NCBI GenBank assembly: GCA_016178705.1
Contig: JACOST010000032.1
Coordinates: 1 to 64,000 of the forward strand
DNA: 64,000 nucleotides
Source: Deltaproteobacteria bacterium
GTDB lineage: Bacteria > Desulfobacterota > Binatia > HRBIN30 > JACQVA1
Direction of reading: 5' to 3'
The first letter of the stretch is position 1, and each line of letters begins with the position of its first letter. Positions 1-64,000 of this stretch are shown here, piece by piece. The position numbers and the translations under genes are program-made. The notes beneath the pieces are model-generated. The model was given only the letters and a program-made list of their open reading frames with translations. It searched no databases and had not been told where the DNA came from.

Positions 1-150
1 ACCCGGACGATCCGCAGCCAAGCACGACGCCACGTCGGAAACAGACCGACCGACCACAGCGAATGATTCACCCAATCCACGATCAGCGCCTCCCGAGACG
101 GAGGCCATGCGGCCAAATGGTTTTTCTACAAGCTCGTTAGGGCCTCTGCC
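1..150. other. Left-edge non-coding stretch
   Basis: No reading frame with coding character is visible on either strand. The stretch is upstream of the first gene and may carry its promoter, but no clear -35/-10 pair or terminator hairpin is seen. Confidence 0.4.
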
Positions 151-777
151 ATGGACGCAAAGTCGCTGACTCGCCGAGCCGTGCTGCGGCTTTCGTCTGA
201 GCTCGTGGCCGCGGATTGTGATGTCGAGAACGAAACCGAGTTGGCCCATCTTTTCTTTTGGGCGATTCTCTCTGAAGCGCGGGGAAGTGGTGTCTCATCA
301 AATGCTCTTCGTTCCGAAATCCGGTTGACGAACGGCGGGCGAATCGATTTTGGGTTTCGAGCAGTGGAAGCTGGCGTTCCATACGAACTCTTTCTCGAGT
401 TGAAGGTTTGGGTGCGACCGCTGCACGTCAGCCATATGAGTAAAGCCAATGTTGCAACTCGAAAGCGGAACGAATGCATTCGAGATGCGAAGAGGCTTTC
501 CGGCCTAATCACCAATCGTGCATGCCATCACGGCGGATTGTTGGTCTTGGAGCGCAATTCTTCGCATCTGAAGCGGCTTCTTTGCGACCGACTGGTGGAG
601 GCGAATTGCAGCCTCGAAGAGGAGTGGTTTCCGCTGACGCGCTCATCGGCTGGCAACCACCAAGAGCATCTAGGGCTAATCTGGGTGGGCCCTAACACGC
701 CGCTCGATCTGACGGCGGGCATGCAACGTCCTCCAGACGGCACTGCCTCGGTTGCCCGCCGCAGCTCAACGGCATAG
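151..777 (+). CDS. Hypothetical protein, PD-(D/E)XK nuclease-like
   Basis: A 208-residue protein of unknown role. It has the order of features seen in restriction-endonuclease-like folds: an acidic N-terminal helix (ENETELAHLFFW), then RIDFGF carrying an Asp in a beta strand, then LELKVW giving an E-x-K pair, then a basic helix (KRNECIRDAKRL). This suggests a nuclease core but no family is recognised, so the function is inference. Base composition is visibly more AT-rich than the genes that follow, which fits horizontal acquisition. No partner methylase or defence gene is in the window, although the left neighbour lies outside it. Confidence 0.6.
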   Translation: MDAKSLTRRAVLRLSSELVAADCDVENETELAHLFFWAILSEARGSGVSSNALRSEIRLTNGGRIDFGFRAVEAGVPYELFLELKVWVRPLHVSHMSKANVATRKRNECIRDAKRLSGLITNRACHHGGLLVLERNSSHLKRLLCDRLVEANCSLEEEWFPLTRSSAGNHQEHLGLIWVGPNTPLDLTAGMQRPPDGTASVARRSSTA

Positions 778-804
778 CGTTTCGGCGACCGGGCAAGCAC
801 GAGA

Positions 805-1158
805 ATGAACGTGAAGGTGCTCGATCGGGACGGCGTGCGCATCGTCGAATGCACTGATTCGATCACTCGCGTCGATGACGCGCTCGATCTGATCGCGGCG
901 TGCATCGAGCGCGGTTCGACGCGATTGCTGATCGACTCGCGACACCTGCCCGCGGCGTTCTTCGACCTGCGGTCCAAGTTCGCTGGCGAGTTTCTCCAGA
1001 AGCTGCAGAACTACCGACTCCGCGTCGCCGCGGTGTTCCTCTCGGAGCACGAATACGGCGAGAGGTTTTCGGAGTTCTTGTCGGAGGCGAAACGTGGCAA
1101 CAGTTTTCGCGCCTTCACCGTCCGCACCGACGCGGAAGCCTGGCTCGCCTTCCAGTAG
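805..1158 (+). CDS. DUF4180 family protein
   Basis: A 117-residue protein that matches the DUF4180 pattern along its whole length: an N-terminal strand-rich part, VDDALDLIAACIERGSTRLL, then FFDLRSKFAGEFLQKLQNYR followed by a hydrophobic strand and a C-terminal segment ending in TDAEAWLAF. The family has no established function. It starts 28 bases after the preceding gene on the same strand. The ATG at 805 gives the family's normal length. Confidence 0.75.
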   Translation: MNVKVLDRDGVRIVECTDSITRVDDALDLIAACIERGSTRLLIDSRHLPAAFFDLRSKFAGEFLQKLQNYRLRVAAVFLSEHEYGERFSEFLSEAKRGNSFRAFTVRTDAEAWLAFQ

Positions 1159-1309
1159 CTGGACCGGGAAGAGCGGACCCTACAAAGCCACGGTGGACCC
1201 GACCCGGTTACGCTCGCAAACCCATCCGCTCCTCGCTCAATTGATAGCGCCACTCCTGACACGGGCGTGCGTCTGTGCTAACGCCTCCTCGACAAGCCAG
1301 GAGGGCCGC

Positions 1310-1918
1310 ATGCTCAAGTTGCACCATCACCCATTCTCGACGTTCTCCCGCCGCGTGCGCATCGCGCTGATTGAGAAGAACATCGATTGCGAGTTGGTCG
1401 AGGTCGACATGATGGCGGGCGCCCACCGCAGCGAGGCGTACCGCAAGCTGAATCCGTACGGGCGCGTGCCGACGCTCGAAGAAGACGGCCTTGTGCTCTA
1501 CGAGTCGACCGCGATCCTCGAATACCTCGAAGCAACACATCCGCAGCCGCCGCTCGTACCGGCGGACGCGCGCGGACGCGCGCTCGTCGCCATGCACATG
1601 AAGCTCTGCGACATCCAACTCGCGCGCCAGACCGGCACGATCATCTTTCCCATGCGCTTCCTGCCGAAGGAACGGTGGGACGAGGCGGCGATGGCGCAGG
1701 CGAAGAAGGAGATCGAGAAACACCTCGTCATCCTCGACGCGCAGCTCGCCAGCAAGAGCTACCTCGTGGGCGACCGATATTCGCTCGCCGAGGTCTGCTA
1801 CGCGCCCTTCGTCGAGTTCTTTCCACTGATGAAGATTGCGCCGCCACCGAACGTCGCCGCCTGGACCAAGAGCCTTCTCGAACGCCCGAGCGCAGTGCAG
1901 ACCAAGCCGGCCGCTTGA
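1310..1918 (+). CDS. Glutathione S-transferase family protein
   Basis: A 202-residue cytosolic glutathione transferase. The N-terminal thioredoxin-like half has the pattern HHPFSTFSRRVRIAL with a probable catalytic Ser, the cis-proline segment GRVPTLEEDG and the glutathione-binding YESTAILEYLE. The C-terminal half (from about residue 85) is helical and ends with DRYSLAEVCYAPFVEFFP, the usual N-capping D-x-x-S-x-A region. The ATG at 1310 is chosen because a strong Shine-Dalgarno (AGGAGGG) lies just upstream; a longer open frame reaching back to 1094 overlaps the previous gene and is not family-like. The substrate is unknown. Confidence 0.88.
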   Translation: MLKLHHHPFSTFSRRVRIALIEKNIDCELVEVDMMAGAHRSEAYRKLNPYGRVPTLEEDGLVLYESTAILEYLEATHPQPPLVPADARGRALVAMHMKLCDIQLARQTGTIIFPMRFLPKERWDEAAMAQAKKEIEKHLVILDAQLASKSYLVGDRYSLAEVCYAPFVEFFPLMKIAPPPNVAAWTKSLLERPSAVQTKPAA

Positions 1919-2015
1919 ATCCCCGATCCCGTGGGCTGACCTCGTTTCGCGTTGGATGACCGACACCTCGCGAGCGCCGGTGATCCGGGAGAACAGCGAA
2001 CGGAATAGCTACGGC

Positions 2016-3314
2016 TCACGCCACCGCGGACGGCTTTCGGCGACGCACGCACCACAGGATCACGATCGGCGCGAGCAACCGAGCGAACGGATGGCTATCG
2101 GTCGCGTGACTGTGATTGACGGCACAGCCACCGCCACCGCCAGCCATTTGGGTAGCGTCTGTACCAATCGCGGGGCTGGTGGGGGTCGGCGTGCTGACCG
2201 AAGTTCCTGCCTTCAGCGTGTTGGTCGGCGTCCGTGCGGCGAGCGTATCCGTCGCGCGCGGTGTGTTGGTGGGGGTCGGCGTGGGAGAATCTTCTGCGGC
2301 TTGCTCAATGTCGAATACTCCGTTGGTCGTCGCTACATACACTGTCGTCGGCCTGTGCGGATCGATTGCCAGCGCATTGATTGTGAGGCTGGTCAGTCCG
2401 GCATTGAACTCGCCCCTGCTCGCGCCACCGTCCGTGCTCTTGAACACGCCATCGTTGGTGCCGGTATACACAGTCGTCGGCGTATGCGGGTCGATGGCGA
2501 TGGTTCGGGTGCCACTTGCGCTTGGCCCGGGCCCAGTCAGGTGCCAATTTCCACCGCCGTCGGTGCTCTTGTACACACCATTCTGTGTTCCAGCGTAGAA
2601 GGTGCTGGATGTTACCGGGTCGATCATCACATCAAAGACGTGGAAAATGGCACTGGACGATGGGTTCAAGATGACCTGCCAGGTGGCACCGCCGTCGATG
2701 CTTTTCAGAACCCCGCTTGCGCTCCCGGCGTAGAGCGTGCCGGGCAGAGAGAGATCAACTCGAAGCGCGAAGACTAGACCGACAGACGAGCCCTTGCTCC
2801 AGGTGCGACCGCCGTCGGTGCTTTTGAAGACCTGGCCATCCCCGTCAGGATAGCTCGCAGCATAGACAGTGGTTGCCGTGGCCGGATCGATCGCGAGTGC
2901 GGAAATCACATCGAGAGCGGGCGCCGGAACGTCCCGCAAGATGCTGTCCCAGGTAGAGCCGCTGTTCGTACTCTTGAACAGGCCGCCCGCTGTCCCGACG
3001 TAGAGCGTGTTGGGCGTGAGAGGATCGATGGCGAGCGCACGCGTTGCCGCCTCAGTCGACGCCAGGTTGAGCGCCTCCCAGCGATTGCCGCTGTTCGTGC
3101 TCTTGAACAATCCCGTCTGCGTCCCGGCGTAGAGCGTGCTGGGCGTAGTGGGATCGATGGCGAGCGCGTTCACCACGCTGCCTTCATCCGGCCCGTGGGT
3201 TGTCCAGACATGGAACCCGGCCTGCGCGCTGCCCGCACTGACAACAGCGAAGGCGAGCCACGTAGCGGCGACGCGACGGACAGACCGACTGGAGATGTGA
3301 GTGATCATCTGCAT
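2016..3314 (-). CDS. Secreted Asp-box (BNR-like) beta-propeller protein with C-terminal anchor
   Basis: A 432-residue exported protein. It begins with a signal peptide (basic start, hydrophobic core, SAQA cleavage region). The body holds about seven Asp-box motifs of the S-x-D-x-G-x-x-W type (STNSGNRW, STDGGRTW, SIDGGATW, STDGGGNW), the pattern of sialidase-like and VPS10/Ycf48-like propellers. A Pro/Thr-rich linker follows, then GGGGGC, a hydrophobic segment (LLAPIVILWCV) and a terminal RRRK cluster. That last part resembles tripartite C-terminal sorting signals such as GlyGly-CTERM or MYXO-CTERM, so surface anchoring is inferred. The ATG at 3314 has GGAGGG upstream; longer starts lack one. 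Ligand unknown. Confidence 0.78.
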   Translation of the reverse strand: MQMITHISSRSVRRVAATWLAFAVVSAGSAQAGFHVWTTHGPDEGSVVNALAIDPTTPSTLYAGTQTGLFKSTNSGNRWEALNLASTEAATRALAIDPLTPNTLYVGTAGGLFKSTNSGSTWDSILRDVPAPALDVISALAIDPATATTVYAASYPDGDGQVFKSTDGGRTWSKGSSVGLVFALRVDLSLPGTLYAGSASGVLKSIDGGATWQVILNPSSSAIFHVFDVMIDPVTSSTFYAGTQNGVYKSTDGGGNWHLTGPGPSASGTRTIAIDPHTPTTVYTGTNDGVFKSTDGGASRGEFNAGLTSLTINALAIDPHRPTTVYVATTNGVFDIEQAAEDSPTPTPTNTPRATDTLAARTPTNTLKAGTSVSTPTPTSPAIGTDATQMAGGGGGCAVNHSHATDSHPFARLLAPIVILWCVRRRKPSAVA

Positions 3315-3645
3315 GCGGCTACCCTCCTTCAAACTCTTGCACGGGTGGTGGGGCTTCTTGCTTGCCCTCCTTGGTGTCTGGCACCGCTGCCGACAGTCGG
3401 TGCTAGGCAATCACGAGCAACTCTACGTCGTGGCAACGCCTGTGCCAGCGTGCAGTCGATGGAAACGTATAAACCGAGCGACGCGCAGAGCGATCACCGA
3501 GACAGGATCGCCTCAACCGGCTCTGCCCGTTTTTCAAAGCAGATGTAAGAGTTTCAATTGGGGTACGCTGCAGACGCTGCAATCGAGCGGATTGCTCGCT
3601 TGATCGAGTCGGCGCGACGCTTGCCGTCCGGGACGGCTTTGATTG
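3315..3645. other. Intergenic region between beta-propeller and VOC genes
   Basis: About 330 bases with no supported gene. Both flanking genes are on the minus strand, so this holds the leader of the beta-propeller gene (Shine-Dalgarno at about 3321-3327) and the 3' region of the VOC gene. No repeat family or strong terminator was seen. Confidence 0.4.
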
Positions 3646-4023
3646 TTATTCGTACGTCCGGATTTCGATGAGATGCCGGCTCGGGTCGAAGAAGTAGAGG
3701 GCCTTTCCCATGCCCTTGGCGCCCATTTCTCTTCCCGGTCCCTTCATGCTGCCGACGGCATCGAACGCGTCGCCGAATTCGATTCCCACCGCCTTCACAC
3801 GGTCGAACACCGCTTCGAACTCCGCACTCGACATCGCAAACGCGAGGTGATCTCCACCCTGCGTGCCCCACGGTGCGAGTTGAATCGTCAGCGCCGGAGT
3901 GACGCGGACAACGGTGAACGGGCCGTCGCTGCCTTCGAGAGCGAATCCGAGAATCTCAGCGTAGAACTTCGCGCTCGCCTGAACGTCCCCTACCGCCAAG
4001 ATCAAGTGATCGAGTTCTGCCAT
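3646..4023 (-). CDS. VOC (glyoxalase/bleomycin-resistance) family protein
   Basis: A 125-residue single-module vicinal-oxygen-chelate protein. It opens with LDHLILAVGDVQASAKFYAEILGF, whose His is the usual first metal ligand, and ends with ALYFFDPSRHLIEIRTYE, whose Glu is the usual last ligand; the middle His is in GDHLAFAM. These proteins dimerise to form a metal site, but the reaction cannot be read from the sequence. A GTG codon lies directly before the ATG; the GGAGG eight bases upstream suits the ATG at 4023 best. It lies just downstream of a DUF1003 gene on the same strand. Confidence 0.8.
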   Translation of the reverse strand: MAELDHLILAVGDVQASAKFYAEILGFALEGSDGPFTVVRVTPALTIQLAPWGTQGGDHLAFAMSSAEFEAVFDRVKAVGIEFGDAFDAVGSMKGPGREMGAKGMGKALYFFDPSRHLIEIRTYE

Positions 4024-4042
4024 CACCCAATCCTCCCTGCCT

Positions 4043-4615
4043 TCATCGATCGAGGCGCGCGGGTTGCCCGCGCTGGTTGAGGAGTTGCGCTAGCGCGTCG
4101 ATCTGCTCCCGTTGCAGCGCCAGTAGTTCCGCCCATTGTTGTTCGCGCAGGGCATCCATCTTTTGGTGCAGTCCGAGTATCTCCAACTCGGCCTTCAAGT
4201 TCACTTCGTAGTCGTGGGAGGCATCCATCCGGTCCTTCGCCGCCTGCCGGTTCTGCGACATCATGATGACCGGCGCTTGTAACGCCGCGAGCATGGAGAG
4301 GAACAGATTCAACAGAATGTAGGGATACGGATCAAACGCCTCCGCGCGCGCCCCCAGAATGAACGAGTTCACGATCACCCACACCACCAACACAAAACCA
4401 AAGAGCATGATGAAGGTCCACGAGCCGCCGAACGACGCCACGTGATCCGCCAAGCGCTGGCCAAAGGTGAGCCGTCCTTCGAACTCTTGATTGATGTTGC
4501 GGCTGATGTGCATGCGCTCCGCGATCTGCCGTATCACGCGCTGCTCACGCTCCGTCAGCTTCTCGAATCCGGTGCGCAGCAACTTCTGCGCAAGCTCTCT
4601 TACGTGGTTGTTCAT
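4043..4615 (-). CDS. DUF1003 family membrane protein
   Basis: A 190-residue inner-membrane protein of the DUF1003 family. After a hydrophilic N-terminus, a first membrane span (FIMLFGFVLVVWVIVNSFIL) and a second one (ILLNLFLSMLAALQAPVIMM) enclose the family segment FDPYPYILLNLFLS; the following QNRQAAKDR is also characteristic. The C-terminal 70 residues are acidic and helical (probable coiled coil). Function in the family is unknown. A GGGAGAGAATGCG context precedes the ATG at 4615. It shares direction with the VOC gene 19 bases downstream and may be cotranscribed. Confidence 0.85.
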   Translation of the reverse strand: MNNHVRELAQKLLRTGFEKLTEREQRVIRQIAERMHISRNINQEFEGRLTFGQRLADHVASFGGSWTFIMLFGFVLVVWVIVNSFILGARAEAFDPYPYILLNLFLSMLAALQAPVIMMSQNRQAAKDRMDASHDYEVNLKAELEILGLHQKMDALREQQWAELLALQREQIDALAQLLNQRGQPARLDR

Positions 4616-4686
4616 CGCATTCTCTCCCTTCCCGATGCGCTGGAGACGATCAACGCGTAGATCACAGGGTCACTAGTTCGGTGATT

Positions 4687-7311
4687 CTAAACGGGATCGG
4701 CGCGGTCGAGCAAACGCACTTCGCCGCGCCGTCCGTCGACTTCGATGAGGTCGCCGGTCCTGATGATCTGCGTCGCCGGGCCGACGTTGACCACGGCCGG
4801 GATGCCGTACTCGCGCGCCACAATGCTGCCATGGCTCAGTGCGCCACCGAGGTCCATGACGATGGCCGCCGCCGGCAGAAAATACGGCGTCCAACCGGGG
4901 TCGGTGAATGGAGCGACGAGAATCTCTCCCGCCAGCACGCGTTCCTCGCTGTCGGCGCGCAGGATGACGCGCGCACGGCCAGTGACGACGCCGGGGCTAA
5001 CGGCCAGTCCGCGCAGCACGGAGGTCGGAGCGGCGCTCGCGGGCCGCATGGTATGACGGCGCGGATCGAAGCGGCCCACGATAACCGGGGCCGGAGTCAG
5101 CGCAACGTTCTCGACGTACTCCGCGCGTCGCTTGGCGACCAGGATACGAGGGTCAAATGTCGCTTCGCCATGAACCACAGCGGCAAGCTCTGTCAGATCG
5201 AAAAACAACACGTCGTCGCGCTCCGCCACAACGCCACGAGCGGCGAGCCGCGCACCAAGTTCGAGCAGCGTCGCCCGCGCCACCGCGATGCGTCGGACCG
5301 CTTCGCTCTTCACATTCTCGCGCAGCGCCAGCCCACCTTGCGCGCGTTTGAGCAACCAACCAAACACGCGTCCTCGCACGGGGCCAAGTCGGCGCTCGCA
5401 CGCGCGCGTGAGCACGGCCCGGTCAACGGAACGCTGTCGATGGGTTGCAACTGGGCTGGCCGCTTCACTCGCCAGGTAGCTACGCAGCAAGGACAACACG
5501 TAGTCAGGTTGTTCGCGCCAGCGCGGCACGGCCACATCAACCTCGACGCGCGTGTGGTGTCCGTGTTGCGCCATGAACGCGTCCCACTGCGCGATAAACG
5601 CTCGGCCCCCTTCACCCTCCGCGAGCGCGGCGCGGACACTCGCAAAGGACGCTCCGGCGGCGAATACTTGGCTCGGTAGCGCGCGCGCCGTTTCGGCCAA
5701 GCGCCACAAATCCAAACCGGCTTCGGCCGAATCGAGGCCACCCACGCCTGAAAGCAATCGGCTGACGATCGCACCATCTGCATCGCCGAGCCAACGCCGA
5801 CAGATCGTCTCCAATGGCGCGCCACACGCCAGGCCAGCGAGCGAGTAGATGAATCCCTCTCCGAAGGTGTCGAAGTCATCGAACGCGTGATCGAGATGCG
5901 CGAGCAATGCCGCGTCGCCCATCGTCGTCAAATCGTGCCGTTCGAGCGCGGCGGTCGCGCTGCGCAACTGGGCGAGCAGCGAGCCGCCGCGCGCGCTCAG
6001 GTGGCGCAGAAACCAGACCAGGGTGGACGGCAACCGCACGATCATCCGCCAGCCCGACACATTGAGCGCGGGCAAGTCTCGCCGCGTCAGTTGGGCGAGC
6101 GCGGATGCCAATTGCTGATCCCCGCCAAAGGTCTGCACCGCGTCGACGCGGAGAAATCGCACGCTCGACAGCGCCGCCATGATCGTATTCATGTTGAAGT
6201 AGGCGCGACCCGCCACCAACCCAACGAGTGCATTCTGTTCGAGGTGGAACGCCAGCCGCGAGAACACGACCCGCAGCAGTGCGTCGACCAGGCGACTCAC
6301 CACCGAGAAGGTCATGGGAGTCAGCACATCGGGGAGGATCTCGCCGGTGTTGGTGTTCGCCCACACTTGACGGTCGGCCGGATCATCCGTACCGAGCCCG
6401 GCCGTCACTGCACGCGCTTGCAAGAGAAAGATCTCGCCATCGGCGATCGCCCACTCGATGTCCTGCGGACCGCCGAATGCGCGCTCGATAGCGACCCCCA
6501 ACTCCGCTAGCCGACGGGTCTGCGCAGCATCGAGACAGGGCCGCTGGGCTCGCTCGGGTGCTACGGATTGCTCCCGCGTGCCGCCCGCGCCGTCCATTTC
6601 GAAGGACTGCACCAACTCGAAGGGCTGCACCGCCGCGTGCTGCTCGACGACGGCGAGCGTGTGCTTGTCAATCACGAATCGCGCCGGCGTCACACGCCCG
6701 GATACGAGCACCTCGCCCAAACCGAACACCGCTTCGATCACGACGCGGTCGCTGCGTGCCGCCACGGGGTCGCAAGTGAACAGCACGCCGGAGACCTCTG
6801 CAGGTACGCAGCGCTGCACAACCACCGCCATCGTCACATCGTCCGAGAGCCCGTGCTGTGCGCGATACGCCGCCGCGCGCTCGCTCCACAAAGACGCCCA
6901 GCACTGGCGCACTGCTCGACCGCATGCCTCCATGCCGGCGACGCCGAGTACGGTATCGTGTTGACCCGCAAATGAATGTCCCGCGCCATCCTCCGCGGTT
7001 GCGGATGAGCGCACCGCCAACGACTCGGCGCCGAGCGTGCGCATGGCCTCGCCGATTTGTGCGGCGAGCTGCGCGTCGAGCGGCGCTCCCATGATCGCCG
7101 CGCGCAACGCCCTGCCCCGCATCGCGCCATGCACATCGACCCGCGCCAGGTGTGCGCGATACGCCTGGGTCGTGACCACGAACGCCGGCGGCACCGGCAC
7201 TCCGAGATTCATCAGACGGACAAGACTGGCGGCCTTGCCGCCGAGTTGCTCGACCGCCGCGTCAGGGGTCGGAAGCGGGACGATCACGCCGCTCACGTTC
7301 GTCGAGCGCAT
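4687..7311 (-). CDS. PEP-synthase-like phosphotransferase, rifampin phosphotransferase (RPH) type
   Basis: An ATP-dependent dikinase-type enzyme of about 874 residues. The N-terminal pyruvate/phosphate-dikinase ATP-binding domain shows GGKAASLVRLMNLGVPVP, VRSSATAEDGAGHSFAGQ and IEWAIADGEIFLLQARAV. A large unassigned middle domain follows. The C-terminal phosphohistidine domain has LGGALSHGSIVAREYGIPAV, where His accepts phosphate. There is no PEP-binding barrel after this domain, so the layout (ATP domain, substrate domain, swivelling His domain) and length match rifampin phosphotransferase-like proteins rather than true PEP synthase. Substrate unknown. A TTG at 7341 is an alternative start; the ATG at 7311 is preferred, but neither has a clear Shine-Dalgarno. 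Confidence 0.82.
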   Translation of the reverse strand: MRSTNVSGVIVPLPTPDAAVEQLGGKAASLVRLMNLGVPVPPAFVVTTQAYRAHLARVDVHGAMRGRALRAAIMGAPLDAQLAAQIGEAMRTLGAESLAVRSSATAEDGAGHSFAGQHDTVLGVAGMEACGRAVRQCWASLWSERAAAYRAQHGLSDDVTMAVVVQRCVPAEVSGVLFTCDPVAARSDRVVIEAVFGLGEVLVSGRVTPARFVIDKHTLAVVEQHAAVQPFELVQSFEMDGAGGTREQSVAPERAQRPCLDAAQTRRLAELGVAIERAFGGPQDIEWAIADGEIFLLQARAVTAGLGTDDPADRQVWANTNTGEILPDVLTPMTFSVVSRLVDALLRVVFSRLAFHLEQNALVGLVAGRAYFNMNTIMAALSSVRFLRVDAVQTFGGDQQLASALAQLTRRDLPALNVSGWRMIVRLPSTLVWFLRHLSARGGSLLAQLRSATAALERHDLTTMGDAALLAHLDHAFDDFDTFGEGFIYSLAGLACGAPLETICRRWLGDADGAIVSRLLSGVGGLDSAEAGLDLWRLAETARALPSQVFAAGASFASVRAALAEGEGGRAFIAQWDAFMAQHGHHTRVEVDVAVPRWREQPDYVLSLLRSYLASEAASPVATHRQRSVDRAVLTRACERRLGPVRGRVFGWLLKRAQGGLALRENVKSEAVRRIAVARATLLELGARLAARGVVAERDDVLFFDLTELAAVVHGEATFDPRILVAKRRAEYVENVALTPAPVIVGRFDPRRHTMRPASAAPTSVLRGLAVSPGVVTGRARVILRADSEERVLAGEILVAPFTDPGWTPYFLPAAAIVMDLGGALSHGSIVAREYGIPAVVNVGPATQIIRTGDLIEVDGRRGEVRLLDRADPV

Positions 7312-7372
7312 GGCGGGTGAGACGAACGCGCGCGGCGACAATTCATCTGGTCAACTGAGCGCCGCCCGCGTA

Positions 7373-7515
7373 GTGCCCCCTCGATGCGTCGCCCTTCGAT
7401 ACGAGGCCTTCGGCTTCTACTCCGGACGACTCCTCGGGGAAGCGGTTCCTCTTCACCTACGTTCCACACTCCGTTTGCCCGAGTAGATCGCGAAGCGATC
7501 GTATCGAGGGCCCTT
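7373..7515. repeat. Dispersed palindromic element R7, copy a (full length)
   Basis: About 140 bases built of nested inverted repeats: GCCTTCGGC near the left end, ACTCCTCGGGGAAGCGG against CCGTTTGCCCGAGTAG, and CCCTTCGATACGAGG against CGTATCGAGGG. The same modules in the same order occur reversed at 59473-59602 and partly at 58200-58283. It fills most of the gap between two minus-strand genes. It encodes nothing and looks like a small non-autonomous mobile element. Confidence 0.75.
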
Positions 7516-7550
7516 CGTTTGAAGGTCTCGCTGAATCGAATCTCTATCGT

Positions 7551-8159
7551 TCACGGCTTCGGAATTCGCAACGTCTTGCTGATCATCAGACTTCCCGACA
7601 GCGCGAACAGCAGCGACACGAGGTGCATGCGGATACCGAACGGCTGCACCGGCAGCAACGCCTCATTGCGGTAGAGGATCAGCAGAAGCCCGAGCGGTAC
7701 GATGCTGGTCGGGATCGGCGTGCCCTCGAAGTGCGTGACCTTGCCGCCCTCGCCGGCCAACTCCTCTGCTGTGATGTTGAAGCGCGCGAGCCGGCTGAGC
7801 CCGCACACGGCGAAATAGATGAGCAAGGCCTGATCCAACGCGGTGTTCAGGCCGACCGCGAAGGCAATCGCAGCGGGCGCGACACCAAACGAGATCACAT
7901 CGGCGAGCGAGTCCATCTCGCGGCCCATCGGCGACGCCTTGTGACGCCAGCGTGCGACCCGTCCATCGAGCAGGTCGAACACGATCGCCAAAGGAACCAG
8001 GACGACCGCCACGTAGAGCTGCGCCGTCTCATGGCTCGCCACAAATCGCATCGCGTGAAACACCGCCGCGATCCCACAGCATCCGTTCGCGATCGTCAGC
8101 AGATCCGCGAAATGAAAACCGCGAATCATCGAAAAATGTTTTGGCTGCGCCCGCTCCAT
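7551..8159 (-). CDS. pssA: CDP-diacylglycerol--serine O-phosphatidyltransferase
   Basis: Catalyses transfer of a phosphatidyl group from CDP-diacylglycerol to serine in the inner membrane, the first committed step to phosphatidylethanolamine. The CDP-alcohol phosphotransferase signature D-G-x2-A-R-x8-G-x3-D-x3-D is complete (DGRVAR ... GREMDSLAD). The protein has 202 residues with about six hydrophobic spans and opens with FHFADLLTIANGCCG, the typical PssA N-terminus. An ATG ten codons downstream (8129) is an alternative start. It is minus-strand like its neighbours but separated from them, so a monocistronic unit is likely. Confidence 0.88.
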   Translation of the reverse strand: MERAQPKHFSMIRGFHFADLLTIANGCCGIAAVFHAMRFVASHETAQLYVAVVLVPLAIVFDLLDGRVARWRHKASPMGREMDSLADVISFGVAPAAIAFAVGLNTALDQALLIYFAVCGLSRLARFNITAEELAGEGGKVTHFEGTPIPTSIVPLGLLLILYRNEALLPVQPFGIRMHLVSLLFALSGSLMISKTLRIPKP

Positions 8160-8258
8160 AGTCGCCCCCCTCCGAGCAGGGGGACTATACGTGCGGATGC
8201 GGCGGAAGTGGAACCGCCGCGACGCGGGTCGGACCCGCGAGCACGGCGCTGGATGACG

Positions 8259-8639
8259 TTAGCCGGCGGCCCGCGCCAACGCCGGCGACTCGGTCGCGGG
8301 AGTCTCCGTAGGGCGGCGCGGCGCGTCGAGCAAACGCCGATGCCACGCGGCGATGCCGCGCCGCAGGTACTCCGGATTGATGTCGAGCGTCTCGCTGATG
8401 TTCTCGAAGGAAAACACCCCTTCGTTGCTGGGGCACGCGATCCATTCGACAGCCTCGGCGAACAACTCACGGCCGATGCGGTCGTCGGCGACGATGTACT
8501 TGCGGTAGTCGTCGAGCGCATTTTCCAACACGGCCAACATCAGGCGTTTCTCGTTCGAGAGCGCCGCCCGGCGGCGGCGTGCCGCAACCAGTTGGTCGGT
8601 GATCAAGACATCCGGTTCAAACAAGCCGCGATCACTCAT
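8259..8639 (-). CDS. Conserved hypothetical protein
   Basis: A 126-residue soluble, mostly helical protein with no recognised catalytic motif. The core runs EKRLMLAVLENALDDYRKYI, then RELFAEAVEWI, then FSFENISETLDINPEYLRRG. This combination recurs in small uncharacterised proteins that I associate with deltaproteobacteria; the last segment looks like a helix-turn-helix, so a DNA-binding role is possible but unproven. The C-terminus (PTETPATESPALARAAG) is disordered. It lies between pssA and the cold-shock gene, all on the minus strand. Confidence 0.65.
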   Translation of the reverse strand: MSDRGLFEPDVLITDQLVAARRRRAALSNEKRLMLAVLENALDDYRKYIVADDRIGRELFAEAVEWIACPSNEGVFSFENISETLDINPEYLRRGIAAWHRRLLDAPRRPTETPATESPALARAAG

Positions 8640-8727
8640 TCCGTGTGCTCCCTATCCGTAACATTGGGGCGGCGTGCTGCCGGCACCGCGAGGCCATGCG
8701 GTGGCCATTTGGTCGAGCTGATGACGA

Positions 8728-8761
8728 AAAGACCGTGGAGGCCCGCTCTGGGCCTCCACGG
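8728..8761 (-). terminator. Intrinsic terminator of the cold-shock gene
   Basis: On the minus strand a perfect 12-bp stem (CCGTGGAGGCCC / GGGCCTCCACGG) with a 5-base loop is followed by TCTTTTC. It sits only a few bases after the cold-shock stop codon. Confidence 0.9.
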
Positions 8762-8768
8762 GAATTCG

Positions 8769-8969
8769 TTACAGCTTGGTAACGTTGGACGCTTGCGGTC
8801 CCTTTTTGCCTTGGGTCACGTCGAAACTGACCTTCTGGCCTTCGTCGAGACTGCGGTAGCCTTCGCCGACGATCGCGGTGTGGTGAACGAACACATCGAC
8901 ACCATCGTCGCAGCTGATGAAGCCAAATCCCTTCTCGGCATTGAACCATTTCACTGTTCCTTGAGCCAT
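8769..8969 (-). CDS. Cold-shock domain protein
   Basis: A 66-residue CspA-type single-stranded nucleic-acid-binding protein that acts as an RNA chaperone or transcription antiterminator. RNP1 (KGFGFISC) and RNP2 (VFVHHTAI) are both present, and the length is that of a single OB-fold domain. Gly-Tyr-Arg-Ser-Leu in the loop after RNP2 is usual. AGGAGG lies 7 bases before the ATG. A strong terminator follows directly, so it is a single-gene unit. The long empty region upstream could hold a structured 5' leader. Confidence 0.95.
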
Positions 8970-9499
8970 GCGCTTCCTCCTTTCTTGCTTTATTCGTCAC
9001 TGGGAAGCTGCTGGATCCGGAACGCGATAGTGATTGCGTATAAGCGAGCCGAAGAGCTGTGCTCCGCGGCTCCAAAGGAACTGCTGTTTCTCCCCGTTGA
9101 GACTGCGCACGTTTCTAACCGACTTGCGGCCGAAGTACAAGATCGAAATGCAATTCGACCCTGGCCCGGGAACCGAGGCGGAATTGCGCCCGCGCCGCCC
9201 AAGATGCCGCGGATGTTGCCGCGGATGATGCCGAACCCCCATCCCCGCCCCGGGACGCACCGCCGTGCGCCCCTACGAGATTCTGCCTTCTCGTCCGTGG
9301 GTGGGCACGGCGTGCGCCCTCCGCCGGTCGCTGCCACTGGACGACCCCTCTTCGTTCATTGGCCCACCACAGGAGCGCCGGGCTTGTCTGAGCCGGATTT
9401 CGAAGGACGATAGCGATATGCAAGTAGCGTTGCCGACACGCGTCGAAGCCGATACAAGCGCGAGGTGGCTGTCGACACGTCGCCGGACCTTCCCGCCGC
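8970..9499. other. 530-base divergent intergenic region
   Basis: Lies between the divergently read cold-shock gene and the RND transporter. Several short open frames exist, but none has a ribosome site together with recognisable protein features. It presumably carries promoters for both sides and a leader of the cold-shock mRNA; no repeat of the families found elsewhere is present. Confidence 0.4.
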
Positions 9500-11995
9500 A
9501 TGATTCCGCAACGTTGGATTGAAGCGTACCTGCGCTTCCTGCTGCGCCACCGCGGGGCGATCGCGCTGCTCGTCGCCCTCATCACCGGCGCCTTGGCTTA
9601 CCAGCTGAAGGATCTCCGGCTGCACTCGGACTTCTTCGACTTCTATCCCCGCCGCCACCCGTACATTCAGTTCTACAACGAGTTCCGCCAGATGTTCGGC
9701 ACACCGAACATCATGAGCGTCATCCTCGAAGTGAAACAGGGCGACATCTACAACCCCGAGACCCTGCAAAAGCTCGATCGCATCACCAAGTTCATGATCT
9801 ACACCAAGGGCGTCGTGCCGTATCAGATCACGTCGATCGCGCACCCCAGCGTGCGCAGCGTCGTCATCTCGAGCGCCGGCAACATCAGCATCCGGCCAAT
9901 CTTCTATCCGGGCGTGCCGCAGACCGAACACGACGCCGATCGCGTCCGCTTCTCGGTCTACCAAAACCGCGCCGTGCGCGGCATCTACACGGCCAACGAC
10001 GACACTGCCGCCGTGGTCCACACGGCATTCTGGGAGGAGGCGCTCGACTTCGGCTACCTCTACGACCACATGATGGAGCTCAAGCGGACCGAAGAAGACG
10101 CCAATCACCGCATCTACATCACCGGCTTCCCGTGGTTGTACGCCTCGGTGCTGCGCTACACGGGCGAACTGAACTACATCTTCGCCTACACGGTGCTTGC
10201 GCTGTCATTCCTCCTCTACGCGTACTTCCGCACCTGGACCGGTATTTGGGTACCGATCTTCTCCGGGCTGCTCTCGAGTATCTGGGGTCTCGCGTTCGCA
10301 GCAATGCTCGGGTTCAATCTCGACCCGCTGGTGCTGGTGATCCCAGTGTTTCTCACGGCGCGAGCTCTCAGCCATTCGGTGCAGTCGATGGATCGCTACC
10401 ACGAGGAGTTCTACCGCCTCGGCGACAAGCAGCAAGCGATCGTGGCGTCGTACTCGCACCTGTTTGCGCCGGCGATCGCGTCGATCGTCACCGACGGCAT
10501 CGGATTATTGGTAGTGGCGGTGGCACCGATCCCGCTCGTGCAGAAGGTGGCGATCTTTTCCAGCTTCTGGGTGATCTCGATCTTCATCAGTGTGGTCACG
10601 CTGCATCCGATCATTCTATCGTATATCCATCCGCCGCCGCGTGGCGTTGCGGCGCCGAAGGAGCCGCGTGTGAGCGCTGGCGAAGCCACGGTCGTCGTCG
10701 CCCTCCTCTGCGGCGGCGCTGCGGTCGTCCGCTACGCCGAGGCGGTGCCCGGCTGGTGGATCGCCGCGGCGCTCATCCCGGTCCTCGCCTGGTATTGGCT
10801 CACCTATTCGGAAACTATCTATGCCGCCGTTACGCGCGGCGTGATCCACTGTACTGACGGCGCCGCGCGTTGGGTCGTTATCGGCCTCACCATCGCGCTC
10901 TACGGACTGCTGCCGATGTGGGGCTGGACACTGAAGGTCGGCGACATGACTCCGGGCGCCGCGCTGCTGTTTCCCAATCATCCGTACAACACCGCCTACA
11001 AACTCCTCAATCAGAAGTTCCTCGGTGCCAGCCAACTGATTGTCATCGCCGACACGTTGCGGGCGGATGGTGTGAAGAGCGTCCCGGCGCTCAGCGCCAT
11101 GGAGGAGTTCGCCGATCACATGCAGGATGCACCCGCCGCACGCGCGTCGATCAGCATCGCCGATATCGTCAAGCAAGCGGGCCGCATGTGGCGCGACGGC
11201 GATCCCAAGTGGGGCATCGTCCCCGACAACATGCGCGAGCGCAGCGAGCTGCTATTCGTGTTCGATAGCACGTCGGGCAACACCGATCGGTTCATTGATC
11301 GCACCGGGCGCTACGCCGCCATCATCACCCTCTTCAGCGAACACTCACACGACGTGATCCGCGACGCGATCAATTGGGCCAAGCAGTTCCCCGATGTCGA
11401 AGGGGTCGTCCATTTTCGCTTCGCCGGCGGTCTGTTTGGCATTCTCGCCGCGGTCAACGAGTCGGTCGAGAATTCCTATTGGCTCAACCTCGGACTGATC
11501 TTCGGCATCGTGACGTTCTGCCTGTATCTGACCTACGGCTCCTTCGCCGCGGCGGCGATCTTGATGATCCCCGTCGTGCTATCGCAGCTCGCCGCCGAAG
11601 CCCTGATGGTGCTGATGCACATCGACCTCAACGTGAACTCGTTACCGGTTGCCGCCGCCGGTGCCGGCGTGGGCGTCGACTACGGCATCTATCACTTCAG
11701 CCGGATGATCGACGCGTACGATGAAGTCGGCGTGCTCGATGAAGCCGTCGACTACGCCACGGCGACTACCGGCAAGGCGATCATCTTCACCGCCAGTACG
11801 ATGATAGCGGGGACCGTCTTCTGGTGGTTCTCGAATCTGAAGTTCCAAGCCGAGATGGGCTTGCTGCTCGCGCTGCTGATGACCTTCAACACCTTCGGCG
11901 GCCTGATAGTCGTCCCCGCCTTCGTGAAGGCACTGCGGCCACGGTTCTTGGTCAACCGAGTACCGCCCGCACCCGCTTTGGCAGCGTCAGCCTAG
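9500..11995 (+). CDS. RND-superfamily (MMPL-type) transporter
   Basis: An 831-residue inner-membrane protein with two halves, each a single span, a large periplasmic loop and a block of five to six spans. The first half begins with LRFLLRHRGAIALLVALIT; the second RND core includes AAGAGVGVDYGIYHFSRM, the classic conserved segment in the proton-relay helix. HSDFFDFYPRRHPYIQFYNEF near residue 40 is typical of the subgroup of single-gene RND exporters found with lipid or hopanoid traffic. No adaptor or outer-membrane partner is adjacent, so it probably acts alone moving hydrophobic substrates; that is inference. Its stop overlaps the convergent next gene by nine bases. Confidence 0.85.
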   Translation: MIPQRWIEAYLRFLLRHRGAIALLVALITGALAYQLKDLRLHSDFFDFYPRRHPYIQFYNEFRQMFGTPNIMSVILEVKQGDIYNPETLQKLDRITKFMIYTKGVVPYQITSIAHPSVRSVVISSAGNISIRPIFYPGVPQTEHDADRVRFSVYQNRAVRGIYTANDDTAAVVHTAFWEEALDFGYLYDHMMELKRTEEDANHRIYITGFPWLYASVLRYTGELNYIFAYTVLALSFLLYAYFRTWTGIWVPIFSGLLSSIWGLAFAAMLGFNLDPLVLVIPVFLTARALSHSVQSMDRYHEEFYRLGDKQQAIVASYSHLFAPAIASIVTDGIGLLVVAVAPIPLVQKVAIFSSFWVISIFISVVTLHPIILSYIHPPPRGVAAPKEPRVSAGEATVVVALLCGGAAVVRYAEAVPGWWIAAALIPVLAWYWLTYSETIYAAVTRGVIHCTDGAARWVVIGLTIALYGLLPMWGWTLKVGDMTPGAALLFPNHPYNTAYKLLNQKFLGASQLIVIADTLRADGVKSVPALSAMEEFADHMQDAPAARASISIADIVKQAGRMWRDGDPKWGIVPDNMRERSELLFVFDSTSGNTDRFIDRTGRYAAIITLFSEHSHDVIRDAINWAKQFPDVEGVVHFRFAGGLFGILAAVNESVENSYWLNLGLIFGIVTFCLYLTYGSFAAAAILMIPVVLSQLAAEALMVLMHIDLNVNSLPVAAAGAGVGVDYGIYHFSRMIDAYDEVGVLDEAVDYATATTGKAIIFTASTMIAGTVFWWFSNLKFQAEMGLLLALLMTFNTFGGLIVVPAFVKALRPRFLVNRVPPAPALAASA

Positions 11996-12367
11996 CGGCT
12001 CCAACCTGCGACAGTCGTTGAAGATGGCTCGCAACGACGGAGGCAGATCCGCCAATCGTTCCTCGATCTCGCGACCAAGCGTCTCGCCGCCCGCCGCCAG
12101 CAACAGCCGGATATCAAGCAGGTCCTGCGGACCGCCGGCGTATAACTTGAGGAGTACGAGGTCCGCGGTGTCCACAACGGGCAGAGAGCGCCCCTCCACC
12201 ATGACACTAACTCGGCGTTGAAGGATCTGCGCCTGCCAGGTGTGCTTGACGACGATGACGTCAACCGCCTCCGCCCCCTGACTGCAGCGCACGACGCCTC
12301 CGCCGATCAGGGCAGACTCAACACCGCGTTGACGGAGATAGTCTGCGATGCGTTCAACCAGTGTCAT
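11987..12367 (-). CDS. AbiEii/nucleotidyltransferase-like protein with the catalytic segment missing
   Basis: A 126-residue relative of the small nucleotidyltransferase proteins that pair with a short upstream partner. It starts with ESALIGGG and ends with VVDTADLVLLKLYAGGPQDLLDIRLLL, both family landmarks. Between them the usual stretch of about 50 residues with the R-[ST]-x-D-x-D metal-binding motif is absent: ALIGGG runs directly into VVRCSQGAEAVDVIVV, which in relatives comes well after the motif. The protein therefore looks enzymatically dead through an in-frame deletion. It overlaps its upstream partner by four bases (ATGA). Confidence 0.68.
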   Translation of the reverse strand: MTLVERIADYLRQRGVESALIGGGVVRCSQGAEAVDVIVVKHTWQAQILQRRVSVMVEGRSLPVVDTADLVLLKLYAGGPQDLLDIRLLLAAGGETLGREIEERLADLPPSLRAIFNDCRRLEPLG

Positions 12368-12591
12368 CTCGGCAGTGTATCCATCGATCGCGACGGACGG
12401 CGGCCTCGGTGCTTGTTGCGCCGCAAGCGATCACGTGCCTCGACGATCGTCGTCCCCGGTGGAAGCGTGGCCATGAAGAGCTGCAACGCTTCCTGTCCGA
12501 GACGCAGCGCGAGTTGGATCCGTTCGGCCGGGGTACCGTGAAAGTGCTTGGCCACCTCGGCGTCCAAGTCACGAGCCGGAAGCTTGGTCAT
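12364..12591 (-). CDS. Small antitoxin-like partner of the nucleotidyltransferase-like gene
   Basis: A 75-residue protein beginning MTKLPARDLDAEVAKHFHG and ending with a basic RRNKHRGRRPSRSM tail. Helical TPAERIQLALRLGQEALQLF fills the centre. Proteins of this kind commonly precede AbiEii-like nucleotidyltransferase genes, and here the two overlap by four bases, indicating translational coupling. The ATG at 12591 is preferred to an upstream one at 12723, because the extra residues would be translated from a repeat array. Role as antitoxin is inference. Confidence 0.62.
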   Translation of the reverse strand: MTKLPARDLDAEVAKHFHGTPAERIQLALRLGQEALQLFMATLPPGTTIVEARDRLRRNKHRGRRPSRSMDTLPR

Positions 12592-12636
12592 TGGTTCCGT
12601 GTACCCAACGTCCGCTGCGAAGGCAAAGAGGCCTCC

Positions 12637-12727
12637 CGATTGTGGATTGCGGATTTGAGATTGCGGATTCGGAATTCGGAGGTGCGCTCCGTCATTCCGC
12701 AATCCGCAATCAACAATCCGCAATCAA
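12637..12727. repeat. Heptad-array inverted repeat R1, copy a
   Basis: Both arms are tandem 7-base units: GATTGTG, GATTGCG, GATTTGA, GATTGCG, GATTCGG on the left and ATTCCGC, AATCCGC, AATCAAC, AATCCGC, AATCAAA on the right, which are reverse complements in the same phase. On the minus strand it starts inside the TGA stop of the flavin oxidoreductase gene (12724-12726) and ends before the antitoxin-like gene. Confidence 0.85.
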
Positions 12728-14712
12728 AGAGTTCGTCCCGCCATGTGGCCGTCGAAGATCGCGCGGTCGGCGAGTCGGACAGCTACGGCGTCCCCGATCC
12801 GTATGACCTCCGGCACCTGATCTTTCAGCGCGAAGTACAACTCGTCGTTGGGTAGGCCGTTGGTGCGAATCACGACCGTATCGACTCGCTCGATCTGCTC
12901 GAGCTGACGCGACAGCGTATCCACTAGCGTGACTGCGTGATCGCCGATCATCCCCAACGCGGTGTTCGGACGCCAGCGCATTCCCGCCCGCACGGCCCGT
13001 GGAAGCGCGTAGCCCATGGTCTCGCGATCGAGATTGATCGGCATCGGTAGCGTGGTCACGACCGTTACGTTCGCGCCCCTGGACGCGAGCAGCTCGCCGA
13101 GTCCGATCGCTTCAATGTGTCCAACCGCATCGAAGATGATGATCCGATCGCCGAGCGTGTCGGCCGCGAGCAGCGCTTGCTCATGATCGATCACGAAATC
13201 TTGCTCCGAGCCGGCCACCGGCATCGGAAAGAACTTTGACGTGCCGAGCTTGGTCGCCCGCCCGCCGGTCGCGACCACAACCGCGTCGGCCTTGAGCGCG
13301 AGCACCGACTCGGCGGTCGCATTGGTGTTGAGCTGGATGTCGACGCCGCGGCGTTCGCACTCGCCGACGCGCCAATCGGCGAAGTCGGCGAGTTCGGCGC
13401 GGCCGGGAAGCTTTTGCGCCAGGCGAATCTTGCCGCCGAGCTGTGCGCTACGTTCCAGCAACGTGACCCGATGCCCGCGCGCCGCCGCCACCCACGCAGC
13501 TTCGAGGCCACCCGGTCCGCCGCCGATCACCACCACGCGCTTCGGCTGCGTGGCGGGACGCAACGTTCCCAACCCGAATTCCGCATCGCGGCCGACGGCC
13601 GGATTCGTCACGCAGGTGATCGGCAGACTCTGCGTGAGGTTGCCATAGCAGCCTTGGTTACTGCCTGTGCATCGCCGGATCGTCTGCGCGGCGCCCGCGC
13701 GTGCCTTGTTCGGCCACTCGGGATCGGCGATCAGCGCGCGCACCAACGTCACCGCATCAGCTTCGCCGCGTTCGAGAATACCTTCCGCTTCGTCCGGCAA
13801 AAGAATGCGGTGCACCGCGAACACCGGCACACGCGGCACCGCTTGCTTCACCTTGTGCGCAGCATAGACACCCAACAGGTGCGGCGCATACATCGGGCGA
13901 ACCATGCCGAGGCCGGAGAGGCCGACGCTGACGTTGAGAAAGTCGACAACGCCGAGCGCGGCGAAGCGCGCCGCGAGATCCGCCGCGTCATCAGCGGTGA
14001 GGCCTTGCTCGTAACTCAACTCTTCGTCGCCAACCAATCGCAGCCCCACCGCGATCTTCGGACCGACTGCATCTCGAACGGCGCGCAGCACTTCGACCGC
14101 GAAGCGCGTGCGGTTCTCGACACTGCCGCCGTACTCGTCGGTGCGCTGATTGCTGCGCGGTGAGAGAAACTCGTGGATAAGGTAGCCGTGCGCGGCATGA
14201 ATCTCGATGCCATCGAAGCCACCGGCCGCGGCGTTGCGAGCCGAGCGCGCGAAGTATTCGACCAGCTCGGTGATCTCGTGACGTTCGAGCATCTTGGGCG
14301 CCTCGGTCGAGTTGACCACGTGCGACGGCGACAGCACCGGCAGCTTCGACCACGCGCCGAAATTGACCCCACCGTTGTGCGCGAGCTGGATGAACGCCAG
14401 CGCACCCTGCCGATGCACGGGTTCGGTCACGCGCGTGAAATGCGGAATCGCCGCTTCGTCCCATGCCGCCGCGTTGTTAGTCATCTGATACGCGGTGCTC
14501 GGATGTACCTGCGTCTGCCCGACGATGATGACACCGGCGCCACCTTGCGCACGGTCGGCGACGTACCGCCCCAGCCTTTCGCCGTGGAAGCCCGGCTCGC
14601 CCCACGTCCGCGACGGCTCGGAGAACATCGTGAAGTGAGCGCCGAACACGATGCGATTGCGTGACTCAACCGGACCGATCTGTAGCGGAGAGAACAAGCG
14701 CGGATACGGCAT
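12724..14712 (-). CDS. Old-Yellow-Enzyme/2,4-dienoyl-CoA reductase-type FMN-FAD oxidoreductase
   Basis: A 662-residue two-domain flavoprotein of the dienoyl-CoA reductase/trimethylamine dehydrogenase class. Residues 1-340 form the FMN barrel (LFSPLQIGPVESRNRIV; GFDGIEIHAAHGYLIHEFLS with the catalytic His region; RSNQRTDEYGGSVENR). A Cys cluster for a 4Fe-4S centre follows, then an FAD/NAD(P) domain from about 380 (RVVVIGGGPGGLEAAW; VVATGG). In the cluster CTGSNQGC the second of the four usual cysteines is Ser, so the iron-sulphur centre may be altered. Substrate could be an enoyl or dienoyl thioester or an N-methyl compound. It is transcribed divergently from the FAD oxidoreductase at 14880. 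Confidence 0.86.
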   Translation of the reverse strand: MPYPRLFSPLQIGPVESRNRIVFGAHFTMFSEPSRTWGEPGFHGERLGRYVADRAQGGAGVIIVGQTQVHPSTAYQMTNNAAAWDEAAIPHFTRVTEPVHRQGALAFIQLAHNGGVNFGAWSKLPVLSPSHVVNSTEAPKMLERHEITELVEYFARSARNAAAGGFDGIEIHAAHGYLIHEFLSPRSNQRTDEYGGSVENRTRFAVEVLRAVRDAVGPKIAVGLRLVGDEELSYEQGLTADDAADLAARFAALGVVDFLNVSVGLSGLGMVRPMYAPHLLGVYAAHKVKQAVPRVPVFAVHRILLPDEAEGILERGEADAVTLVRALIADPEWPNKARAGAAQTIRRCTGSNQGCYGNLTQSLPITCVTNPAVGRDAEFGLGTLRPATQPKRVVVIGGGPGGLEAAWVAAARGHRVTLLERSAQLGGKIRLAQKLPGRAELADFADWRVGECERRGVDIQLNTNATAESVLALKADAVVVATGGRATKLGTSKFFPMPVAGSEQDFVIDHEQALLAADTLGDRIIIFDAVGHIEAIGLGELLASRGANVTVVTTLPMPINLDRETMGYALPRAVRAGMRWRPNTALGMIGDHAVTLVDTLSRQLEQIERVDTVVIRTNGLPNDELYFALKDQVPEVIRIGDAVAVRLADRAIFDGHMAGRTL

Positions 14713-14879
14713 GCGACCTCACGACCTCGCCCGGACCGTATGGAGGCTGTCGCACGACGTCAAGCACTGCGCTGACCCGCATTCCCCTGAGTCCGGGCAT
14801 CAGGCCGCAGCGCGCAAGTGAGACGCGGCGGAGCGATCGAACGTTCGTTGTCCGCAACCCGACGTGGTACGTTTCGACG

Positions 14880-16229
14880 ATGGCTGATGCCGATGTCATC
14901 ATCGTCGGGTTTCGTTGCGCCGGGGCACCGCTCGCTCTCGCCCTGCATCGGGCGGGGGTGAAGGTGATCGTCGTCGATAGCGCGCCGTTCTTCACCGACC
15001 AGCCGATCTCCACGCACGCCATCCAGCCGTACGGCATGAAGATGTTCGACAAGGTCGGCCTCGGCGATTTGGTGCGAGGGCTGGCTCCCGCCAATCGCGC
15101 GTTTCGGTTCCAAGTGGAAGACAGCTACATGCAACTCGATCTCGAAGGGACCGAGTTGGAGTCCCACTCTCCGCGACGCTCGAAGCTCGACCCCGCTCTG
15201 CAGAATGCTGTCCTCGCCGCCGGCGTCGATGCGCGAGAAGCGACGCGCGTGATCGGTCTGTTGCGGGACGGCGAACGTGTCAGCGGCGTCCGCGTGAAGA
15301 ATGCCAATGGTGAGTCGGACCTGCGTGCAGCGCTAGTCATCGGCGCCGACGGGCGCAACTCGACGATCGCCAAGATGGTCGGCGCCCCGACGTACTTGGA
15401 GTCCACCGCCCAGAACTGCATCTACTGGAGTTATTTCGAGCAGACGCCCGTCTTCACCAATGACCCGCGCTACAAATGGGGCGCGTGCATTCACCTCGAA
15501 GCACAGGAATCGCGCGCCGTCTTTCAAACCGACTCGGGCTTGCTGTTGATCGCCGGCGGTGGACGGCGGGAAGTCGTGGAACGCTGGCGGCACGATCCCG
15601 AAGCATCGCTGTGGGAGCACCTGCGACGCGGACGACTAACCGCCCCGCTCATGGAAGGAACCCGGATGGTCGCCAAGCCCATCGGTGTCTTGTCCCTCCA
15701 TTTCTTCATGAAGCAAGCCGTGGGTCCCGGCTGGGCGCTCGTCGGCGACTCGGGTTTGCACCTCGACCCGACGCCCGGGCTTGGCATCACAGACGCGGTG
15801 CGCGATGCCATCGCGCTCTCCGAAGCGATCATCACCGGTGGTGACAGAGCGATGAATCTCTACTGGCGCCGCCGCGACGCGGACTCGCTCGGCCTCTATC
15901 ACTTCGCCGCCGACATGGGCTCCGAAGACTACGACAATCCGTTCACGCGCATGATGTTCAAACACGCGCAGAACAGCCCGGCCATGGTGAAGAGCATGTA
16001 CCGGATGATGGACCGACAAGTGCGTCCACAGAACATGATCTCCCCGGCCAAGGCGCTGGGTTGGCTGGCGGCCGAGAGCTTCGCGGGCAACTTTGCGCCG
16101 TGGGCCCATCTCGGCCGCACGTTGCGCTTCGGCCGCACGATTGGTCGTCAACAGGCCATCCTCGATCGCGCCTTGGCGAAGGCGGAACGCGGCGATCTGG
16201 ATACCAGCGTGCCGTCGCTTCCGCAGTGA
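14880..16229 (+). CDS. FAD-dependent oxidoreductase (geranylgeranyl-reductase/hydroxylase-like)
   Basis: A 449-residue flavoprotein of the p-hydroxybenzoate-hydroxylase fold. The N-terminal dinucleotide site is ADVIIVGFRCAGAPLALAL, a G-x-R-x-A-G variant common in this group; ALVIGADGRNSTIAKMVG is the GD/DG-type motif and LVGDSGLHLDPTPGLGITDA the second FAD motif. The last 100 residues are helical and lack a membrane span. The substrate is not evident. The ATG at 14880 places the FAD site at the N-terminus as usual; the open frame further upstream crosses the intergenic region and is unlikely to be coding. Confidence 0.85.
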   Translation: MADADVIIVGFRCAGAPLALALHRAGVKVIVVDSAPFFTDQPISTHAIQPYGMKMFDKVGLGDLVRGLAPANRAFRFQVEDSYMQLDLEGTELESHSPRRSKLDPALQNAVLAAGVDAREATRVIGLLRDGERVSGVRVKNANGESDLRAALVIGADGRNSTIAKMVGAPTYLESTAQNCIYWSYFEQTPVFTNDPRYKWGACIHLEAQESRAVFQTDSGLLLIAGGGRREVVERWRHDPEASLWEHLRRGRLTAPLMEGTRMVAKPIGVLSLHFFMKQAVGPGWALVGDSGLHLDPTPGLGITDAVRDAIALSEAIITGGDRAMNLYWRRRDADSLGLYHFAADMGSEDYDNPFTRMMFKHAQNSPAMVKSMYRMMDRQVRPQNMISPAKALGWLAAESFAGNFAPWAHLGRTLRFGRTIGRQQAILDRALAKAERGDLDTSVPSLPQ

Positions 16230-16268
16230 TCTGTAGACCTTCCTTACTCAATTCCTTACCATGATCGC

Positions 16269-16520
16269 ATGAAGGCCACGGCAACGAGTAAAGGACAGAC
16301 TACGATTCCACTGCCCATTCGCCGCAAGCCCAAGCTCAACAAGGGGACCGTTCTGGAGTTCGATGAACGGGTGGATCATTTGAAGGCGACAAAGTCTGTC
16401 GACGCCACCCGCATGCGCGGTGCGATCGGCATCGCGCGCAAAGAGCTGGGAGAGAAGAGCGTGGCGCAATGGATGGAAGCGCTGCGCGAGCCGGCAGATC
16501 TGCCGCGCCGCCGGCGATGA
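16269..16520 (+). CDS. AbrB/SpoVT-type antitoxin
   Basis: An 83-residue swapped-hairpin AbrB-like DNA-binding protein. The first 45 residues, KATATSKGQTTIPLPIRRKP and then GTVLEFDE, are the conserved fold; the C-terminal part (KSVAQWMEALREPADLPRRR) would wrap the toxin. Its stop overlaps the start of the following PIN-domain reading frame (ATGA at 16517-16520), the standard VapBC arrangement. It probably represses its own operon. The antitoxin is intact whereas the downstream toxin frame is broken. Confidence 0.82.
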   Translation: MKATATSKGQTTIPLPIRRKPKLNKGTVLEFDERVDHLKATKSVDATRMRGAIGIARKELGEKSVAQWMEALREPADLPRRRR

Positions 16521-16916
16521 TCACGGCGATCGACACGTCGGTACTGATCGCTATCGCGAAGGGTGGGCCGGATGCCGTGCTGTGGGTCGATCTCCTCGCT
16601 GAAGTTCATACTGATGGCGAGCTGGTCATTTGCGATGTGGTGGCGGCCGTTCTTTGCGGTGCTCCTCGATGGAGCGGAAGTTTGCCGACAGCCTGTCGAC
16701 GCTCGGTATCGTGTCAGCCCAACTTCACTCGAAGCGGCTCGGTTGGCCGGTCGAATCTTCAAGACCTACCGTCGCCAGGGCGGGCCACGAGAACATCTTG
16801 TTCCAGATTTTCTGATTGGCGCCCACGCGCAACAGCAGCCCAGTCGCATCGCTGCGATCGACCGCGGCTTCATGCGACGCTACTTCCCTCGGCTCCGAGT
16901 TCTGCAACCGCGCTAG
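16517..16916 (+). pseudogene. Frameshifted VapC-like PIN-domain toxin
   Basis: Conserved PIN-domain pieces lie in three successive reading frames. Frame one from the ATG at 16517 gives MITAIDTSVLIAIAKGG and LVICDVVAA with the first acidic residues. At about 16670 a second frame gives MERKFADSLSTLGIV. From about 16715 a third gives SPTSLEAARLAGRIFKTYRR, then PDFLIGAHA and the final acidic and aromatic residues, ending at 16916. Two shifts in the same direction (each equal to loss of one base) explain this. A functional nuclease cannot be made without recoding, so the gene is called broken; an assembly error remains possible. Confidence 0.75.
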
Positions 16917-17023
16917 GCGACGCTGGGAGACACATCTGGAAGCCGAGAGGCAACAACATTGTTGCACCAGCAGAGCCGCTCGACTAAGCAGCACCCACCA
17001 ACGCTTCACGACGGAGGTTCGCC

Positions 17024-17602
17024 ATGGACAACGCTCGCACCGAGATCCTCGAAGGTCTGAATGTGTTTCGCGCGCTCGAAGCGTGGGGCGCGACGCTGTA
17101 TGCCGCGTGGGCGGCGGACGAACCCGATGCGCGGCTGCGCGCCGGGCATCTCATCATTGCCGAGCGCGAAGCCAATCACGCGCGCCTGCTCGCCGAGCGC
17201 ATCCGCGCGCTCGGCGGCGAGCCGGGACCGGCCTGCGTCGATGCGATCCTGGTGGAGCAGTTGGCGGAGCTGAAGGACCTGAAGGGCTTCGTCTCGCAGC
17301 TCGACGGGCTGAAGCACGTGACCATGCGCGATGCCAGACGCATGGCCGGTTGCCAGCACGCGCTCGATCGCGGCCGCGAGGCGGCGAAGGAGAGCGACCC
17401 GGCGACGTACGCATTCCTGGCGCAGCTCTATAGCGAAGAGCAGGTCAGCGGCAGTTGGTATCGTCACACCTACAGCGAACTCACCGGCCGCCGACCGCGC
17501 AGCGACACGTTGCCGGTGCTCAGTGGCGAGCAGGTTGTGCGGCGCGCTCAAAGTGCAAGCGGTCCAGCCGGCCAGGCGACGGCCTGCAGCGCCGTCGCGT
17601 AG
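17024..17602 (+). CDS. Ferritin-like domain protein
   Basis: A 192-residue four-helix protein. An E-x-x-x-H pattern in AEREANHARLLAERI and a second Glu pair in FLAQLYSEEQVSGSWYR are spaced as in ferritin-like/rubrerythrin-type di-iron bundles, and the first helix has ALEAWGATLYAAWA. A C-terminal tail of about 40 residues is low complexity. There is no rubredoxin-like Cys motif. A di-iron or stress role is plausible but not shown. GGAGG precedes the ATG at 17024 by 8 bases. It is convergent with the acyl-CoA dehydrogenase downstream. Confidence 0.6.
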   Translation: MDNARTEILEGLNVFRALEAWGATLYAAWAADEPDARLRAGHLIIAEREANHARLLAERIRALGGEPGPACVDAILVEQLAELKDLKGFVSQLDGLKHVTMRDARRMAGCQHALDRGREAAKESDPATYAFLAQLYSEEQVSGSWYRHTYSELTGRRPRSDTLPVLSGEQVVRRAQSASGPAGQATACSAVA

Positions 17603-17619
17603 TTTCACTGACGCGCCGG

Positions 17620-19545
17620 CTACGACCCGGCCACCGCGGTCTTGATCGGCGACTCCTCGCGCCGCGGCGCACCGAGAGCGTGCGCCTTGTACGCAAAGTC
17701 GAGATTGACGATGCCGTCGGTCAACAACGGCTGCTCACCTTTCATGACGCTGGCGGCGAGCGCGTTCTTGCGCGCGTCGTCGTTGCTCCACAACTCGTGG
17801 AACAACCGCTTTACCTTGCGGCGTGAGGATCGGCAGAAGAGATCGGCAAGCTGGATAGCGCGCTCGGCTTCGGGGTGCCCGGCATCGAGCATCTGCCGCG
17901 CGCGCGATAGCGTGGCGGTCATGGCGAACAGCTCCATGACCACATCCACGCAGCGAAAGAGGAAGCCTTGCTTGCGCTCCATCTTGGCCTGGAAGACGAG
18001 CATGCCGTGGAAGCTCTCGCGCGCCAACTTGCGGCAGCTCCGTTCCACCGCGCGTACATGTGTCGCCAAACGGCCCCAGTCGCCGTATTGGAACGGTGCG
18101 CTGAACCCACGCAGCCACAACGGCGGATACCACTGCGCGTAGTACGCCAGGATCTTGGGCACGACCGCGAACTTTTCGCCCGCGCTCTTCTTCGGATCGA
18201 TAAAGGTGCCGGCAACCTGGAGATGCTTGTCGACCGCCTCGCGGGCCATGAACAGGTGCATGATCTCGCTCGCACCTTCGAAGATCAGATTGATGCGGCA
18301 GTCGCGCATCAGGCGCTCGACTGGCACCGGGTCCTCGCCGCGCGCCAACAGCGACTTCTCCGTCTCGTAACCGCGACCGCCGCGGATTTGCAGCGTCTGA
18401 TCGACGATCTCCCAGCAGCGCACCGTGTTCCATTCCTTGGCCGCGGCGGCTTCGAGGCGGATGTCGTATCCGCCGCGATCCGCCATGCTGCTCGCCAGCC
18501 GCGCGATGGATTCCATCGCGAAGATGGTTGCCGACATGTCGGCGACGCGGTGGCTCACGGACTCGTGCTTCCAGATGGGCACACCCCACTGGGTCCGTTC
18601 CGTACACCATCCTTCGAGCGTCTCGATGCAGCGCTTGGCAATGCCAGTGCAGGCGGCCGGGAGAGAGAGGCGGCCGGTGTTGAGTGTGACCAGAGCGATC
18701 TTCAGCCCCTGCCCTTCGGTACCGATCAGATTCTCGCGCGGCACGCGGACATCGCGAAAACTGATGACGCCGTTAGCCAGCGCCTTGAGCCCCATGAAGC
18801 GACAGCGATGCTCGACTTTGACGCCGGGGGTGTTGGCCTCGACAACGATGGCGCTGATCTTCTTGGTCTCCGGATGTCGCGCCATCACCACCAGCAACTC
18901 GGCGATCGTGCCGTTGGTACACCACAGCTTCTCGCCGTTGAGGATGTACATGTCGCCGTCGCGCTCGATGGTTGTCGACAGGCTGGCGGGGTCGGACCCG
19001 GCGTGCGGTTCGGTGAGCGCAAAGGCGGAGATGGTGCCGCTGGCACAGCGCGGGAGATACTTTTTCTTCTGCGCTTCGGTGCCGAACAGCTTCAGCGGTT
19101 GCGGCACGCCGATCGACTGATGCGCCGAGAGCAACGCAACGACGTTGCTGTCGTAGCTGCCGAGCAACTGCATGGCGCGGCAGTACTCCGACACCGAGAA
19201 GCCGAGGCCGCCGTACTCCTTCGGAATCTTGATGCCGAAGGCGCCCAGCTTGGCCAGTCCCCGCACGACGCTCTCTGGATACTCGCCGGTCTCGTCGATA
19301 GCGATGGAGTCGACCTCGGTGCGCAGGAACATCTCCAGGTCTTTGTAGAACTTCGTGAACTCGGGGTTCTCCCGCGGCTCGACGGGGAAAGGATGCACCA
19401 GCGGAAGCAGGAAGTTGCCCAGGAAGAGCTCGCGCAGGAACGTGCGTCCGGCCCATTCCTTTTCGCGGGATTCCTCCGCGACCCGGCGTGATTCTTCTTC
19501 GCTCGTGACGTGACCCTTGGTTGCGTCGCTCATTTCGGCCCCCAT
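17620..19545 (-). CDS. Acyl-CoA dehydrogenase family protein, long form
   Basis: A 641-residue FAD enzyme for alpha,beta-dehydrogenation of acyl-CoA thioesters. The N-terminal helical domain includes LAKLGAFGIKIPKEYGGLGF; the central strand domain has FALTEPHAGSDPASLST and LNGEKLWCTNGTIAELLVVM; the C-terminal helical domain has IRGGRGYETEKSL and DCRINLIFEGASEIMHLFMA, whose Glu region is typical for FAD and active-site binding. About 150 extra residues follow the standard core, as in other long FadE-type proteins. Start choice between 19545 and 19533 is open. A second, separately oriented relative lies at 20.8-22.6 kb. Confidence 0.88.
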   Translation of the reverse strand: MGAEMSDATKGHVTSEEESRRVAEESREKEWAGRTFLRELFLGNFLLPLVHPFPVEPRENPEFTKFYKDLEMFLRTEVDSIAIDETGEYPESVVRGLAKLGAFGIKIPKEYGGLGFSVSEYCRAMQLLGSYDSNVVALLSAHQSIGVPQPLKLFGTEAQKKKYLPRCASGTISAFALTEPHAGSDPASLSTTIERDGDMYILNGEKLWCTNGTIAELLVVMARHPETKKISAIVVEANTPGVKVEHRCRFMGLKALANGVISFRDVRVPRENLIGTEGQGLKIALVTLNTGRLSLPAACTGIAKRCIETLEGWCTERTQWGVPIWKHESVSHRVADMSATIFAMESIARLASSMADRGGYDIRLEAAAAKEWNTVRCWEIVDQTLQIRGGRGYETEKSLLARGEDPVPVERLMRDCRINLIFEGASEIMHLFMAREAVDKHLQVAGTFIDPKKSAGEKFAVVPKILAYYAQWYPPLWLRGFSAPFQYGDWGRLATHVRAVERSCRKLARESFHGMLVFQAKMERKQGFLFRCVDVVMELFAMTATLSRARQMLDAGHPEAERAIQLADLFCRSSRRKVKRLFHELWSNDDARKNALAASVMKGEQPLLTDGIVNLDFAYKAHALGAPRREESPIKTAVAGS

Positions 19546-19665
19546 TTGTGCTCAGTGCGCTGCGGACTGTCGTCCACCTGTCAGCAATACAAGCGTGGTA
19601 CTCTTGCCCTTTCGAGCGGCGGTTTTCAAATCGACAACCGTGTTGGTGGCCAGAGCACCGCAACG

Positions 19666-20316
19666 TCAATTCGCGAGCTTCACTGCACGGATCAGTTCGG
19701 TGACAAGAGCGAGCTGAACAATTCGTTCGCACAGGTCGATCTGAAACCGCGCACGTTCAATCGGTCCAGCGAGTTCCACGCCACGGCAACCGCCAACCCA
19801 GCCAGGATTGATCCGGTACAGTCGCTGCCACAGCTTATACGTGACGCTCTCGGCCGGGGCGAGACTGGCGATGATCACGCGGCCGCCCGGACGCAGCACC
19901 CGATGAAACTCCGAGAGGACACGTTCGAAGTCTGCTTCGGGGAGCAGGTCGAACATGTAACAGTTGAGCACGACGTCGAACGACCCAGCGGGGAAGTCGA
20001 GTGCACCAGCGTCCCCCTCGCTCAAGCGCCAGTTGGTTGCGCCGCTACGCGCCGCTCTTGTCCGGGCCCGTTCCAGCATAGCCGGGGTGAGGTCGATACC
20101 TTGGTTGCGGCCGTGCGGGTTGTACCGCAGGAGCTCGGCGAACAGCAGGCCGGTGCCGACTGCGACTTCGAGTACCGTCTCCCCGTCGCACACGGCCGCA
20201 AGATCAAGTACACGCCGCCGCGCACGTGACTCCGTCAGCCGCGCCCACACATCGTAGAAAGGAGCCGTACTCGTGTAGACGCGGCGGACTTCGGCCTTCT
20301 CCAGCACCCGCGTCAT
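19666..20316 (-). CDS. Class I SAM-dependent methyltransferase
   Basis: A 216-residue Rossmann-fold methyltransferase of the UbiE/Methyltransf_11 type. The SAM-binding motif I is VLEVAVGTGLLFAELL, the acidic residue ending strand 2 is in GIDLTPAMLERA, and motif post-I/III appears as FDVVLNCYMFDLLP and VLRPGGRVIIASLAP. The N-terminus VRRVYTSTAPFYDVWARLTE is the normal opening for this family. Target unknown. It is read in the same direction as the small CxxC protein upstream, nine bases apart, so the two may be cotranscribed. Confidence 0.86.
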   Translation of the reverse strand: MTRVLEKAEVRRVYTSTAPFYDVWARLTESRARRRVLDLAAVCDGETVLEVAVGTGLLFAELLRYNPHGRNQGIDLTPAMLERARTRAARSGATNWRLSEGDAGALDFPAGSFDVVLNCYMFDLLPEADFERVLSEFHRVLRPGGRVIIASLAPAESVTYKLWQRLYRINPGWVGGCRGVELAGPIERARFQIDLCERIVQLALVTELIRAVKLAN

Positions 20317-20325
20317 GAGCCGAGC

Positions 20326-20712
20326 CTACGACTCGTGGGCAAGGGTTGCGACCGCGGCGCTGATTAGCGCCTTCAAGTCTTCCAGATCGGTTGCCGAGTT
20401 AATTTCCTTGGCATCGACGAGCGGGGAAAGCAGGCCGCGTCGCCCGACACGAAACACGGCGGGTAACGGCACGCCGGCATACGCGGGGAACTTCCGGTGA
20501 AAACGGTCACGCAGCTCGAAGCCGACCGCCACAGGAAGCGATTCGATGAAGCGCTTCCATTCCTGCTTCATCGTGAAGCGGTCGTAAGTGATATCGCAGA
20601 GGCGGCACGGATAGGTCTCGGGGGATCGCACCCGGTGTATGAAGTCGGACACCAAAGCGATCAGCGTCAAGTCGACGTTGTATACGAAGAGAATTTTCCC
20701 GGGCTCCGCCAT
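20326..20712 (-). CDS. Conserved hypothetical protein with a TYPCxLC motif
   Basis: A 128-residue soluble protein. It opens with KILFVYNVDLTLIALVSDFIHR, followed by SPETYPCRLCDITYDRFTMK and EWKRFIESLP. The Cys pair in TYPCRLC with a following aromatic-rich segment is the recognisable feature of a small family without known function. One CxxC could bind metal in a dimer or act in thiol chemistry; that is speculation. Neighbours are a methyltransferase and an acyl-CoA dehydrogenase on the same strand. Confidence 0.68.
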   Translation of the reverse strand: MAEPGKILFVYNVDLTLIALVSDFIHRVRSPETYPCRLCDITYDRFTMKQEWKRFIESLPVAVGFELRDRFHRKFPAYAGVPLPAVFRVGRRGLLSPLVDAKEINSATDLEDLKALISAAVATLAHES

Positions 20713-20792
20713 GCGCGATACTTCTTACAGCAGCAACGCGCGCGGCGGGTCAAGGCGGGGCGCAGAACGATTTGCTGCCAGCCCGAGGCCTC

Positions 20793-22574
20793 CTACCGCA
20801 AGAACACCGGACCGAGCCCGCGGGCTACCAGCGCTTCGCTGATGCGGGTCTTCACCGCGATGGTGCGGATCGGCATGTGCGGGACGATCGCTTCGAGCGC
20901 GAGATGTTTGCGAAGCTCGTCGCCCTCGAACTCGTTGACCAAGATGCGACGCGCGCCATCGATCACTCGCTCGTTGGCGGAGGCGACAAACACGTTGGTC
21001 ATGGCCAGGCGCAGATCGTTGTCCTCGGTGGTTCCGTGGCCAACGAGCAGGCGCGTGCGGTTGACCACGCTGTCCATGGCGTAGGCGTCGATGATCATGT
21101 TGGCGAGAATCTCGAGGTGTTGTTGCTTGTCCTTGAGCGAGTCGAGGCCGCGCTCGATCAGCAATCGCGCCGTGTAGGCGATCACCCGCTTGGCGACTTC
21201 GGCGCAGCGGATCTCGCGCCGCAGCGGACCCTCGACGGCCGGCGGCCACGCCGCATGATCGGCGACTTCCCGCTCCACCTGTTGCAGGAAGTCGGGGTAT
21301 GGCAGACGCCCCGTGCCGATACGCTTCACCAGCGTCGCCGGAATGATCAGCCGATTGATCTCGTTCGTGCCCTCAAAGATGCGATTGATCCGCGAGTCGC
21401 GGTAGTGACGCTCGACCGGATAGTCGGCGGTGAAGCCGTAGCCGCCGAGGATCTGGAGCGACTCGTCGGCGACGAAGTCGAGCGTCTCGGTGCCGAACAC
21501 TTTCAGGATCGACGCCTCGATGGTGTACTCCTCGATCGCTTCTTCCACGAGCCGGCGACTGGCATCGGGCGCGTTCTTGTCGATCGCCGCGGCCGCGTCG
21601 TCCATCAGACCCGCGGTGCGATAGCTCATGCTGTCGGCGACGTAAATGCGCGTGGCCATGTCCGCCAACTTGCGCTGGATCATCCCAAAGCTGGCGATCG
21701 CGCGGCCGTGCTGGTGGCGCTCACCCGCGTACGCAAGCGCGATGCGGAGACAATCCTTGGCCGCTCCGCCGGCGCCCGCGCCGAGTTTGAAGCGACCGAT
21801 GTTCAGAATGTTGAAAGCGATCTTGTGACCACGGCCAATCTCGCCGAGCACGTGTTCGGCGGGAACCAGCGCATCCTCGAGAATGAGCTGTCGGGTCGAT
21901 GAACCGCGAATGCCGAGCTTGTGCTCCTCCGGGCCCGTGCTAACGCCTGGTGTCGTCCGCTCCACGAGAAAGGCGGTGAACTTCTCGCCGTCCACTTTGG
22001 CGAACACTGTGAATAGATCGGCGAAGCCGGCGTTGGTGATGAACTGCTTGGTGCCGCTGAGGCGGTAGGCGCCGCCGCCCGGTTCGAGCACGGCGCGGGT
22101 TTTCGCTGCGAGCGCGTCACTGCCGGCTTGCGGCTCGGTAAGCGCATATGCAGCGAGCCACTCGCCGGTGGCGAGCTTGGGAAGGTAGCGCTGCTTCTGC
22201 GCTTCGGTGCCGTAGTAGACGATCGGCAGCGTACCGATACCGGTGTGCGCCCCCCACGACACGCTAAACGACGCGCACAGCGCGCCGCGCTCCGACACCA
22301 ACATCGACGTCGTCTTGCGCAGCCCGAGCCCACCGTACGACTCGGGGATGTCGACCATGAGGAGTCCAAGCTCGCCGGCGCGCTTGAGCAGCGCGGGCAA
22401 GAGGCCTTCCTTCTTCGCTTCGATCTCGTCGAGTTTGGGTAAGACCTCGTCGCGCACAAACGCCTCAGCGGTTGTGGCATAGAGGAGATCGTCTTCAGTA
22501 AAGTCGGCACCAGTGAACTGCGGCGTCGAGCCGATCGGGGTTACGAGCCAGCTCCCACCAGGTACTGCGCTCAT
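20793..22574 (-). CDS. Acyl-CoA dehydrogenase family protein
   Basis: A 593-residue flavoenzyme. Landmarks are LGLLMVDIPESYGGLGLRK, YALTEPQAGSDALAAKTRAV, LSGTKQFITNAGFADLFTVF, LGGYGFTADYPVERHYRDSR and INRIFEGTNEINRLI, covering all three ACAD domains. As with the gene at 17.6 kb there is an extended C-terminal domain of about 170 residues, similar to very-long-chain-type enzymes. The ATG at 22574 is chosen because GGGAGGTGAAT lies immediately upstream, whereas the longer frame lacks a ribosome site. It lies upstream of the methyltransferase pair, suggesting a lipid-catabolism neighbourhood. Confidence 0.88.
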   Translation of the reverse strand: MSAVPGGSWLVTPIGSTPQFTGADFTEDDLLYATTAEAFVRDEVLPKLDEIEAKKEGLLPALLKRAGELGLLMVDIPESYGGLGLRKTTSMLVSERGALCASFSVSWGAHTGIGTLPIVYYGTEAQKQRYLPKLATGEWLAAYALTEPQAGSDALAAKTRAVLEPGGGAYRLSGTKQFITNAGFADLFTVFAKVDGEKFTAFLVERTTPGVSTGPEEHKLGIRGSSTRQLILEDALVPAEHVLGEIGRGHKIAFNILNIGRFKLGAGAGGAAKDCLRIALAYAGERHQHGRAIASFGMIQRKLADMATRIYVADSMSYRTAGLMDDAAAAIDKNAPDASRRLVEEAIEEYTIEASILKVFGTETLDFVADESLQILGGYGFTADYPVERHYRDSRINRIFEGTNEINRLIIPATLVKRIGTGRLPYPDFLQQVEREVADHAAWPPAVEGPLRREIRCAEVAKRVIAYTARLLIERGLDSLKDKQQHLEILANMIIDAYAMDSVVNRTRLLVGHGTTEDNDLRLAMTNVFVASANERVIDGARRILVNEFEGDELRKHLALEAIVPHMPIRTIAVKTRISEALVARGLGPVFLR

Positions 22575-22688
22575 ATTCACCTCCCTCGCTGGTCTACGCC
22601 GGTGGCGTGCGACGCACAAGCGTGCGGGGTCCCGAGCAAGGGGTGGATGGCGTCCCTTCATCCCGGGAGAAAGCCGCGCCTTCTTGAA

Positions 22689-23975
22689 TCAGTTCCCGTC
22701 CAAATCCTTTCCAATCGCCTTCTCCAGGTGTGTCAGCGTCGAGCGCGCGGCGAAGACCGTGTCGAGGTAGTCGGTTTGTGTCGAGGTGTACGTCCGTTCG
22801 GCGTCCAGCAACTCGATCAGCGAGGCGGCGCCGATGCGATACGACGCCTCGGCGGCATCGACGGTGATCTTGGCGCGATCCAGGTAGCCACCTTCAAATG
22901 TCTGCTGCAACCGCTGCGCGGCGCGGTACGCAGCGACCGTCGTTTGTACTTCCTGCGCGATGTCCAAGCGCAGACGCACCAGCCTGTTGTCGGCTTGGCG
23001 CAAAGCGATATCCGCCTTCGCGATCTGCGCTTGGTTTTGATTGAACAGCGGCAGCGGAACGCTGAAGCCAAAACCCAAAGTGTTGCGATTGTCGCCGCTG
23101 GTTACGAACTGACTGCGGGTGTAGTCGACCCCGACACTCACGTCGGGATAGCGTTCGCGCCGTGCCAGCTCCAGCGCAGAAGCCGCCTGCTCTCGTTCGT
23201 GCTGCAGCGCGGCCCAGTCGGCGCGATTGGCAAATGCCGCCGCGAGCAGATCCGCACCTTCGATCATGGCCGGCGGCGCCGCGAATTGCCCACTTGCCGC
23301 GACGGCTGACCCGATACCGAGTAAGCGGCCAAGTAACTCGCGGCTCTCCACCAACCCGCGCTGCGCGTCCGCCACCTGCGCATGATACTTGAGCTGTTCG
23401 AGCTGAATTTTGCGCAACTCCGCTTCGGAGATATCGCCACTCTCGAAGCGCCGTTCGTTGAGCGACACGATCTCCTGGTAGCGCTTCTGGTTGTCCAATA
23501 CGAAAGCGAGTTGCCGCTCGTCGTGCAATGAATCGTAGAACGCGACCTTCACCGCCGCGCGCAACTGGCGCAGCGTATCGCGGGCTTCCGCTTGCGCCGT
23601 CACCACGCCGGCCTCGGCCCCGGCGATGCGCAGATCGCGCTTGCCCCACAATACGAGCGGCTGATCGATGCGCACCGTACCGCCCACAGTCTCGCCGGTC
23701 GACAAGCCAGCCGGATTGGTGTGCCCGACCGCAAAGTTGTTGGCATCGAGGCTCAACGACGGATTGGGAAACAACTTCGCGCCCAAGTGCTCCGCCTGCG
23801 CGGCCTCTACCTGCAATCGCGCACCCAGGTTGTCCGGATTCTGTGATGCCAGGAGATCCAACGCCTCAGGGAGCGTCACCGTCCGCGCTGCAAGTTCTTC
23901 ATCGGCACGCACGACGGCCGACGCCAGCAACACGACTGCCACAACGGCCAGGACCGGCGTGTGCTGTCGACTCAT
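22689..23975 (-). CDS. czcC: TolC-family outer-membrane channel of the metal efflux system
   Basis: A 428-residue outer-membrane efflux protein. A signal peptide (VVAVVLLASAVVRADEE) is followed by two OEP repeats with TVTLPEALDLLASQNP and LSLDANNF, and FSVPLPLFNQNQAQIAKA near residue 300 typical of CzcC/CusC-type channels; EASYRIGAASLIELLDAERTY closes the second repeat. Its first codons overlap the end of the RND pump gene by four bases (23972-23975). Order on the minus strand is adaptor, pump, channel. The symbol is given for the family; metal specificity is not proven. Confidence 0.85.
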   Translation of the reverse strand: MSRQHTPVLAVVAVVLLASAVVRADEELAARTVTLPEALDLLASQNPDNLGARLQVEAAQAEHLGAKLFPNPSLSLDANNFAVGHTNPAGLSTGETVGGTVRIDQPLVLWGKRDLRIAGAEAGVVTAQAEARDTLRQLRAAVKVAFYDSLHDERQLAFVLDNQKRYQEIVSLNERRFESGDISEAELRKIQLEQLKYHAQVADAQRGLVESRELLGRLLGIGSAVAASGQFAAPPAMIEGADLLAAAFANRADWAALQHEREQAASALELARRERYPDVSVGVDYTRSQFVTSGDNRNTLGFGFSVPLPLFNQNQAQIAKADIALRQADNRLVRLRLDIAQEVQTTVAAYRAAQRLQQTFEGGYLDRAKITVDAAEASYRIGAASLIELLDAERTYTSTQTDYLDTVFAARSTLTHLEKAIGKDLDGN

Positions 23976-26900
23976 ACCATGACCTCCGCACCAACTTCGG
24001 AGGGCTGCGGCGCGAAGCGCTCACGAATCCGCGCCGCCCAGTAGTAGCTCACGGGCAGGACAATCAATGTCAGAATGGCAGCCGAGATGGTGCCGCCGAC
24101 GACCACGACCGCCAATGGTCGCTGCGTTTCGCTACCGATCGCATGCGAAAACGCGGCGGGCAGCAGACCGAGCGACGCCAGCAATGCGGTCATCAACACC
24201 GCACGCAAGCGGTCGTGCACGCCCGCAACCACCGCATCGTAGAGCGTGCCGGTCTGTTCGCGCCGCCGGGCGCGAATCGCGGCGACTACGAGCACGCCGT
24301 TGAGCACCGCTTGCCCGAGCAACGCGATGAACCCCACCGCCGCGGCAACCGACAGGGTCATTTGCGCCAGCGCCAAACCGAGCACGCCGCCGATAAGAGC
24401 GAACGGCGCGTTGAGCAGGATCAACGTCGCATCCCACACCGATCCGAAGGCGGAAAACAGCAGCAAGAACGTGATGAGCAGCGCCAACGGGATCACCAGC
24501 CGCAAGCGGGCCATCGCGCGCTGTTGATTCTCGAACTCGCCGCCCCAGGTCAGCTCGTAGCCGGGAGGCAGGGGCACCGCCGCGTTCACTTTCGCGCTGG
24601 CTTCCTCGACGAACGAACCGAGATCTCGTCCACGGACGTTCATGCGCACGCCGACGTAGCGCCGGCCATTCTCTCGTGTGATTGCGGCGCGCCCCAGGCC
24701 CATCTGCACGTCGGCCACGGCGGAGAGCGGAATCAGGGCACCGTCCTTCAACGGCAGCATGACTTTGCGGATCACGCTCGCATCCTGCCGGGTCGCGGGC
24801 GGCAAACGCACCGTCACGTCGAAGCGCCGCTCGCCGTCCCACAACTCGGCGGCGAGTCGCCCGCCCATCGCCGTTTCGATGTAGTCTTGCACATCGGCGA
24901 GATCGAGGTCGTAGCGCGCCAGCGCCTGACGATCGATACGGATCGCGACTTGCGGCAGCTCGCCCGACTTCACGATGCCGAGATCGGCGACACCGGGGAC
25001 GCCGGCGATCGCGTCCTTCGCACGCTCCGCGGCGTCTTGCAGCGTCTGCAGGTCGTCGCCATAGATCTTCAAGGCAATCTGGCCGAACTGGCCCGAGATG
25101 TTTTCGCTCACATTGTCGCGAATCGGCTGCGACATGTTGAATTCGATACCCGGCACTTCCTGCAGTTGCGTCGCGGCATCGGCAACCAGATCTTCCAGAC
25201 TGTGCAGCCCAGGCCGCCACTGATCGAGGGGCTTGAGCTTGACGAAGATTTCAAGATTGTTCGGCAACGTCGGATCAGTTCCATCTTCCGGACGGCCGAG
25301 TTGACTGAGGCACTCGGTGACCTCGGGCACTCGCCCGAGCAAGGCCTTCAGACGCGGCACCATGCGCCGGCCCTCGCTCAGCGACATATTGCTCGGCAAG
25401 GTGAAGGTGACGTAGAGCGCCCCCTCGTTCAGCTCGGGGAGAAACTCGGAGCCGAGTCGCGGCAAAAGAATTCCGGCGGCCAGCAGCGAGCCGATTGCCA
25501 GCGTCAGCACCGGCAGCGGATTGCTCATCGCGAAATTGAGCACCGGGTCGTACAGGCGCCGAGCATAGACGAGCAGCGGCGACTCGCGATGGCGACGCGG
25601 CCGACGCAACGCGTAGTAGGCCAACACCGGCACCAACGTGAAACTCACCAGCAGCGCCCCCAACAAGGCGCTGACGACGGTGTGCGCCATCGGCGCGAAG
25701 ATGCGCCCCTCGACCCGCTGCAACGAGAAGATCGGCAGATACGCGGCGATGATGATGAGCAACGCGAACAGCGTCGGCGTCGCCACTTCGCGCGCCGCTT
25801 CATAGATCCGGTTCGCCACCGTCTCGCCGCTCCCGAGTTCTCCCGTCGCAGCGCGATGAAAGAGATGCTCGACGAGGATGACCGCACCATCGACGATTAT
25901 GCCGAAGTCCACTGCACCCATCGACAGCAGATTGGCCGACATGCCGCACGCGTAGAGATAGAGGAACGAAGTCGCCAGCGACAACGGGATCACCAGCGCC
26001 ACGATCAACGAGGCACGCACGGACAGGGTGAACAAGAAGAGGACGATCGTGACCAATGCCGCGCCTTCCGCCAAGTTGCGGAACACAGTTTTCAGCGTGG
26101 TGTTGACGAGATCCGTGCGGTCGTAAAACGGGTTGAGGTGCACGTCCTTCGGCAGGATACGGTCATTGAGATCGGCGACGCGCTCGCGCAGCGCTTGCAA
26201 GACCACCGTGGGATTCTCGCCCCGCCGCATCAACACGATGCCTTCGATCGCGTCCTCGTTGCTACCGCGACTGACGACGCCTTGGCGCGGCGCGAAGCCT
26301 TCACTCACGATTGCGATGTCCCGCACCGCAACCGGCACTCCGTCATGGAACGCCACCCGCACCTGCTCGATGTCGCTCACGTCGTTCAAGATGCCGAGGC
26401 TGCGGATCACGAAGGTCTCCGCCCCGCGTTCGACGTAGCCGCCGGTCGCGTTGCGGCTGCTCTTCTTCAGCGCGTCGAATACGTCCGACAGCCCGACGCC
26501 CAACGCCGCCATCCGGATCGGGTCGGGCTGCACGTGAATCTCGCGCACCAAGCCGCCGTACGACACCACATCCGCCACGCCGGGTACCTGCAACAACTGC
26601 GGCCGCACCACCCAGTCTTGCAGCGTCCGCAGCGTCCTCGGATCGGTGTGGCTGCCGTCGAGGGTGTAGCGATAGACTTCGCCGATGGGCGTCGCCTGCG
26701 GCCCCAGCGCCGGCTGAATCCCCTCGGGCAGCTCCGCTTGCGCCACGCGTTCGAGTACGCGCTGGCGTGCCTGAGTCGGGTCAACGCCATCGCCGAACGT
26801 GAGCGTGACGAACGACATTCCAAACAGCGAGATGCTGCGCAGCCGAAACAGGCCAGGCGTACCGTTGAGTGTGCGTTCAAGCGGAATGGAGACTCGCCGC

Positions 26901-27085
26901 TCCACTTCTTCGGTCGGTTGGCCGGGAAACAGGGTGATGACCTGGACCTGCGTATCGGTGGGGTCGGGGAAGGCCTCGACGGTGAGATTGCGGAAGGAGT
27001 AGTAGCCGCCGGCCGCGATGGTCACCGCCAGCACGATCGCCGACAAGCGGTTGCGCAGCGAGTAGTGCAGGAGTCGGTCGAGCAT
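23972..27085 (-). CDS. czcA: Heavy-metal efflux RND pump (CzcA-type)
   Basis: A 1037-residue inner-membrane RND pump of the heavy-metal family that exports cations from periplasm or cytoplasm across both membranes using proton flow. N-terminus LRNRLSAIVLAVTIAAGGYY, then VEAFPDPTDTQVQVIT are typical. The TM4 proton-relay segment GAVDFGIIVDGAVILVEHLF keeps the two Asp and the Glu that characterise CzcA-type (Zn/Co/Cd/Ni) pumps and differ from CusA-type. GFIALLGQAVLNGVLVV lies in TM11. Length is normal. It is coupled to the channel gene by a 4-base overlap and lies 23 bases after the adaptor gene. Confidence 0.9.
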   Translation of the reverse strand: MLDRLLHYSLRNRLSAIVLAVTIAAGGYYSFRNLTVEAFPDPTDTQVQVITLFPGQPTEEVERRVSIPLERTLNGTPGLFRLRSISLFGMSFVTLTFGDGVDPTQARQRVLERVAQAELPEGIQPALGPQATPIGEVYRYTLDGSHTDPRTLRTLQDWVVRPQLLQVPGVADVVSYGGLVREIHVQPDPIRMAALGVGLSDVFDALKKSSRNATGGYVERGAETFVIRSLGILNDVSDIEQVRVAFHDGVPVAVRDIAIVSEGFAPRQGVVSRGSNEDAIEGIVLMRRGENPTVVLQALRERVADLNDRILPKDVHLNPFYDRTDLVNTTLKTVFRNLAEGAALVTIVLFLFTLSVRASLIVALVIPLSLATSFLYLYACGMSANLLSMGAVDFGIIVDGAVILVEHLFHRAATGELGSGETVANRIYEAAREVATPTLFALLIIIAAYLPIFSLQRVEGRIFAPMAHTVVSALLGALLVSFTLVPVLAYYALRRPRRHRESPLLVYARRLYDPVLNFAMSNPLPVLTLAIGSLLAAGILLPRLGSEFLPELNEGALYVTFTLPSNMSLSEGRRMVPRLKALLGRVPEVTECLSQLGRPEDGTDPTLPNNLEIFVKLKPLDQWRPGLHSLEDLVADAATQLQEVPGIEFNMSQPIRDNVSENISGQFGQIALKIYGDDLQTLQDAAERAKDAIAGVPGVADLGIVKSGELPQVAIRIDRQALARYDLDLADVQDYIETAMGGRLAAELWDGERRFDVTVRLPPATRQDASVIRKVMLPLKDGALIPLSAVADVQMGLGRAAITRENGRRYVGVRMNVRGRDLGSFVEEASAKVNAAVPLPPGYELTWGGEFENQQRAMARLRLVIPLALLITFLLLFSAFGSVWDATLILLNAPFALIGGVLGLALAQMTLSVAAAVGFIALLGQAVLNGVLVVAAIRARRREQTGTLYDAVVAGVHDRLRAVLMTALLASLGLLPAAFSHAIGSETQRPLAVVVVGGTISAAILTLIVLPVSYYWAARIRERFAPQPSEVGAEVMV

Positions 27086-27108
27086 CGGATCGTGCCGCCG
27101 GCGTGCGC

Positions 27109-28338
27109 TCAGTGGGCGAGCGCGCTGGCGTTGTCGAGAAGGATGGCGCCGTCTTCAACGATCTGCTCGTTGCCACTCAACCCCGCGAGCACCAACACGC
27201 TCCCGTCGCGCGCCGAGCCGGTCGTCACTTCACGGCGCGTGAAGTGTCCGTGCCCGTCGTGGACATAGACGTACTGGTGAGCGCCGTCGGTGACCATCGC
27301 TGACATCGGCACCTTCACTGCACCTTCATGGGCCGCCACCGTGAAACGCACCTGCGCGTACATGTTGGGCCGCAACCGCCCGTCAAGATTCGGCACCCGC
27401 AACCGCACGGGAATGGTGTGTCGCACCGGATCGACCACCGATGAGACCATCTCGACGACGCCTTCAATGGTGCCGCCGGGCAGCGATGGACTGATCACGC
27501 GCGCGGCGGCGCCTTCCCGCACATCGACGGCGTCGGCCTCGAATAGGTCGGCGACCACCCACACCGTCGAGAGATCCGCGATCACGATCAACGACGTGCC
27601 GCTCTCCGGCGATACTTCCTGCGCCGGCAAAACGTTCTTCTCCACCACCACGCCGTCGCTCGGCGCGGCGATCAGGAACTCGTTGTCGACGCGAGTGGAG
27701 ACCTTGAGCGAATCGAGCTTCGCGACTTCCAAATGATACGCCACCTCGGCCTTGCGGAAGCGCTGATCGGCCGTCAGCAGCTCTTTGGTCGGGAGCGCGC
27801 GGGCGGTCACCATCGCCTGGATGCGCGCGCGCTCCGCCTTGGCCGCTTCGAGATCGACTGCGGCTCGGTCCTTGTGCGCACGCAGTTCGGCAATGCCCGG
27901 ACTCGCAACCGACAACAACGGATCGCCACTCTTGACGCGCTGACCAAGATCGACCAGCACCGAACCGACGCGGCCGGCAATCGGCGCGCCGACGCGATAC
28001 GAGTGGGTCTCATCGATCCGCACGCGGGCCGGGACGAGATCGCTCCAGTAGTCGGTGGCAACCTCCGGATTCCCGAGTTTCAGAACTTGCCACTGCGGCG
28101 CATCCACCGTCAGCGCGATCCCGTCGTCAGTAACCGAGATTCCGGAGGGCTGGGCCGCCAGCGGCGGCGGCTTGCGCGCAAACGAGGCGGCCAACCAAAT
28201 CGCCACACCACTCAGGCCGACCGCTACTACCAACGCGGTGCGTGGACTGCGTCGCCGTCCGCCCTCTGGTTCCCCAATCGTCGATGCACTGCCCACGTAG
28301 CCTAGTCCTCTCACTGTTGCAGCCGGTCCGCCTACCAC
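27109..28338 (-). CDS. czcB: RND periplasmic adaptor (HlyD/CzcB family)
   Basis: A 409-residue membrane-fusion protein linking pump and outer-membrane channel. One N-terminal membrane anchor (TALVVAVGLSGVAIWLAASFA) precedes a barrel-sandwich domain (YRVGAPIAGRVGSVLVDLG, GDPLLSV), an alpha-hairpin (residues about 165-225) and a beta-barrel with LIVIADLSTVWVVADLFEAD, highly typical of this family. The C-terminal part has VPMSAMVTDGAHQYVYV. It lacks a His-rich metal tail. A GTG at 28338 is the likely start; the exact start is uncertain. First gene of the czcBAC-order operon. Confidence 0.86.
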   Translation of the reverse strand: MVGGPAATVRGLGYVGSASTIGEPEGGRRRSPRTALVVAVGLSGVAIWLAASFARKPPPLAAQPSGISVTDDGIALTVDAPQWQVLKLGNPEVATDYWSDLVPARVRIDETHSYRVGAPIAGRVGSVLVDLGQRVKSGDPLLSVASPGIAELRAHKDRAAVDLEAAKAERARIQAMVTARALPTKELLTADQRFRKAEVAYHLEVAKLDSLKVSTRVDNEFLIAAPSDGVVVEKNVLPAQEVSPESGTSLIVIADLSTVWVVADLFEADAVDVREGAAARVISPSLPGGTIEGVVEMVSSVVDPVRHTIPVRLRVPNLDGRLRPNMYAQVRFTVAAHEGAVKVPMSAMVTDGAHQYVYVHDGHGHFTRREVTTGSARDGSVLVLAGLSGNEQIVEDGAILLDNASALAH

Positions 28339-28479
28339 GACGCCCCGGGCTTGAATGTGATTGGACGCGAGTCAAACCCGAAAATTCGACGCCAAACAAA
28401 GCGTCCTCGTCCCCTCTCGCTCGTCACGAAGCACTGTGCTCTAGTGCCTTCCCTCAACCACGTCTGAGGAGGGGACCCC

Positions 28480-29139
28480 GTGGATCTCAAGATTGTCGAT
28501 CAGTTACTCACCACCACGCGCTCGGTGCGCAAGCGTTTGGATTTCCAGCGGCCGGTCGACCTGGCCACTCTGCAGCGTTGCCTCGAAATCGCCATGCAGG
28601 CGCCGACCGGATCGAACAGCCAAGGGTGGCACTTCCTCGTGATCACCGATGCGGCCAAACGCCAAGGCCTCGCCGATCTCTATCGGCGGGCGTTCGACGG
28701 CTATCGCCAGATGTCCGCCGCGTCGCCGCAATTGCAAGAGGGCGATCCGCGCCGCGCGCAAACATTGCGCATCGTCGACTCGGCCAGCTACCTCGCCGAG
28801 CATCTGCACGAAGCACCGGTGATGGTCGTGCCGTGCATCGAAGGTCGGGTCGAGAATGCCGGGGTACTCGCGCAAGCGTCGATCTACGGGTCCATCTTGC
28901 CGGCGGTGTGGTCGTTGATGCTGGCGTTGCGCGCCCGTGGTCTGGGATCAGCGTGGACGACGCTCCATCTCATGTTCGAACAAGACGCCGCCGCGCTGCT
29001 CAACCTGCCGGCGACCATGACGCAAACCGCGCTGCTACCGGTCGCGCACTTCACCGGCACAGACTTCAAACCGGCCAAGCGGCTTCCCGCTAGCAACCAC
29101 ATCCATTGGAATGGCTGGGAACAACGGCGAGGAATTTGA
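28480..29139 (+). CDS. Nitroreductase family protein
   Basis: A 219-residue FMN-dependent NAD(P)H oxidoreductase. The FMN phosphate loop TTRSVRKRLDFQRPVD opens the protein, APTGSNSQGWHFLVI contributes to the isoalloxazine site, and LRARGLGSAWTTLHLMFEQD is the C-terminal family block. The start is GTG at 28480, supported by GAGGAGGGG at the right spacing. It reduces nitro compounds, quinones or enoates in relatives; the true substrate here is open. The stop TGA (29137-29139) is directly followed by a heptad repeat element and then the hydratase gene. Confidence 0.86.
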   Translation: MDLKIVDQLLTTTRSVRKRLDFQRPVDLATLQRCLEIAMQAPTGSNSQGWHFLVITDAAKRQGLADLYRRAFDGYRQMSAASPQLQEGDPRRAQTLRIVDSASYLAEHLHEAPVMVVPCIEGRVENAGVLAQASIYGSILPAVWSLMLALRARGLGSAWTTLHLMFEQDAAALLNLPATMTQTALLPVAHFTGTDFKPAKRLPASNHIHWNGWEQRRGI

Positions 29140-29217
29140 GATTGCGGATTGTCGATTGCGGATTCGTTGATCCGATCCTTCAATCCGCAATCCACAATCC
29201 AAAATCCGCAATCACCA
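29137..29217. repeat. Heptad-array inverted repeat R1, copy b
   Basis: Occupies the whole gap between two genes, from the TGA stop of the nitroreductase to the base before the ATG of the hydratase. The left arm reads GATTGCG, GATTGTC, GATTGCG, GATTCG; the right arm AATCCGC, AATCCAC, AATCCAA, AATCCGC, AATCACC. The arms are in the same 7-base phase and pair as a hairpin. The hydratase has no Shine-Dalgarno because this element fills the space. Confidence 0.88.
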
Positions 29218-30024
29218 ATGGTTCGCTTCGAACTCCTTCCCGATCAGCCGCATGTGGCGCTGGTTACCATCGACCGGCCTGCACGCGGGAACTCGCTCGA
29301 TCCGCCGACGCTCCGTGAGCTGGCCGCCGCATGGCGGCGTATCGCGGACGATCCGGAGATCCGTTGCGCGGTGCTAACCGGCGCCGGTGAGCGCGTCTTC
29401 TGTTCGGGAATGGACATGACGACGACGATCCCCGCGGCCCAACGGCTGGCGCGCGGCGAGCGAGTCGACGACGAAACGTTCGAGGGCTTGCGCAGCGTTG
29501 CCACCGCGCTGCTGGCCGGCTTCGATCTGCAGACACCGCTGGTGTGTGCGATCAACGGCCACGCCCGCGCCGGCGGCTTCGATCTCATGCTCGCATCCGA
29601 GATCCGCTTCGCTGTTCCGCACGCGACCTTTGCGCTCGAAGAGGTCGCGCTCGGCCTCTACCCCACCGGCAATGCCACGGTGCTGTTGCCACGGCAGATC
29701 GGATGGGTGCATGCACACGAGTTGCTGCTCACCGCGCGTCCGATCAATGCGGAGCGGGCGCTGCACATCGGCCTGCTCAACCAGATCGTCGCGCCCAATC
29801 AGCTCCTATCGACTGCCCTCGCCACTGCCGCCATCATCGCGGCCAACGCGCCGCTTGCCGTGCGTGAAACCCGCCGCGGGGTACGTGAGATCCTTCACCT
29901 TTCGCTCGACGATGCCTACCCTCGCCAGGAAGAGCTCGGCCGTCCGCTGCGCCGCAGCGAAGATGCGCGCGAAGCCCAACGCGCGTTCGTCGAGAAGCGC
30001 AAACCCGTTTGGACAGGCAAGTAG
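29218..30024 (+). CDS. Enoyl-CoA hydratase/isomerase family protein
   Basis: A 268-residue crotonase-fold enzyme. The oxyanion-hole segments are GAGERVFCSGMDMT and NGHARAGGFDLMLASEIRFA. The Glu pair used by true hydratases is only partly present (ALEEVALGLYPTGNATVLLP), so the reaction (hydration, isomerisation or hydrolysis) is uncertain. The ATG at 29218 gives the standard N-terminus (VRFELLPDQPHVALVTIDRP). It may be cotranscribed with the nitroreductase through repeat R1b, although that element could also terminate or attenuate. Confidence 0.85.
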   Translation: MVRFELLPDQPHVALVTIDRPARGNSLDPPTLRELAAAWRRIADDPEIRCAVLTGAGERVFCSGMDMTTTIPAAQRLARGERVDDETFEGLRSVATALLAGFDLQTPLVCAINGHARAGGFDLMLASEIRFAVPHATFALEEVALGLYPTGNATVLLPRQIGWVHAHELLLTARPINAERALHIGLLNQIVAPNQLLSTALATAAIIAANAPLAVRETRRGVREILHLSLDDAYPRQEELGRPLRRSEDAREAQRAFVEKRKPVWTGK

Positions 30025-30061
30025 CCACGTCCGGTTCGGTTGATTCTTGGTTTCTTGCATC

Positions 30062-30085
30062 CGTTATGCTCGTGTTGGTATAACG
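30062..30085. promoter_or_regulatory. Palindromic operator, copy 1 (porin-tupABC operon)
   Basis: CGTTATGC, eight bases, GTATAACG: an inverted repeat with one mismatch against the copy at 34210. It ends 24 bases before the porin ATG. The half-site and spacing resemble ModE-type boxes (CGNTAT-type halves around a short spacer). A ModE-like regulator is encoded 6 kb downstream. Confidence 0.72.
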
Positions 30086-30109
30086 CGCCGGTCTGAAGGG
30101 AGGGGGGCA

Positions 30110-31600
30110 ATGCGCAAACACGTTGCATCGGTGTTGACAGTGCTGGGGTGCGTCCTGATCGGGGCAGCATCGGTGCGTGCCGATGATGCGGCGCTGCTAG
30201 ATGTTCTACGCCAGAAGCAGGTACTGACCCCGCAGGAGTACGAACGGCTCAAGGGTAGCGAGTTGACGCCGGCGCAGCGCGCAGGATTGATCGATGTCCT
30301 GCGCGACAAGGGCGTGCTGACCAAGGACGAAGCCGCCAAATTGGAGCCCGGCGCTCCGGTCGCGCCCAATGCTCCCACCGTGGCCCAGGCCGCGGCGAAA
30401 CCCGCCTCACTGCCGCAGGTCGGTTACGACGAAGGCTTCTTCGTGCGGTCGCAAGACGGCAACTTCAACTTGCGCTTTAACGGACGTGTCTCGAGCAACT
30501 TCTATTTCTTCGAACCCAATACTTCGCAAGTCGATACCGAAACGATCGATCGCGCGCGTTTGAGCGCCGACGCGACCTTCTACAAGTACTTTCGAATGCG
30601 ACTGGAGAATGATTTCGCGTTCGCCTCGGGTCTGCGCGACGCCTTCATTGCGATGACGCCGATGCCCGAGGCCAACGTGCAGATCGGGCAATACAAGATT
30701 CCGTTCAGCTACGAGGAACTGCTGTCGAAGCGGTATATCGATTTCGTCGAACGCGCCGCCGTGGTCAACAGCACGGTGGGCAGCACGAACGATCCTTCGC
30801 GCGACATCGGCGTTATGCTCTACGGCCAGTTCGTCAACAAGACGCTCCAGTATCAGTTGGCAGGCATGAATGGCGCAGGGCAGAATCGCAGCGACAACAA
30901 TGCCTCCAAAGACGTCGACTTCCGCACCGTGGTCGCCCCGTTCACCAGCGCTGGCCCCGAGCATCTGCGCAGCCTGAACGTGGGCGCTGGCGTCACCTAC
31001 GGAGTGCAACCCAGCGACACGGGCACCAGCACGAGCAGCATCGCCGGCACGACGGAAACCGGCTTCACCTTTTATCCGGCGGTGCAGCGCAATGGTGAAC
31101 GCTCGCGTTACGACGTCAGCGGGACGTGGTTCGATGGCCCGTTCTCGCTCAGCAGCGAGTACATTCAGACCTACGAATCGCGCAACGGATTTGGGGTCAA
31201 GGGCAGCAACCTTCCGGGTCTTCACACCGACGGCGCCTATGTCGGCGGCACCTGGCTGCTGACCGGGGAGACCAAGCCATACAACGCGCGCCTTCATCCC
31301 GCGCACGCGTTGTGGGACACGAACAGCCCCGGTTGGGGCGCGTGGGAAGCGGCGCTGCGCTACGAGTACTTCAAGCTCCGGCACGGCGGCGGCATCTTGG
31401 CCAACGGCACGGCGAACCCCGCGTTGGACAACCGTTACGACGCCCTCGTCGCCGGCGTCAATTGGTACCCCAACGAGTTCCTGCGCTTCTCGGTCAACTA
31501 CTTGTACGGCTCCTTCGAAAATGCCGGGAAGAACATGTCGCCCAATCCGGCCCAGCACTCGAACAACGCGGTACTGGGCCGCGCGCAGTTGGAGTTCTAA
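30110..31600 (+). CDS. Phosphate-selective porin O/P family protein
   Basis: A 496-residue outer-membrane beta-barrel protein of the OprO/OprP family. A signal peptide (VASVLTVLGCVLIGAASVRA) leads into a short helical region (LLDVLRQKQVLTPQEYERLK, repeated as LIDVLRDKGVLTKDEAAKLE), a usual N-terminal feature, and then a barrel with alternating strands and the terminal aromatic residue QLEF. FMRLENDFAFASGLRDAFI-like strands and NVQIGQYKIPFSYEEL match the family. AAGGGAGGGGGG precedes the ATG at 30110. It is the first gene of the tup operon, so it probably lets oxyanions through the outer membrane. The stop abuts the tupA start (TAA-ATG). Confidence 0.85.
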   Translation: MRKHVASVLTVLGCVLIGAASVRADDAALLDVLRQKQVLTPQEYERLKGSELTPAQRAGLIDVLRDKGVLTKDEAAKLEPGAPVAPNAPTVAQAAAKPASLPQVGYDEGFFVRSQDGNFNLRFNGRVSSNFYFFEPNTSQVDTETIDRARLSADATFYKYFRMRLENDFAFASGLRDAFIAMTPMPEANVQIGQYKIPFSYEELLSKRYIDFVERAAVVNSTVGSTNDPSRDIGVMLYGQFVNKTLQYQLAGMNGAGQNRSDNNASKDVDFRTVVAPFTSAGPEHLRSLNVGAGVTYGVQPSDTGTSTSSIAGTTETGFTFYPAVQRNGERSRYDVSGTWFDGPFSLSSEYIQTYESRNGFGVKGSNLPGLHTDGAYVGGTWLLTGETKPYNARLHPAHALWDTNSPGWGAWEAALRYEYFKLRHGGGILANGTANPALDNRYDALVAGVNWYPNEFLRFSVNYLYGSFENAGKNMSPNPAQHSNNAVLGRAQLEF

Positions 31601-32437
31601 ATGGTCACGCGACGCATCCTTTCCGGACTCTCAATCTCGGCAGCGCTCTCCGTCCTGCTCAGCGTCACCGCCGCATCGGCGCAAGAGCATGTGCGACTGT
31701 CGACGACCACCAGCACGGAGAACTCCGGACTGCTCGCGGCGATCTTGCCGACATTCGAGCAACGCTTTCATCTCAAGGTCGACGTCATCGCCGTCGGTAG
31801 CGGCAAGGCGTTGAAGCTTGCCGAGAACGGCGATGTCGATGTCGTGCTTTCGCATGCGCCAGAATTGGAAGACGCGTTCGTCAAGGCCGGCTTCGGCGTC
31901 AATCGCCGCGAGGTCATGTACAACGACTTCATCATCGTCGGCCCACCGAGCGATCCGGCAAAGCTGCGCGGCAGCAGCGGCGCGGTCGATGCGTTCAAGC
32001 AGATCGCCGCCGCGCAGGCGACCTTCATCTCGCGCGGTGACGAGTCCGGCACGCATCAAAAGGAAAAGGATCTGTGGAAGGCGGTCGGGATCATCCCGAG
32101 CGGAGCGTGGTACGTCTCCGCAGGGCAAGGCATGGGCGAGGTGTTGCTGATGGCGAACGAACGTCAAGCCTATACGCTCGCCGATCGCGGAACCTACATC
32201 GCCTTCAAGCAGAAGCAGGATCTCACGATCACCAATGAGGGGGATCCCGCCCTGTTCAATCCGTACACCATCAGCGCTGTGAATCCGGCGAAACAACCGC
32301 ATGCGAGATACATCGAGGCGATGGAACTGATCGCTTGGATCACAGCGCCCGATGGGCAGCGGGCGATCGCCGGTTTCACGATGGATGGCCAAGTGCTATT
32401 TCACCCCACTGCGGTGCCGCCAGGCGCCGCGCCTTAG
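31601..32437 (+). CDS. tupA: Tungstate ABC transporter substrate-binding protein
   Basis: A 278-residue periplasmic binding protein. After a signal peptide (cleavage after TAASAQ) it has RLSTTTSTENSGLLAAILP, the TTTS-x-x-SGL oxyanion motif of TupA, VDVIAVGSGKALKLAENGD, VVLSHAPELEDAFV and FISRGDESGTHQKEKDLW, all diagnostic. TupA binds tungstate in preference to molybdate in characterised members. It begins directly at the end of the porin gene and is followed by the permease and ATPase genes in one operon under the palindrome at 30062. Confidence 0.92.
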   Translation: MVTRRILSGLSISAALSVLLSVTAASAQEHVRLSTTTSTENSGLLAAILPTFEQRFHLKVDVIAVGSGKALKLAENGDVDVVLSHAPELEDAFVKAGFGVNRREVMYNDFIIVGPPSDPAKLRGSSGAVDAFKQIAAAQATFISRGDESGTHQKEKDLWKAVGIIPSGAWYVSAGQGMGEVLLMANERQAYTLADRGTYIAFKQKQDLTITNEGDPALFNPYTISAVNPAKQPHARYIEAMELIAWITAPDGQRAIAGFTMDGQVLFHPTAVPPGAAP

Positions 32438-32445
32438 GACACACC

Positions 32446-33135
32446 GTGGCGTTAGGCGACGCGCTGAGCGGCGCGCTGCGACTGCTGCTCACACTGGACA
32501 CGCACGTATGGTCCGCAGTGATCGTCTCGTTGCGCGTGTCGCTGCTGGCGACTGTGCTCTCAGTGTTGATCGGCTTGCCGATTGGCTTTCTTGTCGCAGC
32601 GCGCCAATTCAGCGGCCGGCGCGTCATCGAGATCCTGCTGAATACCGCGACGGCACTGCCAACCGTGGTGGTGGGCCTCCTGGTCTACGCCCTGCTCTCT
32701 CGTCGCGGCCTGCTCGGGCCGCTCGGGTTGCTCTACACCCAATCCGCCATGGTCATCGGCGAGACTATTCTCGTCGCGCCGTTGATGGCCGCGCTGACGG
32801 TCGCCGTGGTCAGCGGCGCCGACCCACGCATTGAGGAGACCGCGTTGACGCTCGGCGCGTCGCGTTTCGGCGCGGCGATCAGCGTGTTCGTCGAAACGCA
32901 GCGGGGATTGCTCGCGGCGATCACGACCAGTTTCGGGCGATTGATCTCGGAGCTCGGCATCGCCCTGATGGTCGGCGGCAACATCCTCGACAGCACCCGC
33001 ACCATGACAACCACGATCGCCCTGGAAACCAGCAAGGGCGACTTGGCGCTCGGCTTCGCGCTCGGACTGATCCTGCTTAGTGTGGCGCTGGCGGTGAACG
33101 GCGCAGTCGCGGTATTGACTCCGAGTCGTGCCTGA
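32446..33135 (+). CDS. tupB: Tungstate ABC transporter permease
   Basis: A 229-residue inner-membrane permease with about five spans. The EAA-type coupling loop is EETALTLGASRFGAAISVFVE, and PTVVVGLLVYALLSRRGLLG is typical of the TupB/ModB group. The GTG at 32446 follows the tupA stop by eight bases and gives the normal length; the open frame extending upstream overlaps tupA and is not coding. The 3' end overlaps the ATPase start by eight bases, so the three tup genes are translationally linked. Confidence 0.9.
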   Translation: MALGDALSGALRLLLTLDTHVWSAVIVSLRVSLLATVLSVLIGLPIGFLVAARQFSGRRVIEILLNTATALPTVVVGLLVYALLSRRGLLGPLGLLYTQSAMVIGETILVAPLMAALTVAVVSGADPRIEETALTLGASRFGAAISVFVETQRGLLAAITTSFGRLISELGIALMVGGNILDSTRTMTTTIALETSKGDLALGFALGLILLSVALAVNGAVAVLTPSRA

Positions 33136-34135
33136 ACCGCTCTATGGCCTCCGCGATGTAACCCTCGAGTACGGCTCACGCCGCGTACTCGACATCGCTA
33201 CGTTGGATTTCGCGCGCGGCGGCGTCACCGCATTGGTCGGACCCAACGGCGCCGGCAAGAGCACGCTGCTGCGCATCCTGGCGTTTCTACTTCCGCCGAC
33301 ACGTGGCACGATCACCTTTGATGGCGCACGCATCGACAACCGCGACACCGCGTTCGGGGCGGCGCGCCGGCGCGTCACACTCGTCGCTCAATCGCCGTTC
33401 ATCTTCCATCGCTCGGTACGCGCCAACGTCGCCTACGGCCTGCGCGCGCGCGGAGTGCGCAACGACGAACGCGCCATGGCGGCCCTGGCGGCGGTCGGCC
33501 TCGGCGACTTCGCCGATCTTCCAGCTTGGAAACTCTCCGGCGGCGAGGCACAGCGTGTAGCGGTGGCGCGTGCCCTCGCCATCGATCCACCGGTGTACTT
33601 ATTCGATGAACCGACCGCGAACGTCGATCGCGAACACGTTGCCATCATCGAGACAGTGATCGCGCAACTCGCCGCGGCCGGCAAGACGGTGATTCTCACG
33701 ACGCACGATCTCGACCAGGCGCATCGCCTGAGCGACACCGTCCTGTCCGTGGTCGCGGGCCACGTCACCGCCGCTCCGTTGCTCAACGTGCTGCGCGGCG
33801 TCACTACCCGTCACAACGGCGAGTCGTACTTCGACAGCGATGGGTTGCACATCGAGATCGCCACTGACACCGCGCCTCAAGTGATTGCGATCGACCCCGA
33901 AGACATTCTGATCTCGCGCGAGCCGCTGCACTCGAGCGCGCGCAATCACGCGGCCGGGGCCATCCTGAAAGTCGAGCGCGACGGTGCCAGTGTGCTGGTC
34001 ACCGTCGACTGCGGCATCGCCACCCCAATGATCGCCCGCATCACCCAGCACTCGTACACGGACCTCGGCCTCAACCTCGGCATGCGCGTGTGGTTGACGT
34101 TCAAGTCTTCCGCGATTCACATTCTCGACATGTAG
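33128..34135 (+). CDS. tupC: Tungstate ABC transporter ATP-binding protein with C-terminal MOP/TOBE domain
   Basis: A 335-residue ATPase. Walker A is GPNGAGKST, the signature is LSGGEAQRVAVARAL, Walker B is VYLFDEP and the switch His is in ILTTHDLD. After residue about 215 comes a C-terminal part that ends in a molybdate/tungstate-binding TOBE-like domain (AGAILKVERDGASVLVTVDC ... LGMRVWLTFKSSAIHIL), which could sense oxyanion and inhibit transport. The start is GTG at 33128, overlapping tupB. Last gene of the operon. Confidence 0.9.
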   Translation: MPEPLYGLRDVTLEYGSRRVLDIATLDFARGGVTALVGPNGAGKSTLLRILAFLLPPTRGTITFDGARIDNRDTAFGAARRRVTLVAQSPFIFHRSVRANVAYGLRARGVRNDERAMAALAAVGLGDFADLPAWKLSGGEAQRVAVARALAIDPPVYLFDEPTANVDREHVAIIETVIAQLAAAGKTVILTTHDLDQAHRLSDTVLSVVAGHVTAAPLLNVLRGVTTRHNGESYFDSDGLHIEIATDTAPQVIAIDPEDILISREPLHSSARNHAAGAILKVERDGASVLVTVDCGIATPMIARITQHSYTDLGLNLGMRVWLTFKSSAIHILDM

Positions 34136-34209
34136 CGGCCCGGGAGCGCGCTTGCGACTTCTCGACCACCACTGGGTGACGCCGTCGACATCGGATTGCC
34201 TAGTTGCAG

Positions 34210-34233
34210 CGTTATGCTCTCAATGGCATAACG
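34210..34233. promoter_or_regulatory. Palindromic operator, copy 2 (aldehyde dehydrogenase)
   Basis: A perfect inverted repeat CGTTATGC, eight-base spacer, GCATAACG (with one further flanking G/C pair). It ends 31 bases before the ATG of the dehydrogenase. It is the same box as at 30062, with equal half-site length and spacing, and indicates shared regulation. Confidence 0.75.
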
Positions 34234-34264
34234 CCGAGTATCATACCCGAATGGAGGAGCCGAC

Positions 34265-35668
34265 ATGAACTCGTACCCGAACGTGATCGCTGGTCGCCTG
34301 GTGAACTCGCCGCAGCAAGACGACGTCATCAATCCCGCCCTCGGCAAGCCGTTTGCGACCTGTGCGCGCGGCACCAGCGAGCAGTTGAACGAGGCGGTCA
34401 CCGCGGCCGCAGAGGCCTTCAAGACTTGGCGCAAGGATCAAGCCTTTCGGCGCCAAACGTTGAATGAGTGCGCCGCGGCGATTCAGGAAAAGGCGCAAGA
34501 CATCGGCGTCGTGCTCTCGCAGGAGCAAGGCAAGCCGCTCGCCGCCGCTGTCGGCGAAGTCTTCGGTGCTTCGATCTGGTTCAGCTACTTCGCCAACCTG
34601 CGGCTCGAGCCGGAGATCCTTCAGGACGATGCCGAGAAGCGCATCCAGATCGTGCGCAAGCCGCTTGGCGTCGTCGCCGCCATCACGCCGTGGAACTTTC
34701 CGGTCATCTTGATGGCGTGGAAACTGGCACCCGCATTTCTGGCCGGCAATACGGTCGTGGCGAAGCCGTCGCCGTTCACGCCGCTCAGCTCGCTGCTCGT
34801 CGGCGATATTCTGAAGGACGTTCTGCCCCCGGGAGTTCTCAGCGTCATCGCCGGCGACGGCGCGCTTGGCGCCGAGTTGTCGGGGCATCCGCTTGTGCGC
34901 AAGATTTCGTTCACGGGCAGCGTCGCCACCGGCAAGAAGGTCATGGGCTACGCGGTGGAGGATCTGAAGCGCGTGACGCTGGAACTGGGCGGCAATGATC
35001 CCGCGATCGTCCTGGATGACGTTGATCCGAACGCGGTCCTCGACGGGCTCTTCTGGGGCGCGTTCCAGAACTCGGGACAGATCTGCAGTGCGATTAAGCG
35101 GCTCTACGTTCACGAGAAGGTCTACCAGCCGATCGTCGCCGGATTAATCGAGCGCGCACGCAGCGTGAAAGTCGGCAACGGCATGGAGCCGGACACTCAA
35201 CTCGGTCCGATCAACAACCAGATGCAACTCGACAAGGTCATCGGCATGGTCAACGAGGCCAAGAAGCAAGGCGCGAAAATCGAAATCGGTGGAGAACGGC
35301 TGGACAGTCCTGGCTACTTCTATCCGCCCACCATCGTGACCAATGCGCACGCCGGTATGAAGCTGGTCGACGAAGAGCAATTCGGCACCGCACTGCCGAT
35401 CATCAAGTACAGCAATCTGGACGACGCCATGGAACAGGCGAACAACACCCACTACGGCCTCGGCGCGTCGGTGTGGACGGGCGATGCGAAGCGCGGGGAA
35501 GCGTTGGTTCAAGAGATCGAGTCGGGTACCGGTTGGGTCAACCAGCACTTGGACTTGGGGCCCTCCACGCCGTTCGGTGGCTGTAAGTGGAGTGGCATCG
35601 GTTACGAAAACGGCAAGTGGGGCTACCAGGAGTTCACCGAACTACAAGTCGTCAACACCAAGAAGTAG
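34265..35668 (+). CDS. NAD(P)-dependent aldehyde dehydrogenase
   Basis: A 467-residue member of the ALDH superfamily that oxidises an aldehyde to the acid. The NAD-binding part has GVVAAITPWNFPVILMAWKL and FTGSVATGKKVM; the general-base Glu is in TLELGGNDPAIVLDDVD; the catalytic Cys is in NSGQICSAIKRLYVHE. Length and motifs are complete. GGAGGAG precedes the ATG at 34265. It carries the same operator as the tungstate operon although ALDH-fold enzymes need no metal, so it may support or replace a tungsten-dependent aldehyde oxidoreductase; no such gene is in the window. Confidence 0.9.
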   Translation: MNSYPNVIAGRLVNSPQQDDVINPALGKPFATCARGTSEQLNEAVTAAAEAFKTWRKDQAFRRQTLNECAAAIQEKAQDIGVVLSQEQGKPLAAAVGEVFGASIWFSYFANLRLEPEILQDDAEKRIQIVRKPLGVVAAITPWNFPVILMAWKLAPAFLAGNTVVAKPSPFTPLSSLLVGDILKDVLPPGVLSVIAGDGALGAELSGHPLVRKISFTGSVATGKKVMGYAVEDLKRVTLELGGNDPAIVLDDVDPNAVLDGLFWGAFQNSGQICSAIKRLYVHEKVYQPIVAGLIERARSVKVGNGMEPDTQLGPINNQMQLDKVIGMVNEAKKQGAKIEIGGERLDSPGYFYPPTIVTNAHAGMKLVDEEQFGTALPIIKYSNLDDAMEQANNTHYGLGASVWTGDAKRGEALVQEIESGTGWVNQHLDLGPSTPFGGCKWSGIGYENGKWGYQEFTELQVVNTKK

Positions 35669-35685
35669 TCGCTCATCCGATCGAA

Positions 35686-35712
35686 GCCCCGCACTGCGCG
35701 CCGGTGCGGGGC
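35686..35712 (+). terminator. Hairpin after the aldehyde dehydrogenase gene
   Basis: A 9-bp perfect stem GCCCCGCAC / GTGCGGGGC with a 9-base loop lies 17 bases after the stop codon. There is no U-tract, so it is either a Rho-assisted terminator or an mRNA-end hairpin. Confidence 0.6.
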
Positions 35713-35765
35713 CGCTCTGGCACGGCGCGCGCGACCGGTCTAGGCTCAGTCAGAAGGAGGCCGGC

Positions 35766-35969
35766 ATGGAACTTAGCGCTCGCAATCAACTCAAAGGCAC
35801 GGTCACCAAAGTCACGATCGGCAACGTGATGGCTGAAGTACACGTGCAGATCGGTGGCAATGAACTTGTGTCGGTCATTACGCGTGGCTCGGTCGAGCGC
35901 CTCGCGATCAAGGTCGGCGATGCGGTTACCGCAATCGTCAAAGCGACCGAGGTCATGCTCGGGAAGTAG
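35766..35969 (+). CDS. mop: Molbindin (molybdate/tungstate-binding MOP protein)
   Basis: A 67-residue single MOP domain: ELSARNQLKGTVTKVTIGNV opens it, and VHVQIGGNELVSVITRGSVE carries the conserved oxyanion-binding region, with AIKVGDAVTAIVKATEVML at the end. Such proteins assemble as hexamers and store or buffer molybdate and tungstate in the cytoplasm. AGAAGGAGG lies at the right distance from the ATG at 35766. The gene is convergent with the ModE-TupA fusion gene and the two overlap by 17 bases (35953-35969). Confidence 0.92.
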   Translation: MELSARNQLKGTVTKVTIGNVMAEVHVQIGGNELVSVITRGSVERLAIKVGDAVTAIVKATEVMLGK

Positions 35970-37083
35970 CCGCAGCCGGGCGCGCCACCGCGTGACCGCC
36001 GACGCGGTAGGTGGCGATCAGTTCTTGTACCGCCGGCGACGTGAACCATCCGATCAATGCCATCGCTTCGACGTAGCGCGTTTGTGGGTGATGATCGGGG
36101 TTGGTGGCGAGGACGGAATACGCGTTCATCAGACAGGCGTCGCCAGCGAACAGAATGTCGAGCGCGAGCGAATCCGCGAGCGCAACCACCGTACTGCGAT
36201 CCGCCAGCAGATACGCTCCTTCCCGGCTGGCGCGCCGCAGCACATCGGCCATGCCCGACCGCGCGCGTCGGAACCACGGGCCAGGCGTGATGCCAGCGGC
36301 GCGCAGCAACGCGCGCTCACGCTGGTGGGTACCGGAGCCGTCATTGCGCGACAGAAACGGAGCCCTCGTGGTGGCGATGCGCTGCAACGCAACGCGTACG
36401 CCGCGCGCCCCGCGCACGGCAGCGGGATCGTCGCGCGGACCGACCACGACGAAGTCGTTGGTCATCACCGGCCGTCGATTCAGCACGTCGCCGTGACTGA
36501 CGGCCCGCGCTTCGGCTTCTGGAGCGTGCGCCAGCACGATGTCGGCACGACCGCTATGCGCCAACCGCAGCGCCGCGCCACTGCCCACCGGCAGCACGTC
36601 GACAGCGATCCCGAATCGGCGCATGAACGGCGGCAGCAGCAACGGCAGCAGCCCGCTGTCGACCACGCTGGTGGTGGTGGCGAATCGCAAGGTGTCCGCT
36701 GACGCGCGCGACACCGCAGCCGCCCCACCGAAGAAATGCGTTGCGGAGCGCGCGACCGCGTGCCGCTGCTCGGAATGAAACACGCGCAAGCGCGTGATCA
36801 GATCCTCCCCTGTGGGGGTCAACCGGCTGCCCCCGCCGCTGCGACCGCCGGTTTGTGTACTGATCAGTTTTACCCCGAGGGCGGCTTCGGCTTGGCGGAT
36901 TTTTCCCCAAGCATCGCGATACGAGATGCGCAGTCGCTTCGCTGCCGCGTTGAGGGAGCCGACCTCGCGCAGGGCTTCGAGAATCTCCAGATGGCGTTCA
37001 CCCAACACCGGCTGACCTTTGCGGGTCAGGAACACGCGGTTGCGCGCTTCGAGACGCGGGAGATGACGCCCATTGAGTTTCAC
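35953..37083 (-). CDS. Fusion regulator: ModE-type DNA-binding domain with TupA-like sensor domain
   Basis: A 376-residue protein joining two known folds. Residues about 20-125 form a ModE/LysR-type winged helix (LEALREVGSLNAAAKRLRIS, YRDAWGKIRQAEAALG, TGGRSGGGSRLTPTGEDLI). Residues about 130-370 align with the TupA encoded nearby: ATTTSVVDSGLLPLLLPPFM against the TTTSTENSGLL region, VLPVGSGAALRLAHSGRADI, SRNDGSGTHQRER. There is no signal peptide, so the binding domain is cytoplasmic and most likely senses tungstate or molybdate. It lies convergent to mop within the tup region and is the best candidate to bind the two palindromes at 30062 and 34210. Confidence 0.85.
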   Translation of the reverse strand: MKLNGRHLPRLEARNRVFLTRKGQPVLGERHLEILEALREVGSLNAAAKRLRISYRDAWGKIRQAEAALGVKLISTQTGGRSGGGSRLTPTGEDLITRLRVFHSEQRHAVARSATHFFGGAAAVSRASADTLRFATTTSVVDSGLLPLLLPPFMRRFGIAVDVLPVGSGAALRLAHSGRADIVLAHAPEAEARAVSHGDVLNRRPVMTNDFVVVGPRDDPAAVRGARGVRVALQRIATTRAPFLSRNDGSGTHQRERALLRAAGITPGPWFRRARSGMADVLRRASREGAYLLADRSTVVALADSLALDILFAGDACLMNAYSVLATNPDHHPQTRYVEAMALIGWFTSPAVQELIATYRVGGHAVARPAAATSRA

Positions 37084-37174
37084 GCGACTCTCCTACCACG
37101 ATCGCCCGCACGCATCCCAACGAACTGGCCAACGCCACTTGCGCCTACCGCGCAGGGCATGACAGATTCTCCGC

Positions 37175-38230
37175 ATGCGGCTCGACGTTCAAGGGCATCC
37201 GATTCACACTCGCGCCTTCGCGGTCACGTTGCGGCAGGGAAACGACGGCAAGCTCGACGTTCAAGGGTACGTGCTCGATCTGCGCAAGCGCGGCTTCGTG
37301 CCGGTGGCGGGCGATCTGCAAGGCACGGGGATCATCCATCATATGGCGCTCGATGCGATCGTTGATCCCGCGAGCGCCACGATCGAATGCATTACGGCCC
37401 AGCAGTTCAACGTCGCCTTCGAGCCGTCAGTGGAGACGCTGGGTGTGACCCGCGGCGAGCAATGCCGAGATCCGATCAGAGCCATCGAAGCGATTGCCGG
37501 CGCGCGGCTCGACGCCGGCTTCTCGCGCCGGCTGAGCGCGGCAATCGGCGGCCCGCGCGGCTGTTCGCATTTGCTGACGCTGGCGCATCTGCTGGGTTCA
37601 ACCGCGGCGTGGGCGATCGAGCGCGATCGCACGCTACACGGCGCGGCAGCGCAACGCCCAATCGGTCAGCGCATGTTTCGCCGCGACTTGATCATCGACG
37701 GCTTCGAAACCCCAGAAGCCAACGGCACGATGGCGCTGACGATCCAACTCGCGGACTTGCACTTCGCTCCGTCCGCAACACCGGTGCGCCCAATGGACCG
37801 CTTCGCCGCTGATCAAGAAATTCGCGGCGTCCTGACGATCGGATTCCCGACCTTCGAGCTCAGCCAGATCGCCGTCGCCGAGCGCCGCCGTGACGCGGCG
37901 ACGTTCGACGCCTCCGAGTGGAGCGACCTCGACACGGCGGTCGCCGGACTGGTCGGCCTGCGCTTCGGCTTCGGCATCACCGCCGAACTCCTGCAACGGC
38001 TGGGTGAACGCGCCGCCGATCGCCCGCTGCTCGACGCACTGCTGATGGTCGCGCCGGCGTTGATCCAGTGCACCGCCGCGTTGTCAGATAGCTGGCCCGC
38101 CGCGTTCAAGAAGAGCGCGTCGCTCGTCGGCATGGGCGGCCTACCCAACTCCTGTTACATGTGGCGGAGCGACGGTGCGCTGTCGCGCGCCCGTGAAGCC
38201 GAAGGCGGCGAGCCACCGCGTCGGCCGTGA
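37175..38230 (+). CDS. DUF2889 family protein
   Basis: A 351-residue cytosolic protein with the DUF2889 core in its first 200 residues: THTRAF-like opening, GYVLDLRKRGFVPVAGDLQG, and GPRGCSHLLTLAHLLGSTAA, where CSHL is the family landmark. The C-terminal part (LDTAVAGLVGLRFGFGITAE, GGLPNSCYMWRSDG) is specific to longer members. Function unknown. Its TGA stop (38228-38230) is followed at once by inverted repeat R3. It is divergent from the fusion regulator (92 bases apart). Confidence 0.75.
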   Translation: MRLDVQGHPIHTRAFAVTLRQGNDGKLDVQGYVLDLRKRGFVPVAGDLQGTGIIHHMALDAIVDPASATIECITAQQFNVAFEPSVETLGVTRGEQCRDPIRAIEAIAGARLDAGFSRRLSAAIGGPRGCSHLLTLAHLLGSTAAWAIERDRTLHGAAAQRPIGQRMFRRDLIIDGFETPEANGTMALTIQLADLHFAPSATPVRPMDRFAADQEIRGVLTIGFPTFELSQIAVAERRRDAATFDASEWSDLDTAVAGLVGLRFGFGITAELLQRLGERAADRPLLDALLMVAPALIQCTAALSDSWPAAFKKSASLVGMGGLPNSCYMWRSDGALSRAREAEGGEPPRRP

Positions 38231-38231
38231 A

Positions 38232-38330
38232 GAGACCTACAACGGATTAAACAGATTGAACGGATTTGCACCGTCTGATTTCGTTCCTCTTCGGCCAATC
38301 CGCTTAATCTGCGCAATCCGTTGTAAACCC
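38232..38330. repeat. Nonad-array inverted repeat R3
   Basis: The left arm (38238-38268) carries GATT units every nine bases (GATTAAACA, GATTGAACG, GATTTG); the right arm (38294-38326) carries AATCCGCTT, AATCTGCGC, AATCCGTTG. The arms pair over about 30 bases with few mismatches (CTACAACGGATT against AATCCGTTGTAA). It begins two bases after the TGA of the DUF2889 gene. Confidence 0.85.
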
Positions 38331-38387
38331 CTTCTTGTTCTCCTCAGGCTTGAACCCTCTCGCCCGCGTGCCTACAAGCGTCAGCGC

Positions 38388-39062
38388 ATGCCTGTCCGCG
38401 AGTTCCCAGACCCGCGCTCCGCCAACGCCGACGGCATCGTTGCGGTCGGTGGTGATCTGCATCCCGAATCGCTGTTGCTCGCGTATCGGCAAGGGATCTT
38501 TCCGTGGCCGGTGGAAGCAGTTCCGCTGCTGTGGTTCTGCCCGGCCGAGCGCAGCGTGTTGGCGTTCGCCGATCTGCACATTCCGCGCAGCTTGGCGCGG
38601 GCGCGCACGCACACAACGCTGCGCTTCACCATCGACGAGGCGTTTGCGGAGGTCATTCGCGCCTGCGCCGCCACGCCGCGACCGGGGCAGAACGGTACGT
38701 GGATCACGACTGAGGTCATCGCCGCGTACGTGCGATTTCACCGGCTGGGCCACGCCCACAGCGTCGAAGCCTGGCAGGGCGCACGGTTGGTCGGCGGCGT
38801 GTATGGCGTCGACGTCGACGGCGCGTTTGCCGCGGAGAGCATGTTCTACGACGAACCCAATGCGTCGAAACTGGCGCTGCTGCACCTCATCGAACACTTG
38901 CAAGCGCGCAGACTCGATTGGCTCGACACGCAGGTGATGACCCCGCATGTCGCGCGGCTGGGCGCGCGGTTGATCCCGCGCGACGAATTTCTCGACAAGC
39001 TGCGCGGCACGCGGGCGCGCGGCCTGCACATATTCCCTCGCTCCGGTTTGGAACGGCGATAG
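38388..39062 (+). CDS. aat: Leucyl/phenylalanyl-tRNA--protein transferase
   Basis: A 224-residue enzyme that adds Leu or Phe from aminoacyl-tRNA to proteins with N-terminal Arg or Lys, marking them for ClpS/ClpAP. FPDPRSANADGIVAVGGDL, LLLAYRQGIFPWP and WFCPAERSVL are the usual opening blocks; GTWITTEVIAAYVRFHRLGH and AESMFYDEPNASKLALLHLI follow. Length is normal. The ATG at 38388 gives the canonical start; upstream sequence in the same frame is repeat R3. Confidence 0.93.
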   Translation: MPVREFPDPRSANADGIVAVGGDLHPESLLLAYRQGIFPWPVEAVPLLWFCPAERSVLAFADLHIPRSLARARTHTTLRFTIDEAFAEVIRACAATPRPGQNGTWITTEVIAAYVRFHRLGHAHSVEAWQGARLVGGVYGVDVDGAFAAESMFYDEPNASKLALLHLIEHLQARRLDWLDTQVMTPHVARLGARLIPRDEFLDKLRGTRARGLHIFPRSGLERR

Positions 39063-39072
39063 GCCGGAGTGC

Positions 39073-40341
39073 TCACGCAACGGCGGCGGTAGGCTGTTGG
39101 TAGCGCAGCAGCCGGAGACGCGGCAGCAGCGTGCGGCGCGTGATCTCCGACCACCGGAAGTGTTGCGCAGTCGTCTGTCCGGCGCGGCGGATGGCTCGCT
39201 CCTGCTGTGGGTTGGTGCGCAGGCCGTGATAGAGGCTGACGAACTCGCGCGGGTCGTCAGTTTCCAGCACGAGCGCATTGAGGCCGGGAATCACGTAGTC
39301 CTCACCCGAGCACCCGGTGACGGCGACGCCGCCCGCCGCCATGGTTTCGAGCCCGACCAATCCGAAGGGTTCATGGCCGCTGTTGGCGAGCACCGCGGCT
39401 GCGCCGCGGAAGAGGACGCGGCGACTTTCAGGATCCACCGGTGACTGCAGACAGACGATGTCGGCATCGCTGTTTTGGTCGATCGCTTGGAACAAGCCAC
39501 GCGTGCCGGGTTCCGGCGCATGACGTTCTACCACCTTGAGTCCCGCCAGCGCTGCCGTGCGCAACACTTCGCGCCCGTACGCCTCCACCCCACCACGAGC
39601 GATTAACAGCGGCCTCCAACCCTGTCGTCTCAACTCGCCAACCGTCGCGATCGCCAGCAGCCACCGTTTGTCCGGATCCCAGCGTGCGACCTTCGCCAAG
39701 ACCATGCGCGGGCGCAGCCGCGCGCGGAACTCGACAACCGCGGCGCGCTCGGGCGGCTTCAGCGCCTCGGCCGACAGCCCATTGGGGATCACCAACGGAT
39801 CCACCCCGAGTCGCTGCATGCCGTGCTTCATGTAGCGACTCACGGTGGTGACCACCGCCGCCCGGGTCAGGCGAGCCCAATCGATCCGATCGAACCCGAA
39901 GGTGTTGTTGGCGTTCCACAGGATCGCGACCTGCGACCGCACCCCTGCCTCGGTCATTAGCCAGTCGAGATGCAGCAGCGCGTCCACGGTTTGCCACTCT
40001 TCGGCTAGGATGACCGCCGGGCCGCCGGTTTTCACCAGATGACCGAGCAGTACCTCGTTGAGCAGGAACGGCGGAAGTGAACGTGCATAGTCGTCACGTT
40101 TGCTCTCTTCGCCGTCGTAGACGCCGTTCGGGTGATAAGCACTCAGCCACTGGCACCAGCGATGCAGGTGCAGCGTCCCGCGTACTTCATGACCGGGCAG
40201 CGTCGGATCGCCGACGAACCACAGATGAGTCTCGTCGCCGGCCTCGGCCAGCGCTTGGCTCAACCCGGTGATGCGGCTGGCAATGCCGCCGGCGCGCGAG
40301 TAGCCATCCGGCCCCTCGAAGGAGAGTAGGTGAAATTGCAT
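39073..40341 (-). CDS. Glycosyltransferase, GT4-like
   Basis: A 422-residue GT-B fold glycosyltransferase that transfers a sugar from a nucleotide donor. The N-terminal acceptor half starts MQFHLLSFEGPDGYSRAGGI with the glycine-rich loop; the donor half has VLAKVARWDPDKRWLLAIAT and the E-x7-E motif in HEPFGLVGLETMAAGGVAVT. The ATG at 40341 puts the first strand at the N-terminus; a longer open frame to 40527 adds about 60 arginine-rich residues and is unlikely to be translated. Convergent with aat, ten bases apart. Acceptor unknown. Confidence 0.86.
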   Translation of the reverse strand: MQFHLLSFEGPDGYSRAGGIASRITGLSQALAEAGDETHLWFVGDPTLPGHEVRGTLHLHRWCQWLSAYHPNGVYDGEESKRDDYARSLPPFLLNEVLLGHLVKTGGPAVILAEEWQTVDALLHLDWLMTEAGVRSQVAILWNANNTFGFDRIDWARLTRAAVVTTVSRYMKHGMQRLGVDPLVIPNGLSAEALKPPERAAVVEFRARLRPRMVLAKVARWDPDKRWLLAIATVGELRRQGWRPLLIARGGVEAYGREVLRTAALAGLKVVERHAPEPGTRGLFQAIDQNSDADIVCLQSPVDPESRRVLFRGAAAVLANSGHEPFGLVGLETMAAGGVAVTGCSGEDYVIPGLNALVLETDDPREFVSLYHGLRTNPQQERAIRRAGQTTAQHFRWSEITRRTLLPRLRLLRYQQPTAAVA

Positions 40342-40586
40342 TCCGGCGCTCGTTCCCGGCGCGAGGCAGCACCGGTTGCGTCGATCTACGAAGCGGACGC
40401 CAGACAGTAGGTCGCGAAGGCGCTGCCGCACAAGCCCCGGAATCCCCGATGCGCATCGGAAAAGTGGCCTACACCGAGACCGCCGACTACTCCCAACTGC
40501 GGTGCTTAGCCGAGGTCGCGGTTGCAACTCCCAAGGCGTATTGTTACCAGAGGCAGCGATGAGTACAGCGGCAGTGGCGGGCGCAT
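40342..40586. other. Intergenic region upstream of tRNA-Ser
   Basis: About 245 bases between the divergent glycosyltransferase gene and the tRNA. It should contain the promoter of the tRNA-ffs-dnaX region; no clear box, repeat or gene is seen. Confidence 0.4.
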
Positions 40587-40675
<89 letters not shown>

Positions 40676-40721
40676 TTCCCCCGATGCCGATGAGAGAGTA
40701 GAAGTTGGGACGGTGGTCAAC

Positions 40722-40829
40722 AGTGATAGCTAGGTCCCGCGCAAGGGAGCGTCGCGAATCCCGTCAGATCCGGAAGGAAGCAGCGGTACCGACAACCTCT
40801 CTGTGCCGCGGGGAAGCCTAGCTATCTCT
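40722..40829 (+). ncRNA. ffs: Signal recognition particle RNA, small bacterial (4.5S) type
   Basis: The universally conserved core TCAGATCCGGAAGGAAGCAG at 40764-40783 is the asymmetric loop and GGAA tetraloop that bind Ffh. The outer helix GATAGCTAGG (40725-40734) pairs with CCTAGCTATC (40817-40826). The RNA forms the SRP with Ffh. It is placed between tRNA-Ser and dnaX, a widespread bacterial order. Confidence 0.95.
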
Positions 40830-40866
40830 GGTGGCCGCCGAGTCGGCACCGCACGATCGGTCCTCC

Positions 40867-42579
40867 ATGTCGTACTTGGTTCTCGCGCGGAAGTATCGCC
40901 CGCAGGTCTTCGCCGACCTGATCGGACAGGAACACGTCACCCGCACGCTCGGCAACGCCATTCGCGCCGGGCGCGTGGCCCATGCGTTTCTGTTCACCGG
41001 CGTGCGCGGTGTCGGCAAGACGACAGCCGCTCGCATCCTGGCCAAAGCGCTCAACTGCGAGCGCGGCCCGACCCCCGAGCCGTGTAACGCCTGCACCAAT
41101 TGCAAGGAAATCATCGCCGGCAACGCGGTCGACGTGCTCGAAATCGACGGCGCCTCCAACACCGGCGTCGATGACGTGCGCCAGATCATCGACAACGTCC
41201 GCTACCGCGCCGCCAAGAGCCGCTTCAAGATCTACATCATCGACGAAGTCCACATGCTTTCCAACAGCGCCTTCAACGCGTTGCTGAAGACGCTCGAAGA
41301 ACCGCCCGATCACGTCAAGTTCATCTTCGCCACCACCGATCCGCACAAGCTGCCGGCAACCGTGCACTCGCGCTGCCAGCGCTATGATTTCAAGCGCGTG
41401 CCGCTGCGGCTGGTGGTCGAACAGTTGCAGAAGCTCAGCACCGCCGAAGGCGTCACGATCAGTGAACGATCCCTCTACCTCATCGCTCGCGAGGGCGAGG
41501 GCAGCGTGCGCGATGCCCTCTCGCTGCTCGATCAAGTGATCGCCTTCAACGCCGAACAGCTCAGCGACGACGACGTGGTCGCGGCCCTCGGCATCGCCGA
41601 TCGGCGTCTCTTGTTCGCCGTCGCCGAGGCGATCGTGCGGCGCGAGCCGGCGGCCGCGCTCGAACGCATCGCTGAAATTCATCGCTTCGGCTATGACCTG
41701 CGCCGCTTCTCTCGCGACTTGCTCGAACACCTGCGCAATCTCGCCGTCTACAAAGTCATGCCGCAGGTGACGGAATTGATCGCCGACTTGCCCGCCGAAG
41801 AACGCAGCGAGATCGCACGCCAGGCGGATGCCATCGGCGCTGACGACATCGAGCGCGCCTTCCGCATCATGCTGGCGGCCGACGACGAGGTCGCCCACAG
41901 CGCGTATCCCAAGATCGTGCTGGAGATGACGGTGATCAAGTTGTGTACGCTGGCGCCGCTCCTACCGGTCGAGCAGGTGCTCGATCGCATCGAAGCGATC
42001 GACGCGCGTCTGCGCGGCGACGCAACCGCAGCAAGGCCAGCCGCGGCGCGCACCGCACCGCTGCGCGTCGCTGACTTGGCGGCACCGATGTCGCGTCCCG
42101 TGGCACCGCCGCCGGTGGCGGTGCCCGCGGGCGAGGATGCCGAGCCCGCTCCGGCGGTCGTCCGCGACAGCGCCCCGCCGGCTGGCGACTGGAGTCAGTT
42201 CATCGAGTTCGTGCGCAAGGAGAAGGTCACGCTGGTGCACTACATCGAGCATTCGCATGTCGCGCGGATGACCGCGAGCATGCTCGAAATCGCGGCGCCC
42301 GAGGGCTACTACTACGACTACCTTGCGCACCGCGACCATCTGAAACTAGTCGAAGAGCTGGCAGAGCGATTTTTCGGTACACCACTGCGAGTCATGGTCA
42401 CCGCGCGCCGCGCGGCCGCTGCCGCGCCCCCCGTGACCGACACTGCCGACAAGCCAACACGCGCGCAGCAGACGGCTACGGTCATGGCGCATCCGCTGGT
42501 CAAAGCCGCGGTCGACATCCTCGGCGGCGAGTTGCACGAAGTGAAAACGCGCCCGCGCGTTCCGCGCGAGGACTCGTGA
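40867..42579 (+). CDS. dnaX: DNA polymerase III subunit gamma/tau
   Basis: A 570-residue clamp-loader ATPase that loads the sliding clamp and couples the replisome. It opens MSYLVLARKYRPQVFADLIG; Walker A is GVRGVGKTTAARI; the zinc-binding Cys set is in LNCERGPTPEPCNACTNCKE; IYIIDEVHMLSNSAFNALLK holds the Walker B/sensor region. A low-complexity Ala/Pro linker (about 395-455) precedes a C-terminal tau-like domain. No A-rich slippery site was seen, so only the long form is expected. A GTG at 40831 is in frame, but would start at the 3' end of the SRP RNA; the ATG at 40867 is chosen. Confidence 0.93.
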   Translation: MSYLVLARKYRPQVFADLIGQEHVTRTLGNAIRAGRVAHAFLFTGVRGVGKTTAARILAKALNCERGPTPEPCNACTNCKEIIAGNAVDVLEIDGASNTGVDDVRQIIDNVRYRAAKSRFKIYIIDEVHMLSNSAFNALLKTLEEPPDHVKFIFATTDPHKLPATVHSRCQRYDFKRVPLRLVVEQLQKLSTAEGVTISERSLYLIAREGEGSVRDALSLLDQVIAFNAEQLSDDDVVAALGIADRRLLFAVAEAIVRREPAAALERIAEIHRFGYDLRRFSRDLLEHLRNLAVYKVMPQVTELIADLPAEERSEIARQADAIGADDIERAFRIMLAADDEVAHSAYPKIVLEMTVIKLCTLAPLLPVEQVLDRIEAIDARLRGDATAARPAAARTAPLRVADLAAPMSRPVAPPPVAVPAGEDAEPAPAVVRDSAPPAGDWSQFIEFVRKEKVTLVHYIEHSHVARMTASMLEIAAPEGYYYDYLAHRDHLKLVEELAERFFGTPLRVMVTARRAAAAAPPVTDTADKPTRAQQTATVMAHPLVKAAVDILGGELHEVKTRPRVPREDS

Positions 42580-42612
42580 GCGCATCATTGGGAACCATCC
42601 TGGGAGGCATCC

Positions 42613-42927
42613 GTGAGTAAAGGCATCGGCGACATCATGAAGCAGGCGCAAGAGATGCAAGGGCGTCTGGCGCAAGTGCAAGCAGAGGCTGCGACCAAGA
42701 CGGTGGACGGGTCGGCGGGTGGCGGCATGGTCAATGTCACCGTAAACGGCCGGCTGGAAGTGCTCAGCCTGCGCATCGACAAGCAAGTGGCGGCGGGTGG
42801 GGATCTTGAGATGTTGCAGGACCTGATCGTCGCCGCCCTGAACCAGGCCATCCGTGCCGCGCAGAAGATGATGGCCGACGAGATGACCAAGATCACCGGT
42901 GGCCTGAAGATCCCCGGCTTGACGTGA
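42613..42927 (+). CDS. YbaB/EbfC family nucleoid-associated protein
   Basis: A 104-residue DNA-binding protein. It opens with KGIGDIMKQAQEMQGRLAQV, has VDGSAGGGMVNVTVNGRLEV in the strands and ends in LNQAIRAAQKMMADEMTKIT; these are family hallmarks. The dimer bends DNA and helps organise the nucleoid. The start is GTG at 42613 behind a GGGAGGC site. Its location between dnaX and recR is the standard order. Confidence 0.93.
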   Translation: MSKGIGDIMKQAQEMQGRLAQVQAEAATKTVDGSAGGGMVNVTVNGRLEVLSLRIDKQVAAGGDLEMLQDLIVAALNQAIRAAQKMMADEMTKITGGLKIPGLT

Positions 42928-42993
42928 TCGGCTTGCGGCTGTGCGCGCCGAAGTTCGCCCATCGATAGACCCGCTGAACTAGGCTCCAAGATT

Positions 42994-43593
42994 ATGGCTA
43001 CGTTTCCCGCGCCGCTGGCGCGCATCATTCAAGAACTCATCAAGCTGCCTGGTGTCGGCGAGAAGACCGCCACGCGGCTGGCCTTTCATCTAATGCGCAC
43101 CGAGCGCGCGTCGGTCGACGCGCTGAGCGCGGCGCTCATCACACTGCGCAACGAAATGCGGTTGTGTTCGGTGTGCTACGCGTTCACCGCGCAGGACCCG
43201 TGCGCCACGTGCAGCGATCCGGCGCGCAACAGCGAACAGATCTGCGTCGTCGAAGGTCCGGCCGACGTCATCGCCGTCGACAAGTCGGGCCAATTTCGCG
43301 GCCGCTACCACGTCTTGCACGGCTCGCTTGCGCCGCTCGACGGGATCGGTCCGGAGCACCTCCGCGTCGCCGAATTGCTGCACCGTTTGCGCGACGGCGT
43401 GGTGCGCGAAGTGATTCTCGCCACGAATCCAACCGTCGAGGGCGAGGCGACGGCGATGTACGTCGCCAAGCTGATCAAGCCACTCGGCGTCCGTGTCACC
43501 CGCATCGCCCACGGTCTCCCCATGGGCGCCGACGTGGAGTACGCTGACATGATGACGTTGGGCAAAGCGCTGGAGGGGCGCCGAGAGATGTGA
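42994..43593 (+). CDS. recR: Recombination mediator protein RecR
   Basis: A 199-residue protein that acts with RecO (and RecF) in loading RecA at gapped DNA. The helix-hairpin-helix LIKLPGVGEKTATRLAFHL is followed by a zinc finger (CSVCYAFTAQDPCATC) and a Toprim domain (ICVVEGPADVIAVDKSG, VLHGSLAPLDGIGPEHL). Length is normal. The TGA stop at 43591-43593 is the first triplet of inverted repeat R2, which reaches into the convergent MFS gene. Confidence 0.95.
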   Translation: MATFPAPLARIIQELIKLPGVGEKTATRLAFHLMRTERASVDALSAALITLRNEMRLCSVCYAFTAQDPCATCSDPARNSEQICVVEGPADVIAVDKSGQFRGRYHVLHGSLAPLDGIGPEHLRVAELLHRLRDGVVREVILATNPTVEGEATAMYVAKLIKPLGVRVTRIAHGLPMGADVEYADMMTLGKALEGRREM

Positions 43594-43696
43594 GTTCGTG
43601 ACTCGTGATTCGTGAGTCGAAGCTGCAAGCGCGGAATCGGGCTCCTCTTCACGCCTCACGATTCACGCGTCACGGCTCACACGTCACGACTCACGA
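43591..43696. repeat. Heptad-array inverted repeat R2 bridging two convergent stop codons
   Basis: The left arm starts in the recR stop: TGAGTTC, GTGACTC, GTGATTC, GTGAGTC. The right arm reads CACGCCT, CACGATT, CACGCGT, CACGGCT, CACACGT, CACGACT, CACGATG. Units are seven bases and the arms are reverse complements. The stop of the convergent MFS gene (TGA on the minus strand, 43684-43686) is inside the right arm. It could act as a two-way transcription terminator. Confidence 0.85.
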
Positions 43697-45027
43697 TGCT
43701 GCCTCCGCGGCTCTTCGTCCATCACGACCGGGCCAATGTCGTCACCTTCACTCGGGCGCAAGGTGACGACGCGCGTAAACACGTTGCGGAACGAATGCTC
43801 GCGGGCGCGCCGCTTGACGCCGACGCCACGCGCGAGAAATAGCACGATGAGTGCGCGGCACGTCGACGAGATGATGAAGATCGGGTGGTACCCGGCGTCG
43901 CCGACCGCGTGCATCACCGCGCCACCCAGCATCGAGCCGGTGACGATCATCACTCCGTTGAAGAGATTGTAGATCGACAAGACTTGCGCGCGGTTGCGAT
44001 CCTCGGTGCAGTCGAAGAGATTGAGGAAGGACGTCAGCTCGAAGCCCGCCCAGGCGAAGCCGCCGACGAGTTGCAGGCCGATCTGGTAGCCGAAGTTGTC
44101 CGACACCACCCACAGCGACGACAGCGGAATGATCAGCACCGCCGACACTTGCAGCGCGCGCCGATTGCCGTAGATGCGCGCGATCTCGCCCCAGTAACTC
44201 GACGACAGCACGCGCGCGACCACAATCGCGGCGCTCAGAATCGTGAAGCGCGCGTACGACAAGTTAAGCGCGTGTAGAAAGTACGGCGTGAAATACGCCG
44301 CCGAGATGTTCACCGCGCCACTGATCAACACCATGAGGCCGATCAATCGCCCGTAGGGCTGCCGCCAAAACCCAGCGAGCACCGTACGTGTGGCTACGCG
44401 GTGCTCGGCGGCGACGAACGGACCCGGATCGTGCTGGCGCGTGAGGAACCACACGCTCACAGCGCGGCTCACCGCGGCGATCGTAAACGCCGCGGCAAAG
44501 CCGGTGGCGGCGCCGATCTGCGTGCGCGAGGCGGCGTCAATCAGAAAGCCGCCGAGGAGCAACGACAGAAAGATCAGCGAGTGGACCGCGACGTTGCGCC
44601 GTCCGAAATAGCGACTGCGTACCACCGGTGGGATCATACGGCCGATCCACGCGTTCCACGCTGGATTGATCCCGAGGTTCAGCATCCAATAGAGGCACAC
44701 CCAGGCTAGCAGCCACGGATAGCCGCCGCCGGCCACGCGGGTGAGCAACACGATCGGCACGAAGACGGCTGCCTGCAGCGCCGCGCTGCCGATCACCCAC
44801 ACCCGATCGCCAACGCGATGCGCCACCACCGTCGAGAGCAATTGAAACACCGAGCCCAACAGGATCGGAACGGTCGCCAGCACGCCGACTTGAAACGGCG
44901 TGGCACCGAGCAGCAAAGCGAAGGCGGCAAAATACACCTCGCCACAGCCGATCTTCGCCGCGTCAAACGTCGCATCGAGCGTACTGGCGCGCAGGCTGCG
45001 CCGCAGCCGCGATTCGGAAGGCTTCAT
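43684..45027 (-). CDS. MFS transporter
   Basis: A 447-residue inner-membrane protein of the major facilitator superfamily with about twelve spans. Segments include FAALLGATPFQVGVLATVP-like TM1 to TM2 and IPPVVRSRYFGRRNVAVHSL, a motif A-like loop between TM2 and TM3/TM4; QHDPGPFV lies in the central loop. No substrate-specific signature is evident. The ATG at 45027 is preferred over the ATG at 45069, which lies in repeat R8. The last codons and stop lie inside repeat R2. Confidence 0.8.
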   Translation of the reverse strand: MKPSESRLRRSLRASTLDATFDAAKIGCGEVYFAAFALLLGATPFQVGVLATVPILLGSVFQLLSTVVAHRVGDRVWVIGSAALQAAVFVPIVLLTRVAGGGYPWLLAWVCLYWMLNLGINPAWNAWIGRMIPPVVRSRYFGRRNVAVHSLIFLSLLLGGFLIDAASRTQIGAATGFAAAFTIAAVSRAVSVWFLTRQHDPGPFVAAEHRVATRTVLAGFWRQPYGRLIGLMVLISGAVNISAAYFTPYFLHALNLSYARFTILSAAIVVARVLSSSYWGEIARIYGNRRALQVSAVLIIPLSSLWVVSDNFGYQIGLQLVGGFAWAGFELTSFLNLFDCTEDRNRAQVLSIYNLFNGVMIVTGSMLGGAVMHAVGDAGYHPIFIISSTCRALIVLFLARGVGVKRRAREHSFRNVFTRVVTLRPSEGDDIGPVVMDEEPRRQHRES

Positions 45028-45066
45028 TGCAATGGAATCAGTTGGTTTAGCAGCTTGAAGGGTCCG

Positions 45067-45180
45067 CATGCTTCGAGACGCGCCTGTCGGCGCTCCTCAG
45101 CATGAGCGGTTCTCCTCTTGTGCCCCAATACTTTCCCGCTCGTCCTGAGGAGGCGCGAAGCGCCGTCTCGAAGGGCGCCG
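45067..45180. repeat. Dispersed inverted repeat R8 (CTGAGGAG type)
   Basis: The left arm (45068-45108) read in reverse gives CTGAGGAGCGCC and GCGTCTCGAAG; the right arm (45137-45178) reads CCTGAGGAGGCGCG and GCCGTCTCGAAG. Arms of about 40 bases are reverse complements with a 28-base spacer. Repeats with this core are common in many proteobacterial genomes. It separates the MFS start from the end of the HMA gene. Confidence 0.75.
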
Positions 45181-45215
45181 TACCTTTCAACAGGCCACTA
45201 CGGAGGTGTTCAGCG

Positions 45216-45554
45216 TCAGCCGCCGGGCTTGGCGCGCGGCACTTCGCTGAACGTATTCACGCCGTACTTAGTGTCCTTGAACGCGTTCTCGATCATCGCG
45301 CGCGTGATCGCTTTACCCTTCTTGGCCGTGAGCGTCGCCGTCTTCTGTTCAAAGCTCACCTCGATATTTTCGCACTCGTCGATCTTAGTCAGGGCCGCAC
45401 GGACCCTGTCAGCGCAGGAGTGAGGTCACGTCATGCCCGAGACCGCAACGACGTACTGTCGCCCGGCACTCTTCTGCGCGTCGGAGCCGGCGTATGCGGC
45501 CACGACCGTTCCCAACGCGACTATCGCGGTGATGCTGGCGAGATTCATTTTCAT
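45216..45554 (-). CDS. HMA-domain periplasmic protein with in-frame UGA, candidate selenoprotein
   Basis: Read through one UGA (45428-45426), this frame gives 112 residues: a signal peptide (MKMNLASITAIVALG, then AYAGSDA), then a heavy-metal-associated domain. VVAVSGMT precedes the UGA, then PHSCADRVRAALTKID, IEVSFEQKTATLTAKKGK, MIENAFKDTKYGVNTF and a normal stop at 45216. UGA stands where the HMA motif GMTC has its first cysteine, so residue 43 would be Sec; the next Cys comes as U-x3-C rather than C-x2-C. The frame stays open for 70 codons past UGA and completes the beta-alpha-beta-beta-alpha-beta fold. A hairpin like a bacterial SECIS follows. Alternatives: a nonsense mutation or base error. 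MerP-like UGA-containing HMA proteins have been reported. Confidence 0.72.
45390..45408 (-). promoter_or_regulatory. Candidate bacterial SECIS hairpin
   Basis: Bases 18-36 after the UGA form CAGGG, unpaired U, CC, loop GUGC, GG, CCCUG. A bulged U just below a short apical stem with a GU-containing loop is the layout of the E. coli fdhF element that SelB binds; the loop lies about 26 bases after the UGA, within the usual distance. A GC-rich hairpin of this size can also occur by chance. Confidence 0.55.
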
Positions 45555-45620
45555 GACCAATCTTGTACCGACCCTGGCCGAGCCGTGCAAGTTGCTCGGC
45601 CTCATGGTACGAGGCGCGGC

Positions 45621-46400
45621 ATGAGTTCTCCCAAAGTCGCCTTCATCACCGGCGCCAGTCGCGGCATCGGCAAGCAACTCGCCATCGATTTTGCGAAGGC
45701 GGGCTACGACGTGGTGTGTCTGGCGCGTTCAACCAGTGACCAGCCCACCAAACTGCCTGGCACGGTCGACGCGACCGCCGAGTTGGTCCGCCAACACGGT
45801 CGACGCGCATTGGCGCTCGGCGTCGATTTGCAAGTGGAAGAACAACTGCGCGCCGCCGTCGATCGCGCCTATGACGAGTTCGGTCGCATCGACGTGCTGA
45901 TCAACAACGCCGCGATCGCGATTCCCGGACCAACGCTTCCGCAACCGATGCGTAAGTGGCGGCTGGCGATGGAGATCAACGTCAACGCCCCGCTGGCGCT
46001 GATGATGGCCGCTTGTCCGCGCATGACCAAAGCCGGCGGCGGGCACGTGATCAACGTGTCGTCAGAGGCCGCGGTGTTCCCCGAGTTCGGCCGCGCCAGC
46101 TACACAGTGACCAAGGCGGCGCTAGAGTCGCTCAACCAATGCATGGCCCACGAACTCAAGCCGTCCGCCATCGCCGTCAACGTCATGCGCATCGACGTGC
46201 CGATTTGGAGCGAAGGCTTCGTCTTCACGTTGCAGGGGATGGACACCAGCGACTTCGAAGATCCGGTCATCATGTCCGATGCGTGCCTGTGGATCGCCGA
46301 CCAGCCAGCGACATACACGGGACACATCCTGACCATCACCGGGATGCGCGAGCAGGGCATCATCCGTCCGCGCACTCGTGTGGGGCAGCGGACGCTCTGA
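45621..46400 (+). CDS. Short-chain dehydrogenase/reductase
   Basis: A 259-residue NAD(P)-dependent SDR. The cofactor site is FITGASRGIGKQLAIDFAKA; NNAAIAIPGP matches the NNAG block; the catalytic Tyr-x3-Lys is ASYTVTKAALESL with an upstream Ser in INVSSEAA. The C-terminus (HILTITGMREQGIIRPRTR) is specific. Classical SDR length. It is divergent from the HMA gene by 66 bases, so both promoters overlap there. Substrate unknown. Confidence 0.88.
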   Translation: MSSPKVAFITGASRGIGKQLAIDFAKAGYDVVCLARSTSDQPTKLPGTVDATAELVRQHGRRALALGVDLQVEEQLRAAVDRAYDEFGRIDVLINNAAIAIPGPTLPQPMRKWRLAMEINVNAPLALMMAACPRMTKAGGGHVINVSSEAAVFPEFGRASYTVTKAALESLNQCMAHELKPSAIAVNVMRIDVPIWSEGFVFTLQGMDTSDFEDPVIMSDACLWIADQPATYTGHILTITGMREQGIIRPRTRVGQRTL

Positions 46401-46498
46401 CGGCAATCCCCCCGTCGACACCGTCCGAGGGGTGTCATTTGTCCTATCAACGTTCCGCAGCTACACTCCCACTCGCATCGAAGAAGAGGAGTTGATCA

Positions 46499-47035
46499 AT
46501 GAGCTACGAACAAGTCGAGTTCAGCCGCGACTGCGAAGCGGTTCAGATTCCGCAAGGCATCACCGTGACGATTCCGAAGGGAACCCCCGGTCTGATCACC
46601 CAATCGCTGGGCGACACCTACACCCTGCAGATCCCAACCTTCGGCGGTCTGTATCGAGTGAGCGACCGCGACGCCGAGGCGATCGGCAAGGAACCGCGCG
46701 CGACGGCGACCGCCGCGACCGCGAGCAGCGACGAACCGATCAGCGAAGAGTTGGTCTGGGATCAACTGCGCCAAGTGTACGATCCGGAGATTCCGGTGAA
46801 CGTCGTCGACCTCGGGCTCATCTACGACATGCGCATTGACGGACGCACGGTGCAGGTGAAGATGACGCTGACCGCGCAAGGCTGCGGCATGGGGCCGTCA
46901 ATCGCTATGGATGCCAGCCGCCGCATCGAGAGCTTGCCCGGCGTCGAAGAAGCCGACGTGCAAGTCGTCTGGGATCCACCCTGGAGCCCGCACATGATCT
47001 CGCCCGAGGGCAAAGCCAAGTTGGGAATGGATTGA
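46499..47035 (+). CDS. sufT: Iron-sulphur cluster assembly protein SufT
   Basis: A 178-residue protein with the SufT layout: an N-terminal extension (VTIPKGTPGLITQSLGDTYT) and a C-terminal MIP18/DUF59 domain from about residue 80 (LRQVYDPEIPVNVVDLGLIY, VKMTLTAQGCGMGPSIAMDA, VQVVWDPPWSPHMISPEGKA). The Cys in GCGMGP is conserved. SufT takes part in Fe-S cluster maturation. GAAGAGGAG precedes the ATG. The other suf genes are not in this window. Confidence 0.88.
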   Translation: MSYEQVEFSRDCEAVQIPQGITVTIPKGTPGLITQSLGDTYTLQIPTFGGLYRVSDRDAEAIGKEPRATATAATASSDEPISEELVWDQLRQVYDPEIPVNVVDLGLIYDMRIDGRTVQVKMTLTAQGCGMGPSIAMDASRRIESLPGVEEADVQVVWDPPWSPHMISPEGKAKLGMD

Positions 47036-47159
47036 GATCGCGGCCTTCTGGCAACGCCTTCACACCGCTCCCGGCTGCTTGCTTTACGCTAGCGACGCGG
47101 CTACTAGTGCGCGACTTTCGTGGCCGCTCGCGTCCACCATTCTTGAAAGGGAGACTCTC

Positions 47160-47912
47160 ATGCGCAAGCTCACCATCACCATGCTCCTCGCGCTGCTCGC
47201 CAGTGTCACCACTGCGCGCGCTGACGAGCCAGAGCTGAAGACCGACGACGACAAGACCCTCTACGCGATCGGTTTGGCCATCAGTCAGAACCTTGGACCA
47301 TTCAATCTGACTGAGGCCGAGCTCAAGTTCGTCCAGGCCGGCATTGCCGACGGCACGCTGAATCGCGAGAAGAAGGTCGATCTCGAAACCTACGGCCCGA
47401 AGATCGGTGCACTCCAGCAGAGCCGCGCCAAAGTCGTCGCCGAGGGCGAGAAGAAGAAGTCCGAGGAGTTCCTCACCAAGGCCGCCGCCGAGAAGGGGGC
47501 CAAGAAGACCGCGTCAGGCCTGATCTACACCGAAACCAAAGCCGGCACCGGCGTCGCGCCGAAGGCGACGGATCAGGTGAAGGTTCACTACACCGGCACG
47601 CTGCCCGACGGCACCAAGTTCGACAGCTCGCGCGACCGCGGTCAGCCCGCCACCTTCCCGCTCAACGGCGTGATCCCGTGCTGGACCGAGGGCGTACAGC
47701 TGATGAAGGTCGGCGGCACCGGCAAATTGATCTGCCCGTCCGACCTCGCGTACGGCGATCGCGGCGCGCCGCCGAAGATCAAGCCGGGCCAGGCGCTGGT
47801 GTTCGATGTCGAGTTGATTGAGATCGTCAAAGCCCCAGCCCCGGCTCCAGCCGCCAAGAGTGCGGACAAGCCCGCAGACAAACCTGCGGCCGACAAGCCG
47901 GCGGAAGACTAG
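47160..47912 (+). CDS. FKBP-type peptidyl-prolyl cis-trans isomerase, exported
   Basis: A 250-residue Mip/FkpA-like isomerase that speeds folding of periplasmic proteins. A signal peptide (LTITMLLALLASVTTARA) precedes a helical dimerisation domain (TDDDKTLYAIGLAISQNLGP) and the FKBP domain from about 115 (VKVHYTGTLPDGTKFDSS, GVIPCWTEGVQLMKVGG, CPSDLAYGDRG, LVFDVELIEI). A Lys/Ala/Pro/Asp-rich tail follows. AAAGGGAG lies before the ATG at 47160; the longer frame is not preceded by one. A strong terminator follows 17 bases after the stop. Confidence 0.92.
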   Translation: MRKLTITMLLALLASVTTARADEPELKTDDDKTLYAIGLAISQNLGPFNLTEAELKFVQAGIADGTLNREKKVDLETYGPKIGALQQSRAKVVAEGEKKKSEEFLTKAAAEKGAKKTASGLIYTETKAGTGVAPKATDQVKVHYTGTLPDGTKFDSSRDRGQPATFPLNGVIPCWTEGVQLMKVGGTGKLICPSDLAYGDRGAPPKIKPGQALVFDVELIEIVKAPAPAPAAKSADKPADKPAADKPAED

Positions 47913-47928
47913 CCTTGCTTCAATATTC

Positions 47929-47956
47929 GGGGGCGGGATTCGTCCCGCCCCCCTTT
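47929..47956 (+). terminator. Intrinsic terminator of the FKBP gene
   Basis: A perfect 10-bp stem GGGGGCGGGA / TCCCGCCCCC with a TTCG tetraloop is followed by CTTT. The U-tract is short but the stem is very stable. Confidence 0.8.
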
Positions 47957-47986
47957 CCGTCCGCCGCAACAACCGAGGTGCGTTCA

Positions 47987-48244
47987 ATGAAGCGACTGTT
48001 CATCCTCAGTCTGGCCGCGGTGGCGGCACTCGCCGCTAGTGTCGGCCCAAGCTTCGCCCAAGCAGCCAACGACGACGCATCAAAGGCGAGGAAGTACGTC
48101 GACAAGGCGAGCCCCAATCTCATGAAGCAGAGCGGCGGAAAAAAGCCGACGCCGCTGGAACGCCACATCGAAACCGGCATCAAGGGCCAGCGAGGCCTCC
48201 CGGACGCAGGAGGTCAGCCAAGCAACAAGCAGGGTCCGAAGTAG
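47987..48244 (+). CDS. Small secreted hypothetical protein
   Basis: An 85-residue protein with a clear signal peptide (KRLFILSLAAVAALAASVGP, cleavage near SFAQA). The mature part is short, polar and Lys/Gly-rich (DDASKARKYVDKASPNLMKQ, GGKKPTPLERHIETG) and resembles no family I know. The ATG at 47987 is preceded by GAGGTG. It follows the FKBP terminator, so it likely has its own promoter. Confidence 0.6.
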   Translation: MKRLFILSLAAVAALAASVGPSFAQAANDDASKARKYVDKASPNLMKQSGGKKPTPLERHIETGIKGQRGLPDAGGQPSNKQGPK

Positions 48245-48309
48245 AAACCTGCATCTCCGCCGACACAATCCAACACGGCGGTCCCGCCTGTGCGGGCTCC
48301 CCAATCGGA

Positions 48310-48471
48310 AAGTCCTCCAACGCGAAGTCGCAAAGACGCGAAGGCGGAAAGCGAGTATTCTGTGACGAGACTTCATTTCTCTGAAGGCCGTTCAGTGGTA
48401 TTCGTTCGTGCCGACCGATCGGACTAAAGCCCTTGCGCCTCTGCGCCTTGGCGACTTTGCGTTAAGTTCTT
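48310..48471. repeat. Octad-array inverted repeat R4
   Basis: The left arm (48318-48350) has GCGAAGTC, GCAAAGAC, GCGAAGGC; the right arm (48430-48466) has CTTGCGCC, TCTGCGCC, TTGGCGAC, TTTGCGTT. Units are eight bases and the arms are reverse complements, separated by about 80 bases of unrelated sequence. It fills the gap between the small secreted protein and the lipoprotein gene. Confidence 0.82.
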
Positions 48472-48506
48472 TTTCTTGGGATTGAGATTAGGAAGCCCTC
48501 CGAACC

Positions 48507-48707
48507 ATGCGCTACGCCCTGTTGCTGCTCGTTCTGGCACCGTTGCTCGGCGGTTGCACCGCGACCTGGACGAAGCGTGGCGCCACGCAGGCGGACTTCG
48601 AACGCGATCACGCCGCCTGCGAGCAGGCGGCCAGTGTCGTTCCCAAATTGGTGCTGCAGAGCCGCTACGAGGAATGCATGCAGAGCCGCGGCTACCGCAT
48701 GAAGTAG
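48507..48707 (+). CDS. Small lipoprotein
   Basis: A 66-residue lipoprotein. The signal sequence LLLLVLAPLLGGC has a lipobox (LGGC) with the lipidated Cys at residue 17. The mature part (RDHAACEQAASVVPKLVLQS, YEECMQSRGYRMK) has three further Cys and the CMQSRGY ending seen in many small outer-membrane lipoproteins of unknown role. Convergent with the VOC gene, one base between them. Confidence 0.72.
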   Translation: MRYALLLLVLAPLLGGCTATWTKRGATQADFERDHAACEQAASVVPKLVLQSRYEECMQSRGYRMK

Positions 48708-48708
48708 C

Positions 48709-49140
48709 CTACGATGTCGCCGGCTGGTCCGTGAGCAGTCCCTTGCCCGGCACGTGGTTCATCTCGATGCGAATGCCGTCCGGATCTTCGAACAACACCG
48801 AGTAGTACCCGGGAGCCCAGACGCCGTCTTCCGGCGCATGAATGATCTTCGCGCCCAACTCGCGAGCAAAGTCGTACAAGCGATCCACGTCGGCGCGTTC
48901 GCGGGCGCGGAAGCACAGATGGTGCAGCCCGACGCGCAACTGGACGAAGCGCTCAGCGCGATGGGCGTCATCCGCCTTCATGATGCCCACGGCAGTGCGA
49001 CCGCCAACGCAGTAGAGCATTCCATCCATATCGATCACCGGCTTCAAGCCGAGGAAGCGCAGTAGCTTGTCATAGAAGGGCCGACACGCTGCAAAGTCGC
49101 TCACCGTGAGCATCACGTGGGCAATGCCGTTGATTTCCAT
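48709..49140 (-). CDS. VOC family protein
   Basis: A 143-residue vicinal-oxygen-chelate protein. IAHVMLTVSDFAACRPFYDK holds the first metal His, GLHHLCFRARERADVDRLYD the middle one, and SVLFEDPDGIRIEMNHVPG the final Glu. AAGGAGGCG lies before the ATG at 49140, which gives a clean family start; longer frames are not supported. Reaction unknown; many relatives are dioxygenases or glyoxalases. Confidence 0.82.
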   Translation of the reverse strand: MEINGIAHVMLTVSDFAACRPFYDKLLRFLGLKPVIDMDGMLYCVGGRTAVGIMKADDAHRAERFVQLRVGLHHLCFRARERADVDRLYDFARELGAKIIHAPEDGVWAPGYYSVLFEDPDGIRIEMNHVPGKGLLTDQPATS

Positions 49141-49294
49141 CCGCGCCTCCTTGTCTTCGTTGACGTTGTCCTCGGACGATCCCAGCCGCCGTTGCGGTGA
49201 CCATTTTCCTACCGCGGGTGCATCCGACTCGCAATGTCGACGATCGTCGCCGCGCGTGGCTTGCGTCGGCCGGTCAGACCTGCGAGACGCGCGC

Positions 49295-50431
49295 ATGCCG
49301 CGTCCGCGTCGCGTCGTCATCGCAGCCTATTTTCTGCTCTTCTGGGGCGGCGGCGTGTGGATGCCCTACTTCCCGCTCTACCTGTCGCACCTCGGTTTCG
49401 CCGGGTGGCAGATCGGCGTGGTGTTCGGCATGCAGCCGGCGCTGCGCTGGGGCAGCGCGCTGGCGTGGGCCTATGCCGCCGATCGCTGGCGCATCCGCCA
49501 TCGCCTGCTCGTCATCGCCGCGTTCGGCGGGGCGCTAGGCTTCGTGCCTCTACTGTTCGCTCACAGTTTTACGGCGGTGCTGGCGGTGACCGCGTTCATC
49601 GCGCTGCTCCACGCGCCGCTGATGCCGATGGTCGACGCGACGGTGATGGACCATCTGTCGCAACTCGGCGGCGACTACGGACGCCTGCGCACTTGGGGAT
49701 CGGTCGCCTTCGTCACCGGCGCGCTGCTCAGCGCGCCGCTGGTGCATGCGTTCACTCCGGCCATCGTGCCGCTCCTGCTGCTGATTCCGTTGCCGCCAAT
49801 GATCGTCGCCTTAGCGCGTTTGCCACGCGAGCAATTCGGCCATGCCTCACACTTCCGCGCGCCGTGGCGCTTGTTGACCGCGCCGTTGGCGGCGTTCCTC
49901 GCCAGCGCGTTCCTCATTCAACTGAGCTGCGGTGCGTTCTCGGGATTCTTCGCCGTGCACTCGGCGGCGCTCGGCTTTTCCGATGCGGTGCCGGGCATCA
50001 CCTGGGGCTTAGCTGTCGGCGCCGAGGCCGTGCTGCTTTTCTTTGGTAGCCGTCTGCTGGCGTGGCGCAGCGCGCCGAGCGTGATCGTCTTTTCTCTGCT
50101 GGTCACCGCGGCGCGCTGGGCCCTGACCGCCATCGCCCACAACGAGGTGCTCGTCATCGGCTTGCAACTGGCGCACGCGTTTACGTTCTCAGCCTTTCAT
50201 CTCGCCGCGCTGCATTTGCTTTCCCGACTAGTGCCGCCGCGGAGCAGCACCGGCGGGCAAGCGCTGTACGGCACCATCGCCTTCGGCATTGGCGGAAGTA
50301 GCGGTCTCGCCCTCGCGGGTGTGCTGGTCGACCGCTTCGGAACCGCCAACGTATTCGCTGTTGAGGCCGGCGTCGCGTTGCTCGGGCTGGTGCCGGCGCT
50401 GTGGTTGGTGCGACTCACGCGCAACGCGTGA
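49295..50431 (+). CDS. MFS transporter (MFS_1-like, HcaT/nucleoside-permease type)
   Basis: A 378-residue twelve-span membrane protein. FLLFWGGGVWMPYFPLYLSH is the characteristic first helix of the MFS_1-like group (PF12832), DATVMDHLSQLGGDYGRLRT, WGSVAFVTGALL the TM4-TM5 block, and GGQALYGTIAFGIGGSSGLA a late conserved segment. Proton symport of an aromatic acid or nucleoside is typical. The ATG at 49295 is chosen as the membrane-start residue; upstream open frame is Arg/Ser-rich and unlike coding. Confidence 0.82.
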   Translation: MPRPRRVVIAAYFLLFWGGGVWMPYFPLYLSHLGFAGWQIGVVFGMQPALRWGSALAWAYAADRWRIRHRLLVIAAFGGALGFVPLLFAHSFTAVLAVTAFIALLHAPLMPMVDATVMDHLSQLGGDYGRLRTWGSVAFVTGALLSAPLVHAFTPAIVPLLLLIPLPPMIVALARLPREQFGHASHFRAPWRLLTAPLAAFLASAFLIQLSCGAFSGFFAVHSAALGFSDAVPGITWGLAVGAEAVLLFFGSRLLAWRSAPSVIVFSLLVTAARWALTAIAHNEVLVIGLQLAHAFTFSAFHLAALHLLSRLVPPRSSTGGQALYGTIAFGIGGSSGLALAGVLVDRFGTANVFAVEAGVALLGLVPALWLVRLTRNA

Positions 50432-50437
50432 AGCAGT

Positions 50438-50851
50438 TCACCCGTCCGCGAGCGGTTGCAACCGCGGTGGCTGACGCACAAATGTCTCCGCGTCAAACGT
50501 CCCGCTGCGGATCGTGTCGATGTCGGCGCGCACCCGGTCGCGCAACGCCGCGAGGTTGATCCCGCCAGCGTCGCCGGCGAATGGCGCCGTCTTTTGCAGT
50601 CCGCTGTCGAGCATCCGAAGCGCGCCACTCCATAACTGCTGCGTCGTCTTGTGATAGCCGACTGCAATCTGGATCAGTCCAGTGAACAGTTCCCACAGAT
50701 CGTCCGGGACATCGTCGAGCCCTGCTTCGAGAACTTCGTGCGCCTCGAAGTAGCGCCCGGCGTTAAACTCCCGTGCCGCGTCAATGATCGCACTCCGAGT
50801 CCCCAATTCCGCAATCCCCAATCCGCACTCCGCAATCGAGCCATTCCGCAT
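50438..50851 (-). CDS. DUF309 family protein whose 5' end is embedded in a heptad repeat
   Basis: A protein of about 137 residues with the DUF309 core IIDAAREFNAGRYFEAHEVL, LWELFTGLIQIAVGYHKTTQ and ALRMLDSGLQ, a helical fold of unknown function. Everything before SAIIDAA is translated repeat R1c (RNGSIAECGLGIAEL), so the original start is lost or replaced. Candidates in frame are TTG 50893, ATG 50851 and TTG 50806. It is convergent with the MFS gene (six bases apart) and follows the aldo/keto reductase on the same strand. Confidence 0.7.
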   Translation of the reverse strand: MRNGSIAECGLGIAELGTRSAIIDAAREFNAGRYFEAHEVLEAGLDDVPDDLWELFTGLIQIAVGYHKTTQQLWSGALRMLDSGLQKTAPFAGDAGGINLAALRDRVRADIDTIRSGTFDAETFVRQPPRLQPLADG

Positions 50852-50902
50852 TTCACATTCGCCATTCCGCAATCGCCATTCCGCATTCCGCAATCGGAAT
50901 CA
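50791..50902. repeat. Heptad array R1, copy c (one orientation)
   Basis: About fifteen 7-base units on the minus strand: GATTGCG, GAATGCG, GAATGGC, GATTGCG, GAATGGC, GAATGTG and so on. No opposite arm is present. It starts in the TGA stop of the aldo/keto reductase (50900-50902) and runs into the DUF309 coding region. Confidence 0.85.
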
Positions 50903-51916
50903 TCCCATCGGATAGCGGATTTCCTTCGACACCTTGTTGCACTGATCGAGCACGTCGGGCGTGAGCGTGACATCCGCGGCGGCGAGCGTGTCGGTGAGTT
51001 GCTCGACCGTGGTGGCGCCGATGATGGTGGAGCCGACAAAGTTGTGAATCAACGACCACGCCGTTGCCAGCGTCGTAACTGACATGCCCGCCTGTTGCGC
51101 GATCGCCATGAAGCGCGCGGTCGAGCTCAGCGTCTGCTCATTGACGAAGCGGCGGGTCATCGATTGCGAGCGCGGATTGCCTTCGCCGTAGTTGGTGAAG
51201 CGCGAGCCCTTGGGTCGCGCGCCGTCTTGATACTTGCCGCTCAGCACACCGCCGGCGATCGGGCTGTAGGGCAGCAGGCTGATCTGTTCGCGCCGACACG
51301 CTTCTGCAAGTTCGTCCTCGAAGCGTCGGTTGAGCAGGCTGAAGTTATTTTGAATCGTTTCGTAGCGAACCGAGCCGTTCTTGTCGCTCGACCACAAACT
51401 CTTGGTAAGGCCGTACGCGGTCTCGTTGCTGCATCCGACGTAGCGGACCTTGCCGGCTTCGACCAAGCGCGTGAGCGCGGTCATCGTCTCGTCGATCGGC
51501 AGATCGCGGTCGGGCCAATGCGTTTGATAGAGATCGATGTAATCGGTCCGCAATCGTCGCAGGCTAGCTTCAACCGCGCGCTCGATGTGATGGCGATCGA
51601 GCGCGGTCTTGCCGCTGCGTTGCGGCGCGAGGAACCACCCCATCCCCGGCCCTGCCACCTTGGTTGCGATGAACACCGCATCGCGCGACTTGCCGGCCAT
51701 CCATTTTCCGCAGATCTCTTCGCTGCGACCGGCGTACTTCGGATCCGGCGGCACCGGATAGGTTTCCGCGATGTCGAGGAAGTCGACGCCCGCGTCCCAC
51801 GCGCGATCGAGGATGGCGAAGCTCGTGCGCTCGTCGGCCTGATTGCCGAACGTCATCGTACCCATGCAGATCTCGGAAACCACCAGGCCGGTGCGGCCCA
51901 ACCGCCGACGCTTCAT
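50900..51916 (-). CDS. Aldo/keto reductase
   Basis: A 338-residue NADPH-dependent reductase of the TIM-barrel AKR superfamily. The catalytic tetrad is visible: Asp in DFLDIAE, Tyr in the following TYP, Lys in FIATKVAG and His in DLYQTHWPD. LGRTGLVVSEICMGTMTFGN is the typical opening and RYVGCSNETAYGL lies in the core. AGGAGAG precedes the ATG. The first 45 codons and the upstream 44 bases are duplicated at 52652-52831. Confidence 0.9.
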   Translation of the reverse strand: MKRRRLGRTGLVVSEICMGTMTFGNQADERTSFAILDRAWDAGVDFLDIAETYPVPPDPKYAGRSEEICGKWMAGKSRDAVFIATKVAGPGMGWFLAPQRSGKTALDRHHIERAVEASLRRLRTDYIDLYQTHWPDRDLPIDETMTALTRLVEAGKVRYVGCSNETAYGLTKSLWSSDKNGSVRYETIQNNFSLLNRRFEDELAEACRREQISLLPYSPIAGGVLSGKYQDGARPKGSRFTNYGEGNPRSQSMTRRFVNEQTLSSTARFMAIAQQAGMSVTTLATAWSLIHNFVGSTIIGATTVEQLTDTLAAADVTLTPDVLDQCNKVSKEIRYPMG

Positions 51917-51960
51917 GTTCGCTCTCCTCCCAAATGTCGTGCGCGCGGATCATAGCAGGA
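51781..51960. repeat. 180-base direct duplication, copy 1
   Basis: Covers the leader and first 45 codons of the intact aldo/keto reductase gene. It aligns without gaps to 52652-52831 with ten mismatches (about 94% identity). The two copies bracket the DUF433-DUF5615 pair. Confidence 0.92.
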
Positions 51961-51973
51961 GTCGCCCGACGGG

Positions 51974-52345
51974 CTAGTCAGTCGCCCGGCCCTCATTTAT
52001 CTCGACCAGCGGCTCACCGGCACGGAGCAACTCGATGGTTCGCTTCCACCGCGAAAGAAGGAGTTGCTTGAGCTGTCGATTGCTGAGATTGCCGCACGTC
52101 ACCCACACGAGTTGCGGCGGAGCGCCGCGTCGTTCCTGAAGCTGAACGAAGTCCTCGTCCTTGGTCAAAACAACGGCACCTGCGAACCGTGCTTTCTCGT
52201 AGATCTCCGGGTTCTCCGCAGTGAGAAGGTCAATCTCGGAAACGTGGACGGCTCGAATGCTCTGCGGCTCCTCGATCCACCGGCACAGTACTGGTGGCAT
52301 CTGAGCGTTAACCCAGATCAGTAGCGCGGTGGGCGGTTCGGGCAT
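51974..52345 (-). CDS. DUF5615 PIN-like toxin-type protein
   Basis: A 123-residue protein of the DUF5615 (Mut7-C/PIN-like) family. LLIWVNAQMPPVLCRWIEEP is the N-terminal block, GAVVLTKDEDFVQL the central acidic block, and QLVWVTCGNLSNRQLKQLLL the C-terminal one. In relatives the first block is WVDAQL; here the conserved Asp is Asn, which may abolish metal binding. The ATG at 52345 touches the stop of the upstream DUF433 gene. Together they look like a type II toxin-antitoxin pair. Confidence 0.8.
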   Translation of the reverse strand: MPEPPTALLIWVNAQMPPVLCRWIEEPQSIRAVHVSEIDLLTAENPEIYEKARFAGAVVLTKDEDFVQLQERRGAPPQLVWVTCGNLSNRQLKQLLLSRWKRTIELLRAGEPLVEINEGRATD

Positions 52346-52570
52346 CTAGGCGGCAAGAGTTGGGTGGTCCAAGCGTCGAACAGCATAGGTCAGGCACGCG
52401 GCGATATCTTCGGATTCAAGGTAGGGATAGTCGGCGAGGATTTCCTCCCGACTCTGGCCAGCCGCCAAGAGGCCGAGCACGTCGATGACGCGGAGTCGCA
52501 TACCGCGGATGCACGGCCGGCCGCCGCACTGGTTGGGATTGATCGTGACTCGATCGAGCAGGTCTGCCAT
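52346..52570 (-). CDS. DUF433 family antitoxin-like protein
   Basis: A 74-residue protein: DRVTINPNQCGGRPCIRGMR, VLGLLAAGQSREEILADYPY and LESEDIAACLTYAVRRL are the DUF433 landmarks, with a winged or helix-turn-helix-like fold. DUF433 genes are regularly found just before DUF5615 genes as probable antitoxins. The pair has no space between the genes and lies between two copies of the aldo/keto reductase 5' region. Confidence 0.86.
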   Translation of the reverse strand: MADLLDRVTINPNQCGGRPCIRGMRLRVIDVLGLLAAGQSREEILADYPYLESEDIAACLTYAVRRLDHPTLAA

Positions 52571-52651
52571 TGAACTCTCCCCCAGTGAGCGACCGTACCA
52601 AACCCTCCGCCGCGGGTACAGCGATCTTCTTCCTCACCACCGCCGAAACCC

Positions 52652-52787
52652 AGTCGACGCCCGCGTCCCACGCGCGATCGAGAATCGCGAAGCTCGTGCG
52701 CTCGTCGGCCTGATTGCCGAACGTCATCGTCCCCATGCAGATCTCCGAAACTACCAGGCCAGTCCCGCCCAACCGCCGACGCTTCAT
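52652..52787 (-). pseudogene. 5' fragment of an aldo/keto reductase gene
   Basis: From the ATG at 52787 it encodes KRRRLGGTGLVVSEICMGTM and continues to DRAWDAGVD, matching the first 45 residues of the intact reductase at 51916, then turns into unrelated sequence. It keeps the Shine-Dalgarno and leader, so the former promoter may now drive the DUF433-DUF5615 pair downstream. Confidence 0.85.
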
Positions 52788-52831
52788 GTTCGCTCTCCTC
52801 CCCAATGTCGTGCGGGCGGATCATAGCAGGA
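52652..52831. repeat. 180-base direct duplication, copy 2
   Basis: Second copy of the segment at 51781-51960, with ten substitutions and no gaps. Similarity begins at AGTCGACGCC and ends at CATAGCAGGA in both copies. Confidence 0.92.
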
Positions 52832-52902
52832 GCCGTACGGCGGGAAAGGGGGCGATACGGTCGTGGTGTTCTTGATCCGATACCTCAGGGCAACGCGAGC
52901 GC

Positions 52903-53322
52903 TCAGCCGTGCGGGCCGCTTCCCACCGTGCGCGTTTTTCCGTTCGGCGCAGCGGCCCGCGTCGACTGAGGCGGCTTGTCGGATGGAGACTGAAGCAGCG
53001 GCAGCTGGCAATTGAGACAACGACGAGTGAAGCCGTTGCTCCACCAAATTAGGCGCCTAATCCGACGCTGATGGAACAACTTGCCGCAACGCGGACAGCG
53101 AGCCCACCCGGCCCGAACGGCGGCGATTCCAAACAGCGCCATCCAGGGCAGGGTTGCAACCACCATCGTGCGCTGCTGTGCTCGCTCCGCTTGAAACAGC
53201 CTGACGGTAATCGCGATGAGGACCATCGCGGGAAGGTAGCCCAACCCTAGTGCCCACACCCGCGCACGACGCCGGCGAATCTCTGCCAAGCCCTGTTCGA
53301 ACGAACGGTCCGGCGTCATCAT
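52903..53322 (-). CDS. Hypothetical membrane protein with zinc-ribbon-like cysteines
   Basis: A 139-residue protein. Residues about 20-45 (VWALGLGYLPAMVLIAITVR) and 52-70 (MVVATLPWMALFGIAAVRAG) are probable membrane spans. They are followed by CPRCGKLFHQRR and, 18 residues later, CLNC, a four-cysteine set suited to a zinc ribbon. The C-terminus is disordered. No family is recognised. Start could be either of two adjacent ATGs. Confidence 0.6.
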   Translation of the reverse strand: MMTPDRSFEQGLAEIRRRRARVWALGLGYLPAMVLIAITVRLFQAERAQQRTMVVATLPWMALFGIAAVRAGWARCPRCGKLFHQRRIRRLIWWSNGFTRRCLNCQLPLLQSPSDKPPQSTRAAAPNGKTRTVGSGPHG

Positions 53323-53387
53323 ATTTCGCCTGACTCCAACTCCTACTGCGACGATGCGCGAAGTCGTTGATCAACCGGAGGCGTGCC

Positions 53388-53684
53388 TCATACCCGATCC
53401 TTCCAGTACCCGGGGCGACGACTTTGATGGGCCACAGCGACAACCTGAACTCGTTCCTCTCGGCGCCGGAAGATGAGGTTGAACGGAAAGCGCGGAAACA
53501 CTATGCGCCGCGTTCCGTGCAGATGGAGGGGCCAGCGCTCGGGGGCTGCGAGCGCGCGCTCGACGACAACGGTGACTTCCTGAACAAATGCTCGCGCCGC
53601 GACACGGCTGCGCTCCGCATACCAGTCCTCGGCGTCGAGAAGCTCCTGTTCCGCAGCCGGATGGAACTCGACTTCAGGATTCAC
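53388..53684 (-). CDS. ParE/RelE-type toxin
   Basis: A 98-residue type II toxin of the ParE family: VEFHPAAEQELLDAEDWYAE is the N-terminal helical hairpin, then RWPLHLHGTRRIVFPRFPFN and LIFRRREERVQVVAVAHQSR the strand region, ending with RPGYW. ParE members poison gyrase; RelE members cut mRNA; this sequence is closer to ParE. It overlaps the antitoxin gene by 11 bases. This is the only toxin in the window with no visible defect. Confidence 0.85.
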   Translation of the reverse strand: MNPEVEFHPAAEQELLDAEDWYAERSRVAARAFVQEVTVVVERALAAPERWPLHLHGTRRIVFPRFPFNLIFRRREERVQVVAVAHQSRRPGYWKDRV

Positions 53685-53910
53685 GGAGGCGACCGAGCAA
53701 CTTTGCCTTGACTGTTTCCCAAGGCACGGGTTTCACCGTGCCAGAGTCAAGCTCAGTCACCCGTCGTTCGACTTCCTGTGCCCAAGCCTGATCGACCGCC
53801 GGGTCTGGCTCGGTCTCCAGGCTTTCGAGCAAGAGGCCCGCGAGTTCAGCCCGATCCTTCTCCGGCAACTGACAAGCCCGCTTGAACAGTTCCACAACGT
53901 CGGTCTCCAT
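53674..53910 (-). CDS. Addiction-module antitoxin (short unstable type)
   Basis: A 78-residue acidic protein: DVVELFKRACQLPEKDRAEL, AGLLLESLETEPDPAVDQAW and EVERRVTELDSGTVKPVPWE match the putative addiction-module component family (PF09720). The ATG at 53910 gives the full family length. It lies directly upstream of, and overlaps, the ParE-type gene, so it should neutralise that toxin. Confidence 0.84.
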   Translation of the reverse strand: METDVVELFKRACQLPEKDRAELAGLLLESLETEPDPAVDQAWAQEVERRVTELDSGTVKPVPWETVKAKLLGRLRES

Positions 53911-53991
53911 GAACCGCAAGCTACCACATGCGAGGGGAGAACCGAAGTAGCCGCTTGCTCTCGTGACCACCTCGACATAGGAGACACCGCG

Positions 53992-54417
53992 ATGGAGCAC
54001 GGCACACTGATCGAGGTCGCGCGCTATCGCGTCATCTTCGCCGACTGCGATCCGATGCGGATCATGTACTACGGCAACTACTTTCGGTTGTTCGAGATCG
54101 GCCGCGCCGAGTTGTTCCGCACGCTCGGCCATCCGTTTCCCGAGTACATCGCGCGCGGGCTCTACCTCGGTGTGATCGAGACCGCGTGCCGCTATCACAA
54201 GCCGGCGCGCTACGATGACGACGTGATCATTCGCGCCGGCATCAGCGACGTCATGCGGGCGCGGCTCACCATCTCGTACGAAGTGACCGCGCTCGACGGG
54301 GCGCTACTCGCCAGCGGCCACACCACACACGCCGTGCTCAACGACGCTGGCCGCCCACAGCGCATCCCGCCGGAGTTTCGCGACGCGGCGTTGGGAATGC
54401 AGAAGAGATCCTCGTAG
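53992..54417 (+). CDS. Acyl-CoA thioesterase (YbgC/4HBT type)
   Basis: A 141-residue hot-dog-fold thioesterase. YRVIFADCDPMRIMYYGNYF contains the catalytic Asp region of the 4-hydroxybenzoyl-CoA thioesterase family; RLFEIGRAELFRTLGHPF is the central helix and TACRYHKPARYDDDVIIRAG follows. It hydrolyses short or medium acyl-CoA in relatives. GAGACACCGCG precedes the ATG without a strong ribosome site. Confidence 0.87.
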   Translation: MEHGTLIEVARYRVIFADCDPMRIMYYGNYFRLFEIGRAELFRTLGHPFPEYIARGLYLGVIETACRYHKPARYDDDVIIRAGISDVMRARLTISYEVTALDGALLASGHTTHAVLNDAGRPQRIPPEFRDAALGMQKRSS

Positions 54418-54465
54418 CCGCCGCACGTGAGCACTTCGAGACTCCCTCGATCCGAAACGGGAGAG

Positions 54466-54568
54466 GCAACCGCTGATGGACGCCGATGAACGCCGATAAG
54501 ATTCACCGATTTCTCCTGCTTTGCAGAGAGTCGTGATCGGCGAACATCGGCGGCCATCGGCGGTTGCA
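54466..54568. repeat. Decad-array inverted repeat R5
   Basis: The left arm (54466-54500) has GCTGATGGAC, GCCGATGAAC, GCCGATAAGA; the right arm (54534-54568) has GATCGGCGAA, CATCGGCGGC, CATCGGCGGT. Units are ten bases; the arms pair over about 33 bases (GCAACCGC at the outer end of one, GCGGTTGC at that of the other). It lies between convergent genes. Confidence 0.86.
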
Positions 54569-54587
54569 CTATGTCTTCGCCTTGAGG

Positions 54588-55460
54588 CTAGTTGCTCCCT
54601 CTCAACCGACTGAACACCTCCTCCATGGTTCCGAGCGTCGGATTGCGCTCGGCGACGATGCCCTCCATGCGCGAGGTGATGTACTGCTTCCACTCGGGGT
54701 GCGGGAAGATGTAGAGGCGCTCGTTGCGGATGGCGTCGAAGACGACATCGGCCACCAAACTCGGCGGCGATCCCGCCGCGAGGAGCTGACGCGCCATCTG
54801 CTCCATCTCTTCGGCTCCCGGCATCTTCGGCGCCGTCTCGGCCAATGCCGCCGGGCGGTTGCGCGCGGCGTCGAAGATGTTGGTGTTCACGAAGCCGGGG
54901 CACAGCACCGAGACGTGCACCGGCGCCCCGAGCATCGTCAGCTCGTAGTGCAGCGTTTCCGACAGCGCCACGACCCCGAACTTCGACACGTTGTACGGCG
55001 CCGCGCCCGGGCCGCAGATCATTCCGGCCATCGAGGCGGTGTTGACGATGTGGCCCTCGACGCCTTGCGACAACAGAATCGGCGTGAACACGCGCACACC
55101 ATGGATGACGCCCCACAGATTGACGCCGAGCACCCACTCCCAATCGGCGACAGTCTGCATCCAACTCGGCGACGACGTCACCACACCCGCGTTGTTGCAG
55201 ACCACGTGAATCGCACCGAACTTATCGAGCGCCGCTTGCGCCAGCCGCCCGACCTCGGCCGCCTTCGACACGTCGGTGCGCACCGCCAGTGCTTGCGTGC
55301 CCGTCGCCTCGATCTCGCGCGCTGCCTGTTCGAGCGCCGCCGGCTCCACGTCCGCAAGCACGACCTTCATTCCTTCGCGCGCGAACCGCTGCGCCAAGGC
55401 GCGCCCAATGCCACTCGCCGCGCCGGTGACAACCGCGACCTTATCCCGGAATTCCTTCAT
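54588..55460 (-). CDS. Short-chain dehydrogenase/reductase
   Basis: A 290-residue SDR. VAVVTGAASGIGRALAQRFA is the cofactor loop, VVLADVE gives the Asp that favours NAD, NNAGVV follows, and PYNVSKFGVVAL holds the Tyr-x3-Lys with a Ser in NTASMAG. The C-terminal extension (LYIFPHPEWKQYITSRMEGI) is typical of SDRs acting on lipophilic substrates. TTGGAGGATGAC precedes the ATG at 55460. Convergent with the thioesterase across repeat R5. Confidence 0.9.
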   Translation of the reverse strand: MKEFRDKVAVVTGAASGIGRALAQRFAREGMKVVLADVEPAALEQAAREIEATGTQALAVRTDVSKAAEVGRLAQAALDKFGAIHVVCNNAGVVTSSPSWMQTVADWEWVLGVNLWGVIHGVRVFTPILLSQGVEGHIVNTASMAGMICGPGAAPYNVSKFGVVALSETLHYELTMLGAPVHVSVLCPGFVNTNIFDAARNRPAALAETAPKMPGAEEMEQMARQLLAAGSPPSLVADVVFDAIRNERLYIFPHPEWKQYITSRMEGIVAERNPTLGTMEEVFSRLRGSN

Positions 55461-55823
55461 GTCATCCTCCAACCTCTCTGATGCGCAGACCGGCGGAAGA
55501 ACCGCAAGCGATCGAGGGGTGTCCAATCAGGGCTTGGCTAGCAGCGTCGTCAGCCCGAATAGGAATTCACCACGAAGTCACGAAGACCACGAAGGTCGGG
55601 CAGAGCGAAGTGCTCTCGGGCGGCTTGCCCTTGCCTCATTGGCGATGGACTTGACCTTGGGAGTCATAGGACGTTTCTTCGGCGGCTCTCTTCGTGCCCT
55701 TCGTGCTCTTCGTGGTGAACATTCTGTCCGATCACAAGGCGAAGGCCAAAGGTCTCACGCTGCACGAGGCGCTGCGCCAAGCGCTACGCGAATGGGTCAG
55801 CACGCGCTAAACGCGTGGTTGAA
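55461..55823. other. Intergenic region with repeat R6 and a short coding remnant
   Basis: About 360 bases between the SDR gene and the molybdopterin reductase gene. It contains inverted repeat R6 and, just after its right arm, a plus-strand open stretch ending at 55810 that encodes AKAKGLTLHEALRQALREWV followed by STR and a stop. This looks like the tail of a lost antitoxin-like gene, too short to be called a gene. Confidence 0.5.
55567..55719. repeat. Octad/nonad-array inverted repeat R6
   Basis: The left arm (55567-55598) has CACGAAGT, CACGAAGAC, CACGAAGGT; the right arm (55688-55719) has TTCGTGCCC, TTCGTGCTC, TTCGTGGTG. The arms are reverse complements (TTCACCACGAAG at both outer ends) separated by about 90 bases. 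Confidence 0.85.
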
Positions 55824-58136
55824 TCAGGACTCGATCGGCGGAGGCTCGAAGGCGCGCACCGGTGGCACGACGCCAGTGAAGCGCTCCAACTCGACAAGCG
55901 CGTGTTGCCCGGAGCAACCTTGCGAGAGCCGGGACGTGCCGATGTCGCGCGTCAAGACGTTGGGGTTGCCGTGGACACACATCGCGATCTCGGCGCTCGC
56001 GTCGTCGGGATCGAACCATGCTCCCGTCGAGAGCCGCACCACGCCGGCTCGCACGTCGGCTGACACAACCGCTCCGGCGAGGCAGCTCCCGCGCTCGTTG
56101 AACAGCCGCACCACGTCACCATCGACGACGTTACGCGCGGCGGCGTCGCTCGGGTGAATGCGCACCGGCTCACGCCCCTGCACCTTGGCTGACTGACTGT
56201 AGGGCCCGATGTCGAGCTGGCCGTGCAAGCGCGTCGCCGGGTTGTTGGCGACCAGCGCCAGCGGGAAGCGCGCCGCCCGCGGCGAGCCGAGCCATTCGTC
56301 ACTCTCCAACCACGTCGGGTGTCCAGGGCAGTCGTCGTAGCCAAAGCCGGCGATCCGTTCGGAGAACACTTCGATCTTGCCGCTCGGCGTGCGCAGGCGG
56401 TTGGCTTCGGGATCGGCGCGAAACGCGTCGAAGAGCACGCGGTCGGCTTCCAGATCGGGAATCTCGATCGACCCTGCGGACCAGAACTCGTTAAACGACG
56501 GCGCCTCGATGCCGGCGGCAATGAGTATGCTGCGAAGGTGGGAGTAGAGATGATCGAGCCACGCGCGCTCGTCCCTGCCCTCGGTGAACGCGTCGGCGAC
56601 GCCGAGCCGCTCGGCGATGCCGGCGAGGATGTCGTGATCGCTCAACGCCCCACCCACCGGCGCGACCACGCGCTGCATCGCGATGATGCGCGCGTCGGCG
56701 CGACCGGAGCCAATGTCGTTGCGTTCGAACGTCGTCGTCGCCGGAAAGATCAGATCGGCGTGCCGAGCCATCGCGGTCCAGTACGGCTCGTGAACGATGA
56801 TCGTGTCGGGTCGAGTGAGCGCGCGACGCAAGCGGTTGAGATCTTGGTGATGATGAAACGGATTGCCGCCGGCCCAGTGCACCAGCCGAATGTCGGGATA
56901 GCTGTAGCGCGCGCCGTTGTAGTCGAACGATTCGCCGGGTTGGAGCAAGAGATCGGCGATGCGCGCGACCGGGATGAACGACTTCACTTGGTTGGGGCCC
57001 ACCGGCAGCAACGGCACGTTGACCGCCGCGCTCGAACTGCCGAGATCACCCATCGATCCGTAGCCGTGCCCGAAGCCACCGCCCGGCAGGCCAATTTGGC
57101 CGAGCAGCGCGGCCAGCGCGATCGCGGCCCACACCGGCTGCTCGCCGTGCTCAGCGCGCTGCAGCGAGTACGAAACCGTGATCAGCGTGCGTGACGCCGC
57201 CATCCGTCGCGCCAGCGCTCGCAACTCGTCGGACGCGATGCCCGAGCGCGACTCGGCCCATTCCGGGCTCTTCGCCACGCCGTCGCTCCTACCCAGGACG
57301 TACTCAATGAAGCGATCGCTGCCGTGGCAGCAGCGATCGAGGAACGCCTGATCGTAGAGGCCCTCACTGATCAGAACATGCGCGAGTGCCAGCATCACGG
57401 CGACGTCACTCAGCGGAATCAGCGGGTACCAGTGCGCGTCGGCCTCAGCGACGACGTCGTCGCGCAACGGACTGAAGAGTGCGATCTGCATTCCCCGCCG
57501 GCGCGCGTCGGCGAGATGGCCACGGATGCCGTGGCGAGCCATGCCGCCCGGCGCGACGAACGTGTTCTTCATCGGGATGCCGCCGAACGCGACGAGTAGC
57601 TCGGTGTGTTGCGCCACCACGGTCCACGACGTGGCCTTGCGGAACACCGACCCCGCGTTGCCCACCACGTGCGGCAGCAGCACGAGCGAGGCGCCGATGC
57701 TGTAGCTGTTGTGCGACGAGGTGAAGCCGCCGAGGCAATTGAGAAAGCGATGGAGCTGGCGCTGGCTCTGATGAAAAATCCCGGCACTCCCCCAGCCGTA
57801 CGAGCCACCGAAGATCGCTTCGTTGCCGTGCGCGGCGATGACACGTTGGAACTCCGCCGCGGCACGGTCCCACGCTTCGTTCCACGAGAGCGTGACGAAC
57901 GAATCGTTGCCTCGCTCACGCGAAGGACCGGGCCCGTGATCGAGCCAACCGCGACGCGCCACCGGCTGCTGAATGCGCACAGAGTGGCGAACGCTGCCGG
58001 GGAGATTGCGCAGCAACGGCGACGGATCGGGGTCGTGCAGCGGATGAACCGCGGCGATGTCGCCGTCGCGGACAGTGACGGTGAATCCCCCCCAATGCGA
58101 ACTGTGAGTCAGCGCCGGTGCAGCGATCGTAGACAT
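55824..58136 (-). CDS. Molybdopterin-dependent S/N-oxide reductase (BisC/TorZ-like)
   Basis: A 770-residue bis-MGD enzyme of the DMSO-reductase family. The N-terminus HSSHWGGFTVTVRDGDIAAV, then VARRGWLDHGPGPSRERGND and IFGGSYGWGSAGIFHQSQRQ match biotin-sulfoxide/TMAO reductases. NSYSIGASLVLLPHVVG holds the Ser expected to bind molybdenum. No N-terminal Fe-S Cys motif and no Tat signal are present, as in cytoplasmic BisC. The C-terminal domain (VRIHPSDAAARNVVDGDVVR) binds the second pterin. The ATG at 58136 is preferred to GTG 58184. Could use tungsten or molybdenum brought in by the tup genes. Confidence 0.88.
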   Translation of the reverse strand: MSTIAAPALTHSSHWGGFTVTVRDGDIAAVHPLHDPDPSPLLRNLPGSVRHSVRIQQPVARRGWLDHGPGPSRERGNDSFVTLSWNEAWDRAAAEFQRVIAAHGNEAIFGGSYGWGSAGIFHQSQRQLHRFLNCLGGFTSSHNSYSIGASLVLLPHVVGNAGSVFRKATSWTVVAQHTELLVAFGGIPMKNTFVAPGGMARHGIRGHLADARRRGMQIALFSPLRDDVVAEADAHWYPLIPLSDVAVMLALAHVLISEGLYDQAFLDRCCHGSDRFIEYVLGRSDGVAKSPEWAESRSGIASDELRALARRMAASRTLITVSYSLQRAEHGEQPVWAAIALAALLGQIGLPGGGFGHGYGSMGDLGSSSAAVNVPLLPVGPNQVKSFIPVARIADLLLQPGESFDYNGARYSYPDIRLVHWAGGNPFHHHQDLNRLRRALTRPDTIIVHEPYWTAMARHADLIFPATTTFERNDIGSGRADARIIAMQRVVAPVGGALSDHDILAGIAERLGVADAFTEGRDERAWLDHLYSHLRSILIAAGIEAPSFNEFWSAGSIEIPDLEADRVLFDAFRADPEANRLRTPSGKIEVFSERIAGFGYDDCPGHPTWLESDEWLGSPRAARFPLALVANNPATRLHGQLDIGPYSQSAKVQGREPVRIHPSDAAARNVVDGDVVRLFNERGSCLAGAVVSADVRAGVVRLSTGAWFDPDDASAEIAMCVHGNPNVLTRDIGTSRLSQGCSGQHALVELERFTGVVPPVRAFEPPPIES

Positions 58137-58199
58137 CTTGCGTAGTTTCGTACCAGCGTGCGAAGCGGATGTCGACGGCAGCACCGCGCATGGCCGCAG

Positions 58200-58283
58200 T
58201 GCCCCTCGATACGCCCCCCCTCGATACGAAGCCTTCGGCTTCTACTCGGTGTGGCTACTCGGGGAAGCGGTGGTTGGTTTCAC
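58200..58283. repeat. Palindromic element R7, copy b (left part)
   Basis: GCCCCTCGATACG, CTCGATACGAAGCC, TTCGGCTTCTACTC and GGCTACTCGGGGAAGCGG occur in the same order as in the full copies at 7373 and 59473; the right-hand part is missing or diverged. It lies downstream of the Rieske gene, inverted relative to copy c upstream of it. Confidence 0.75.
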
Positions 58284-58316
58284 TCCACTCGAATCCATCT
58301 TCACGACAAACCAATT

Positions 58317-58350
58317 CCCTCTCCCTCTGGGAGAGGGTTAGGGTGAGGGC
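58317..58350. repeat. Small hairpin repeat (CCCTCTCCC type)
   Basis: CCCTCTCCC, a two-base loop region, GGGAGAGGG, then TTAGGGTGAGGG. This motif is a common dispersed hairpin in many bacterial genomes. It lies 14 bases after the Rieske stop codon and may end its transcript. Confidence 0.65.
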
Positions 58351-58363
58351 TCCGACCTGAAAG

Positions 58364-59440
58364 TCAGAACACCCGCAGCGTGATGCGGCGATCGATCGGT
58401 GCCGTGTCGGCGGGAAGCCCACGCTCGGCCTGACGCAGCATGCGCAAGATTTCCGGACCCATCAGGTCGAGTGCGGTGGAGCGGTACGACTCGCCGCCGA
58501 ACTCGCGGATGCGCCGCGTCTGCTGGCGCAGGATCTCGGCGTCCTGTGCGAGGATGGTATCGAGCTGCTTTTCGATGATCGGCCGCATCTCGTCGCGTTT
58601 GTCGACGGGAACTTTCCAACACGACACCAGCCAGAAGCGCGTCCGCAGATCGCTCACGGGCGTGTGCGGCAGCGTACTGACCAAATGGCGGCCGGCGCTG
58701 GTTCGGTACTCGACCTGCGCGACACCCGGCAGGAAAAATCGATCCCAGTGTTGTGAGACGATCGGCCGGCCCTCAGCGTCGGTCGTAGCGCCCGAGAGCG
58801 GTGGCTCGCCGATGTACTCGACTTCGATGCCGCCGGGAATCCGCCGCCGCACCGCCTCGATCTCGCGGCTGCCTTTGCCGCGGAAATCGCCGCGGTGCAC
58901 GAACGCGGTGTGCGGTACATCGAGCGCGTTCTCCAACGCCGCGTGCATCGTGCACTCGACGTCATACTCGCGCAGGACGACCAGATACTCGGGGTCGTCG
59001 ATGTGAGGAATGCGAATGGGCGTGCCTGTCGGCTCGCCGTCGGCACGTCCCCACACCCACACGAATCCATCCTGCTCGCGCGTCGCGAAGGCTGGCACGC
59101 AGCGACCGCTGGCGTCGCTGCCGTCGAGCAGTCCCGGCACCTCGCGGCACGCGCCACCTCTATCGAAGCGCCAGCCGTGATACCCACAAGCGAGATGTCC
59201 TGCCGCATCGATGGTACCGAGGGAAAGCGGTGCATTGCGATGCGCGCAGCGATCGAGCAGCGTCGCAGCGCGGCCGCTCGCGTCGCGGAAGAGCACCACC
59301 GGCAGATCGAAGATCGTCCGCGCCAGCGGAGCATCACGCAGTTCGTCACCACGGCAGAGTGCGTACCAGCCGTCGAGCACGCGCGCGACGGAGTAGTGAC
59401 CCTTGGTGAGCGGCGCGTTGGTCGTTCCGGTATCTGTCAT
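58364..59440 (-). CDS. Rieske non-haem iron oxygenase
   Basis: A 358-residue oxygenase component of the aromatic-ring-hydroxylating (VanA/KshA-like) class. The Rieske 2Fe-2S site is CAHRNAPLSLG and CGYHGWRFD; the mononuclear iron site is ENALDVPHTAFVH with two His, and an acidic residue later in the C-terminal domain completes it. The substrate could be an aromatic or steroid compound. No reductase gene is adjacent. Two inverted copies of R7 bracket the gene (58200-58283 and 59473-59602). Confidence 0.87.
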   Translation of the reverse strand: MTDTGTTNAPLTKGHYSVARVLDGWYALCRGDELRDAPLARTIFDLPVVLFRDASGRAATLLDRCAHRNAPLSLGTIDAAGHLACGYHGWRFDRGGACREVPGLLDGSDASGRCVPAFATREQDGFVWVWGRADGEPTGTPIRIPHIDDPEYLVVLREYDVECTMHAALENALDVPHTAFVHRGDFRGKGSREIEAVRRRIPGGIEVEYIGEPPLSGATTDAEGRPIVSQHWDRFFLPGVAQVEYRTSAGRHLVSTLPHTPVSDLRTRFWLVSCWKVPVDKRDEMRPIIEKQLDTILAQDAEILRQQTRRIREFGGESYRSTALDLMGPEILRMLRQAERGLPADTAPIDRRITLRVF

Positions 59441-59472
59441 CGCGTCATCGAGTTTTGCACAAGCCGGCGCTC

Positions 59473-59602
59473 CATACGATCGCTTCGCGATCTACTCGGG
59501 CAAACGGATATTGATCCCGTGAGAAACAACCGTTTCCCCGAGTAGCGGCACAGAGTAGAAGCCGAAGGCTTCGTATCGAAGGGCCGCGTATCGAGGGGCA
59601 CG
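59473..59602. repeat. Palindromic element R7, copy c (full length, reversed)
   Basis: Reverse complement of copy a at 7373: CGATCGCTTCGCGATCTACT, GGGCAAACGG, CCGTTTCCCCGAGTAG, GAGTAGAAGCC, GAAGGCTTCGTATCG, CGTATCGAGGGGCAC. The middle is variable. It lies between the Rieske gene start and the end of the ten-domain protein gene. Confidence 0.8.
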
Positions 59603-59620
59603 TCTTTGTGCACCGCCGCG

Positions 59621-62600
59621 TCATCCTTTCGTGCGCAACTCCTCGAAGCGCGCCAGCGCGCTGTCGAGATCGTCGATCTCGAAGAGCTCAGCTCCGACAA
59701 TCTGATCGCCGCGGCGTACGGACAACCCGATGAAGACGGCCTCGAATTCGCCACCTTGAGCGTCCGTGCCGACCCAGCGCATGACGCCGACGCCACCGTG
59801 ATCCGCCACGACGACCCAGTGGAGCGGCTCGAGCTTTACGTCAGGACTCAGTTCATACAAGGCGTCCAGCGAAGCGATGTACGCCTCGCCGTGCACTTGG
59901 CCGATCCCCGTGCGCCGATGGTCGTGGAAGAAGTAGTCGCTCGGCAGGAGTGTGCGAAGTCGAACGAGGTCGTGGTCGTTCCATGCGCGCACGAATTCAA
60001 ACCACGCAGCCGGTACGTCATCCGCGCCGATGGCCGCGTAGCGCTCGATGAGCTCCGCGCTCGCGGCAGCGCGATCGTCGGGGTCGAAGAGCACGACCGC
60101 GACGAGGCGACCTTCGGCGTCGAGTTCGGTTAGAGCGAGGGTCTCGATCTCGAAGAGGAGGACCTCTTTCGTTCTCGTGAATCGATTGCGCTGGAGCGCC
60201 AATCGGTCACCCGCCGTGGCGAGTACCGTCGACGCTCTTTCTGTGTTGGGACCTGCCCAACGTATGCTGGCGAGGTAGCCTTCAGCGTCCGTAGTGCTGC
60301 GCAGGCCACGACGGCGGTCGTCGAACACGAGCCCGGGTGCGTGGAGCGCCCGCACCGCCTCCCAATCGCCTGCCGAGGCAAGGGCAATTTGCCGATCGAT
60401 CGCGCGCGTAGCCGCGTTCGGCGGGACGTGCAGCGGATCGGGGCGCAACTCCTCGAAGTGCGCCAGCGCCGCGTCGAGGTCGTCGATCTCGAACAACTCT
60501 AGGTGCGTCGCACGACCCCGTGCCTGGACGAATAGTTCCAGGTACTCGCTCTCGAAGTCGCCGCCATCGGGCAAGGTGCCGGAACGACGGAGGACAGCGA
60601 CCGCGCCGTGCCGATCGCACGCGGGCCAGAACCCGGCTTCGATCCGCGTCAGCGGCGCGAGGTTCCACAACGCGACGAGACTCTCGACGAACGCCTCCGA
60701 ACCATCGAGGCGACCGATGCCGGTCCGGCGATGGTCCTCGTACACGAGATCATCGGTACAAAGGGTTCGGAATACGGCGGGGTCGTGGGCATCGAACGCG
60801 TCCATCAGTTTCGAGATCAACCCGACGGTTGCCGCCAGGTCGGGCTCGATCGCCGCCCAGCGCGCCCACGCTTCGCGCTGCGCGGCGCGCGCGTCGTCGA
60901 GGTCGAAATTGATCGTCGCAACGAGCCGTCCGACCTCGTCGATTTCTTGCACGACGAGGTGCTCCATCTCGAAGCGGTGGTCGGTCCCTCCGCCAGCCCA
61001 CAGCAGCCGTTGGATGGCGACGCGACTCCCGGCGGTGCCCAGCAACTGAATCCGCTCTTGGCGAGCCCCAGCCTCCGCCCTCTCGCGCACGGATGACATC
61101 ATCATATCGAAGCCACCAGAGAGCTGGGACAGCCGCTGCCGATCTTCATACACAACCTGCGATGCGTAGAGGGCGCGCAGCGCATCCCAGTCCCGCGTGT
61201 TGAACGCCAACTGAAACCGATGCAACCATTCGCTCGCCGCGTTCGGCTTCGCGATCACCGCGAGGTGTTGGGCGGTTTGGGAGGGCGAGGCTCCCGCCGA
61301 GCCACTTCCTGCAACACGCACCGGCTCAGCAGGAGCTTCGCCCTCCCACCTAGCCCGACCACCAATGGCCGCGAAACGCACGCGAGCTTCGTCGAGCTGC
61401 TCGGCCTCCCACACGTCGGCGCGTCGCGCCAAGCCGGCCGCATCGAGCTCGATGAGCACGATCCACAAATTCTCGAACGCTCCGCCCTCGCGCGTGCCGT
61501 GCCAGGCGTACTCAAAGAGCACCGCGTGTGCGCCGGTGCGGACGTGATCGACCCTCTCCTGCGTGTCCGGCGCCAACTCGATCTGCGCCTGCATGGTCGA
61601 GACCATGGCCGCCGGACCGTGCAGCGTTCCCCAGCCAACGAGGCGGTGATTGTAGCCGACGATGTCTGACGCACAGAGCGCGCACCAGGTGTTCCAATCG
61701 CGTGCTGCGAAGGCGCGTAGATAATCGGCGAGCCACTTCGACGCGAGCGGGTGCGCCGTCGCCTCGCCAGCGGCCCAGCACGCGTCGAGCTCGGCGTAAG
61801 CGGCGGCGAGGTCGTCGGGGTCGAAGGTGACAACCGCGCTATGGTCGCCACGGTCATCGACCTCGATGATCACGAGCCACTCGATCTCGCTGGGACCGAC
61901 GTCGCCCTCGGCGCCGCGCCACAGTATCCGGAAGAGCGCCAGTCGCTCGCCGCGGGTGGCAAGGATCCTCGCCCTGTTCCACGACGTCATCTCGGCCATC
62001 TGACGGAACGAGGCGAGCCACGTCCGTCCATCGGTTTCGAGCTGTACCATCCGGGTGCGGTCGTCATGGCGAAACCCGGCGGCGAACAGGGCGCCAAAGC
62101 CCTCCCAGTCGCGAGCTTCGAGCGCCGCGACGCCGCGCTCCACCACGCGCGTCGCGGCGTTGGCGAAGCGGGCGGGCCACGACCCCTCTTTGATTCTCCC
62201 CTTACCATGGGGAGACACAGAGGGGTTCAGTTCAGCGAAGCGCGCGCGCGCTTGGTTGATCTGCTCGACGTCGTAGTTGTCGACGGTTTGCCACCGGCCC
62301 TGCGCGTCGCACTCGTATACGGCGAGGAACACGTTCTCGAAGGCGCCGCCGTCGCGCGTGCCGACCTGCGCCATCTGTTCCAGGATGCCGCGCTCGCAGA
62401 GGCGGACATGATCGTGGCGGCGGCGCACGTCCGGTGCGAGATCCACGAGCGCTTTCGTGATCTGGTCCGCCGACGTAGAGTCGCTCATCGTCGTGCCCCA
62501 GCCGAGGAGGCGGTGATCGCGGAAGACGAAATCGGGAGACCTCGACGCGCTCAGGGCGTCCCAATCCCGGATCGCCATGGCGCGCTCCCTGCCGCGCCAC

Positions 62601-64000
62601 GCTGCGAGATTGCGGGCATGCGCCGCGCCCTCGCCGGCGTCGAAACGCGCGTCGAGCTCGGCGTAGGCGGCGTCGGCGGCATCCTCGTCGAAGAGCACGA
62701 TGGCGACGATGCGCCCGTCGCCATCGACTTCGTGGAGCACGAGGTGGTCATCCACCGCCAGCGGGCCGCCGCCATGCGCGACTTCGCCCTCGAAGCTGTG
62801 CAGGCTGAGCGCGAGACGCTCGCCGCGCGTCGCCCGGAGCTTCGTCGTGAAACGGCTCTTGGGCACATCGAAGAGGACGCGGAACTGCTCTAGCCAGATT
62901 TCCCGGCCGCAGGTGTTGTGCAACATGCGGCGCCGCTCGTCGAACACCAGCTCCGGCGCAGCGAGGGCCTCGACGCCAGCCCAGTCGCGCGCGTTGAAAA
63001 CATCGAAGAGCTTGCGATCCGCGCGCGATGCGGCGTTCTCGAAGCGCTCGTCCTGGGAGGGCGAGGCTTCTGCCGAGCCGCTCCTCTCCACCCACGGCTC
63101 GCCAGAAGGCTCGTCCTCCCGCGTGATACCCACCAACGCGTCGAAGCGAGCGAGCGCCTCGGCTTCGCAGCCGGCGTCGAAGTACTCGAAGCTATCGAAG
63201 CGGCCATCGTCGCGCATCGACAAGAGCTGGAGGAATATCCTTTCGTAGACACCGCCACTGGCCCGGATGACGCCGACGTTGCCACCGAGGAAGAGGATCG
63301 CGTCCGGGCGCAGCGCCAGCACGTCGTGGATGGCGACCTGGAATCGCTCTTCGAGCTCGAACATGGCGCGGAAGTTGGCGCGCATCGCCTCGCCGCCGTG
63401 CAGCGTGCCGATGCCAAGGACGCGATGGTCGATGAGCTCGAACTCGTCGGCGACGGTATCGCACCACGCGTCGAGATTCGCCGGCTGCAACACCGAGCCC
63501 AGTGTCCGCGCAGCCGCCGCAGCACGGACGCGCTCGCGGTCTTCGGGAAAGAGTTCGGCGTAGCGCTCGTAGAGGCGCGAGACGGCGTCGCCGAGGCGAT
63601 CGGCGGCGAAGATCTCCTGGCGGCAGACGAGGCCACGCGCGTCGACCTCGGTGACCTCGATCGCCTCGCTCTCGTACGGGCCAACGTCGTAGCGGCCTCG
63701 GGTGTCTCCGCTTGCGCCCGTGCGGCGGCGGGTCAAGAGTAAGCGCTCGCCGAGCGTCGCGAGCGACTCGACCTTGTAGTACGGAGCGCTCGATCGGAAC
63801 AGGCGCTGGAGCGAAGCGATCCCCGCGTCGCCCCCGTACGTCGATCCCGTCGGGTGATAGATCTCCTGGAACTCCTCGTGCATTGCCGCTGCGACCGCAC
63901 CGAGGTCGCGCGCGGCGAGAGCTGCGTCGAAACGGGCCTTCCACGCGGTCGCCGCGTTCGGCCGCACGCGCCGGTGCGTACCCGAGGGTCTAGGTGAATG
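59621..64000 (-). CDS. Ten-domain NTF2/SnoaL-like repeat protein, N-terminus outside the window
   Basis: At least 1459 residues, open to the right edge, so the start is beyond 64000. Numbering from 63967, five units of about 290 residues each hold two NTF2/SnoaL-like domains of alternating type. Type A shows ARDWEAVRAL-like openings, then DDRRRGLR and AT-x-GERLAL (LGERLLLTRR, RGERLALSLH, RGERLALFRI, AGDRLALQRN). Type B shows YEDHRRTGIGRLDG, NHRLVGWGTLHG or FHDHRRTGIGQVHG. Such tandem SnoaL-like domains can form the tail of large AAA/TPR regulators or cyclases, which is inference here. Linkers at about residues 282-305, 581-593 and 871-897 are encoded by hairpin repeat elements. No catalytic residues are evident. 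Confidence 0.8.
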   Translation of the reverse strand, partial: HSPRPSGTHRRVRPNAATAWKARFDAALAARDLGAVAAAMHEEFQEIYHPTGSTYGGDAGIASLQRLFRSSAPYYKVESLATLGERLLLTRRRTGASGDTRGRYDVGPYESEAIEVTEVDARGLVCRQEIFAADRLGDAVSRLYERYAELFPEDRERVRAAAAARTLGSVLQPANLDAWCDTVADEFELIDHRVLGIGTLHGGEAMRANFRAMFELEERFQVAIHDVLALRPDAILFLGGNVGVIRASGGVYERIFLQLLSMRDDGRFDSFEYFDAGCEAEALARFDALVGITREDEPSGEPWVERSGSAEASPSQDERFENAASRADRKLFDVFNARDWAGVEALAAPELVFDERRRMLHNTCGREIWLEQFRVLFDVPKSRFTTKLRATRGERLALSLHSFEGEVAHGGGPLAVDDHLVLHEVDGDGRIVAIVLFDEDAADAAYAELDARFDAGEGAAHARNLAAWRGRERAMAIRDWDALSASRSPDFVFRDHRLLGWGTTMSDSTSADQITKALVDLAPDVRRRHDHVRLCERGILEQMAQVGTRDGGAFENVFLAVYECDAQGRWQTVDNYDVEQINQARARFAELNPSVSPHGKGRIKEGSWPARFANAATRVVERGVAALEARDWEGFGALFAAGFRHDDRTRMVQLETDGRTWLASFRQMAEMTSWNRARILATRGERLALFRILWRGAEGDVGPSEIEWLVIIEVDDRGDHSAVVTFDPDDLAAAYAELDACWAAGEATAHPLASKWLADYLRAFAARDWNTWCALCASDIVGYNHRLVGWGTLHGPAAMVSTMQAQIELAPDTQERVDHVRTGAHAVLFEYAWHGTREGGAFENLWIVLIELDAAGLARRADVWEAEQLDEARVRFAAIGGRARWEGEAPAEPVRVAGSGSAGASPSQTAQHLAVIAKPNAASEWLHRFQLAFNTRDWDALRALYASQVVYEDRQRLSQLSGGFDMMMSSVRERAEAGARQERIQLLGTAGSRVAIQRLLWAGGGTDHRFEMEHLVVQEIDEVGRLVATINFDLDDARAAQREAWARWAAIEPDLAATVGLISKLMDAFDAHDPAVFRTLCTDDLVYEDHRRTGIGRLDGSEAFVESLVALWNLAPLTRIEAGFWPACDRHGAVAVLRRSGTLPDGGDFESEYLELFVQARGRATHLELFEIDDLDAALAHFEELRPDPLHVPPNAATRAIDRQIALASAGDWEAVRALHAPGLVFDDRRRGLRSTTDAEGYLASIRWAGPNTERASTVLATAGDRLALQRNRFTRTKEVLLFEIETLALTELDAEGRLVAVVLFDPDDRAAASAELIERYAAIGADDVPAAWFEFVRAWNDHDLVRLRTLLPSDYFFHDHRRTGIGQVHGEAYIASLDALYELSPDVKLEPLHWVVVADHGGVGVMRWVGTDAQGGEFEAVFIGLSVRRGDQIVGAELFEIDDLDSALARFEELRTKG
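61278..61348. repeat. Inverted repeat R9, copy a, inside the ten-domain gene
   Basis: The left arm (61278-61303) starts TGGGAGGGCGAGGCTCC; the right arm (61323-61348) ends GGAGCTTCGCCCTCCCA. It is translated as GEAPAEP and SGSAGASPSQ in the linker between the sixth and seventh domains. Confidence 0.82.
62183..62226. repeat. Small hairpin repeat inside the ten-domain gene
   Basis: CCCCTCT and TCTCCCC on one side pair with TGGGGAGA and AGAGGGG on the other. It is translated as SPHGKGRIKEGSW in the linker between the fourth and fifth domains. Confidence 0.7.
63053..63121. repeat. Inverted repeat R9, copy b, inside the ten-domain gene
   Basis: The left arm (63053-63079) starts CTGGGAGGGCGAGGCTTC; the right arm (63096-63121) ends GGCTCGTCCTCCCG. 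It is translated as EPSGEPWVERSGSAEASPSQ in the linker between the second and third domains. Confidence 0.82.

Follow-up and report, generated by a model that had tools for sequence, protein, structure and literature searches.

Tandem repeats with a 7-nt unit have been described in several bacterial groups, and the closest to those analysed here are the GGGAATC and GGGGA(C/T)T heptads of Xanthomonas and Nostoc, which are intergenic, form inverted pairs in some cases, and vary in length between related strains (PMC4692102). They lie on the coding strand near or overlapping stop codons and on the noncoding strand near starts, and are rare between divergent genes (PMC4692102). The parts of the Geobacter metallireducens report used here describe several families of paired tandem octa- or heptanucleotides in intergenic regions, with the two members on opposite strands and a variable spacing (PMC2700814). 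In marine Beggiatoaceae, intergenic TAACTGA arrays cover the place of the Shine-Dalgarno (SD) sequence, and some overlap upstream stops (PMC4679880). The REPs of Escherichia coli are dispersed extragenic palindromes, some of which lie no more than 15 nt from a stop codon (PMC12306157).

The genome studied here (G000) shares with Xanthomonas and Nostoc the occurrence of 7-nt tandem units at many intergenic sites, with 97 lag-7 repeat segments in 864 kb compared to 0 to 8 at lags 4, 5, 8, 10, and 11. Its arm polarity, + after stops and - before starts, is the rule reported for those heptads (PMC4692102). It differs from them in having several unrelated units and composites of two families, and in that distances were determined at the base level with a control for gap length. 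The G-quadruplex unit of the Xanthomonas/Nostoc repeats, with runs of three or four G, was not found in GATTGCG, which has only GG, or in GTGAGTC, which has no G run; GGGGTTA is the only unit of that type among the seven families modelled in G000. We file the G000 repeats with the heptameric intergenic repeats of the Xanthomonas/Nostoc type, as a variant.

The resemblance to G. metallireducens lies in the multiple families of short, paired, tandem intergenic units, as far as the parts of that report used here describe them (PMC2700814); there the repeats are interpreted as binding sites of a global regulator, their consensus units differ from those of G000, and those parts hold no stop-codon analysis. 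The Beggiatoaceae arrays consist of one unit, nearly always in direct repeats and just before starts, whereas the G000 heptads follow stops. A REP is a unique palindrome of some 20 to 40 nt with a RAYT partner. The G000 elements share with REPs and REPINs the form of a dispersed extragenic palindrome but consist of heptad arrays, and no Y1_Tnp link was found: the genome yielded six Y1_Tnp hits, and the best five of the six had no heptads within 1.5 kb, which leaves an identity as RAYT-linked REPINs unsupported.

The nitroreductase-hydratase junction and its sister elements

In the window, i.e., the whole 64,000-nt stretch of DNA that was analysed, the gap of 78 nt between a nitroreductase-family gene and an enoyl-CoA hydratase-like gene (29140-29217) is filled from stop to start by a GATTGCG-heptad hairpin, R1b, with a folding energy of -33 kcal/mol and a z of -5.2 on strand folding (Table 1). 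Our own gene calls agree with the sequence-only reading that R1b begins at the TGA of the nitroreductase and ends at the ATG of the hydratase, the whole gap being element, and its coordinates were correct. Its claim that the hydratase has no SD is likewise true by sequence, as inspection upstream of the ATG at 29218 found none. The nitroreductase homologues are 64 to 71% identical and terminate at nearly the same position, a few residues apart at most; the nearest named relatives are MAGs that bear the label Deltaproteobacteria and are probably close to the candidate phylum Binatota. The hydratase frame stays open upstream as far as a TTG at 29149, within the left arm of R1b; the homologues align from residues 2 to 3, and the ATG at 29218 is therefore a credible start.

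Table 1. Features of the nitroreductase-hydratase junction and related elements in the window
Feature	Position	Strand	Basis or remark
R1a, GATTGCG family, hairpin -51.7 kcal/mol	12638..12726	-	starts in TGA stop 12726-12724 of minus-strand gene 12724-14712
Nitroreductase-family gene	28480..29139	+	gene call; upstream of R1b; stop TGA = 29137-29139
R1b left (+) arm, GATTGCG GATTGTC GATTGCG GATT	29140..29164	+	sequence, heptad HMM
R1b loop, ~17 nt, not clearly heptad	29165..29181		sequence, fold
R1b right (-) arm, AATCCGC AATCCAC AATCCAA AATCCGC AATC	29182..29213	-	sequence; pairs with left arm
ACCA separating R1b right arm from start codon	29214..29217		sequence
Enoyl-CoA hydratase-like gene, ATG 29218	29218..30024	+	gene call; downstream of R1b
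R2, unit GTGANTC, layout as R1b	43591..43696	+	starts at TGA 43591-43593
R1c, GATTGCG family, single arm	50789..50902	-	starts in TGA stop 50902-50900 of gene 50900-51916

The test for an intrinsic terminator at R1b was negative, as the hairpin is followed by ACCAATGG with no U-tract and there is no terminator-like site at the element; nor was a promoter found there. A search of the whole window against Rfam 15 returned only the SRP RNA and a tRNA above the gathering score, with no match to R1b. At 40587-40826, a tRNA gene is followed by a small SRP RNA gene.

The claim that copies a (12724) and c (50900) and R2 (43591) start in TGA stops was confirmed by the gene calls. R1c does not form a hairpin (z of -0.9 on folding), and R2 sits between convergent genes, the stop of the second falling within its right arm. 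A further element, R3, for which the sequence-only reading gave no position, had been put two bases after a TGA; this was not confirmed, the octad repeat at 48320-48462 having no TGA two bases before it. That repeat, ACGCGAAG TCGCAAAG ... CTTTGCGTT, has a period of 8 and a layout like that of R1b and lies in the gap before 48507. Another dispersed palindrome, of the CCCTCGATACGAAGCCTTCGGCTTCTACTCGG type, is present at 7377-7512, 58199-58275, and 59466-59601 in inverted copies up to 95% complementary, and a direct repeat of 193 nt with 93% identity is found at 51781-51973 and 52652-52844, 871 nt apart.

Heptad families in the genome and in its relatives

The 15-mer CCGCAATCCGCAATC, with at most one mismatch, had 61 matches in the 6.1-Mb genome, while the reversed control had none. 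Forty stretches of 20 kb, nearly all of them around heptad copies, were sampled; their genes were called and the arrays were delimited by a cyclic HMM. They contained 50 GATTGCG/GAATGCG elements, 8 inside genes and 42 at intergenic sites, the stretches having been picked by heptad sequence and not by gene position. At least seven unrelated unit families were recognised (GATTGCG/GAATGCG/GAGTGCG, GTGANTC, GGCAGTA, GGGGTTA, GGACTTT, GGCTGAT, and TCTGGTT), and the lag-7 excess was also seen in three relatives, built of still other units.

All 23 two-arm elements of a single family folded below a z of -3; nine composites, with arms from different families, formed no hairpin (median z, -0.1). Composites with a + arm of one family and a - arm of another lie at L055 4695-4802, L063 2252-2332, L067 18046-18118, L069 5041-5103, and L049 14724-14910. 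Of 34 multi-arm gaps, 32 had the arms in the order + then -, among them the gaps of eight of the nine nonfolding composites. Beside stops, single and composite arms were + in 25 cases and - in 9, and beside starts - in 14 and + in 6. Three right arms form in-frame parts of the N-terminal coding sequence of a gene whose start codon lies in the loop: those of trmFO (L068 9981-10040), MeaB (L043 9900-9990), and a GH13 glycoside hydrolase (L060 10028-10085). The loops can therefore be host sequence, which suggests that the arms formed separately. The G000 copies have no common flanks and differ heptad by heptad, and as such do not appear to point to insertion as a unit; a search for a transposase or terminal sequence tied to them found none.

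In relatives, both genes of the R1b junction are intact, and the gap between them is an ATGA overlap in G021 and 9 nt in G041; in G013 it is occupied, straight after the TAG, by different heptads (GATTTGA and GATTGTT) arrayed over 80 nt in a hairpin-like form. At the topA-trmFO junction, the heptads are GAATGCG in G000 and of other units in G008 and G009, and those of G001, a relative in the same family, are GATTGCG and start immediately behind the TGA; the gap is 8 nt in G007 and G012. Between methylmalonyl-CoA mutase and MeaB, GATTGCG is present in G000 and GGGGTTA, from stop to start, in G013, with none in eight other relatives. At the topA-trmFO, mutase-MeaB, and mutase N/C gaps, the C-termini align to the last residues with relatives that have no element or one of another family. 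Of 36 orthologous gaps in the relatives, 5 contained heptads, whether of the G000 family or of a different one, compared to base rates of about 2 to 6% of gaps, which is suggestive with regard to inheritance of the site as opposed to independent arrival.

A relative of the same order, G012, has 48 exact 18-mer matches. Its element is about 140 nt long and near-identical among the 17 copies fetched and aligned (L213-L229), reading CTGAG[C/T]TACTAGTTCGCGAG..., a heptad hairpin, and GGGTTGCGGGCGAAGCCCGCGCTGAG, with a hairpin core of 67, 74, or 81 nt and conserved non-heptad flanks. TGA stands at the left end of 9 of the 17 copies, and in four it terminates the gene upstream (trpB, nuoH, a gamma-glutamyltransferase-like gene, and atpB, named from their sequences and not from a database). 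Elements occupy the trpB-trpA, nuoH-nuoI, and atpB-atpE junctions and are joined exactly to the native TGA of trpB, nuoH, and atpB; the equivalent gaps of relatives measure -4 to 47 nt (trpB-trpA) and 15 to 39 nt (nuoH-nuoI), and the C-termini correspond. Judged from these alignments, the clearest evidence that heptad hairpins are able to insert exactly at native stops comes from the G012 copies. As a dispersed, near-identical element with conserved ends, the G012 element resembles bacterial MITEs, but the comparison gave neither a terminal inverted repeat or target duplication common to the copies nor a parent transposase: the target duplication differs between copies, with matches in L219 (CTGCG/CTGCG), L223, L225, and L226 and not in the others, and only some copies carry CTGAG at their two ends. 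The G000 copies, put to the same comparison with MITEs, have no shared flanks.

Contact with stop codons

An edge within -6 to +3 nt of a stop was found for 24 of the 42 intergenic GATTGCG/GAATGCG elements, while only 1.65% of random intergenic points lie 0 to 3 nt after a stop. The preference for stop-codon junctions proposed by the sequence-only reading turned out to be genome-wide, the 42 copies not being scattered without preference. Stop usage in the sampled genome is 59% TGA, 29% TAG, and 12% TAA. The 27 stop-abutting edges comprised 24 TGA and 3 TAG, and the array, with units that begin with GA, overlaps the TGA in 16 cases; the 11 stops entirely outside the array were 8 TGA and 3 TAG, against 59% TGA genome-wide. 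At array ends away from stops, T preceded GA in only 4 of 17, which gives no support to TGA as a target motif in G000. As for the earlier proposal of targeting of, or selection for, stop junctions, the preference thus stands, a simple targeting of TGA in G000 does not (3 of the 11 outside stops being TAG), and either targeting or selection may be responsible. The G012 elements that end in TGA at the native stops of trpB, nuoH, and atpB are the best support for targeting.

Heptads, irrespective of family, occur in 52 codirectional gaps, and in 25 of these the array begins -6 to +3 nt from the stop; random placement in the native bases gives an expectation of 11.7, which rises to 21 when the 15 nt before the start are excluded and to 29 when 40 nt are, a test that depends on a simple gene caller and an assumed start-side exclusion. 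In the gaps with at least 40 native nt, 6 of 25 lie at -6 to +3, with 0.69, 0.86, and 2.2 expected for no, 15-nt, and 40-nt exclusion, respectively (P values of 5e-5, 1e-4, and 0.003). Tiny native gaps and avoidance of the SD account for much of the stop contact, and the stop-side excess persists in long gaps.

Origin and placement of R1b

We lean toward the explanation, which we consider somewhat probable, that R1b is a copy of a dispersed, noncoding class of heptad repeats that entered a short junction, its location reflecting passive placement together with a stop-side preference and a strand polarity. Members of this class would consist of a G-rich + arm, a loop, and a complementary - arm; they probably spread as small non-autonomous or REP/MITE-like DNA and afterwards may change by gaining, losing, or substituting 7-nt units. 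Judging from the relatives, R1b would have entered a stop-start junction of about 0 to 9 nt, in which the only harmless point may be immediately behind the stop, ahead of the ribosome-binding site of the next gene, so that the element would come to abut both genes. Beyond this passive effect, the stop-side preference in long gaps and the polarity, with the + arm on the coding strand after the stop and the - arm before the start, could reflect, to judge by the recent copies in G012, an insertion or copying process with a preference for stop-codon/SD junctions (CTGAG, for example). In the mRNA, the R1b hairpin would begin at the base after the UGA and draw the stop and start codons together; the cell probably tolerates it without needing it.

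Insertion could instead be random, with stop contact arising only from tiny operon gaps and the removal of hits to genes, SD sequences, and promoters. This would fit the native residue of 0 to 40 nt in most element-bearing codirectional gaps, the corresponding gaps in relatives, which are often below 50 nt, and the disappearance of the overall stop excess under the 40-nt start-side exclusion, which also counts against the explanation that we prefer. Since it leaves aside the 6 of 25 elements in long gaps, the polarity of the arms, and the left-end TGA at 9 of 17 G012 sites, we regard it as unlikely. Local expansion of the heptads by slippage or template switching, until a coding constraint halts the array, is a comparably doubtful proposal: heptad number does vary among otherwise identical G012 copies, in trmFO, MeaB, and the GH13 gene arms stand on either side of the host SD and start codon, and gaps are filled on both sides, but the recurrence of a few units at tens of loci needs dispersal, and the G012 elements have conserved non-heptad flanks. 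The polarity without pairing seen in the composites is not accounted for by a simple palindromic insert, which counts against the preferred explanation. In a further reading, which we consider unlikely, interchangeable heptad arms of many units would spread by recognising gene ends and insert at stop/SD junctions with a fixed polarity (+ behind the stop, - ahead of the start) independent of any hairpin, essential operons absorbing them undamaged.

The strong folding of all the two-arm elements, together with the report that E. coli REPs near stops stall ribosomes (PMC12306157), would be expected of a selected 3'-end element whose post-stop hairpin stabilises mRNA, terminates transcription, or slows translation termination. 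Such a role is rather improbable, as nonfolding composites occupy equivalent places and the element is absent from the orthologous junctions of most relatives; termination in particular is opposed by the sites inside operons needing coexpression (mutase N/C, trpBA, and nuoHI) and by the missing U-tract. Least credible, and very improbable, is that insertion truncates a gene and the repeat provides the TGA. The overlap of stop and array at 16 of 27 edges and the stops contained in the units GTGAGTC and GGCAGTA would agree with it, but perfect GATTGCG, GAATGCG, and GAGTGCG arrays are stop-free in every frame and the upstream proteins that were tested have their native C-terminal ends; for the GATTGCG family, it was rejected on both counts at the tested junctions.

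Cyanobacteria, Xanthomonas, Geobacter, and Beggiatoaceae are known to carry heptameric repeats, whose 7-nt period, polarity, and contact with gene ends are without an accepted explanation. The finding of at least seven families under one placement rule, of unpaired composites that keep the polarity, and of a burst in G012 at the stops of trpB, nuoH, and atpB makes the question testable.

What the first reader, a model, noticed from the sequence alone, without database searches (positions are those of the whole stretch)
30062..34233. Two copies of one palindrome define a tungstate regulon of porin-tupABC and an aldehyde dehydrogenase
Seen: CGTTATGC-N8-GTATAACG at 30062-30085 and CGTTATGC-N8-GCATAACG at 34210-34233, each 24-31 bases before a start codon; no third copy was noticed by eye. 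Known: ModE-family regulators bind similar A/T-rich palindromes. Inference: the ModE-TupA fusion protein binds them. Control of a metal-free ALDH by tungstate supply would be a substitution circuit, using ALDH when W is scarce.
Basis: partly seen in the sequence, partly recalled or inferred. Interest (0 to 1): 0.72.

Follow-up and report, generated by a model that had tools for sequence, protein, structure and literature searches.

The report
Tungsten switch for uptake and ALDH
Two matching DNA operator sites appear to let a tungstate-sensing repressor switch on both tungstate uptake and a metal-free aldehyde dehydrogenase when tungsten runs short, so the cell can probably do without its tungsten enzymes.

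Summary
Both palindromes are where stated. They are the only two sites in the 6.1-Mb genome with at most one mismatch.

They match ModE operators in arms and 24-bp length (PMC545781). In other families of the phylum the same dyad precedes tupABC operons with ordinary ModE genes, one of them box-porin-ModE-tupA.

This genome's only ModE-type DNA-binding domain is in the ModE-TupA fusion. Its sensor keeps the residues implicated in TupA tungstate binding (PMC5517513).

In the 15 genomes of the order, all five sites with at most one mismatch lie before porin-tup (two) or an aldehyde dehydrogenase (three, one a truncated remnant). A relative carries a non-orthologous dehydrogenase in the same place, behind a weaker box. 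Twenty-eight ALDH homologues elsewhere in the class lack the box.

All four genomes with boxed ALDHs also encode AFOR-family (tungsten aldehyde oxidoreductase-type) proteins.

Best reading: a tungstate-responsive repressor controls tungstate uptake plus a tungsten-free isoenzyme. Operator identity is nearly certain. The regulator is very likely. The sign of control and the substitution role are inferred. New variant of a known kind.

The parts
30062..30085 (+). Operator 1, ModE-type 24-bp dyad CGTTATGC-N8-GTATAACG
   Evidence: orthologous site before porin-tupA in G078
30110..31600 (+). Outer-membrane porin, Porin_O_P (PF07396), first gene of the uptake operon
   Evidence: 136 bits; 63% identical porin behind the same box in G078
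31601..32437 (+). TupA, periplasmic tungstate-binding protein
   Evidence: NF041772, 237 bits, below its cut-off of 400; PBP_like_2
32446..33135 (+). TupB, permease
   Evidence: NF041773, 177 bits, below cut-off; ABC_perm1 over cut-off
33128..34135 (+). TupC, ATPase with a C-terminal TOBE domain
34210..34233 (+). Operator 2, ModE-type dyad CGTTATGC-N8-GCATAACG (perfect arms)
   Evidence: near-identical site before the 79% identical ALDH of G076
34265..35668 (+). NAD(P)-dependent aldehyde dehydrogenase, no metal cofactor; catalytic N144, E240, C274 present
   Evidence: PF00171, 492 bits
35766..35969 (+). Stand-alone Mop (molbindin) of one TOBE domain; membership of the operator-2 transcript is uncertain
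   Evidence: not found beside the ALDH in G076 or in the G078 cluster
35953..37083 (-). Regulator: ModE-type winged HTH (about residues 27-111) fused to a cytosolic TupA-type tungstate-binding domain (about 124-371)

Best explanation
The two palindromes are operators of one small tungstate regulon. The regulator is the ModE-TupA fusion: a ModE-type winged helix reads the dyad, and a TupA-type domain, with no tandem Mop sensor, reads cytosolic tungstate. When tungstate is plentiful the liganded dimer sits on both boxes and blocks transcription of porin-tupABC and of the aldehyde dehydrogenase. When tungstate is scarce both are released: the cell takes up more tungstate and makes an aldehyde dehydrogenase that needs no tungsten, covering aldehyde oxidation that AFOR-family tungsten enzymes would otherwise do. 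Shown by sequence: the operators, their genome-wide uniqueness, their conservation before tup and ALDH genes, the sole ModE-type DNA-binding domain, the intact set of TupA ligand residues, and AFOR-family genes. Inferred: binding by the fusion, repression by the liganded form, and the substitution role.
For: Two near-perfect boxes in 6.1 Mb, both here. At up to 1 mismatch there are 5 places in 15 genomes of the order, all before porin-tup (2) or ALDH (3, one a truncated remnant). Exact boxes occur at 5 places in 4 of 148 class genomes. G076 keeps the box 61 nt before a 79% identical ALDH. G078 keeps an exact box before porin-tupA and a 2-mismatch box before a 38% identical, non-orthologous ALDH directly behind its fusion gene. 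28 of 28 other ALDH homologues in class genomes have no box with 2 or fewer mismatches in the upstream stretch. Only one ModE-type HTH in the genome. The same dyad precedes tup operons with canonical ModE in other families. TTTS, H186, R246, T252 and D295 of the sensor match TupA ligand residues named in PMC5517513. AFOR_C matches: G000 4, G078 5, G075 5, G076 3 (one G076 hit is below the family cut-off). In 5 of 6 sites TTGC stands 5-7 nt before the box, with a -10-like YATRRC in its right arm. NAD-dependent aldehyde dehydrogenase and tungsten aldehyde oxidoreductase do the same step in Aromatoleum (PMC6365974).
Against: No binding, expression or ligand data exist. The generic promoter scan found no promoter at either box, and the consensus scores (6-8 of 12) are no better than random stretches. 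None of the four AFOR-family genes carries the box, so the supposed partner enzyme is not in the regulon. At 2 mismatches the order-wide count is not above the control (32 against 53 places), so the weak G078 ALDH site rests on its position alone. In G075 and G076 only contig-edge C-termini of the fusion are seen. The G075 ALDH is only an N-terminal remnant, possibly an assembly joint. TupA-type pockets with this arginine also bind molybdate (PMC5517513). Substrate overlap between this ALDH and the AFOR-family enzymes is unknown.
Confidence: 0.66

Rival explanations
1. The boxes are true operators of the fusion, but the ALDH is not a substitute for a tungsten enzyme. It is co-induced under tungsten shortage to clear toxic aldehydes that build up when tungsten enzymes fail, or it serves an unrelated step.
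For: The AFOR-family genes themselves lack boxes. ALDH orthologues exist in genomes with no TupA or AFOR hit, such as G074, so the enzyme has a life outside tungsten metabolism. The regulated ALDH differs between G000 and G078.
Against: Two unrelated ALDHs occupying the same regulatory position, both in genomes with AFOR-family genes, suits a shared need for aldehyde oxidation when tungsten is short. The detoxification version is close to the main reading.
Confidence: 0.2
2. The regulator senses molybdate, or both oxyanions, and this is an ordinary molybdenum regulon.
For: ModE regulons are classically molybdate-responsive (PMC545781). TupA of D. alaskensis binds molybdate in the nanomolar range (PMC5517513). 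A Mop gene lies next door. In G076 the fusion's C-terminus neighbours modABC-like genes.
Against: In G000 the only TOBE-bearing transporter ATPase at strong score is TupC. The sensor is TupA-like, not ModA- or Mop-like, and the affinity reported for D. alaskensis TupA is about a thousandfold higher for tungstate (PMC5517513).
Confidence: 0.15
3. The fusion activates the ALDH when tungstate is plentiful, as classical ModE activates some genes, so the ALDH works with rather than instead of the tungsten enzymes.
For: PMC11980592 (passages) states that ModE both represses and activates. The promoter assignment over the boxes is weak.
Against: Box position relative to the start codon and to the upstream TTGC is alike at uptake and ALDH genes, and uptake genes are expected to be repressed when replete.
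Confidence: 0.1
4. The box before the ALDH is a chance or hitch-hiking copy without function.
For: Only a few genomes carry it, and it is absent from 28 ALDH homologues.
Against: At up to 1 mismatch the 15-genome order has 5 places, 3 of them within 61 nt of an ALDH or ALDH-remnant start. The flanks have diverged in G076 while the arms are kept.
Confidence: 0.04

Closest known systems
ModE regulon (E. coli and Geobacter type)
   Same: Operator dyad of 24 bp with CGNTAT arms and control of oxyanion uptake genes (consensus in PMC545781, passages read). ModE-type winged helix with the SYxxAW helix and GGG wing also present in canonical ModE of the phylum.
   Different: Sensor is a TupA-type domain instead of two Mop domains. 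Targets are tungstate uptake and a metal-free ALDH.
TaoR/TupR family of HTH-PBP tungstate regulators (Rajeev et al. 2019, not held; seen through passages in PMC11980592 and PMC10102598)
   Same: A DNA-binding domain fused to a periplasmic-binding-protein-like sensor that governs tupABC and tungsten aldehyde oxidoreductase.
   Different: TaoR-like proteins are described with HTH-17 and PBP-like domains; here the DNA-binding part is ModE-type, the sensor matches PBP_like_2/TupA, the site is a ModE box, and the enzyme target is a tungsten-free ALDH rather than aor.
modE upstream of tupABC in Geobacter bemidjiensis (PMC2996986, passages read)
   Same: A ModE gene linked to tupABC.
   Different: The separate modE and tupA genes are not fused and no ALDH is reported in the passages read.
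Cofactor-sparing isoenzyme circuits (B12-independent ribonucleotide reductase, Fe-hydrogenase against NiFe; PMC545781, passages read)
   Same: An enzyme that does not need the cofactor is repressed when that cofactor is available.
   Different: Here the cofactor metal is tungsten and the pair would be ALDH against AFOR-family tungsten enzymes.
Tungsten-limited isoenzyme change in Pelobacter (PMC4275255, abstract and passages read)
   Same: Tungsten supply decides which aldehyde-oxidising enzyme is made.
   Different: There the alternative is a molybdenum enzyme, and a tungsten-free acetylating enzyme rose with, not without, tungstate. No operator is given in the passages read.

Membership tests
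ModE-type operator | 24-bp dyad with CGNTAT...ATANCG arms | tested here: met
   against the consensus in PMC545781
ModE-type operator | found upstream of oxyanion transport genes served by a ModE | tested here: met
ModE-type operator | bound by the ModE-type protein | not testable with these tools
   needs a gel shift or DAP-seq
ModE regulator | ModE winged-helix domain | tested here: inconclusive
   TIGR00637 72-75 bits, E about 1e-20, below the cut-off of 98.5; ModE structures 1b9m and 2ijl matched
ModE regulator | tandem Mop sensor domains | tested here: not met
   no TOBE match in the fusion protein; a TupA-type domain instead
TaoR family | excisionase-like HTH-17 DNA-binding domain | tested here: not met
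   HTH_1 and ModE models match, no HTH_17
TaoR family | PBP-like sensor domain | tested here: inconclusive
   PBP_like_2 88 bits; PBP_like (PF12727) only 22 bits, below cut-off
TupABC transporter | TupA ligand residues TTTS, His, Arg, Thr, Asp | tested here: met
   alignment columns against the residues named in PMC5517513
TupABC transporter | NCBIfam equivalog cut-offs | tested here: not met
   TupA 237 of 400, TupB 177 of 320, TupC 133 of 400 bits. TupA is the only model matched by the first protein; TupB is the second-best model and TupC ranks ninth for theirs
NAD(P) aldehyde dehydrogenase | PF00171 domain with catalytic Asn, Glu and Cys | tested here: met
Cofactor-sparing isoenzyme circuit | cofactor-free enzyme under the same operator as cofactor uptake | tested here: met
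Cofactor-sparing isoenzyme circuit | cofactor-dependent counterpart in the same genome | tested here: met
   four AFOR_C proteins; shared substrate not known
Cofactor-sparing isoenzyme circuit | repression by the cofactor | not testable with these tools
   needs transcript measurement with and without tungstate

The most novel reading that the evidence does not exclude
A ModE repressor exchanged its Mop-Mop sensor for a TupA-type tungstate sensor of the kind encoded by the neighbouring transporter gene, and this tungstate repressor independently recruited two unrelated metal-free aldehyde dehydrogenases in different genera, making a tungsten-sparing switch from tungsten to NAD aldehyde oxidation.
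Probability: 0.5. Interest if true: 0.78.

Novelty: new variant of a known kind. Interest (0 to 1): 0.62.

Why it matters
Cofactor-sparing circuits are described for B12 and nickel (PMC545781). A clean tungsten case, with uptake and a tungsten-free isoenzyme under one operator, would show that tungsten supply is a real selective pressure in these bacteria and would link a class of orphan aldehyde dehydrogenases to it. The fusion would also give a compact genetically encoded tungstate sensor, and its pairing with a known operator makes the prediction testable with two DNA fragments and one protein.

Tried and rejected
Chance explanation for the palindromes: rejected by shuffles, a whole-genome scan and conservation in relatives.

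Boxes before AFOR-family genes: none, so a regulon that includes them, as TaoR has for aor, is not seen here.

Other tungsten or molybdenum regulators in the genome: TIGR00637 finds only the fusion. PF12727 finds a 667-aa protein that I read by eye as a MoeA-type PBP fusion and a sub-threshold hit in the fusion itself.

Second oxyanion transporter: TOBE gives only Mop, TupC and one weaker hit on another contig (26 bits, just over the cut-off). A ModC without TOBE would be missed.

Named relatives of the fusion: two scans of genome contigs found none. The seeds need exact short peptides, so distant fusions could be missed. In 148 class genomes a full-length fusion match was seen in G000 and G078 only. 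The 395-genome phylum sample shows none among the listed rows besides G000, but its list was cut.

Plasmid records: 0 of 116 matching records cover 80% of the fusion.

Promoter at the boxes: the generic scan found none. The TTGC-box arrangement was noticed afterwards and is only suggestive; two of the sites are orthologous.

Mop as a conserved regulon member: not supported.

G010 exact box (L073): read as chance, before a lipoprotein-like ORF.

Structure prediction was not run; homology to solved TupA and ModE structures was enough for the domain claims.

Literature: searches listed no paper that I recognised as describing a ModE-TupA fusion or ModE control of an aldehyde dehydrogenase. Only titles, abstract starts and the passages named in this report were read. 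One search was swamped by unrelated papers, one search used a name I mis-recalled, and most subscription papers are not held.
Full report
OBSERVATION. Both palindromes are present exactly as written. The first starts 48 nt before the porin start codon and the second 55 nt before the ALDH start codon, leaving gaps of 24 and 31 nt. In the 6,108,632-base genome no other place matches with 0-1 mismatch. The remaining matches listed have 3 mismatches and are fewer than for the reversed control pattern.

THE LOCUS. Reading along the + strand: operator 1, porin (PF07396), tupA, tupB, tupC with a TOBE domain, operator 2, an ALDH (PF00171, 492 bits), and a 67-aa Mop protein. On the - strand, tail to tail with Mop, lies the regulator gene 35953-37083. 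The regulator has a ModE-type winged helix (TIGR00637, 72 bits, below the cut-off of 98.5) followed by a TupA-type domain (NF041772, 143 bits, below its cut-off of 400). phmmer matches it to TupA structures (3lr1, 5my5) and ModE structures (1b9m, 2ijl). Residues discussed for tungstate binding in D. alaskensis TupA (TTTS, H59, R118, T124, D170; PMC5517513, passages) correspond to T136-S139, H186, R246, T252 and D295, and are kept in the G078 fusion too. I saw no signal peptide by eye.

THE BOX IS A MODE OPERATOR. The published consensus is ATCGNTATATA-N6-TATATANCGAT (PMC545781, passages), a 24-bp core with CGNTAT arms, as here. In a sample of 395 genomes of the phylum, 28 genomes including this one hold an exact CGTTATR-N10-YATAACG. 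There are 34 places by my count against 22 for the control, so many are chance. Of the 27 loci outside this genome (one per genome), 15 show a tblastn hit to HTH, Mop, TupA, TupB or TupC within about 1.5 kb, and 0 of 27 show an ALDH. Such hits can include generic LysR or ABC proteins. The clearest cases are: G296, box-porin-ModE(HTH-Mop-Mop)-TupA; G443, box-ModE-TupABC; G496, box-TupA; G424, box-TupA with ModE-like HTH and Mop behind it; G341, box-TupABC. The porin of G296 is Porin_O_P as well. In Geobacter bemidjiensis modE also lies upstream of tupABC (PMC2996986, passages). So operator 1 belongs to a wider pattern of ModE-type sites at tup operons.

THE REGULATOR. The fusion carries the only ModE-type HTH of the genome. 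The only PF12727 proteins are a MoeA-like one and, weakly, the fusion, so no TaoR-like rival is seen. Among 148 class genomes a full-length fusion match appears in G000 and G078 (66% identical). G075 and G076 show contig-edge C-termini of 54-72 residues that are 60-63% identical to the fusion sensor but only 36-42% to TupA. Two genome-contig scans found no named relative. G086, in another family, has an AFOR-family protein (read by eye), then a 113-aa HTH-only protein, then tupABC. With the ModE-tupA operons of family f43 this suggests how a neighbouring tupA-like gene could have become the sensor; that is inference.

THE ALDH SITE IS CONSERVED. In the 15 genomes of the order, 5 places have at most 1 mismatch: window x2, G078, G075 and G076. 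All five stand before porin-tup or an ALDH. G076: CGTTATGCTCTCGCCGGTATAGCG, 61 nt before a 79% identical ALDH on a contig other than the tup one. G075: an exact box 21 nt before a reading frame whose first 44 residues match the ALDH (43%, E=4e-5) and which then diverges, a remnant or an assembly joint. G078: an exact box before porin-tupA-fusion, and CGTTATGTTCTCGCTGGTATGGCG between the fusion gene and a different ALDH, 47 nt before its ATG. That ALDH is 38% identical to the window's, its best solved relative is 3b4w whereas the window's is 8yen, and no G078 match to the window ALDH listed is closer (best listed 36%). The weak G078 box has 2 mismatches against the broad pattern, and at that level the order-wide count (32) is not above the control (53), so it counts by position only. 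Twenty-eight other ALDH homologues (54-74% identical, L105-L132) have no box with 2 or fewer mismatches; one has a 3-mismatch look-alike. Among them are genomes with no TupA match, such as G074. In the whole class, exact boxes occur at 5 places in 4 of 148 genomes; the fifth, G010, looks unrelated.

HOW IT PROBABLY WORKS. In 5 of 6 sites TTGC begins 5-7 nt before the box, and the right arm supplies a -10-like YATRRC 17-18 nt further on. The chance of TTGC at such a spot is 0.014 per site in this window, but the motif was chosen after looking, two sites are orthologous, and overall promoter scores are not exceptional. If real, a bound dimer would cover the promoter and repress. Uptake genes are expected to be off when the metal is plentiful, so the liganded form should be the repressor, and the ALDH would share that sign. 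The genome encodes four AFOR-family proteins, one of them beside a pyridine-nucleotide oxidoreductase, as might fit an NAD-linked aldehyde oxidoreductase. All four genomes with a boxed ALDH or remnant have AFOR-family genes (4, 5, 5 and 3 matches; one G076 match is below the cut-off), whereas G074, with an unboxed orthologue, has none. In Aromatoleum a phenylacetaldehyde dehydrogenase and a tungsten aldehyde oxidoreductase do the same step, and the deletion mutant of the former has fivefold higher activity of the latter (PMC6365974, passages). Against simple generalisation: in Pelobacter the tungsten-limited alternative is a molybdenum enzyme, and a tungsten-free acetylating ALDH rose with tungstate (PMC4275255, abstract and passages).

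COMPARISON. As a regulator it works like ModE on DNA and like the TaoR/TupR family in sensing with a PBP domain, but fails a defining feature of each: no tandem Mop sensor, and no HTH-17 domain. It is best called a ModE variant with a TupA-type sensor. As a circuit it resembles cofactor-sparing isoenzyme regulation described for B12 and nickel (PMC545781).

VERDICT. Operators: nearly certain. Regulator: very likely. Tungstate as signal: likely. ALDH as tungsten-sparing isoenzyme: the most likely of several readings, unproved.

Noticed in passing
window 35766-35969 and 35953-37083: The stand-alone Mop gene and the fusion regulator gene run tail to tail and overlap by 17 bases at their 3' ends.
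   Followed up: partly
window 35669-35765: Between ALDH and Mop lies a G+C-rich inverted repeat (seen by eye, no T run), which may separate Mop from the operator-2 transcript.
   Followed up: no
L087 (G086:C670) 1-3700: Gene order AFOR-family protein, HTH-only ModE-type protein of 113 aa, tupA, tupB, tupC in another family of the class: a possible precursor arrangement for the fusion.
   Followed up: partly
L077 (G076:C153) 1-3967: The C-terminus of a fusion-type sensor at the contig edge faces modABC-like genes followed by an XRE-HTH plus PBP_like regulator.
   Followed up: partly
L041 (G078:C196) 5700-9400: In G078 the cluster is porin-tupA-fusion without tupB and tupC nearby; the regulator would then be under its own operator.
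   Followed up: no
L191 (G296:C36): Box-porin-ModE(HTH-Mop-Mop)-tupA in a distant family: the porin seems a recurring partner of tungstate uptake.
   Followed up: partly
window 37175-38230: Gene next to the regulator encodes a DUF2889 protein of unknown function.
   Followed up: no
window 38390-39062 (+): Reading frame that looks by eye like leucyl/phenylalanyl-tRNA-protein transferase (recalled, not tested).
   Followed up: no

Follow-up and report, generated by a model that had tools for sequence, protein, structure and literature searches.

A predicted HMA-fold selenoprotein with a U-x3-C motif encoded across an in-frame UGA

Does an in-frame UGA in the gene of a small, secreted heavy-metal-associated (HMA) protein end translation, or does it encode selenocysteine (Sec)? 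The question is raised by a minus-strand open reading frame (ORF) in the window, i.e. the whole stretch of 64,000 nucleotides analysed here, and it has practical consequences: annotation pipelines, which stop at UGA, miss or truncate such a protein wherever it is present.

Reading frame and conservation of the in-frame TGA

The ORF begins with an ATG at position 45554 and continues through a signal-peptide-like segment, MKMNLASITAIVALGTVVAAYA, and HMA sequence up to GMT, where it meets a TGA at 45428-45426. After this codon, 69 codons follow in the same frame up to a TGA stop at 45218-45216. The start, the TGA at residue 43, the GMT-U-PHSC motif and the final stop were all re-read as the initial annotation had given them; the continuation in the same frame also held, although its length had been put at 70 codons, a figure that is correct only if the stop is counted. 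The word 'catalytic', which had been applied to the cysteine position taken by the UGA, is probably wrong, as the residue looks like a metal ligand. The features of the locus are as follows.

45216..45554, minus strand: predicted selenoprotein gene, 112 residues, stop included in the coordinates (ORF, PF00403 match, AlphaFold2 model, gene order in genome G001)
Within 45216..45554, minus strand: predicted signal peptide (about residues 1-22) and HMA domain (about residues 33-105)
45426..45428, minus strand: in-frame TGA, read as Sec43 in GMT-U-PHSC (TGA or Cys in every aligned UxxxC/CxxxC homologue)
45414..45416, minus strand: TGC codon of the partner residue Cys47 of U-x3-C (invariant in the alignment)
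45390..45408, minus strand: SECIS-like hairpin CAGGG-U-CC-GUGC-GG-CCCUG, 18-36 bases after the UGA (covariation, comparison of Sec and Cys forms)
45216..45218, minus strand: terminal TGA stop codon (ORF reading)

We searched 98 genomes of the same class and found a match to the window protein in 24 of them. In ten genomes, the window's own (G000) included, TGA occupies the identical codon (G000, G001, G003, G009, G012, G014, G023, G050, G063 and G068), and the motif reads GMTU-P-x-x-C or a close variant. The other homologues carry Cys at the Sec position (GMTCATGC, GMTCPTGC, GMSCAIGC and similar). In an alignment of 29 sequences, which left out a few weaker matches that are ordinary CxxC HMA domains, the G, M, C/U and C columns and one Leu column are invariant. 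The alternation at residue 43, which the initial annotation had proposed to look for, is indeed what appears there, and no residue other than Sec or Cys occupies the position among the aligned UxxxC/CxxxC-type homologues. Three residues lie between the two positions in Sec and Cys members of this type alike; the three-residue spacing is therefore the norm of a distinct U-x3-C subgroup, as had been suspected from the window sequence. In a tree computed with the U/C column masked, two changes of the Sec/Cys label are the minimum needed. The G021 Cys form is placed together with a Sec form (92/86); most deep branches do not resolve.

A protein query for related loci matched nothing, probably because its back-translated Cys cannot pair with a TGA. 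The search was extended to other classes by running a DNA pattern, in which the TGA was fixed, over the genome collection. Of its 23 matches, about a third proved on translation to be due to chance and were set aside; the others included additional HMA genes with the GMTU motif in metagenome-assembled genomes (MAGs) that their depositors named as Planctomycetota, Armatimonadetes and Myxococcales, and in one unnamed bacterium. Altogether, the same TGA is present at the same codon in approximately 20 independent assemblies. At the phylum level, a wider search gave matches that, judged by frame lengths, mostly belong to P-type ATPases with ordinary CxxC HMA domains.

The sequence downstream of the UGA is also conserved. 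The dN/dS values computed after the UGA were 0.15-0.31 in the five best pairs; one other pair gave 0.40, and another, which is strongly diverged, gave 0.65. Judging from these ratios, the codons downstream of the UGA are under purifying selection.

We further asked what the read-through protein would look like. Its match to the Pfam HMA family PF00403 covers residues 35-95, a region that spans the UGA, and scores 32.8 bits, above the cut-off of 24.8 (E = 9.1e-8). The AlphaFold2 model built from the family alignment displays the full HMA fold (E-H-E-E-H-E, the beta-alpha-beta-beta-alpha-beta order of the family) with pLDDT >90 over most of the domain, and the top Foldseek matches of this model include MerP (1osd) and CopZ (6ff2), both with probability 1.00, and copper-transporter domains. 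According to the model, the portion 3' of the UGA is required for the HMA fold, in agreement with the earlier view that the frame after the UGA completes it. In GMxCxxC, the motif typical of HMA domains though not obligatory, two residues separate the ligands; here the motif is GMTU-PHS-C, with three.

Selenocysteine machinery, the SECIS-like hairpin and the decoding of the UGA

All four genes whose presence had been proposed as a check, selA, selB, selC and selD, are found in the window's genome. selA (597 bits) adjoins selB, tRNA-Sec (selC) scores 74.7 bits and selD scores 407 bits. We accepted tRNA-Sec matches only above approximately 60 bits, since some match is obtained in every genome, including 14 controls, and a second tier lies at 45-55 bits. 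selA exceeded its cut-off in 10 of 10 genomes with the TGA form, compared with 76 of the 98 genomes of the class overall, and a strong tRNA-Sec was found in 9 of the 10; in G068, a MAG that is 87% complete and has selA, no convincing tRNA-Sec was found. Two genomes with Cys forms, G021 and G044, have neither selA nor a strong tRNA-Sec. In the same genera as G003, G009 and G014, which have the gene, are G005, G011 and G008, in which both the gene and a strong tRNA-Sec are missing (G011 keeps selA). This co-absence suggests that the gene and the Sec trait were lost together. The selD gene of the window's genome (L058; G000:C14:751984-752913) itself contains an in-frame TGA, and its product, selenophosphate synthetase, is thus probably a selenoprotein too.

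The hairpin with a bulged U and a GUGC loop that had been claimed 18-36 bases past the UGA is present at 45408-45390. When the 55-nt stretch was shuffled with its dinucleotides preserved, the stability of the window hairpin was not exceptional (z = 0.26); compared with random synonymous recoding, the window sequence gave p = 0.029. Under synonymous recoding, Sec forms exceeded Cys forms in stability (median z of –1.9 and –0.5, respectively; p = 2e-5, an optimistic value because the related sequences are not independent). All seven pairs of the hairpin, with U drawn as paired to G or A, are kept in seven sequences picked for sharing one hairpin register, four from the window's order and three from Planctomycetaceae (100% of cells paired); compensatory changes occur at three of the seven pairs, whereas slid controls reached at most 53% of cells paired. 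Other members have hairpins in neighbouring registers, GGUC loops among them. It is this conservation and covariation, along with the comparison with Cys homologues, that makes the hairpin convincing as a SECIS element.

These results bear on other possible readings of the TGA. A genuine stop, leaving a short secreted peptide of 42 residues or a decaying pseudogene, would accord with the standard code, in which TGA terminates, and with a hairpin that, taken from the window by itself, is not extreme. However, the TGA recurs in many lineages, the dN/dS values of the best pairs are low, the HMA domain is complete only past the UGA and the genome encodes Sec machinery; we therefore regard a stop as very improbable. 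Still less credible is decoding of the UGA as Trp or some other residue, by an alternative code or near-cognate read-through: it has no specific support, and it is at odds with the complete Sec system, with homologues that carry Cys and never Trp, and with the terminal TGA of the window gene itself. An error for TGC or TGG could be imagined in an assembly of 33 contigs, but since the identical TGA is shared by independent relatives, a read error is hardly conceivable and chance is excluded. Conservation and Cys alternation led us to reject all three readings: termination, error and decoding as a different amino acid.

Among the features that mark bacterial selenoproteins, the locus shows conserved coding sequence downstream of an in-frame UGA, Sec/Cys alternation at the UGA and a SECIS stem-loop directly 3' of it, the last not significant in the window sequence alone. 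The conserved UGA, the alternation, the SECIS covariation, the purifying selection, the Sec machinery and the HMA fold, all computational lines of evidence, support the reading of the locus 45554-45216 (minus strand) as a selenoprotein gene, to which we assign a probability of approximately 0.93. In this gene, SelB bound to the hairpin just 3' of the UGA would bring Sec-tRNA(Sec), and the ribosome would insert Sec at residue 43. The product would be exported via its signal peptide and would fold as an HMA domain, the metal loop of which would bear Sec43 and Cys47 (U-x3-C).

Relation to known HMA-type selenoproteins

The initial annotation noted that MerP-like HMA selenoproteins had been described before, and HMA-type ones are known (MerP, UxxU and MerT/CopZ). 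Listed in a 2026 catalogue of prokaryotic selenoproteins are metal-binding proteins with UxxU, a cation ATPase with UxxC and one putative mercuric transport protein; the UxxxC motif was not found in this catalogue (PMC13188914). A 2008 ocean survey, the Global Ocean Sampling (GOS) selenoproteome, reported two Sec-containing MerP sequences (PMC2398784). In the main text of the deep-Sep paper, there is no mention of an HMA or heavy-metal selenoprotein.

Neither the window protein nor any of six relatives tested passed an NCBIfam cut-off. MerP (TIGR02052) is an HMA protein for which a Sec form is reported (PMC2398784); the window protein matches it at 34.9 bits but falls short of the cut-off of 92.55 bits, has U-x3-C instead of the two-residue spacing of classical MerP, and has no mer operon around its gene. 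The UxxU metal-binding (seleno)protein NF041115 is likewise of HMA type; the window protein scores only 30.3 bits against its cut-off of 95, which was passed in none of the 98 relatives' genomes, and the UxxU proteins differ in having two Sec residues with two residues between them (PMC13188914). The MerT/CopZ fusion-like heavy metal transport selenoprotein NF045683 resembles the window protein in its HMA part and shares a MerT-HMA architecture with two loci of relatives, L065 and L075. However, the window protein reaches 25.9 bits and L075 79.5 bits against a cut-off of 375, and the window gene encodes a standalone secreted protein with no fused MerT part. The Sec form of the cation-transporting ATPase E1-E2 (PMC13188914) also places Sec in a metal transport protein, but it is a P-type ATPase with UxxC spacing, unlike the small secreted window protein. 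HMA-type selenoproteins are thus already known, and the UxxxC subgroup adds a variant of them.

Some relatives of this subgroup are fusions. In L065, L066 and L075, the UxxxC HMA domain is fused to an N-terminal MerT-like membrane part, and L066 additionally has a CopZ-type N-terminal domain (NF047645, over the cut-off); none of the three passes the cut-off of NF045683.

In two other loci, L072 and L079, the UxxxC gene is directly followed by another HMA gene (2067-2294, minus strand, in L072; 3078-3305, plus strand, in L079), which is lipoprotein-like and also contains a TGA (GMSU-GTM-C). From its sequence, this arrangement is a putative tandem pair of selenoprotein genes in Planctomycetota.

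Genomic context and possible role

The window gene lies between an MFS transporter and an SDR enzyme, and the order dnaX, recR, MFS, selenoprotein gene, SDR, FKBP is common only to the window and the same-family genome G001. Other Sec genomes of the class have different neighbours, so that the context offers no operon clue, and we rejected a functional link to the neighbouring genes. No mer genes (merR, merT, merA) were found near the window gene, and a search for MerT in the window's genome, run without a positive control, gave no match. No other HMA domain was found in this genome (6.1 Mb), which encodes four E1-E2 ATPases.

The best functional clue is provided by the MerT fusions of the relatives, which point to periplasmic soft-metal binding and transfer, and by analogy with them we favour this role. 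A metal-binding function is probable for the selenoprotein. In the most likely, MerP-like version of it, a periplasmic soft metal ion, e.g. Hg(II), Cu(I) or Ag(I), would be bound by the selenolate and the thiolate and then passed on to a partner or held. The main rival to the metal carrier is a selenoprotein in which the U-x3-C pair forms a periplasmic thiol-selenol redox centre, as in an HMA-fold reductase or oxidant sensor. Many bacterial selenoproteins are thought to be redox-active (PMC13188914), no HMA-bearing ATPase was found in the window's genome, and the extra loop residue departs from the classical metal-binding CxxC. On the other hand, both fold and sequence place the protein among metal-binding HMA proteins, and relatives are fused to MerT-like segments, one of them also to a CopZ N-terminal domain. 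We consider the redox role unlikely, though far less so than the alternative decodings of the UGA. Evenly poised, in our judgement, is the broader proposal of an uncatalogued selenoprotein family across several phyla, in which the U-x3-C HMA loop would form a selenolate site dedicated to a soft metal, occurring standalone, in tandem Sec pairs or in MerT-like fusions, and representing the sole HMA domain found in the window's genome.

The occurrence of the group in several phyla suggests that Sec is used here in the position of a metal ligand and not in an enzyme, and the UxxxC motif is an addition to those that we found in the 2026 catalogue. The Cys twins allow a direct comparison and would thus provide a clear test of the contribution of selenium to metal trafficking.

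A 432-codon plus-strand ORF (window positions 45102-46400) runs antisense across the selenoprotein gene, and only its part from 45621 onwards represents the SDR gene. Because of this overlap, an automatic call of the SDR gene may wrongly extend over the selenoprotein gene.
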